The notes under the pieces are model-generated. The model was not told where the DNA came from, did not search any database, and saw only the letters and a program-made list of their open reading frames with translations. From Glandiceps talaboti (lineage: Eukaryota; Hemichordata; Enteropneusta; Spengelidae), in the NCBI RefSeq assembly GCF_964340395.1, contig NC_135563.1:3638422-3702421 (forward strand): a stretch of 64,000 nt of DNA, given 5' to 3'. Positions 1-64,000 of the stretch are shown one piece after another (the stretch's first letter is position 1; the number at the start of each line of letters is the position of its first letter). The position numbers were made by a program, and so were the translations under genes.

Positions 1-800
1 GGCGCAAAATGTCACTTTTGCTTTCTTTAAATTATAAAATTTTGTAGCTATACCCTTCTAAGTATCTATACTATATATTTATATCCTTTTAAATGTATTA
101 CCATTCCGCGATTTTCCCCGGGCACTCGATATATGTCCCCCTCCCCTATCTTAGGGAACGCCATTACTTAGCGCCGGTTGGCATGGGTTTCGGCAACGGT
201 AATTGTTCTACCCAAAATGACTGTTTTTACTTCTTGAAATTATACAATTTTGTAGCTATGCCCTTCTAAGTATCTATACTATATATTTATATACTTTTAA
301 ATGTATGACCCTTCCGCGATTTTCCCCGGGCACTCGATATATGTCCCCCTCCCCCATCCTAGGAACGTCATTACTTAACGCCGGTTGGTATGGGTGACGA
401 CGACGGCAATTGTCGGGCGCAAAATGTCAGTTTTTACTTCTTGAAATTATACAATGTTGGAGCTATTACCCTGTAATTATCCGTACTGTATATCTATATA
501 ATTTTAATAATGTTATTGAGGTGCAATTTTCCCCGGGCACTCGATATAGGTTCCTACCTTAGGAATACCACTACTTAGCGTCGGTTGGTATGGGTGACGG
601 CAATGACAATTCTTGGGCCTTTAAAATAACTTTTTTAGTTTTTTAAATTGAACAATTTTGAAGCTATGTCTTTGTCAGTATCAATGCTGTATATGTCTTG
701 CTTTTTAATTGTGTTAAAGTGGCTCAACTTTCTCCAGGCTGTCCGATATATGTACCCCCTAATCTAAGGAAACAACGTTAACGCCAGTTAGTCAACATGA
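1..800. repeat. ~207-bp satellite, about 3.8 degenerate copies
   Basis: The block TTTTCCCCGGGCACTCGATA recurs near 112, 320 and 527, and a worn copy lies near 728, giving a period of about 203-208 bp. Each unit also carries a CTTCTAAGTATCTATACTAT block and a GCCGGTTGGTATGGGT block. The first two copies are close to each other and the third and fourth are increasingly diverged, so the array seems to decay rightwards. The left end is cut by the window edge, so the true copy number is unknown. Confidence 0.85.
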
Positions 801-1555
801 CTAAGGGTGAATCTATGGATATGGAAATATGGGGGGGGGGGGAGATAATCTTGCTTGGTAAAAGTTCGATGAGGATAACCATTTTGTTTTGAAATTTCCA
901 AATGAAAATAGCTGTAGAGGTCAGCGTCCTTGAGGAGAGAGCTGGAGTAGATAAACCTGTAATAAATCTGAATATTAACATGCATGGTCAAAGGAGAAAA
1001 TAACGTATGATTTGACTGAATGTAGGAAAATGTGTGAAGACAATTTTACTTGTATCACAGTTAACTGTTATTATTAAAGATGCAGAACATACAGGCCTAC
1101 GTGTCGGCCTACTTGTATTGACAAAAATTGCACTATCTCTCTGCCACTGGCACGCCTGGTTATCCTGTGTGAGAGAAACCCTACAATAGCAAGTATTGTG
1201 TCTTCAACAACATTGATATGATATGATTTAATTTATTAGTATATTGATACATTCAGTCACATGTATGATATGTTATCGCGTGACAACAATAATTTCCGTG
1301 TAAATTTTTCTCACACGGGCGTCATGGTTACGTGGGCAATTTTAAGGCCGTTACTAAGGCTAAGCACCCCTTCTACAGAATGGTATATTCCAGGAAACAA
1401 GATGGCGCAGATAGACTGTACAGAGATCGAGGTGAACGAACGGTTTTTAGCCTGAAAAACGATAAAAGAAGACTTGAATGATCATAATTTAGGTTAGACA
1501 TGGTTCGTAACATTCTGGTTTATTTACGAATCAACTTTTGATATAGATTAAATGT
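801..1555. other. intergenic sequence, no supported gene
   Basis: Mostly AT-rich unique sequence. It holds a G run at about 831-841 and a more CpG-containing patch at about 1270-1460 with an ATGGCG start-like site at 1402 followed by 17 codons and a stop. No convincing splice donor follows it, so it is not called as an exon. Confidence 0.5.
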
Positions 1556-1789
1556 CTAAATTTGGCCCGGGCAGGCCAGATGTGTCCCGGGCAGTAATAT
1601 ATGCTGTAGCCATGCAATGTCTGTAACACGCCAGAAAATTTATGACTGAAAAAGCAGCAATCGGGGGTTTGAATCCACTAAATTTTGGTCAATATACATT
1701 CCAAGTGGGCCAATGCACATAAATATTGAGTGCCATTTGGCCACCAGTTTGCTCCCGGGCACTTCTTGTATCTCCCGGGCAGTAATTAG
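1556..1789. repeat. cluster of CCCGGGCA motifs
   Basis: TCCCGGGCA or a close variant occurs four times in about 230 bp, two of them followed by GTAATTAGTA or GTAATATA. The same CCCGGGCAC core is in every unit of the satellite at the left edge, so this may be a broken piece of that family. It directly abuts the perfect inverted repeat on its right. Confidence 0.5.
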
Positions 1790-1965
1790 TATAGCTGCAA
1801 TAATTGTAGCGTCTTGTTGCGGTTTTGTGGGGTTTTTCGTCTGTTTTGGTGACTTTTTAAGTTTTTGTGTTTAACCCGCACCTAACACAAAAACTTAAAA
1901 AGTCACCAAAACAGACGAAAAACCCCACAAAACCGCAACAAGACGCTACAATTATTGCAGCTATA
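1790..1965. repeat. perfect inverted repeat, 82-bp arms, 12-nt loop
   Basis: Bases 1790-1871 and 1884-1965 are exact reverse complements over all 82 positions, with a 12-nt spacer between. The direct repeat ATTAG flanks it at 1785-1789 and 1966-1970, which fits a target-site duplication. The arms begin TATAGCTGC and end in GCAGCTATA. It is best explained as a very young fold-back or miniature element; transcribed on either strand it would form a perfect 82-bp RNA hairpin. Confidence 0.95.
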
Positions 1966-1979
1966 ATTAGTAGGACCCG

Positions 1980-1981
<2 letters not shown>

Positions 1982-2010
<29 letters not shown>

Positions 2011-2012
2011 TC
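1982..2012 (+). repeat. (GT)n microsatellite
   Basis: A run of GTGTGT dinucleotides starts just after the fold-back element. Confidence 0.9.
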
Positions 2013-2421
2013 ACTAGTCTGTATGAGTGCACATGCTGTTTCAAAATGAATGGCAAATGAAAATGTTTATACAGATAATGATGATGTCTCCAAGTTTACT
2101 TCACTTGCTGAAGTGCAAAGAAACTTATTGAATTTTGATTTATCTCATTGGGATGTTGACTGACCATCCATGCATTCACCTCTATGATATAGCCAAAAGG
2201 TTCCATCCCCTTCAGAGGTACTATTTTTTGCATTTGAATGTGTCCATGTAAACTGCCGTTTTTTACCTGTTTCCCCCTTTCTGTTACCAGGGTTCTCCAA
2301 CCTTAGCAAAAACACTGTAAAGATGTCTGTCACTATTGTAGTAAATAAAAAGTAACAAAAGTTGAAAACTAGTAGTAGTAATCTCTGTATAAACAGTGTT
2401 GTTCATTCTTCTCTTGAAATG
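2013..2421. other. intergenic sequence, nothing recognised
   Basis: AT-rich sequence between the GT run and the next element. Short open frames on the minus strand have no recognisable protein character. Confidence 0.5.
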
Positions 2422-2429
2422 ACTGTGAC

Positions 2430-3162
2430 GGGTGCCAGACAACTCGTCCCAAAAAGAACTCGTCCCAAACGAACTCGTCCCATCGCCATTTCGTCCCACC
2501 ACTAACTCGTCCCAAAACGAACTCGTCCCACCGCCATCTCGTCCCACCACTAATAATATTGTGTTTAGCTACGCGTTCAGAACACAAACATGAACTGACG
2601 CAACTTTGGCAGATTCTGTCGAGAAGGCAACGTGACTTTTCATCTGTCGAAAGTTTTGCAATTACAAACAATTACTTTATAGTTATGTTTCCGAACTTTG
2701 AAAAGAAAAAATACGATGACAGAAATTTTGACGTACGATCTATGGCGCCATTAGTCCTGTTCGCATACGGAGTTAGTCGTCCCTTTGATCCTCAAGTCAG
2801 CGTAGACCCTAGTCTATCAGCTAGCCCTCGGATGTTCTTCCGATAAAATACGACACACAGCCGAACAACGCTATCGAGGATGGAACAGGCCCTCACATGC
2901 GAACTTCGTTCGCTTATAGTTATGCGGCATCGAAAGAAAGCCCGAACGTCTAGCAGCAAGACTACGTAGACCCGTGCACCGTCGGCAAACAGGGATATGA
3001 CGCTACATCATGCGTTATGCCTATTTGCAGTTAATTATGAACCACACAGGAATATTCTTTGAATGGGACGATGTGGCAGTGGGACGAGTTGGTTGTGGGA
3101 CGATTTAGCCCGGGAACAACTTTATTGGGACGAGTTAGTTTGGGACGAAATGACCGCCCACC
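2430..3162. mobile_element. non-autonomous TIR element with CTCGTCCCA sub-repeats (family A, larger variant)
   Basis: The left end holds repeated AACTCGTCCCA units at about 2449-2545 and the right end holds their inverted form (TGGGACGAGTT and similar) at about 3063-3150. The termini GGGTGCC... and ...CCGCCCACC face each other as imperfect inverted repeats. The 8-bp sequence ACTGTGAC lies on both sides (2422-2429 and 3163-3170) and reads as a target-site duplication. The interior is CpG-richer than its surroundings and has no transposase. The terminal sub-repeats resemble those of the elements at 5270-5891 and 38313-38905. The 8-10 bp duplications would suit a Mutator-like source, but that is inference. 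Confidence 0.75.
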
Positions 3163-3182
3163 ACTGTGACAACTTAGTTGGG

Positions 3183-3465
3183 TAGACTGTTGACAGTTGT
3201 TTGTGCCTTTTCTGTTACGTTTCATCTAAAACAAAGTTGGTACCTCGCTCCATGGCACTGAATACTACTGCGTACTGATAGGAACGAAGATTGCCGTAGG
3301 CACAAACTGTGAGTGCCGAAGATTGCCGAAGGCATGAACTGTGAGTGCCTCTGGCACTCGCTGATCAGTACGCGGTTATAGTATTGCTCCGGATCGGAGG
3401 GAGGCGACGACTTCAGTTTTAGATAAAACATAGCAAAAAAGGCATGAACGACTGTCGACAGTCTA
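3183..3465. mobile_element. MITE family B, longer copy
   Basis: The left terminus TAGACTGTTGACAGTTG is the inverted match of the right terminus CGACTGTCGACAGTCTA. Both are followed inwards by an A/T-run next to GGCA. The flanks share GTTGGG at the same position of a 9-bp window, suggesting an aged 9-bp target duplication. The right half (about 3371-3465) is also found, inverted, in the shorter copy at 32337-32494. This copy contains an extra internal stretch in which a segment with GATTGCCG and AACTGTGAGTGCC is duplicated. Confidence 0.8.
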
Positions 3466-3791
3466 GGGGTTGGGCTGTTCTTATACATAGTGCTGACATG
3501 TACAATAAAATTTAAAAGTATCATGACATTAAACATTAGTGCATCTGATTACCAATATCAACAGTAGAGGGAAGAGGGAGATACACCCACTTGTTGGGAA
3601 GGGATCACTCATAGAAGCTATGTGATAATGTGATGGGCTCTTGTAAAGTAATTTATAGGCTAGCTGGGCTCCATGTGTGTTCAGAGCATATATTGTGTCC
3701 AGAGATAACCCTCCCCCGACTGTTTTCATTCAGAGGTTTCAAAATGCAATTACAAATTTGAGAGCAAACCAAACATGACTGGTAGAGGGTG

Positions 3792-4266
3792 AGATCAATA
3801 GTTCAATGTAGGATAAAGAAGGAAACTAAATTCTTTTAGTTAGGCCTCAGAAACCCCTCCATTCTAACTATTAGTTAGAATTGAGGGGTTTCTGAGGCCT
3901 AACTAAAAGAATAAATTGACCAAAATTGAAAATGTTTTAGACAGCACAATCAATTTCACATCAGTATGGTACTATGGTATGTAGTGCTATGAATACAAAG
4001 CCACTATGTAGACACTTTACTTTATTTTAGTGCCATTCATTTACTATAGCAAAAAATTCTTCTATTTCTCAATTTGAAGATATTTATATTGAAGATATTT
4101 TTTAGAAATATTTCCATTATGGGGTACAAATAGATTGTAAGATACATCATGATGTTTTACAAACAGATCCAAAAAGTAAAATTGATTTTGTAGGAGATTG
4201 AGAATTAATAGCCCCCCCCCCCCGTAAAAGAATTTATTTTTTTATCCTACATTCAACTATTGATCT
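3792..4266. mobile_element. fold-back element with nested palindrome
   Basis: The left end AGATCAATAGTTCAATGTAG and the right end are inverted matches with few differences and extend inwards through GGATAAA. Inside the left end sits a second near-perfect palindrome (3831-3911), and inside the right end a poly-C run (about 4211-4223). There is no coding capacity. Likely a small non-autonomous DNA element; no clear target duplication was found. Confidence 0.65.
3831..3911. repeat. near-perfect palindrome, ~40-bp arms
   Basis: The arms begin TTCTTTTAGTTAGGCCTCAG and are reverse complements with a single mismatch and almost no loop. It sits just inside the left end of the fold-back element around it. 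Confidence 0.9.
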
Positions 4267-4289
4267 TGTCCCAAACAAGTCATACATTG

Positions 4290-4533
4290 TCAATATTAAT
4301 ACACCAGAGATCCATAGCTATGTACATACATCGCGAAGGCGGGAGGTAAAGACGGAAGGCAACCAACTTAGTCTATAGAGGGCGATATTGCAGGTCACGC
4401 TTCGCGGATTCAGGAAGTGAAAGTGACTGTGTTTCTTTAGCTTTACGCCTGAATCAGGAAACTGTCGTAGATTGTCTTTACGTAAATATTCTATTATCAG
4501 AGGTTGTGTGCTGAGTAACACATCTCCTTCATC
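4290..4533 (+). promoter_or_regulatory. probable promoter and 5' UTR of the tetraspanin gene
   Basis: This stretch directly upstream of the start codon is more CpG-containing than its surroundings (for example TCGCGAAGGCGGGAGG and CACGCTTCGCGG) and carries a GGAAGTGAAAGTGA segment. No TATA box stands out at a fitting distance. The transcription start cannot be placed from sequence alone. Confidence 0.4.
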
Positions 4534-4602
4534 ATGTCCGACGAAAGTGTTGTTAATCCGGTGATAAAGTACCTTCTGTTTGCTTTTAATTTTATATTTT
4601 GG
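4534..4602 (+). CDS. TSPAN33: tetraspanin exon 1
   Basis: It encodes 23 residues: a short cytoplasmic tail (MSDESVVNPVIKY) and the first part of membrane segment 1, ending in ...NFIFW. The donor is GTAAGT at 4603. This ATG was chosen because the tail length and the VIKYLLFxFN block match the family and the next exon continues the helix in frame. Confidence 0.92.
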
Positions 4603-6287
4603 GTAAGTAAACTGTAACCATATTTCAAGTTCTTCCCACCGTACCGATCTTGCCTACATTGCATTGGTATCTCTACTGTAAGTTAACATTGACACTTGTT
4701 ACATAAGTTTTGTGGCAGTCTTGTTACAGTGCGATAATTTGACAGTAGTTTATGTTGTCAAGTATTGTAAAATAGTGAACAAGTGGAGATAAGTGCCGAC
4801 AATACGATATTTACTACATAACATAAACAATGATACATTACTCGCTGTGAAATGAATGCAGGGCGTTTATTTAACCACAGGGCGGACACAACGCCATACA
4901 ATTTTTAATGGTTTGGTTGTCCATATTAAGCGCTGTACGACCGATTTTTGAACTGAGAATTTCCAATATCCCGTTTACTTCTAATTAGAACGAGTTGTTT
5001 ACAACACAGTATTTCAGTCTTACCAGAGTTACCTGTTGCTTTGCTCAGTAAATTAATTACCATGTACAGTGTATGTAAATATGTTCTACCAGTATTTGGG
5101 CATTCTATGTTCATCTTTATGATTGTGACTAACACTTCTTAGTACAAATGTATTAGATGCGCATTAGTTCTGATTTAGAAGACATTTTATTAGCTAACAC
5201 AGTCTGAAAGTATTTAATGTATGTGGAAATGCATTGTTGTATGGCCTACCTAATGACCATTTAAAACCAGTGACGGATCAACTCGTCCCATTTCAACTTG
5301 TCCAATTGCCAATTCGCCCCAATTTCAACTCGCCCCAACTCTCTACGATATAATTTACCTGTGCATATTTGAAATTGAAGCTAGTAGTACTCAGTTTGGA
5401 ACGTCTGCGGTATCTCGTATTTCACTAACGAAGTACCACTTGTACAGTAAACACATACTACAATACTTAGTTGTGTTAACTAGGGAGAGGAGACACATCT
5501 CCAAAACCCTGTACTTGTGGAAGTTGTAAGCGTGTCATTCACTAATATTCTCCCTGGTTATTATCATTATTATTTCTTATTTGCATTGTAAACATTACGT
5601 CCTAATGTGAAAAGTGATATTCCATTACTGAGGAAAGTTGTTGTGCTAGTATAAGTTCTAGATCTAGAAAACACTTAGCCAAAACCCACACCACTTTCTG
5701 CTACGAAATGTTACATTTGCTATGCTTCAACTGGCCACTGTAGGTAAAATCATGTAAATTTGTTGGTCCCCGTACTTCGAGTCCATGTATCGTTTAGATT
5801 TATAAATGTTTACTAGTGATGTTGGGGCGAGTTGAAATTGAGGTGAGTTGAAATGGGACAAGTTGAAATTGGGATGAAGTGAATCGCAATCTTTAAAACC
5901 ACTACAACACAACATGCACAAAATACTGCAGCATCTTAGAATCATCATGTGGGCCAAGAAGTATGATCATATAACACCAATCCTTAAAGAGCTCCACTGG
6001 CTGCCAGGTCCCACTTTGCCACTTTAGGTACCCTTACATAGGATAGGAATAAGTTAATCTACATGTCAGGACAGCTCTACTTATTTCTGTTTCCTGTGAC
6101 CTAATTGTACCTAAATTTGTTTCTGGAATCTAGCTAAAATCATATACATTATGTTTTTAGCACAACTGAACTGATAAGGTTCGGTAGTGCTATAGGCATG
6201 GCAAAGTGTCTCTCTGTCTGTGTGTCTGTCTGTGTATCTGTGTGTGTCTGTGGATGTGTGTGTGTGTGTGAGTGTGTGTGTGTGTGT

Positions 6288-6370
<83 letters not shown>

Positions 6371-9300
6371 CAACTTCTAATCAAAAACCACTGGACCGAT
6401 TGCCATGATATTTGGTGGATGTATTACCTTGGGTGTCTAGTTTGGAATTGTTCAAATCAAAATGATCTTACAACCAATACGTGATTTGGGTAAATAAATG
6501 GGATTTGTGGTAAAAAACTTAAACTAAAAAACTACAGGGCAGATCAGTCTGAAATTTGGTGGGAAAATTCTTAGAGTATAGATTAAGAATTGTTCACAAC
6601 ATGGTGATCTTGAACCATAACCTAACCATCACTTGCACTGTAACCTAACCATCACTTGCACTGTAACCTAACCATCACTTGCATCGTAACCTAACCATCA
6701 CTTGCACTGTAACCTAACCATCACTTGCACTGTAACCTAACCATCACTTGCATCGTAACCTAACCATCACTTGCACCGTAACCTACCCATCACTTGCACC
6801 GTAACCTACCCATCACTTGAACCATAACCTAACCATCACTTGCACTGTAACCTAACCATCACTTGCATCGTAACCTAACCATCACTTGCACCGTAACCTT
6901 CAACCATCACTTGCACTGTAACCTACCCATCACTTGCACTGTAACCTAACCATCACTTGCACTGTAACCTACCCATCACTTGCGCCATAACCTACCCATC
7001 ACTTGCACCGTAACCTAACCATCACTTGCACCGTAACCTAACCATCACTTGCACTGTAACCTAACCATCACTTGCACTGTAACCTAACCATCACTTGCAC
7101 TGTAACCTACTCATCACTTGCACTGTAACCTAACCATCACTTGCATCGTAACCTAACCATCACTTGCACCGTAACCTAACCATCACTTGCACTGTAACCT
7201 ACCCATCACTTGCATCGTAACCTACCCATCACTTGCACCATAACCTACCCATCACTTGCACTGTAACCTAACCATCACTTGCATCGTAACCTAACCATCA
7301 CTTGCACCGTAACCTTCAACCATCACTTGCACTGTAACCTACCCATCACTTGCATCGTAACCTACCCATCACTTGCACCATAACCTACCCATCACTTGCA
7401 CTGTAACCTAACCATCACTTGCATCATAACCTAACCATCACTTGCACTGTAACCTAACCATCACTTGCACTGTAACCTAACCATCACTTGCGTCGTAATC
7501 TAACCATCACTTGCATCGTAACCTACCCATCACTTGCACTGTAACCTAACCATCACTTGCATCATAACCTAACCATCACTTGCACTGTAACCTACCCATC
7601 ACTTGCACTGTAACCTAACCATCACTTGCACTGTAACCTAACCATCACTTGCATCGTAACCTAACCATCACTTGCACTGTAACCTAACCATCACTTGCAC
7701 TGTTACCTACCCATCACTTGCACTGTAACCTACCCATCACTTGCGCCATAACCTACCCATCACTTGCACTGTAACCTAACCATCACTTGCATCATAACCT
7801 AACCATCACTTGCACTGTAACCTACCCATCACTTGCACTGTAACCTAACCATCACTTGCACTGTAACCTAACCATCACTTGCATCGTAACCTAACCATCA
7901 CTTGCACTGTAACCTAACCATCACTTGCACTGTTACCTACCCATCACTTGCACTGTAACCTAACCATCACTTGCACTGTAACCTAACCATCACTTGCACT
8001 GTAACCTACCCATCACTTGCACTGTAACCTAACCATCACTTGCACTGTAACCTAACCATCACTTGCACTGTAACCTAACCATCACTTGCACTGTAACCTA
8101 ACCATCACTTGAACCATAACCCTAACCATCACTTGCACTGTAACCTACCCATCACTTGCACTGTAACCTAACCATCACTTGCACTGTAACCTAACCATCA
8201 CTTGCACTGTAACCTACTCATCACTTGCACTGTAACCTAACCATCACTTGAACCATAACCCTAACCATCACTTGCACTGTAACCTACCCATCACTTGCAC
8301 TGTAACCTAACCATCACTTGCATCATAACCTAACCATCACTTGCACCGTAACCTAACCATCACTTGCACTGTAACCTAACCATCACTTGCACTGTAACCT
8401 AACCATCACTTGCATCGTAACCTAACCATCACTTGCACTGTAACCTAACCATCACTTGCACCGTTACCTACCCATCACTTGCACTGTAACCTACCCATCA
8501 CTTGCACTGTAACCTAACCATCACTTGAACCGTAACCTACCCATCACTTGCACTGTAACCTAACCATCACTTGCATCATAACCTAACCATCACTTGCACC
8601 GTAACCTAACCATCACTTGCACTGTAACCTAACCATCACTTGCACTGTAACCTAACCATCACTTGCATCGTAACCTACCCATCACTTGCACCATAACCTA
8701 CCCATCACTTGCACTGTAACCTAACCATCACTTGCACCGTAACCTAACCATCACTTGCGCCATAACCTAACCATCACTTGCGCCATAACCTACCATCACT
8801 TGCACTGTAACCTACCCATCACTTGCAATGCCAATGGACTAAACTCAAAACTGGTATAAGATATAATTAACTAAGTTAATATAGAAATTTGAAGATGCAA
8901 TTTATTATAATTTACATTGTATAGTAAAAATTCCAAGGAAATCCTTTTTATGTAATCAATTTTTCTAACAAAACCGGAAGAAAATTGTAATGTCATAGAA
9001 GGCATGTATTGGTATTAATTTCTAGTCTAACAATAGTTAAATCAAGGTTTTATGTAAGTGTTTTCACTTCACTAAAAAGTTGACAACTTCATCTTGTGCC
9101 ACTTTAATGTCCCTGTACCTACATTTTTTTTATCTGCAGATAATTGGTTTCCTATTACTTGGTCTTGGCATCTGGGCAACGTTAGAGAAGGGTATTGGTA
9201 ATGTAATGGATCACCTTGACATCATTACAGATCCTGCTATCGTTCTTATTGTGGTCGGCTCCGGTATCTTTATTCTTGGTTTCAGTGGCTGTGTTGGTGC

Positions 9301-12300
9301 TCTCAGAGAAAACACACTCCTCCTTATGTTTGTAAGTACATTTTATAGTATATACAAGAATTGTGAATGTAGTCCAGGCAAAGTATGTATTTTATGGACA
9401 ACTGAATATTTGGGGACACACAAGTATTAACAGGATATTCACTAGGTTTTGGAATAGGTCAAAATCAGAAAAGTAGAGGCCATCCCCGCATGGAGCAGTA
9501 ATTTAAAAATCAGTTTAGTTCGTTTTTTGCAGTAACAGGGTCTCGGCCCATGGTACATATAATTACAAAGTAAATACATGTCAATATGGACAGTGACTGA
9601 ACAGCATTTTGACAAAAATACATGTACTTAGCCTAATGGTAAATAAATATAGAAATGAATAAAGTACATGAATACAAGAAAATAGAATCAACAATATCAA
9701 ACCCTTGTTACAACTTGAAGAGAATCTCTTCATTTGAAGACCTTTAATACATACAATGATAGTTGTGAAATATTTATTTTTTGATGAAAGGACTTCAACA
9801 AGCTTATGTTCATATGTATGTGTTCTCAGTGATAGAAAGAACTCATCTCTAATATCATTATATAGAGGATATACATATAGAAAGTGGAATTCATTTTCTA
9901 CAATGTTTATACAGTACACAGTGATAAACATTTATTAGAGTTTATTGCTGTAAAGTCTGTTTTAACCATAGTACTTTAGGGATTGTTTATACAAATCGTG
10001 ATAAAACAGCTCTAATGAATATTCAGTGTGCAATTTGAATATAGTATTTCTGCTGACTCTCATGATAGCAATAAACATTTGTATGTTTAATAGTATGATA
10101 CTTTATTGCTTGTATTTACAACAGCTGTTATTGATTGCAATGTTGTAGAACTAAAACTAAAAGAGTGATGAATTTTCATTCTCACACACCAGAGCTGTTA
10201 TTTCTTCCTCGACACTGCCTATTGAAGGCATGTTTTGGATGGTGCCGTAAAAGAGGCTGTGGTTTATGACGATGTGACTTTTACACCACCAAAAAGTCTC
10301 CTAATGTTGATTATATCTTTTTATTTAATGGCACAGTAATCCTTAAAATATAGGGACACATACATGTAGCTGAGTATAGGTCTAAAAGTGACCCACATAT
10401 AAATATTGGAAGTACATTTGTAATAAGTTGTTGAAACAGTTCTTAAAATATAGGTACAAGTGCTTTGAACTACATGTACATAACTCATTTTCAGTTCTTA
10501 TACATAGACTTCTTGTTGGTTCTGACATGTATTGTACAAACTATAAAATTATAATTGTCTCTTCATTTTGTTTTATTTGTAGTTCTATTTGTTCCTTGGG
10601 CTTATTCTGATTCTTGAGGTCATTGCTGGAATAGTTGCCATTGTATTTTCACAAGAGGTAAGTTAAGTTGTGTTTGTCATTGCTGGAATAGTTGCCATTG
10701 TATTTTCACAAGAGGTAAGTTAAGTTGTGTTTGTCATTGCTGGAATAGTTGCCATTGTATTTTCACAAGAGGTAAGTTAAGTTGTGTTTGTCATTGCTGG
10801 AATAGTTGCCATTGTATTTTCACAAGAGGTAAGTTAAGTTGTGTTTGTCATTGCTGGAATAGTTGCCATTGTATTTTCACAAGAGGTAAGTTAAGTTGTG
10901 TTTGTCATTGCTGGAATAGTTGCCATTGTATTTTCACAAGAGGTAAGTTAAGTTGTGTTTGTCATTGCTGGAATAGTTGCCATTGTATTTTCACAAGAGG
11001 TAAGTTAAGTTGTGTTTGTCATTGCTGGAATAGTTGCCATTGTATTTTCACAAGAGGTAAGTTAAGTTGTGTTTGTCATTGCTGGAATAGTTGCCATTGT
11101 ATTTTCACAAGAGGTAAGTTAAGTTGTGTTTGTCATTGCTGGAATAGTTGCCATTGTATTTTCACAAGAGGTAAGTTAAGTTGTGTTTGTCATTGCTGGA
11201 ATAGTTGCCATTGTATTTTCACAAGAGGTAAGTTAAGTTGTGTTTGTCATTGCTGGAATAGTTGCCATTGTATTTTCACAAGAGGTAAGTTAAGTTGTGT
11301 TTGTCATTGCTGGAATAGTTGCCATTGTATTTTCACAAGAGGTAAGTTAAGTTGTGTTTGTCATTGCTGGAATAGTTGCCATTGTATTTTCACAAGAGGT
11401 AAGTTAAGTTGTGTTTGTCATTGCTGGAATAGTTGCCATTGTATTTTCACAAGAGGTAAGTTAAGTTGTGTTTGTCATTGCTGGAATAGTTGCCATTGTA
11501 TTTTCACAAGAGGTAAGTTAAGTTGTGTTTGTCATTGCTGGAATAGTTGCCATTGTATTTTCACAAGAGGTAAGTTAAGTTGTGTTTGTCATTGCTGGAA
11601 TAGTTGCCATTGTATTTTCACAAGAGGTAAGTTAAGTTGTGTTTGTCATTGCTGGAATAGTTGCCATTGTATTTTCACAAGAGGTAAGTTAAGTTGTGTT
11701 TGTCATTGCTGGAATAGTTGCCATTGTATTTTCACAAGAGGTAAGTTAAGTTGTGTTTGTCATTAGACATAAAAGTTTAAATCAGAGCTTCATTTAATTA
11801 AAGAAAATATTAAATGATTTTATGAATGTATTCTTTTTGAAAAGTATCATTTAAAAAAATAAACAGAAAGATCTAAATGCTCTTAAAATACATGTGTTTA
11901 ATATTTTGACTGTGTATTTCATTTGTATATCTCTTCCATACTACAATCATCAATGGCAAGCCACACCTGTCATGACTCTTGTCATAAATAAAAGCCAAGT
12001 TTTTGACAATTCTTGTCTCTTTAACAATGTTCCATGAATTATGTCACAGCAGACTTCACTTGTGTACACCATATACAGGACGTAATCATAATTATATCAC
12101 AGATAAATGAATTATGTCACAGCAGACTTCACTTGTGTACACCATATACAGGACGTAATCATAATTATATCACAGATAAATGAATTATGTCACAGCAGAC
12201 TTTACTTGTGTACACCATGTACAGGACGTAATCATAATTACATCACAGATAAATGAATTATGTCACAGCAGACTTTACTTGTGTACACCATATACAGGAC

Positions 12301-15300
12301 GTAATCATAATTACATCACAGATAAATGAATTATGTCACAGCAGACTTTACTTGTGTACACCATATACAGGACGTAATCATAATTACATCACAGATAAAT
12401 GAGTTATGTCACAGCAGACTTTACTTGTGTATGCCATATACAGGACATAATCATAATTACATCACAGATAAATGAGTTAAGTCACAGCAGACTTTACTTG
12501 TGTACACCATATACAGGACGTAATCATAATTACATCACAGATAAATGAATTAAGTCACAGCAGACTTTACTTGTACCCTACGAAGGGTCTATGGTTTCAG
12601 CTGTCAGTCATATGTGTCAAGAAACATGCACTGCTACATGTACATGTATATCAGTAGTGCTAGCGACCATATTAGATTTATGACTACTTTCAACAAATAA
12701 AAGCATAAACATACACAATTTATTGTTGTCAGTTTAATGTGTAGAATACATTTAACTCATGGGAAGGAATAAAATACCATTGTAATATAAAGCCAGACTT
12801 TATGGGATAAAGAAGTGCCATATAATCTTACACTATCATCCTATGTAGTGATTCATGGTGCCATCTTGTTTACAAGTCATTACAAACAAGCATATATGGC
12901 TGTCATTGATGATTGTGATATAGTTTGGTTATCAGTATGTAGGAGGTTGATGAAATGATGAAAGTCAAGAACCATACAGTTGATCAACCTTGACATTGAA
13001 TTAGTGGACTCCCTCTAGCAATTACAGCCTTAAAAGTTCTTTGAGCAACAATTTTGTTTTGGTGCTCCAGAATTTTAATTTTGGGAACACATTTAAAACT
13101 TAAGAGCAAAGTAAAATATTATTATATCAAATGACAAATCATTGAAATGTACTGTTTATCTTGAATAAAGATAATGAGAGTATTAATGCCACAAACAAAA
13201 AGATTCCCTGTTATCATGAAAATAATCAATATACAAGTGAGTTTCAAAATTTGTTTGTCAAATGCAGGTAAAGTTGAAATTTAACCTTTTAAATGCCAGT
13301 AAATTTAAAATGTCACCTGCTGAATGCAGGTACATATATTTGCAAATTTCACCTGCATTGGACCATTTATCACCTGTAAATGCCAATAATTACTTGCAAC
13401 TTCCTCGGCTGAAGTAGTTGTTAGCTTTTTACCCAGTTCAAGAATGAGCTTATCAACACTTCACTGAATATGTAATTAAAATTCAGTCCAGTGCTACATC
13501 ACAGTGTAACATTGGAATCATCACCTTCTACTATGCCAATATCTTGAGGGATTTTTTTAGATGCGATTTTTGGGATGTGCACTAGCCAACCTACATTTTG
13601 TACAACATACCTTAATACATAATCCACACCTCACCTTACCTTAGTATTTAGCATGAAGGATGGAAAATAAGTTAAATATACTAGTACTATAATACCACGC
13701 TATCTACGATAATTTAGTCGAAGTTTAGAGGTCACGTCAAACGTGACATCTCATCGGTAATTTCCCGATTTACATTTGTATTCGTTCACTTTATACCAAA
13801 ACTTGGCCTAACTTAGAACCTTAGGTGCATTTTCGCGATGCCCTCTCCATAGTCTATTCAACTCAATTATCGTGAATGTCCTACAAGTGTTGCCACTACG
13901 ATTGAACGATCGGCTTGTATCACCCTTTGGTAATTTTCGTTGACAAGGAGGTCACATGCCGTTACGTACGTAGTATAGAGTGCAGTGTTGTTGTTTATAT
14001 TTGCGTACATTGGACCTCATCGTGTCTAAACAGCCTACCCGTCTAGAATTTGGCATAAGGTAATCCTCAAAGCTAGAGTTGCAGGTACAAGAAAACAAAC
14101 AATGTCTGCAATATTACATGTACAGTGTAACCCCTTGCTTTGGCAGTCGGTTTACGTGTATCATCCAAGTCGGAAGAAATTGGTTGACGTGTGCGTCCAA
14201 GTATCATCATTTATACTATAGTCGGGACGACCAAACAAACCGTAAAAAGTCTTTTGATTTCAGGAACTTCTGTTTAACGTGAAAACCAAAAAGTTCGATC
14301 GCCAGAAATAATTATTCAGCAATAGTTTAGTAATTCCAAACAGATTTGTAGATGTTTTCAAGTGATAGTTGAAACATGAATGACTGTGAAAGCCGCTAAT
14401 GTGTTCATCACTGTCGTAGTGCGACAGTCAAAACATGGAAGTTGAAACAGTATCAATGACACTTTGTGTACAGAGAAGTGTTTTGATTTCCCACGTGCCA
14501 ATATCTTTGAAACCCCACTTACAGATCCCACTGGTGAAATTTACGCAAAATAATGTTGTGAAGACCACAGTTATCACAATGTATCTAGTTCCCTCAAATG
14601 GGATGGGTCAACGCAATCGATAGTAACAAACTGTATGTTATGATGAGTGTACAGTGTAAACATTGAGTTGTTTTAACTATATCTTTACAAATTAAATGTG
14701 TGTTTTGTCAACAGACTTATGACCAAGCAGATAAAGTTGTACAGAGAGCAATCGTAAGATACAGGGAGGATCTGGACTTGAGAAATTTTATTGACTTTAT
14801 ACAGATTGAAGTAAGTTATTTATTTAAAAGTATGTCTCTCCACTCTAAGATTATGTAACACAAACCTACAAGAGGTTTAATAATTAGAATTATATTGATA
14901 ACCAAATTTGGATTTGCACAAGACTAAATAATTACATATTCTGTTTGATTTTGTTGTTGATGACTGATGCATACACTTTGCTAATCATGTGACTCAACAT
15001 TTGACATCAAGTAGTTATTTAGTGTTGCAATAACATACAGTTCTAGGCTTATAATTGTCTTGTGAGGGTGAGAGTACCCAGATGCAGCATATCTTACACT
15101 GCAAAGGCCCACATCAGCCTTCATCGGAGACTTGGGGCTATGGGTGAGAGTACCCAGACACAACATATCTTACACTGCAAAGGCCCACATCAGCCTTCAT
15201 CAGTGAGAGACTTGGGGCTATGGGTGAGAGTACCCAGACACAACATATCTTACACTGCAAAGGCCCACATCAGCCTTCATCAGTGAGAGACTTGGGGCTA

Positions 15301-18300
15301 TGGGTGAGAGTACCCAGACACAACATATCTTACACTGCAAAGGCCCACATCAGCCTTCATCGGTGAGAGACTTGGGGCTATGGGTGAGAGTACCCAGACA
15401 CAACATATCTTACACTGCAGAGAATACATCATTTGATATACATGTATAGCTTGATAACACTTCTCTTTCACTCTCAGCTGGAATGTTGTGGAGGCAGAAA
15501 TGGTTTTCAAGACTGGCAAAAGAATAGGTATTTCAACTGCTCTGATACCAACCTAAGTCGTGAAAAATGTGGTGTGCCTTATTCTTGCTGTCAGCCAGAA
15601 GATGGTGGAAACAACATTATCAACACACAGTGTGGTTACGATACCACTGACAAACCCGTAAGTGCATGGTCCCCTCAGTGGCAAAAGCCACCATTCTTTT
15701 GTTATCAATAAACACCATCAAGAAAACTTTATCAAAACTAAAATTGTATTCTATCAGTAGTTTGAGTGAACAATCAAAGTCATTGATTACCATAGTAACA
15801 GATGTGTGTCACAGAGTGAAAATCTTTATATCAGTTACATATGTAAACTTTTTTCAATGTTTTTGGTGAATACTAATTAAAAGTGTGACTGAAACTATTA
15901 TAAATACATACAACCTTCTAAATACATTTATGATAGTTCCAGCCACACTTTAATTTCCAGTCGTAGGTAGTATACACAAGTTCCCTAGGTTTTTATTTAT
16001 ATTTCTCCAAAGTTCCTCTTTTTATCATAATAGCATCAAAACAGTTTTTCACATATTTTCAAGGATCAAATTTGAATTCTCTAAGTGGTCAATACCTCAT
16101 GTAATGTATATGCCCAACCCATGAGGTATTGATAACCTAGTGGTCAATACCTCATGTGATGTCTATACCCCAACCATGTTGATAACCTAGTGGTCAATAC
16201 CTCATATGATGTATATACCCCACCCATGTTGATAACCTAGTGGTCAATACCTCATGTGATGTATATACCCCACCCATGTTGATAACCTAGTGGTCAATAC
16301 CTCATGTGATGTATATACCCCACCCATGTTGATAACCTAGTGGTCAATACCTCATGTGATGTATATACCCCACCCATGTTGATAACCTAGTGGTCAATAC
16401 CTCATGTGTTGTATATACCCCACCCATGTTGATAACCTAGTGGTCAATACCTCATGTGATGTATATACCCCAACCATGTTGATAACCTAGTGGTCAATAC
16501 CTCATGTGATGTATATACCCCACCCATGTTGATAACCTAGTGGTCAATACCTCATGTGTTGTATATACCCCACCCATGTTGATAACCTCGTGGTCAATAC
16601 CTCATGTGTTGTATATACCCCAACCATGTTGATAACCTCGTGGTCAATACCTCATGTGTTGTCTATACCCCACCCATGTTGATAACCTAGTGGTCAATAC
16701 CTCATGTGATGTATATACCCCAACCATGTTGATAACCTAGTGGTCAATACCTCATGTGTTGTATATACCCCAACCATGTTGATAACCTAGTGGTCAATAC
16801 CTCATGTGATGTATATACCCCACCCATGTTGATAACCTAGTGGTCAATACCTCATGTGATGTCTATACCCCAACCATGTTGATAACCTAGTGGTCAATAC
16901 CTCATGTGTTGTATATACCCCACCCATGTTGATAACCTAGTGGTCAATACCTCATGTGATGTATATACCCCACCCATGTTGATAACCTAGTGGTCAATAC
17001 CTCATGTGTTGTATATACCCCACCCATGTTGATAACCTCGTGGTCAATACCTCATGTGTTGTATATACCCCACCCATGTTGATAACCTAGTGGTCAATAC
17101 CTCATGTGTTGTATATACCCCACCCATGTTGATAACCTCGTGGTCAATACCTCATGTGTTGTATATACCCCAACCATGTTGATAACCTCGTGGTCAATAC
17201 CTCATGTGTTGTCTATACCCCACCCATGTTGATAACCTAGTGGTCAATACCTCATGTGATGTATATACCCCAACCATGTTGATAACCTAGTGGTCAATAC
17301 CTCATGTGTTGTATATACCCCAACCATGTTGATAACCTAGTGGTCAATACCTCATGTGATGTATATACCCCACCCATGTTGATAACCTAGTGGTCAATAC
17401 CTCATGTGATGTCTATACCCCAACCATGTTGATAACCTAGTGGTCAATACCTCATGTGTTGTATATACCCCACCCATGTTGATAACCTAGTGGCCAATAC
17501 CTCATGTGATGTCTATACCCCAACCATGTTGATAACCTAGTGGTCAATACCTCATGTGATGTATATACCCCAACCATGTTGATAACGTAGTGGTCAATAC
17601 CTCATGTGATGTATATACCCCAACCATGTTGATAACCTAGTGGTCAATACCTCATGTGATGTATATACCCCAACCATGTTGATAACCTAGTGGTCAATAC
17701 CTCATGTGATGTCTATACCCCAACCATGTTGATAACCTAGTGGTCAATACCTCATGTGATGTATATACCCCACCCATGTTGATAACCTAGTGGTCAATAC
17801 CTCATGTGATGTCTATACCCCAACCATGTTGATAACCTAGTGGTCAATACCTCATGTGATGGCTATACCCCAACCATGTTGATAACCTAGTGGTCAATAC
17901 CTCATGTGTTGTATATACCCCAACCATGTTGATAACCTAGTGGTCAATACCTCATGTGATGTATATACCCCACCCATGTTGATAACCTAGTGGTCAATAC
18001 CTCATGTGATGTATATACCCCACCCATGTTGATAACCTAGTGGTCAATACCTCATGTGATGTCTATACCCCAACCATGTTGATAACCTAGTGGTCAATAC
18101 CTCATGTGATGTATATACCCCACCCATGTTGATAACCTAGTGGTCAATACCTCATGTGATGTATATACCCCACCCATGTTGATAACCTAGTGGTCAATAC
18201 CTCATGTGTTGTATATACCCCACCCATGTTGATAACCTCGTGGTCAATACCTCATGTGTTGTATATACCCCACCCATGTTGATAACCTAGTGGTCAATAC

Positions 18301-19343
18301 CTCATGTGTTTTATATACCCCACCCATGTTGATAACCTCGTGGTCAATACCTCATGTGTTGTCTATACCCCAACCATGTTGATAACCTCGTGGTCAATAC
18401 CTCATGTGTTGTCTATACCCCACCCATGTTGATAACCAGTGTTCATAAAAGCAACTTGCTCTGCTAGTATTGCTATAATAACATACAGCCTCCAATGAGC
18501 ACAATTTGATTTGTCTTGCCAACAGGCTGCAGCTGTGAGTGACCAGATCTATGTGACTGGTTGTATTGATAAATTGGTATCGTACGTCAACAGTAATGTG
18601 TACCTGATTGGAGGACTTGCAATAGGTGTAGCCATTATACAGGTAAGTCATGTACAGTAGAAGGGACACACCAACTCTTCCTGTATTAAACTTGTCCCAT
18701 TGTCAACTCACCCCATTTTTAATTGAATGCTACTGTTATTTGATGTGTTAACTTTATAAGTGTTCTGATTTGCCATGATTCAACATCTCAAAGTGTATCG
18801 GTACATTTTCACACTTAGAAGCAGGAGCTAGGTCTGCAAACTGTCAGTTCAGGGAATAGCAGTAGTTGTAGTAGAATAGGTTATTACAGTGACATGAGAT
18901 AAAGTATGACAAATCCTGGAAAGAAATGTTCAATATACAACCTCCCAGTCAAATATGCTTTTAGGTCACTTAGCAAATAAAAGAGCATTTAACAGAATGA
19001 GAAGCATACTGCAGTGAACATAAAGTTATGTACAAGGCAAAAAGGAAGCATGAAACTGGTAATTTAGTTGTTCCTTCTCTTTTAAAAATACTACCTCAAT
19101 AAACTTCAGAAGTATGAGACAATGGTTTTAAATGAAAGCATACAATGAACAAACATTCTCAGCATTTCATTTCTGAAGTGCATCCAAATCCAATTTTATA
19201 GTTATTAGTAATAACACTGTATTTGTCTATCTCAACAGGTTATTGGCATAATTCTGGCCAGAATATTACACACACAAATTGAAGAACAGAAGGAAAACTT
19301 TAACAGCAGCAAGCGACAGAACCAATACATGTCAAAGTTCTAG
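4534..19343 (+). CDS. TSPAN33: TspanC8-type tetraspanin, TSPAN33-like, seven exons
   Basis: Exons: 4534-4602, 9140-9331, 10583-10657, 14715-14810, 15478-15657, 18526-18642, 19239-19343. All introns are GT-AG and all joins are phase 0, giving 277 residues. Four membrane segments are visible: exon 1-2 junction, exon 2, exon 3, exon 6-7. The large extracellular loop has eight cysteines including the CCG signature, with the YFNC, CGVPYSCC and INTQCGYD blocks of TspanC8 proteins. CIDKLV near the loop end and AIVRYREDLDL in exon 4 point to TSPAN33 rather than TSPAN5, 14 or 17. TspanC8 tetraspanins are known to escort and regulate the protease ADAM10 in the membrane; that role here is inferred from family. 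Repeat arrays fill introns 1, 3, 4 and 5. Confidence 0.93.
5270..5891 (+). mobile_element. TIR element family A with 10-bp target duplication
   Basis: It begins GTGACGGATCAACTCGTCCC and ends GATGAAGTGAATCGCAATC. Both ends contain several inverted copies of CAACTCGCCCCAA-type sub-repeats. TTTAAAACCA flanks it on both sides (5260-5269 and 5892-5901), an exact 10-bp duplication. The body (about 5345-5810) is homologous, in inverse orientation, to the element at 38313-38905. No transposase frame is present. It lies in intron 1 of the tetraspanin gene. Confidence 0.88.
5902..6188. other. intron 1 sequence, nothing recognised
   Basis: AT-rich unique-looking intron sequence between the family A element and the GT microsatellite. 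Confidence 0.5.
6189..6367 (+). repeat. (GT)n microsatellite with a CTGT/CTGTGT head
   Basis: A GT run of about 130 bp is preceded by interrupted GTCTGT repeats. The long open frames of alternating His-Thr or Cys-Val here are artefacts of the repeat. Confidence 0.95.
6612..8829 (+). repeat. 23-bp minisatellite, about 96 copies
   Basis: The unit is CCTAACCATCACTTGCACTG plus TAA, with recurrent variants TACCC for TAACC, and ATCG, ACCG, ATCA or GCCA for ACTG. Variants are not random along the array: 7520-7730 is repeated with the same variant order at 7750-7960, exactly ten units away. The array fills about 2.2 kb of tetraspanin intron 1. Confidence 0.97.
8830..9139. other. 3' end of tetraspanin intron 1
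   Basis: AT-rich intron sequence ending in a pyrimidine tract and TATCTGCAG acceptor at 9139. Confidence 0.7.
9140..9331 (+). CDS. TSPAN33: tetraspanin exon 2
   Basis: Encodes 64 residues: the rest of membrane segment 1 (IIGFLLLGLGIW), the small extracellular loop, membrane segment 2 with the GCVGALREN motif typical of tetraspanins, and the start of segment 3. The acceptor is TATCTGCAG, the donor GTAAGT. An open frame running upstream of 9140 is intron read-through. Confidence 0.95.
9332..10582. other. tetraspanin intron 2
   Basis: About 1.25 kb of AT-rich sequence with no array, element or gene that I can recognise. Short open frames on both strands lack protein character. Confidence 0.6.
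10583..10657 (+). CDS. TSPAN33: tetraspanin exon 3 (75 nt)
   Basis: Encodes 25 residues of membrane segment 3, FYLFLGLILILEVIAGIVAI followed by VFSQE. A 75-nt exon here is the usual size in animal tetraspanins. The donor is GAG/GTAAGT. From base 10619 on, this exon is itself the first unit of a 57-bp tandem array that continues into the intron. Confidence 0.95.
10619..11764 (+). repeat. 57-bp array of exon 3 end plus splice donor, 20 copies
   Basis: Twenty full copies plus 6 nt; copy starts are 10619 + 57n. Each unit contains the last 39 nt of exon 3 (GTCATTGCTGGAATAGTTGC onward to CACAAGAG), the donor GTAAGT, and 18 nt in all of intron. I saw no difference between copies, the coding one included. 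Only the first donor serves the normal protein: reading past it gives GTA AGT TAA, a stop, and the same stop follows in every later copy. The unit has no matching acceptor, so copies cannot act as separate exons. A recent expansion, or an assembly error, would explain the perfect identity. Confidence 0.97.
12034..12571 (+). repeat. 73-bp minisatellite, about 7.4 copies
   Basis: The unit begins ATGAATTATGTCACAGCAGA and recurs at 12034, 12107, 12180, 12253, 12326, 12399, 12472 and partly at 12545. Copies differ by a few substitutions (TTCACT or TTTACT, TATATC or TACATC). It lies in tetraspanin intron 3, downstream of the 57-bp array. Confidence 0.95.
12572..14714. other. rest of tetraspanin intron 3, with a CpG-richer patch
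   Basis: Mostly AT-rich and unique. About 13690-14290 holds clearly more CpG than the surroundings, with GTCACGTCAAACGTGAC (a short CRE-like palindrome) near 13732 and ACGTACGTAG near 13965. It could be an internal promoter or an old inserted segment. No exon can be supported. The intron ends TTTTGTCAACAG. Confidence 0.45.
14715..14810 (+). CDS. TSPAN33: tetraspanin exon 4
   Basis: Encodes 32 residues at the start of the large extracellular loop, including AIVRYREDLDLRNFIDF, a block that resembles vertebrate TSPAN33 more than other tetraspanins. Acceptor CAACAG, donor GTAAGT. Confidence 0.94.
15064..15420 (+). repeat. 80-bp minisatellite, about 4.5 copies
   Basis: GGGTGAGAGTACCCAGA starts near 15066, 15142, 15222, 15302 and 15382. 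The later spacing is exactly 80 bp; the first unit is about 4 bp shorter. It ends 57 bp before exon 5 and does not include the acceptor. It is the array of intron 4. Confidence 0.95.
15478..15657 (+). CDS. TSPAN33: tetraspanin exon 5, cysteine-rich extracellular loop
   Basis: Encodes 60 residues with LECCGGRNGFQDW, YFNC, REKCGVPYSCC and INTQCGYD. It supplies seven of the eight loop cysteines; the eighth is in exon 6. Asn in NRYFNCSD is a possible glycosylation site (N-C-S). Acceptor CTCTCAG, donor GTAAGT. Confidence 0.96.
16085..18437 (+). repeat. 50-bp minisatellite, about 47 copies, with 550-bp higher-order structure
   Basis: The unit is GATAACCTAGTGGTCAATAC then CTCATGTGAT, GTATATACCC and CACCCATGTT. 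Variable sites are A/T in GTGAT, A/C in GTATATA, A/C in CCAACC and A/C in CCTAG. The block about 16541-16930 recurs with the same variant haplotype at about 17091-17480, eleven units (550 bp) away. The array fills most of tetraspanin intron 5. Confidence 0.97.
18526..18642 (+). CDS. TSPAN33: tetraspanin exon 6
   Basis: Encodes 39 residues: the end of the large loop with VTGCIDKLVSYV (eighth cysteine) and membrane segment 4 (YLIGGLAIGVAIIQ). Acceptor GCCAACAG, donor GTAAGT. Confidence 0.95.
19239..19343 (+). CDS. TSPAN33: tetraspanin exon 7 and stop
   Basis: Encodes the last 34 residues: the end of membrane segment 4 (VIGIILARIL) and a cytoplasmic tail IEEQKENFNSSKRQNQYMSK ending in Phe, then TAG. 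Acceptor CTCAACAG. Confidence 0.95.
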   Translation, partial: VIGIILARILHTQIEEQKENFNSSKRQNQYMSKF

Positions 19344-19427
19344 GAATATACAGTGACTGGATCAAATCAAGAAAATATAGGCAAGAATTAATGTTGATAG
19401 CCTCTAGGTTCATAGATGAAAATTTCT

Positions 19428-19433
19428 AATAAA
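19428..19433 (+). terminator. candidate polyadenylation signal of the tetraspanin gene
   Basis: AATAAA lies 85 nt after the stop codon, followed closely by an A-rich tract. Other signals further downstream may also be used. Confidence 0.5.
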
Positions 19434-20661
19434 GAAAGTAAAAAAAAATTGGAAAGTGAATCTCAAATTTTCTCTAATGTCTTTTCAGCATCATCAGGGG
19501 TAGTGTTCTACATCAAGATCCCTGCAGTACTCACTCAAGCTCATTTCAAGTGTCTCTTTTGAGATGTATGATAACATGCCATTGCAGTACACCCTTGATG
19601 ATACTGACGAGACATCAGTGAAAATTCACTTCAAAAATGTTTTGACTGAATTTTTCTTTGTAAGAAAGTGTACACCTTGGAATGAAAAAGTAAATAGCCA
19701 AAAAAAAAATGGCCACAAGGATTTTTGAAGATTGGCAGGACAAATTGATGTTGTAAGGTTTGGCTATTTATGTCAACTTTTTACTCAACTAGTTTGAATC
19801 AATGATCTGGCCAATTTTTAAATGATTATGTATTTTAAGATTATAAAGAACACAACTGATATGTGTCTCAATCTTGATAGGACTGATTGTTCATCAATAT
19901 TATTTAAACATTATTTAAACATTTCAGTTTATATAGACGTGTTTGAAATCATTGCCACTATTAGAAATAGTGGACTTCTATGATAGGTAATATGCCTGAA
20001 TATCTGAACAAAAAATTATCTACTATGAATAGTATTAGCCATGTTAAAGAGACACATGCTGAGGTTACAGGATTTTTTGTAGCACATTCCGTTACACATT
20101 AAAATGTACACACAGTATTCTACTTACTTTAGGAAGAAGTGTTGACAATCACTTGCTGTTGGCAAAACTAAGACATGATATTTAAAGCAGGTATCATTTA
20201 ACGTTTCGATGGAAAAATTAATATACTTTACTTATATTATGTCATCAGTTGTGCTAACAATTATATGAAGAGACAGTCACTTGTGTAGCCATGCATCAAC
20301 ATAAACATTATACTAGAATAGAATATTAAGGTTGTAAGTATGTTAATCATAAAAAGTTTATAAACTCAGCTTGTGCCACTTTAATCGTAACATATTGAAT
20401 TCATATACACATGTAATATATTCTGTACAGACAACATTTAGATAGTAAATACAAGTAACATAAAGGGCCTTGTTACAACCAGTCAGAGACGAGTAACAAA
20501 ACCTTTTATATCATAAAAGAGCCAAGATGAACAAAAAATATGGAATATATACTCTGGTCGTTGGTCAGTGCTTCTGCTGTGTTCAAAATATGAGTCAAAA
20601 CATCCAAAATTGACATTAGTTTCCCCAATTTTTCTTTGATATTACTGGAACTGGTATAATT

Positions 20662-20788
20662 ATGTTATTCTCCAATATTTTTCTTCATTCAGCCGGAAAT
20701 TACTTGTCTAGTGACTCGCAGTGACAAGGCCCCTTAGGTCACTCATATTATCCTTGGCTGAATGAAGAACAAAATTGGGGAATAACAT
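20662..20788. repeat. imperfect inverted repeat, ~33-bp arms
   Basis: ATGTTATTCTCCAAT... TTCTTCATTCAGCC on the left is mirrored by GGCTGAATGAAGAAC...GGGGAATAACAT on the right, with a few mismatches and a ~60-bp centre. Probably a small fold-back element. Confidence 0.7.
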
Positions 20789-21249
20789 CTAAATGTCAGT
20801 AGTATTTTCTCTGCGATAAAAACAAAAGTATTAGAAAATAAGAAGTATGAAAATTAACAAAAAAACATGAAATAATGGCAATTCTGAATGATTTTACTAA
20901 TGTGGTTTAGCACCACAGAACCAATGACATTGATGTGATTTGTTGTGATGATGCAGGGTATAAATCCCATATTTTCTGTTCAAACACGTACAACTTTGCT
21001 TGAGTACAGCATACATGTTACACCAACAACTTGTATAACGTATCAAGTTGATAATAATTATGTGCCTTAAATCTGAAGGATAAAATAGCTATAAAATTAA
21101 ATTTTTTTGTTATTTGAAGCCAGTCTGAGAGTATGTTACCATGACAAGTAAAGTAGAATTTCTTTCAGACATTGTATATTTCTACTCACTAACTTGGAAA
21201 ATTTGCCTACCTTAAGGACGTCAAATTAGAAGTCTTCGAGGGAACGTAG

Positions 21250-21346
21250 CAGTAACTACAGTAGCTTTCCCTAATTCATCGCTAGGTGTCGTCCTTCCAT
21301 AGTACTATAAAAGCCTGAAAAGGCTACCTTACGTCATTACCTTTCT
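21250..21346 (+). repeat. DIRS inverted terminal repeat, left
   Basis: About 97 bp that match the reverse complement of 26062-26158. It includes CTAATTCATCGCTAGGTGTC and AAGCCTGAAAAGGCTACC. Outside it, 21192-21249 is the left-end-specific extension that reappears inverted in the internal complementary region. Confidence 0.93.
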
Positions 21347-21641
21347 GAGCAGCGTGTAGAGGTTCCATATCGTGATAGCTGGTACCATAGGTCATAAGCA
21401 ACTTGTGCTGACCAAATTTAGCAATTAAGCTAGAATTTTGCTCAATTACGAGCGGTAATTTATATGCAACATAGTGCAAAACAATGGTACTAAGACCAAT
21501 AAACAAGAGCACAAAGGCATGGGACCAGTGGAACCTACAATGAACAAGAATACTGATTATAACTGTTTAACACAGTAAATAGGGTAGAAAAGTCAACTCA
21601 CCAGAAAATTGGCATCGGGCTGGGTGGGAGGGAAGAACGTA

Positions 21642-21743
21642 GTAGTTACTGCTACGTTCCCTCGAAGACTTCTAATTTGACGTCCTTAAGGTAGGCAAAT
21701 TTTCCAAGTCTTCATCAGTTACTGCACAGTAACTACAGTAGCT
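21642..21743 (-). repeat. DIRS internal complementary region
   Basis: The first part (to AATTTTCCAAGT) is the reverse complement of the left end from 21192; the second part (CTTCATCAGTTACTGC to GTAGCT) is the reverse complement of the right end to 26179. The join falls in CAAGTCTTCA, so the two element ends overlap in a few shared bases. In the known DIRS mechanism this region joins the ends of the cDNA into a circle before recombinase-mediated integration. Confidence 0.92.
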
Positions 21744-21761
21744 GATTACATAGCTGGATGC

Positions 21762-24593
21762 CTATTGGTGGGTTGAATTGTCAGTCTCCTGAACAGCCCT
21801 AAGTATCAAACGTCCAGTCTCTGAGCTGTCTGTATGACGGCGATAGAACCGTGTGAATGTAGATTCTGAAGTCCAGTCACCAAGTTGGAGAATCTGAGCA
21901 GTAGTTGCTCCTTGACGTATTGCTGCCGATGTTGCTGCTCCCCTAGTGCTGTGGGCTCTAAACTTATTTGTATCAATGCCTGCCCTAGCAAGTGTAGTCT
22001 TTATCCATCTTGCAATAGTCTGAGAAGTAACCTCATTAAAAGGTTTAACAAATGAAATAAATAATCTTGATGGTCGGGTTTTCCCCATTGTTACTACATA
22101 ATCTCTTAACTTGGTAGTTCTCCATATATATGTAGAAACGTAATATTTGACATCCAATGCCTTGTCACCAAAACTTGGACACTTCACCACCCGCGAAGGC
22201 CTGGTAACAGTTGATGTCTTGGTTAAACTTGGGATAACAAAAGTACATTCTCTATCCGATATATTACAGTATCTTAAGTCCAAATAACTTAAAGTCTGTC
22301 CTCTATCTGAGGAGGTTAGTGCAATTAAAGTTGCAGTCTTAAGAGTGAGTTGCTTCAGGCTTAGACTCCTTGCTGGATGCAGTGACTTTAAATAGTGCAG
22401 AACTTTCGCTACACTCCAGGTTGTTGGGTAACGTGGTAAAGGTGGCCTAACACGAAAGAAACCTTTAAATAATCTTGTAATAAGTGGATGTGATCCAACT
22501 GGTTCATTATTAATGTGCAAATGTACAGAAGAAATAGCAGATCTGTATCCATTTAAGGTACTATATGCAAGCCTATGTCTATTGAATAACCCAGTAAGGA
22601 ATTCTACTACCTGAATTACAGGACATGAAACGGGATTGGTATTCTGTTGTACACACCAGCTAGCGAAGCGCTTCCACTTGCTGTCGTAGAGTCTAGAAGT
22701 CTTGATGCAGATTGCCTTGATGAGGATCTCTGTAGCCTGCTGTGAAAGTCCAAGACCTCTGTAGTGTGACCGGAGAGTTGCCAAACGGCTAGAGGAGTCA
22801 AACTGAACTTGGGTTGATTCCCTGTGTGTGGTTCCCTGAGTAAGTCTGTGCAATCTGGCAGAAGTACCGGGTAGTTGCTGGTTAACTGTAGTAACATTGG
22901 ATACCACGGTTTCGTTTTCCATACTGGTGCTACAAACAGCGTTCTTGCTCTGTCCTGTTGTATTTTCCTTAGACATTTCAGTATTAGTAGATGTGGTGGA
23001 AACATGTACAACTCTTTCTCTGCCCATGAGAGAGAGAATGCGTCGACTGCAAAAGCTTTGGGGTCTAACTTCCATGACACATACAGGGGAAGTTGAGCTG
23101 TATTTCGACTTGCGAATAAGTCTATTTCTGGTAGGTGAAACCTGCTGCAAACCTGTCTGAAAAGGTCTGGTTTGAGTTGAAAGTCGTGTTGATCTGTAAA
23201 TATCCTGGACTGATGGTCTGCTAATGTATTGTCTATTCCTGGTAAGTATTCTACTGCAAGGGTAATATTTTGAGTTTCGCACAATTGCCAAACTTGTAGG
23301 GCTACTGCACATAGTTCCCTGGATCTGACTCCCCCCTGGTGATTTAGATAAGCCACTGCTGACGTGTTGTCTAGCTGTACTGTTACGGAGAGGTCTGACC
23401 TGTTTTGGACAAATGTCTGTATGGATAGAAGAGCGGCCTTTATTTCCAGAATGTTGATATGTAATTCCTTTTCCTGTAAAGTCCAACGTCCCTGTGTTGC
23501 CTGATGACCACATACTGCTCCCCAACCACTGAGTGAGGCATCTGCCTGGATAGTTAAGTCTGGAGGTGGAGGATGTATCAGTCGACCGTTGTGTGTGGAG
23601 GCCTGATTTATCCACCACTGAAGATCGGACTTCGACTCCTTTGAAAGGAGTATTGGGATTTCCCAAGAGACTTCTGGAAAAACCTTGTGAACTAACTGAC
23701 GTTGTAGACTTCGATAATGGCATGCAGCAATGGCCATGGAACCCCTTGCGTTTTCTATTAATCCCAACATTCTTGCTAATTGACGCAAAGAGACTGACTG
23801 TCTGTTTAAGAGGTGGGTTGCAAATCCGATAATGGTTTGTAGCTTGTCCTGAGGTAATAAGACTGTCATCAGCTCTGTGTTGTAGGTACGACCTAGATGG
23901 GTGAGTATCTGTGTTGGGATTAGATGTGATTTTTTCAAGTTGGGTATGAACCCGAGTCGTTGGAAGAGACCTAGAAGGTAGTTGTTGTTTCTCTGACACA
24001 GTTCTCTGGTTTCTGCTACATTGATTATATCGTCTATGAAACTGCTGCAAAGGATTCCCCGTGAACGAGCATGAGCAAGTGGGATTTTCATAACCTTTGT
24101 GAATAGCCTTGGTGCTGAAGTGAGCCCGAATGGTAGGCAAGTGTATTGGTAGCGCTGGTCTATCCACTGGAAACAAAGATATTTTTGATGATCTGCATGA
24201 ATGGGAATCATGAAGTATGCATCTGTGAGATCTATTGACGTCATGAAATAACCCTGGCTTAACAACTGTTCTATGACAGGATGGCTCTCCATTTTGAAAG
24301 ATATCTTTTTGATGTGTCTGTTCAGTTCTTTGAGGTCTATGATTACCCTGTAATCCCCTGATGGTTTTGGAACAGTGAAAATTCTGGAAACAAACTGACC
24401 TGGTTGATGTTTGACTGGAACTATGGCCTGCTTGTGAAGTAAATTTTCTATTTCTGTCTGAATGATTTGATACTGCTTGCTGGATGTTGGGTTGGTAATT
24501 GGCTGGATTGACTGAACTGGAGTTGATGTTAACTGAAGTTTGTAACCTTGAATGACCTTTGAAATCCAAGTGTTTTGTGTAATTGTTTTCCAA
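21762..24593 (-). CDS. DIRS tyrosine recombinase frame (943-codon open frame; YR domain in C-terminal third)
   Basis: The recombinase domain occupies roughly residues 610-943. The catalytic set is complete: Arg764 in SSDRGQT, His881-x-x-Arg884 in HSTRGAA, Trp907 in LGDW and Tyr917 in FTRFYRR. Such recombinases insert the circular cDNA without a target duplication. Before the domain, the frame stays open for some 600 codons opposite the RT/RNase H frame in another phase. That part is Ser/Thr/Gln/Arg rich and unlike any domain I know. The true start is therefore probably internal, or the protein is reached by frameshift or re-initiation. Confidence 0.88.
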   Translation of the reverse strand: MENNYTKHLDFKGHSRLQTSVNINSSSVNPANYQPNIQQAVSNHSDRNRKFTSQAGHSSSQTSTRSVCFQNFHCSKTIRGLQGNHRPQRTEQTHQKDIFQNGEPSCHRTVVKPGLFHDVNRSHRCILHDSHSCRSSKISLFPVDRPALPIHLPTIRAHFSTKAIHKGYENPTCSCSFTGNPLQQFHRRYNQCSRNQRTVSEKQQLPSRSLPTTRVHTQLEKITSNPNTDTHPSRSYLQHRADDSLITSGQATNHYRICNPPLKQTVSLFASISKNVGINRKRKGFHGHCCMPLSKSTTSVSSQGFSRSLLGNPNTPFKGVEVRSSVVDKSGLHTQRSTDTSSTSRLNYPGRCLTQWLGSSMWSSGNTGTLDFTGKGITYQHSGNKGRSSIHTDICPKQVRPLRNSTARQHVSSGLSKSPGGSQIQGTMCSSPTSLAIVRNSKYYPCSRILTRNRQYISRPSVQDIYRSTRLSTQTRPFQTGLQQVSPTRNRLIRKSKYSSTSPVCVMEVRPQSFCSRRILSLMGRERVVHVSTTSTNTEMSKENTTGQSKNAVCSTSMENETVVSNVTTVNQQLPGTSARLHRLTQGTTHRESTQVQFDSSSRLATLRSHYRGLGLSQQATEILIKAICIKTSRLYDSKWKRFASWCVQQNTNPVSCPVIQVVEFLTGLFNRHRLAYSTLNGYRSAISSVHLHINNEPVGSHPLITRLFKGFFRVRPPLPRYPTTWSVAKVLHYLKSLHPARSLSLKQLTLKTATLIALTSSDRGQTLSYLDLRYCNISDRECTFVIPSLTKTSTVTRPSRVVKCPSFGDKALDVKYYVSTYIWRTTKLRDYVVTMGKTRPSRLFISFVKPFNEVTSQTIARWIKTTLARAGIDTNKFRAHSTRGAATSAAIRQGATTAQILQLGDWTSESTFTRFYRRHTDSSETGRLILRAVQETDNSTHQ

Positions 24594-24844
24594 GTATTTA
24601 GGAAATACTGGAGTCTGCCTGCAACTGGTATTGATGACTTTACAAGTTCACTGCTTATTCTGGTTGGAAGAGGTGTAATTACCTTTTCCTTGTGGTCTGC
24701 CTGAGCCCTTTTGGTACTTCTTCTTATTGTCTTGGTTGTAGTTGGTGTTTCGTTGATAGTTTTTTCCACCCTTGTAATATCCAGACTGGTTTCCGGTTTG
24801 TTTGACTGACCTGTTGTCATTTCTGGAAACGATACGAAAAGCAT
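22616..24844 (-). CDS. DIRS reverse transcriptase / RNase H
   Basis: 742 residues. RT blocks run in order: GDYRVIIDLKELN (about 163-175), IDLTDAY (204-210), CLPFGLTSAP (236-245), then the catalytic FIDD box (269-272), a DIRS-style variant of YxDD. The RNase H set is D435 (IQADAS), E467 (INILEIK), D492 (QLDNTS) and D543 (LADHQS). After RNase H comes a conserved tail (IDLFASRN ... FPPHLLI) that matches the region often annotated as methyltransferase-like in DIRS proteins; here it looks degenerate, so that label is uncertain. The frame overlaps the end of the gag-like ORF by about 200 nt and the recombinase frame almost throughout. Confidence 0.94.
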   Translation of the reverse strand: MLFVSFPEMTTGQSNKPETSLDITRVEKTINETPTTTKTIRRSTKRAQADHKEKVITPLPTRISSELVKSSIPVAGRLQYFLNTWKTITQNTWISKVIQGYKLQLTSTPVQSIQPITNPTSSKQYQIIQTEIENLLHKQAIVPVKHQPGQFVSRIFTVPKPSGDYRVIIDLKELNRHIKKISFKMESHPVIEQLLSQGYFMTSIDLTDAYFMIPIHADHQKYLCFQWIDQRYQYTCLPFGLTSAPRLFTKVMKIPLAHARSRGILCSSFIDDIINVAETRELCQRNNNYLLGLFQRLGFIPNLKKSHLIPTQILTHLGRTYNTELMTVLLPQDKLQTIIGFATHLLNRQSVSLRQLARMLGLIENARGSMAIAACHYRSLQRQLVHKVFPEVSWEIPILLSKESKSDLQWWINQASTHNGRLIHPPPPDLTIQADASLSGWGAVCGHQATQGRWTLQEKELHINILEIKAALLSIQTFVQNRSDLSVTVQLDNTSAVAYLNHQGGVRSRELCAVALQVWQLCETQNITLAVEYLPGIDNTLADHQSRIFTDQHDFQLKPDLFRQVCSRFHLPEIDLFASRNTAQLPLYVSWKLDPKAFAVDAFSLSWAEKELYMFPPHLLILKCLRKIQQDRARTLFVAPVWKTKPWYPMLLQLTSNYPVLLPDCTDLLREPHTGNQPKFSLTPLAVWQLSGHTTEVLDFHSRLQRSSSRQSASRLLDSTTASGSASLAGVYNRIPIPFHVL

Positions 24845-26033
24845 TGACTGACTTCTTGGAGTCGTTTATGGCCTTTACCAAGTTTCCACCAAAAAATCCC
24901 TGTGATGTCGGCTTGGCATCTTGTAATAAATCTTTGTATTCACTACGAAAGAATGGCTTCAATCTTGCCTGACGAACCTCAGCTAGCGCGTAGCTCGCAG
25001 TAGTCATAAGATGGATAGCATCTCCAAGTGCCTCTCTAATTGTTGGTACGTGCTGTACCGGGTCAAATTCTGGAGAAATAATGGTTTCCAGGGCTTGAAG
25101 AACTGGGCGAATAGACAAGTTAAAGTTCTGATGAACCTTGTAATACGGACGGTCATGGTTACGATAGCTTGACTTGCTAGATTTGATTAGATTCTGTACG
25201 GAAGACGGCAATTCCTGTGCCTTGAAGTATGGCTCGAATTGGTCTGGTACCGTGTACTTCTCTTTTAACTGTTGAACTACAGAATACGATAAGGGACGGT
25301 CTGCTCTTCTAGAGAACCATTCGGCCGTGGAGGCGTCCATGTTCCAACCCGGAACAGCAGCGTGATAGTCAGGAACTTGAGCATACGCAGACGTGGATTC
25401 GTCAAATATAGGCTCGTTCCAGGATGAAACTGTTATAGGCAGAGAAGACGCAACTTCAGAATTACCAGACTTGTCAGAATCACTCACTTCGGACCCGGAA
25501 TTATCATACTCGGTTTGTACAATACGTCTCTGCTTTGTAGGAATTGGTGCACTTACCCTCGAAGTTTTGTGTTTCCTACCAATACTCAAACTCGGTAACC
25601 CTGCCTGTTGAGTGGGCGTACAACTACAAGATGGCGGCCCGCATGTGGAAGCATGTGTTATGCTAATACCGTCGACCTGGTCTTGGTCAATACGTGTACG
25701 TGGTCCGCCCGGTGCGCTATCCGACCGCTGCTGGGCTAGAAGTTGAGCGACTTGCGTCGCTATTTGAAGAATTGAATCTGGAGCAGAACTAGTCGAAGGA
25801 AAGTCTTCAATAGCTGTAGGTAAAACTTCTTCGGTTTCTGAAACCTCGGAGACGATACTGTTGGTAACGGTATTATTGTCTTCATCAGGGTTTATAGCAA
25901 AAGCCACTGGCGTTGAGTCCCGTCTTACGTTCGGCTGAGTAACAGATACGGACGACTTACAAGACTTCTTGCCTTTTTTCGACTTGCCTTTCCCTGACAT
26001 ATTTGTAAATGAGGAAGGAACGACCGGTAACAC
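24648..26033 (-). CDS. DIRS ORF1, gag-like protein
   Basis: 461 residues from 26033; a second Met at 26000 (MSGKGKSKKGKK) gives a better basic N-terminus and may be the real start. The N-terminal third is Ser/Thr and acid rich. The centre has AVPGWNMDASTAEWFSRR, and the C-terminus is Gly/Asn/Lys/Gln rich (KGGKNYQRNTNYNQDNKKK), fitting nucleic-acid binding. No CCHC knuckle is present. It is the first frame of the element and overlaps RT at its end. The function as a structural protein is inferred from position. Confidence 0.8.
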   Translation of the reverse strand: MLPVVPSSFTNMSGKGKSKKGKKSCKSSVSVTQPNVRRDSTPVAFAINPDEDNNTVTNSIVSEVSETEEVLPTAIEDFPSTSSAPDSILQIATQVAQLLAQQRSDSAPGGPRTRIDQDQVDGISITHASTCGPPSCSCTPTQQAGLPSLSIGRKHKTSRVSAPIPTKQRRIVQTEYDNSGSEVSDSDKSGNSEVASSLPITVSSWNEPIFDESTSAYAQVPDYHAAVPGWNMDASTAEWFSRRADRPLSYSVVQQLKEKYTVPDQFEPYFKAQELPSSVQNLIKSSKSSYRNHDRPYYKVHQNFNLSIRPVLQALETIISPEFDPVQHVPTIREALGDAIHLMTTASYALAEVRQARLKPFFRSEYKDLLQDAKPTSQGFFGGNLVKAINDSKKSVNAFRIVSRNDNRSVKQTGNQSGYYKGGKNYQRNTNYNQDNKKKYQKGSGRPQGKGNYTSSNQNKQ

Positions 26034-26061
26034 TGTCTGAGATGTTACCGTTACAGCGTGA

Positions 26062-26158
26062 AGAAAGGTAATGACGTAAGGTAGCCTTTTCAGGCTTTTA
26101 TAGTACTATGGAAGGACGACACCTAGCGATGAATTAGGGAAAGCTACTGTAGTTACTG
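26062..26158 (-). repeat. DIRS inverted terminal repeat, right
   Basis: Reverse complement of 21250-21346 with almost no mismatch. It lies upstream of ORF1 and so probably contains the element's promoter. 26159-26179 is the right-end-specific extension. Confidence 0.93.
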
Positions 26159-26179
26159 TGCAGTAACTGATGAAGACTT

Positions 26180-26740
26180 ATAAAGTTTGGGAACAGCTCC
26201 TTGATATCGTCAGTCAATCCTTGTTGAGAACTATGAAACTGCCTTATTGCTAGAACCCATAGTACTTTTAACACTATTGGTATTATTCTTACAAACTTTA
26301 TCCTTATGTTATTTTTATCATCAATTTTTTTGTAGCCATCAAGATATTTATCTTTCCATAGTTTCAAGTTACTGAATTTGACTTTATTTCAGTAGAATGA
26401 TTTACCATGTTCAGCCAGACTGTTAGTTTCAACTTTGAAAACAGAATGTATGACATGTTTTTATACAATGTCATATCAACTGTGCTTGTTGTCCTTTATT
26501 TTGACCAGATTTTAAAATGAGTTACCTGATTCAGGTCCTGATTTAGATCAGATTTGACCAGTTTTGAGCCTATAAACAATATATTAAGATGAGTTACCTT
26601 GCAAATAAATTCAAACTTTGTACTGCACCAAAATACTTGGATAATTCCTAGCTTTTGACCCAAGTCCTCAGGCCTCAAAGATGTGAAGTCACACATTGTT
26701 TACACATGTGTTACTTCAAAATATTGTCCCATACAGGTGG
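26180..26740. other. intergenic sequence right of the DIRS element
   Basis: AT-rich unique sequence with a short repeat of GATGAGTTACCT/AATGAGTTACCTG near 26516 and 26588. No gene seen. Confidence 0.5.
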
Positions 26741-27240
26741 TAAAGTGCATCGGCCCACATCACTGTAAAGTGTATCGGCCCACGTCACTGTAAAGTGTAT
26801 CGGCCCACGTCTCTGTAAAGTGTATCGGCCCACGTCTCTGTAAAGTGTATCGGCCCACACCTCTGTAAAGTGTATCGGCCCACATCACTGTAAAGTGTAT
26901 CGGCCCACGTCACTGTAAAGTGTATCGGCCCACATCACTGTAAAGTGTATCGGCCCACACCTCTGTAAAGTGTATCGGCCCACACCTCTGTAAAGTGTAT
27001 CGGCCCACATCACTGTAAAGTTTATCGGCCCACGTCTCTGTAAAGTGTATCGGCCCACATCACTGTAAAGTGCATCGGCCCACGCCTCTGTAAAGTGTAT
27101 CGGCCTGCATCTCTGTAAAGTGTATCGGCCCACGTCTCAGTAAAGTGCATCGGCCCACGCCTCTGTAAAGTGCATCGGCCCATGCCTCTGTAAAGTGTAT
27201 TGGCCCATGTCTCTGTAAAGGGTATCGGCCCATGCCTCTG
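26741..27240 (+). repeat. 25-bp minisatellite, 20 copies
   Basis: The unit is TAAAGTGTATCGGCCCACGT plus CACTG or CTCTG. The first and last few copies carry more differences (GCATCGG, TATTGG, CATGCC). The long open frames across it are repeat artefacts. It lies 560 bp right of the DIRS end. Confidence 0.97.
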
Positions 27241-27245
27241 TTTAG

Positions 27246-27560
27246 CAATGGTTCTAATGTTCTGATATAAATGCCATTATGGCTTCTTTGATTCCCCTAA
27301 CAAACCAATCTGGTTCCATATCCAGGATGGAAAACATTCTCCCTGTCAATCCTATGTCCAGGACAGTCTTTATGGATATGTTTGAAAACTTCCAGTGATG
27401 AACAACTAGGATGTCACTGCTCCTGAAATCTGGATTTCAATGTTCCTTCCGATTCACCAATGTAGTCATCTGTACAGGTTGAGTTGTCAGAACCCTCTCA
27501 CATTATATGATAAATAGGATCACATACTTCATCAGGTAGAATGATATCTTAAGGACATAC
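27246..27560 (-). pseudogene. decayed GIY-YIG endonuclease end, Penelope-like element relic
   Basis: On the minus strand one frame reads TDDYIGESEGTLKSRFQEQ then a stop, preceded by a Cys-containing stretch. A shifted frame reads DMEPDWFVRGIKEAIMAF. The order (C...YIGES.GTL.SRF.E, then ...WF.RGIKEAI) is that of the GIY-YIG tail found in Penelope-like retroelements. At least one frameshift and stops break it, so it is not functional. No reverse transcriptase part is seen upstream. Confidence 0.6.
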
Positions 27561-28350
27561 CAACAGTTGTCTGAGAGTACTCGTAGGTTTGAAATGAAGC
27601 TGGATACCATATGATCTACATACATGTATGTGTCAGAGGGTTTCAGAAACTTACTGTGCTTGAGTAAGAAATTTAATTAGTCACCAACATCAAAATTTAC
27701 TAAACCATACTTTCAGCCTATGTGTCAGGTGACGTCACACATGGTAGTCACCTGATTGGAGGCTAAATTTCAATAGTGATAACATCAGAGTCATTTTGAT
27801 AAAAGTTGAGAATCTAAGTCAAGTTTATATTTATACCAGATTACTTCATGTATATGCAAAATTCATTTAACTAATACAAGTCAAGCATTTAATAATTATT
27901 TAACAGTGAAAAAAAAATCAGGTCAGCTGTTTATATTTGTATATTATTCTTAGACTAGTACTGCATTTTTTTGCAAAGTATTTAAAATGAAAGTTGTTAT
28001 CCGCTGTAATTTTTTTCATATCAAATTTTGTAAAATGAATGTTCAGAAGTGGGATTGCATAATTATGGAGTGGAGTATGTCATGTCAATATCAGGTTAAA
28101 CTTTACTCCCATAACAAATGGAAAAGTACTTATTTTGTGATATTTTGTAAACAAGGGTGGTCTTTATTTTCTTTCTTAGTAGGTCATTCAAACTATAGAG
28201 GTGATGGTGTGTAAAATGTATAGAATTTTACAATTGACAAATATTATAATGTTATCAACGATAGTGAACAGTTTAGTCACTTTTTATCCAGACTTGTGAC
28301 CATTTGCATGTTACTTCACAAGTGACATGTCTAGAGGGCATACTGTGAAA
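27561..28350. other. intergenic sequence
   Basis: AT-rich. No gene recognised; a TACATACATGTATGTGT palindromic stretch lies near 27618. Confidence 0.5.
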
Positions 28351-28492
28351 CAGTGCACTAAAATATCAGTGTTGCACATACAGAATCTTCCAATATTTTG
28401 ACAACTGACTGCCATCTTCATGTGGGAATAATCTCAGGGGTTGATGGCTGTCAATCATCAAAATATTGGAAGACTGATATTTTATTGCACTG
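28351..28492. repeat. 142-bp imperfect fold-back repeat
   Basis: CAGTGCACTAAAATATCAGT at the left is mirrored by ACTGATATTTTATTGCACTG at the right. CTTCCAATATTTTGA and CTGCCATC are mirrored further in, with a short insertion in the left arm. No clear target duplication was found. Confidence 0.7.
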
Positions 28493-29413
28493 TTAATTAA
28501 TGAAATTAAGTTTGTTGAGAATTCTACACAGTGAATGAAACTATTTGAACATACACTGTGGAACTCAATAAAGTTGTTAAAATACATGTTGAAATATTTA
28601 ATTTCCTTCCACTGTGTGTTTTAGATTATCAATTCATGAGTTTTAACCATAGACTGTGATTGGTTTCCACCAAACATATAAATTCTTGCACATACTTTCC
28701 AGTATTATTATTTATATCTTTTATTCACTTTCTAATTTACTACCAAGTGTTCAGTTCAAGATCATACACACTATTTCTATATATGTAAACTATCTTCCTT
28801 TATTCGCTGTAATGGAGTGTTCACACATCCTGTACATTTTAGAATTTTTTATTAGAAATAAAAAATATTATTAATACATATTTGTATGTGGCTGTTTGAA
28901 ATTTGTACATACCTCAATGATAGCAGTAGCTTGATGCCATGTTATCACATTGTAATTGAGATTATGTAAACATTGGAAATCTACATAACTACAACACCAT
29001 GTGGATCTTCCATGGGAGTGATCCATTCATTCATGGCTGGTAACTAATACATGTGACATTACTCCATTAAGTATCAACTCCTTAGTCTTGCTGCCAGACC
29101 CTTCAGGCTATTCTGCTCACTGTGAAGGCGACCAAACGTTGCTACTGAGAACCCTCGATAGCACCTTTCAGGTGCAAAGAAACCTTTAGTCCTTTGTCAT
29201 ATCAGAAGAAAGCCAGAGGTCTAGCAACTAGACTATGAACTCCTATGCATAGACAAAATATCGAAATATTAGAATTATAGTAGTTTTAGTGTATGGTCTG
29301 TCATAGCATGTCAAATCAAATCTTATAATTTCTTCTTTTGGTACACATGCATATAGGCATTGCTCTGAAGCAATGATCCTTGTAATGAGTTGAACTTATC
29401 GTGGATATAACAT
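28493..29413. other. intergenic sequence / NOA1 3' flank
   Basis: AT-rich sequence downstream of the NOA1 stop on the minus strand. No polyadenylation signal close to the stop is obvious; minus-strand AATAAA-type sites occur some 600-700 nt away (28.7-28.85 kb), so the 3' UTR may be long. Confidence 0.4.
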
Positions 29414-29607
29414 CTACAAATGTTTTGTTAACTTTCTCTTGTCTATTTTGTAAAATCCTCTTCTGTCATGCTGTCGTTCTCTTCGTCCTCTGAGGTTGAC
29501 AGCAAACGGGAGTAATGATGGCTGCCTAACAAAACAACCCAAACCAGCAGGTGTATAAGCTTTTAATTCTACTCTCATCTCGTTACCAAGGGTTACAGCT
29601 GCCCAGC
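29414..29607 (-). CDS. NOA1: NOA1 exon 6 and stop
   Basis: 194 nt; the first two bases complete a Gly codon from exon 5. It encodes [19 protein letters not shown], then a basic tail [19 protein letters not shown], ending ...LTKHL and TAG. The basic C-terminus fits RNA binding. Acceptor TTTGATTTGTAG. Confidence 0.93.
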
Positions 29608-30795
29608 CTACAAATCAAAAGACAAAAGGGTAATATTATGCACCACACAATACACTCTCCCAGTACACTATATCCCAGTACATGGAAACAACTTTACACT
29701 GAGGTTCTGTCTATACATGGAAACAACTTTACACTGAGGTTCTGTCTATAAATAATATCGGAAACCATACATTTCTAACCCAAATATTTCAAAGAGACTG
29801 AGCTCCTCTTTATTGGTGCGTCTCCAGTTCTGACAATGAAATCAAGTTCTGTCAAACTACATGTAAATGCTGACGACAGACATTCTATACAAGTACATGT
29901 AAAGATAAAAGATTATATACTTTTGCCACTGCATTGTATGGGTCACTTTCCAACAGCAGATTTTCAATCAGCATCAAGTCAGCCAAATACTGACAGTAGC
30001 CCATTTTGAAAATCGTCCCGTGTTTGTTTCACACCAAAATTTGTTGGCATTTTCAGCAAGTTCAAATAGTTCTGTTTTTTTTACGTTCTGTGATGACATT
30101 TTTATTGTACATTGTATCTCATGCAGTTCTGCAAATGTTTCACTGATGATCATGCAATTGCACTGATGATCATGCACCATACATTTCTTAACCCTTTTTA
30201 TTTCACTAAACTGGAGTGTCCTTACATTACACTCATTTCAAAAATGACTGCAAAGTAGGTAACAGGAATATGATTTACTTATAGAACTTGAGTACTTCAA
30301 GTGCTGAATTAAACTGAGCTTCTTTATATGGCAATGTCAGTCAATGATTCCACACAAATGGAAAACACAGAATGTACACTGTACCTGCTGATGAAAACAC
30401 TATATCTGCAGAACTTTCTGTCCATCCAATACCATCTATTGTGATGTCCTTGCCTTCTAAGTCTGGAAATGATGCCATCCGCCATTTATCTCCAATAGGG
30501 ACCTATATAGTAATGGAAATATAGACATCAATAAATATAAACATCAACATTCAAATCTAAGTGTCAAGCAATTTGTCCAGGTATGATGATAAACCTAATC
30601 AAAGTGTTGTAAAAATGACGATGCTTTTGGCAGTCACTGTAAGTGACATTACCTGTGTATGACCTTTCCCTTTAGTATGACCGTAAATTATGACCTTACC
30701 TTAGATGGAGATGGTTGATAAGCGGAACAAGTCTCTAGAAAGACACATTCCAACCCACACACATGCACGCATGCATGCACGCACACACGCATGCA

Positions 30796-30865
<70 letters not shown>

Positions 30866-33800
30866 CACATATATACATACACATACAAACACACACACAC
30901 ACACTTATTTTTTAAATATAAATGTAGTTAAAGGTGAATTCTGTCAAAGTGAAACTCAATATAGTAGTTAGTGTCCACTGGGGGTTAAAATGTCTAATAA
31001 TGTATAATACACAAACATGCGCAGAGAAAATATTAGTCTGTAGACACACAAAAACACAGAATCTAACAACTTCTCTCAGGCGTCCAATATAGAGACAATT
31101 CCTATTACTTGAGAGACCATTACATTTGACTAACCTTGAAAAGTTCCTTTCCAACATGCTCTTCATAGATCTGATCAGCTTGGTCAATATCAAACAAGTG
31201 AATGGGCAGATGATGAGATGCAAATATTGTCAGCAGGATAGGCTCATCCCCCTGAATTGAAAACATCACATGATGAGAGAAAATGGAGGTTATCAAACTA
31301 TAGACTGACTCATTTCTATACAGTCTGAGTGTAAACATTACCAACATCTATTCATAGTTTTATGTACAATAATAGTTTTTAGTTTGTCCAAAGTCATCTT
31401 GTCGAGTTATAACTGTACAATCTCCCTACGCTAGACATGTACTGAACCTCACTATGTTTCTTCACACTATTTGACTAGTTTCTCTTGTACACTGCACACT
31501 ACATGTGAATATCATAGACAATATCAAACACACTACATGTAAGTCTTGTACCTGGATGTAATCCAGTCGGCCTAACCCAGCTAAGAACATGACTTGAGAT
31601 GGTTTAATTTGTATAGTCTGTGGAAGTAGTACTCTAGAAGGGACAACATAGCTCAGTTCTTGTGTGTTCAGCTTTGATAGGATCTATCAATGAAAGGAAA
31701 GGAAAAACATGAATAGTTTTATCTTTAACCAGATAATATCATAACAACATAAATCCTTTAATACAATCATCAACAGTAACCTGCACTAGCTCCTGGGCAC
31801 TAGCTGCTACTGGGATTATTTTTCATCAAATAACCAAAATATATATTCACTAAAATTTGGTAAATGACTTATAAAAAGTCATTGTATCTGTTAATTAGTG
31901 ATCAATATTATCCATAGGTAGTGTAGTGACAAGTTTAAATCTTGAGTGAAAGTTTGGTTTTGAATTTGTCACCATGTCAATACTGTACTACCAAGGGTGC
32001 TAGTTGTAACTGGAGTACATGTATAATTTTTTGATCAGAAAACAACAATATATTCACTGAAAAGTTTTAAAATACCAATAATTAGACACTGGACATGTTA
32101 ATCAGTGGTTGATATTATCCACAGTATTACAGAAATGGGTTGAAATCTTGATCGCCATTGAGAGCGCTGGTTTTTAGGTGCAGACCCAAAAATCAATTCA
32201 ATTTGATTTATCATGTATATATTGTATAGACTGACAGATTAGCCATTGTGGGTGCAGCCTAATCTCCCTTTCCCCTATGAGGGCAGGCTGATAAGTCTAG
32301 ACTGATGATGTCATTACGGTCTATCATGTATACAGCTAGACTGTCGACACTCGCTCGCACCTTTTTTTTCCTACGTTTTATCTAAACTTAAGTCGTCGCC
32401 GCACTCCATTCCGGCACAACACTACTATAATCGCATACTGATATCGATGGCCAAAGGTAGGGAAAAAAAGGCATGAGCAACTGCCGACAGTCTAGTATAC
32501 AGCTACAAAAATATGTTTACCTACAGGTGAAGCAATACTGTTCATGGTATATGTTGTTATGAATAAGTTATTGTACCTACATGTAACCCAGTATACATAG
32601 AACATGTAGGTACAGTATCCATTGTCACCTGGCATACCTCAAGTACATCTGGAAACCCAATACATATACTAGGTACAGTATACCCAGTGCATCTACATTT
32701 GTAGATACCCAATACATAATAAACTAAGTACAGTATACCTATTTTCACGTGGTATACCCAAAGTACACCTGGAGTACCCATAAGGTACCCAATTGTACAG
32801 GTAACTGATACATGAGATGTAAAATGTACATGTACCCAGTTATGCCTGATATACCCAATGACACCTGGTACAGGGAAATAACAGCTGGATTACCTGGTTG
32901 TCATTGATAACACCTGGTGTATCATAAAACCACTTGGCTTGTAGTAGTTCATTGGGATGTAGTAATTCTGGCATCTCACTGGATTTCCATGGTACTGGTT
33001 GTGATTTCTTTCCAGGATTGTTTGGGTCCACTACTTCCAGTAAGAATGGATTATTACCGACATCAAAGCCCAGTTCTGCCTGCTTCATGTCCTTGGAAGG
33101 CTCAAAAGTCTGGCCAATATTGCCTAAGTAAAGATACATAAACTGAAGCTTGAAAACTACAACAGCGGATAAGTACAGTTATCTATTACTACAATGGACA
33201 AAGGGTGTGTACATTTACAACACAAAATTTGTTTAAAACTCCCTCTCCTAAATCATTACAGAATGAATTACATGTAGTATCTAAATTCAGTTATACAATC
33301 ATCAAAATGAATGAGTGAAGTCTATCTCTCAAATGTAATTGGCCACTGCAATGGTACAGGTGATAAAGGCTGTTACTTTTAAGTTTTAGTTGCTACACCC
33401 ATCCTGGAAACATTTTCTTCTGTCATATATTACAAATTTACTACTGCAGTTGATTTATCTTTTGCATTCTTTTGACTTGTATTTTTTTAAATAAATAATA
33501 CACGTTAGACAAGCCTTCAATTTGAAGACATAGTCCCCAACTTGTGTGTTTTATGGCAAAGTTATTGGGCAAATTTGAATGGTGTCTCTAGATACAAAAC
33601 TTCAAAATCTATTGACCTAATTTACCTAAGAAGTTGAGTAATGCTAAAAACTATCCTTACCTCTAACATATGCATCATAATCAAAAGGAATATCCTTAGT
33701 AGAGAATCTCTTAGCTTCTTTCATTTTCTTCCTCATCGCTTTCCTTTCATCTTCCAATCGTTTCAGTCTCTGAGCCATTCTTTGTGGATTGGGACTCAAT

Positions 33801-35809
33801 GTTGGAAATTTTAACAAATTCAGAGTCGTACCTGGCCATATTGAGATAGTTGCTCTTTGAACAATATCTGATACTTTAGTTTTGCAATAGTCTGATCTCA
33901 GCAGTTGGTTGAAAAGAGATGATTTGCCAACGTTTGTGCAGCCAACGAGGTAAACATCACCTCTGTTTCTCCAGATTTGCTGTAGCCGTGTAATAAAGTC
34001 CTCAATTCCAAAACCAGATTTTGCACTGATGAGACCGATGTGTTTGATTTTGTGCATCGGCGCCACCCCAGCTGTAACACACTCCTGTAATACCTTTGTC
34101 CTAATATGATCCAGATACTTTGGTGAGTCCTTGGGGAGGAGATCAATTTTATTACCAAGGATCATAACAGGTTTGTTGTCCCCGATAACATCTCTCAAAT
34201 TTGGAAAGATACTACATGGGAAATCCATTAGATCTATCATACAGATAACCATAGCATTCTTATCCCTGATTTTGGAGAGAATTTTCCGAAAATCTTCAGG
34301 TTTGACATTGACATTCAATGCCAACTGATGATTGGTCAATAGCCAACACCTCTGACAGAGTGTCTTTGTAAGTTCAAATTCATCAAGTCTTCTAAATTTC
34401 TCACTTGGTAGATAACCTGGTTCAGCTATGTCTTGACAGTGAAGAACAGCACCACATCCACAGCATGGCAAAACACTTTTTGCTATACTCTGATCAGGAG
34501 TACCAAAAATTTTCTTTGCACCTGCCAGAATTGGCTTTCGTATTGGTTGTCGTTTCTTCTTCAAAGACTTGAGAACCTCAACGATATCATCTTCTAAAAT
34601 TTCTGACTGTATTGAGCCAACTCTGAGCTCATTTTCAGTTCTTCCCTGTTGTCTTGTAAATCTTTGAAACAGCATATCAGATATATAAGTTGGCAGTTCA
34701 TCAATGTCTGTTTCTCTGTGCATATCTTTACTGAGATAATCAAAATCTTTATGAAGTGTCTCCCCATTCTCAGACAACACACTCTCTTTAGCGTCACTAT
34801 TTCTTTGATAGACTGTCAAATCTCCCTTTGATTGCAGTAGTTGCTTCATTCTTTTAATGATATTTCTCTCTAGTTTATCTACATCAACATCCATTTCTGC
34901 TTGCAGTATACTATCTTCTTCAAATGAACTATCTACAAACATGGTTGATTCTGTCTCTACTCTTCTTGGTGGCTGTAATTTTTTCTTTGGTTTGTCAGAC
35001 ACAGTGTCCCTCCCCTTTTCATCAAAAGTCCAACCTGTACCAAAATACTGTTTGTCAATTTCATTGTCAAAGTCATCATTTATTTCAAGGAAACTTTGTG
35101 CTTTGCTTTGGGAAGCTGACATTGTTGACCTGGTGTTGCCTGCAGCAAAACCTGATTCGGAATAACTCCCAAAATACTGCTGATCAATTTCAGACGAGTC
35201 AGATTGGAGAGGTTCATTATTACCACTATTTACCATACCAAGTTCATCTATTTTGTTGTCATGGTTACACAGCTTGTTATCCTGCATCACTTTATCATGT
35301 GACAGATCCCTGACATTCTGAGGAATCTCAAGAACAGTTCCAAAGTATTGCTGGTCAATATCACTGATATCTTGAGTTACTGCAGGTCTTCCATCGGTGC
35401 CTGCTTTACACTCCTGCACATGCGAGCCCTTGGAAACGTTTTGCAGTGACTGAAGTTTTGAAGAGCGCCCTCTATATTTCTTATTTTGCCGAGTTCTCGC
35501 CCAAGTATACGTACCATTATCATGATTATCTTGTTTTGAGGACCACTTTCTTTTAAATTGAAGTTGTCCCTCTAGCCTAGATACATTAGCGCCATCATAC
35601 TGCCGAGTGCGTTTTTCTAACCTGGTGATGATGGGCGAGAAACATCGATCAACACTTCTTGAAAACCTCCAATGAGAATGTGAGCCTGTCGCAGCATATA
35701 CCGACGATGTTTGAAATAATCTGACCAGTCTTCCGATGGTTGTTAATGATCTTTGTACTCTGAGTATCATAATGTCAGGTAATCTGGAGGCCTGAAAGAA
35801 AATCCTCAT
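29414..35809 (-). CDS. NOA1: NOA1-type circularly permuted GTPase, six exons
   Basis: Exons in coding order: 35809-33661, 33123-32894, 31683-31552, 31251-31135, 30502-30385, 29607-29414. All joins keep frame across GT-AG introns and give 979 residues, longer than typical vertebrate NOA1 (about 700). GTPase motifs run in permuted order: G4 NKID (553-556), G5 ISAKS (594-598), G1 GCTNVGKSS (623-631), PGTT switch (659-662), G3 DTPG in exon 2. Before them is a zinc site, CCGCG...C (449-458) with LCQRCW (485-488). The N-terminus, [19 protein letters not shown], is basic and amphipathic as for mitochondrial import. NOA1 proteins act in mitochondrial ribosome assembly or translation; that role is inferred. 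The extra length is an acidic, low-complexity region (about 90-420) with three IDxQYFG repeats. Confidence 0.95.
30385..30502 (-). CDS. NOA1: NOA1 exon 5
   Basis: 118 nt encoding [20 protein letters not shown] and [19 protein letters not shown]. Acceptor ACTATATAG, donor GTACAG; leaves phase 1. Confidence 0.93.
30755..30905 (+). repeat. (CA)n / (GCAC)n microsatellite in a NOA1 intron
   Basis: CACACA and GCACGC/GCATGC blocks alternate over about 150 bp between NOA1 exons 5 and 4. The long Cys-Val and His-Thr frames across it are artefacts. Confidence 0.95.
31135..31251 (-). CDS. NOA1: NOA1 exon 4
   Basis: 117 nt encoding [20 protein letters not shown] and [19 protein letters not shown]. Acceptor TCAATTCAG, donor GTTAGT. 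Confidence 0.93.
31552..31683 (-). CDS. NOA1: NOA1 exon 3
   Basis: 132 nt encoding [20 protein letters not shown] then [20 protein letters not shown] and DYIQ, matching the family's VPSR...G..LF.GGLGRLDY region. Acceptor CATTGATAG, donor GTACAA. Confidence 0.94.
32337..32494. mobile_element. MITE family B, 158 bp, exact 9-bp target duplication
   Basis: It starts TAGACTGTCGACACTCGCTC and ends CAACTGCCGACAGTCTA, with inverted ends of about 34 bp that run into an A/T tract. GTATACAGC flanks it at 32328-32336 and 32495-32503. The body matches the right half of the element at 3183-3465 in reverse orientation. A 9-bp duplication suits a Mutator-like transposase acting in trans; none is encoded here. 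It lies in the NOA1 intron between exons 3 and 2. Confidence 0.93.
32540..32880. repeat. degenerate tandem repeat of ACACCTGG/TACCCA blocks
   Basis: Variants of TATACCCAAAGTACACCTGG recur several times at irregular 50-70 bp spacing, with frequent TACCCAATACATA and GTACAGTATAC. An old worn array in the NOA1 intron, ending next to exon 2. Confidence 0.6.
32894..33123 (-). CDS. NOA1: NOA1 exon 2
   Basis: 230 nt; completes the Gly codon split with exon 1. It encodes [20 protein letters not shown], ... and [14 protein letters not shown], where DTPG is the G3 motif of the permuted GTPase. Acceptor TTTACTTAG, donor GTAATC. An upstream in-frame Met is intronic. Confidence 0.94.
33661..35809 (-). CDS. 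NOA1: NOA1 exon 1
   Basis: 2149 nt, 716 codons plus one base, donor GTAAGG at 33660. It carries the presequence, the unusual IDxQYFG-containing acidic extension, the zinc site and G4-G5-G1-switch of the GTPase. The first Met (35809) was taken; Met14 (MILRVQRSL) would make a cleaner mitochondrial presequence and could be the real start. Neighbour: the NMNAT gene starts 291 bp away on the other strand. Confidence 0.94.
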
Positions 35810-61695
<25,886 letters not shown>

Positions 61696-62449
61696 GTAGG
61701 TGACCAATCACATTAGACTCAAATTTGATATGCAAATTTTCATCAACCAATCACTTAACTAATTGTGATGTCGAGAGTTCATGCTGCTATGAAGTTTAAG
61801 TTTTGTTTCCAACCAAAATCATGGTTGTGTACTTTTCTGTATTGGGTACAGTAGATATACAGAGAAAACAATGGCATGTTTATGTATTTGTATGAAGTAG
61901 TTAATAAAACCGTAGGATAATAACAAAATATGAATGCAGACTGCTGTGCATGGTGAAATCATTAACAATACTCAGGTATTGGAATCTGATAACATTTGTT
62001 TGCATGTTTATTTATTAATACATGTCTGCCAAATTGTCAAATTATTCCGTTATAAAAAAAAAATATAAACTGATGCCTGAACAAATGCTTACTGATACAT
62101 GTAGAATATTAAACATACATGTATGTTATAATTTGCCATTAAGATTGACAAGATTAGCATTGTAGCTGAACTGTATTGAAGTGCTGATTTAATTTAATTT
62201 GATTTGATTTGGAAGCAAAACTTAATTCAGCAACAGCAGGACAAACTTGTGGTCACTGTAGCAGTTCTCTACCTCACTTTGAATTCTTGCTGTGTTTCTG
62301 TCATCTGAGTTTGTGTGGTACACTGCCTCAAGGGGAGAAAACGCACACATGCAAAGCTCTTCTCATGCTCAAATACATGCATACATGTGCACACAGCACA
62401 CTAACACTCTTGCTATAATACAGTAATGCACATGTGTGTGTACGTAAGT

Positions 62450-62534
62450 AAGTACATACGTACGTACGTACATGTACGTACGTACATACGTACATACATA
62501 CATACATACATACATACATACATACATACATACA

Positions 62535-62565
<31 letters not shown>
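62450..62565 (+). repeat. (TACG)n/(TACA)n microsatellite
   Basis: TACGTACG then a long TACA run; the open frames across it are artefacts. Confidence 0.95.
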
Positions 62566-62568
<3 letters not shown>

Positions 62569-62990
62569 CATGGACAAAGACAAAATACATAGGCATGATG
62601 CACATGTATGTGTACATACATTCACCATTCCATATTTACAGAATGTACCTCAAGGAGAAAAGACACACATTAAACCCCAACATGCTGACTTTTGTGTCAG
62701 TACAAGTACATTATATGTATTTCTTTTCTGTTCATTATTTACTAAAATGTGTGTGTGTGGCGTATACGTTGTGTTTTAATATACAGCATGGTTTCACATA
62801 CTAACCATTGTACCCAGTCTTCTCTGCATTTTGGTTGGATTCATGTAGCATTTGTCAGATGGGAGGTAATGCCTTGTAATATACAATGAGTGCATGTGAA
62901 AATACAGGATCTTGGAATGTGTGTTGATATTTCTATATCTCATTAGCTAAATGAAAAGTGACAAATTGTAGTTATGTGTGTCATATTTTA

Positions 62991-62993
<3 letters not shown>

Positions 62994-63040
<47 letters not shown>
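62994..63040 (+). repeat. (GT)n microsatellite
   Basis: A pure GT run of more than 40 bp. Confidence 0.95.
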
Positions 63041-63042
<2 letters not shown>

Positions 63043-63399
63043 GGAGTGTGTGCATATGTGTGTCTCACTGTGTCATTGTATGTGTGTATATGTATAGGAG
63101 GTATGTATGTGTGTATGAATGTGTGTGTGTGTGTGTGTGTACCTATTTACAAGAAATCTGAGGGTGTAGGGGGAATCTTACCAAAATATAGTAACTCTGG
63201 GTTTCCCATGTTTTTGTGTATGTCTCCTATCCCACCCAATTAACTATAACATAGTAATATGTTTTCAGTGAGAACAGTTTATTGTATGGTTTTACAGTTT
63301 TAGTTTCACTTTTACTTTGAACTAATATAAATGTTTACACAGTATTGATGTATTGACGTAATGTTCTATGATGCTGAATAGGACTCATAGTGTTTTATC

Positions 63400-63600
63400 C
63401 TTCAAACAGTTTCAAGGAACCCGATTTTCTTGTTGTTGCTGACAGCAATGTAGGTTTAACTCAGTGTTTCAACCTTTGGACAGTTTCAAGGAACCCACTT
63501 TTCATGCGATGTTATTTTGCCATCAGCAGTGCTTGCCATGCATAGTGTTTCCAACGTTCAACAGTTTCAAGAAAAGTGACGTTTTGCTATCATCAATGTA
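63400..63600 (+). repeat. worn three-copy repeat, ~73-77 bp
   Basis: ACAGTTTCAAGGAACCC occurs near 63408 and 63481, and ACAGTTTCAAGAAAAGTGAC near 63559. Each is followed by a TTTTGC/GTTGCT...CATCA(G)TGT stretch. Confidence 0.7.
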
Positions 63601-64000
63601 TTGCTATGCATAATGTTGCAAACTAGTTAGGTCAATTTATCAGTGCATGAATGGTACATTGACAGATTTCATAATGAAACGGTGTTTAGCCTGCAGTGAA
63701 GGACTGACAGTGATGGACAATACCTTGGTACTTGTGTGGGGCTCTAAAGAGCTTCTGTTCATCACAATATTTCTAGTCTACTACTCAACTCAAACCATCG
63801 TCATTAAAAATGAAGTTTGAAACATCATTGAATTCTAGTAATGATTTATATCACCAATGTGCTAGATGGTAAATGGTAATAGTGTAGTAAAGTTACATAC
63901 TTCAATGTGATGGCATTGGACACATCTTGGACTGGTGTGTTAGTACAATACATTGTATGTGTGCATGATGATGAACAGTGCCCCTTCATAAACATGAATA

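Follow-up and report, generated by a model that had tools for sequence, protein, structure and literature searches.

Minisatellites that supply splice donors are known from the human genes ABCA7 and IFI6 (6-16), the repeats of the latter being short. In intron 18 of ABCA7, the 25-bp unit of a variable-number tandem repeat (VNTR) starts at the donor GT of exon 18, its units vary slightly, and its alleles span 298–10678 bp and show disease association (De Roeck et al. 2018, PMC5954066). Retention of a single unit through a later donor amounts to 2 ± 1% independent of array length, and increasing length is accompanied by more exon 19 skipping and lower expression (PMC5954066). The IFI6 minisatellite provides multiple splice donors, and its downstream units are used (Turri et al. 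1995, via PMC4526556). Papers on splice-junction arrays of hemichordates were not found in the literature searched.

The window analysed here is a stretch of 64,000 nucleotides of DNA from Glandiceps talaboti, an acorn worm (enteropneust hemichordate), in which the last 39 nt of a tetraspanin exon 3, its donor GTAAGT, and 12 intron nt recur as a 57-bp unit (Table 1). This array is probably a recent minisatellite (VNTR) derived from the exon 3/intron 3 junction of a working gene. It would be a by-product that the gene tolerates, since recognition across the exon would favour unit 1, and any influence on dose would be mild and depend on array length. As in ABCA7, the first unit bears the working donor, the later units supply further intronic donors, and splicing at donor 2 would lengthen the exon by one unit and introduce a premature stop. 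The ABCA7 unit, however, is intronic, measures 25 bp, and starts from the GT, whereas the Glandiceps unit measures 57 bp, includes 39 coding nt, and is present in perfect copies. Several IFI6 units enter stable isoforms, whereas the annotated Glandiceps product shows only unit 1. The locus also resembles the intron gains at fission yeast AGGT repeats and the potato RdRp gene in that tandem copies hold a splice junction or AGGT, and the potato duplication spans an intron-exon boundary, as does a second array in our window, at an NMNAT gene (PMC4974935). Those duplications gave rise to a new intron (PMC4974935), whereas in Glandiceps an existing intron was lengthened and no new one is indicated. 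The functional donor of exon 3 lies inside the Glandiceps array, and each further unit retains an intact donor (20 AGGTAAGT in register); because of the ABCA7 and IFI6 precedents, it belongs with the known splice-donor VNTRs. A disease-relevant human repeat type (ABCA7) is thereby extended to an invertebrate deuterostome.

The host gene and the structure of the array

The seven exons of the host gene are all open, in phase, divisible by three in length, and delimited by GT-AG ends. Their spliced model is letter-identical to the public Glandiceps talaboti protein P0001, annotated as 'tetraspanin-33-like', which fits splicing at the unit-1 donor (exon 3 of 75 nt), with everything from there to exon 4 removed as one long intron. 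The preliminary description of this DNA, which had recognised a tetraspanin, numbered the exon as the third, and named unit 1 as the coding copy, is borne out by the gene model and this identity. The four-helix tetraspanin domain (PF00335) scores 185.7 bits against a cut-off of 32.1, and the large extracellular loop contains eight cysteines (147, 148, 165, 175, 181, 182, 196, and 217), which we take to be the mark of TspanC8 proteins. The nearest protein from another species, at 74%, is that of Ptychodera flava (among the 120 of 248 matches listed), and tetraspanin-15 is the best solved relative by sequence.

Table 1. Positions of the gene, array, and repeat features within the window
Feature	Position	Strand	Remarks
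Tetraspanin-33-like coding span	4534..19343	+	Seven exons, 277 aa; gene model
Tetraspanin exon 1	4534-4602	+	Gene model
Tetraspanin exon 2	9140-9331	+	Gene model
Tetraspanin exon 3	10583-10657	+	75 nt, phase 0; encodes the end of transmembrane segment 3; gene model, Pfam PF00335
57-bp minisatellite	10619..11764	+	20 perfect units + 6 bp GTCATT; 1146 bp
GTCATT at unit start	10619..10624	+	Direct repeat partner of 11759-11764
Intron 3	10658..14714	+	4057 nt; houses units 2-20; gene model
Unit-1 donor GTAAGT	10658..10663	+	Donor of annotated protein
19 further identical donors	10715..11746	+	57-bp steps; first at 10715, last starts 11741
GTCATT past last unit	11759..11764	+	Direct repeat partner of 10619-10624
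Tetraspanin exon 4	14715-14810	+	96 nt, in frame; gene model
Tetraspanin exon 5	15478-15657	+	Gene model
Tetraspanin exon 6	18526-18642	+	Gene model
Tetraspanin exon 7	19239-19343	+	Gene model
83-bp minisatellite	59638..60195	+	6.7 units; intron end + 3' acceptor + 52 nt from the start of NMNAT exon 3
NMNAT exon 3	60144..60450	+	Acceptor = last of six copies
16-bp repeat clusters	2440-2553, 3064-3148, 5278-5338, 5822-5874, 38331-38399, 38834-38878		

A direct count places the exact 57-bp periodicity over the whole array, with 20 exact copies and neighbouring copies matching at 1089/1089 positions. The copy number first reported is confirmed by these figures, and the reported make-up of the unit also stands; of the original span, 10583..11764, the end is correct, whereas 10583 is the start of the exon and the array proper begins at 10619. 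The string AGGTAAGT occurs 20 times within 10501-11900 and once more on the + strand of the window, where base composition leads us to expect about 1.1 per 64 kb. One frame has no stop in any of the units (10618-11766, 382 aa), because 57 is a multiple of three and one open unit repeats. It differs from the exon 3 frame, this 382-aa frame gave no sign of being coding, and we rejected the array as a coding sequence.

Strength and predicted products of the later donors

The duplex with U1 has the same energy, -10.7, for every array donor. Among the 1165 GT sites of the coding span (4534-19343), only three outside the array pair with U1 as strongly or more so, namely the exon 6 donor, the exon 1 donor, and a cryptic intron-1 site, and the original statement that 20 strong U1-type donors stand in a row is therefore true. 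Local folding assigns the array donors unpaired probabilities of 0.008–0.053 versus 0.000–0.021 for six real donors. Because of these values, the copies do not appear to be hidden, and concealment of the extra donors was rejected as an explanation, the array copies being no more closed than the real sites.

Translation beyond unit 1 reads V-S-stop. Exon 3 would grow to 132 nt with donor 2 and to 189 nt with donor 3, and all 19 extended versions contain an in-frame stop (TAA), as had been claimed for every later donor. A truncated Glandiceps isoform was not found (3 hits among 44 candidates), which is weak evidence because decay products are seldom annotated.

Choice among identical donors

Because its flanking introns measure 1251 nt upstream and 4057 nt downstream, exon 3 would be recognised by exon definition, and the donor nearest to the upstream acceptor, that of unit 1, would win; units 2-20 would then be removed as intron. 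The switch from intron to exon definition occurs at introns of about 200–250 nt, and genome-wide the closest sites pair across the exon where introns are long (PMC9225289). When two identical strong CAG/guaagu donors competed with flanking introns of 365 nt, the upstream donor was used exclusively in 5/5 minigenes (PMC9225289). The Glandiceps locus resembles this system in having identical strong donors behind one acceptor, long introns, and, in the annotated protein, use of the first donor, but the engineered construct held a pair of sites, whereas a natural array of twenty is present here (Carranza et al. 2022, PMC9225289). The donor proximity rule was tested with two competing sites, versus twenty in our array. 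Classical in vitro work, as summarised in the same paper (PMC9225289), favoured the intron-nearest donor, a preference that would point here to unit 20 and thus against our explanation.

Published work favours use of the first donor, with a little leakage. Transcripts spliced at later donors would contain a stop and be liable to decay, and skipping of the next exon may become more frequent as the array lengthens, as with human ABCA7. By analogy, we predict for the Glandiceps gene that later donors are used at a low level and that exon 4, which is 96 nt long and in frame, is skipped to an extent that depends on array length.

A mirror array at the NMNAT gene

The 83-bp array has the opposite polarity, repeating an acceptor and the start of its exon. 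Six exact acceptor copies follow one another in 83-bp steps (exon starts 59729, 59812, 59895, 59978, 60061, and 60144); the first five would each meet a stop codon, whereas use of the last (60144) yields a protein that aligns gap-free to human NMNAT3 across the exon 3 junction. Here too the exon-nearest copy is in use, in all three annotated Glandiceps NMNAT isoforms among the 120 of 900 matches listed. For acceptors under exon definition, PMC9225289 describes a reduced upstream preference and does not state a reversal. The NMNAT case is therefore not fully explained by the proximity rule, because the upstream preference of acceptors is only reduced. That minisatellites normally avoid exon edges, as the preliminary description held, was an interpretation, against which stand the ABCA7 VNTR and the IFI6 minisatellite as human precedents and, in the same window, this second array (59638-60195) spanning an exon edge.

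Two of the 19 modelled junctions lie in arrays, in two genes, a minus-strand gene at 32-36 kb being outside the 19. With one junction-spanning array given, the other six arrays would include a further one with a probability of 0.10, 0.13, and 0.19 for 20, 27, and 40 assumed junctions, respectively, and the enrichment is suggestive and not significant. A broader proposal, which we offer tentatively and hold to be rather doubtful, is that splice-junction minisatellites of donor and acceptor type form a regular class in this genome, kept because exon definition protects the copy next to the exon even when 5 to 19 identical sites compete with it, with array length tuning gene dose. If this were true, each splice-junction array would be a natural competition assay. 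Arrays of this type can escape short-read annotation, which calls for caution. The 20 identical donors and, nearby, six identical acceptors offer a test, in native genes, of the choice among equal sites. Proximity across the intron predicts donor 20 and acceptor 1, proximity across the exon predicts donor 1 and acceptor 6, and a first-transcribed-first-used rule predicts donor 1 and acceptor 1, so that the tetraspanin and NMNAT arrays as a pair tell the three models apart.

The NMNAT gene shows a further duplication. A degenerate duplicate of NMNAT exon 1 (36077-36178), with a GTATGT donor, lies some 1 kb downstream (about 37062-37175). Besides the two modelled junctions in arrays, the exon 1 donor is thereby a third with an extra copy, a single degenerate one with 7 mismatches in 40. 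The GxFxPxTxxH-like stretch is altered in the duplicate exon, which is possibly an alternative or a dead first exon.

Origin and age of the tetraspanin array

The unit starts with GTCATT, and the same six bases follow the last unit, an overhang of at least 6 bases having a chance of about 0.002 if bases are independent. This direct repeat bounding the unit suggests a recent microhomology-mediated expansion. Slippage or recombination between two GTCATT copies 57 bp apart may have duplicated the junction, which could then have been enlarged by unequal exchange or slippage. The copies are perfect, which therefore suggests that the array is recent, and it is probably length-variable. Five minisatellites cover 6613/14810 bp of the tetraspanin gene (45%), and the eight longer-period arrays catalogued in the window cover 12.8% of it. 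Without selection, about 0.23 junction-spanning units would be expected (summed over the gene's five arrays). Because minisatellites fill such a share of the gene, it is not far-fetched that one should meet a junction. Elsewhere in the gene, the minisatellites at 15066-15419 and 16084-18445 stop 58 and 80 bases short of the exon 5 and exon 6 acceptors, respectively.

Perfect identity over 1146 bp, whereas the other seven catalogued arrays are all imperfect, is also what an assembly or library artefact might leave, the true locus then having one or a few units and the 20 perfect copies stemming from sequencing or gap filling. We regard such an artefact as unlikely. The unit ends carry a clean 6-bp repeat of the kind that a biological duplication leaves, the window contains no N, and the sequence sits on a 24.25-Mb contig. 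Short-read assemblies, moreover, usually collapse such arrays instead of expanding them, which counts against an artefact.

Regulatory and recursive-splicing readings

The array might instead be a functional control element, acting as a U1 decoy, protecting intron 3 from early polyadenylation, or serving as a length-dependent brake through stop-containing transcripts. The 20 donors are among the strongest U1-pairing sites of the coding span, the extra copies are predicted to be as accessible as the real ones (0.008–0.053 versus 0.000–0.021), and ABCA7 expression drops with VNTR length (PMC5954066). The 223 nt past the array contain four AATAAA/ATTAAA hexamers, a number reached by only 0.26% of 12632 same-sized intron windows, a post hoc figure in that the window was picked after the hexamers had been noticed. 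The overall hexamer density of intron 3, however, is 2.22 per kb, near that of intron 2 (2.4) and under that of intron 6 (5.03), the other tetraspanin introns ranging from 0 to 5.03 per kb. The absence of a truncated Glandiceps isoform (3 hits among 44 candidates) also speaks against a control element, though decay products are rarely annotated, and the perfect copies point to a young array, not to a long-kept element. An effect of the array on polyadenylation is possible in view of the hexamers clustered just downstream, but a control function as a whole seems improbable to us, and we judge the array to be a tolerated by-product.

Each unit could also be a step of recursive splicing, or the array an incipient intron, since AG directly precedes GTAAGT and each unit removed would restore a donor. 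Tandem AGGT duplications create introns in fission yeast and ATP2A1 (PMC4974935). The exact abutment of AG and GTAAGT in the unit has the geometry of a zero-length exon. The junction AGs score 4.7 and 5.5. The higher score ranks at the 95th percentile among 3191 AG sites and exceeds those of 4/9 real acceptors scored leave-one-out; the matrix was built on a tiny set of nine acceptors, includes one (61537) not used by Glandiceps isoforms, and cannot by itself decide the matter or exclude an acceptor. Recursive splice sites have a strong pyrimidine tract ending in YAG immediately upstream of GTAAGT. The Glandiceps junction, in contrast, reads TTTTCACAAGAG followed by GTAAGT, with G at -3; its AG is thus preceded by G, GAG being a poor acceptor context, a second AG lies 2 nt upstream, and the pyrimidine tract is broken. 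Direct splicing from unit 1 to exon 4 would, in addition, yield the identical protein. Judged by this context, recursive splicing is unlikely, and we give the reading as a whole very little credence. The idea that the array lies in a decayed copy with an intact tetraspanin-33 gene elsewhere, raised in the preliminary description, found no support and is rejected on the strength of an intact gene, with seven open, in-phase exons and standard GT-AG ends, whose spliced model is the public protein letter for letter, the sole other Glandiceps-named protein among the 120 of 248 matches listed being a tetraspanin-5-like one (47%).

Other features of the window

On the minus strand, 21762-26105 contains long open frames suggestive of a retroelement that encodes reverse transcriptase and a tyrosine recombinase, presumably DIRS/Ngaro-like as judged by eye from its motifs; its 485-aa frame at 24648-26105 (minus strand) is without a Pfam match. 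Also on the minus strand, 33644-35809 is open for 721 aa and encodes a GTP-binding domain (PF01926); we take the product to resemble the mitochondrial GTPase NOA1. A dispersed 16-bp repeat of the CAACTCGTCCCA / CAACTCGCCCCA type forms short tandem clusters in both orientations (Table 1).
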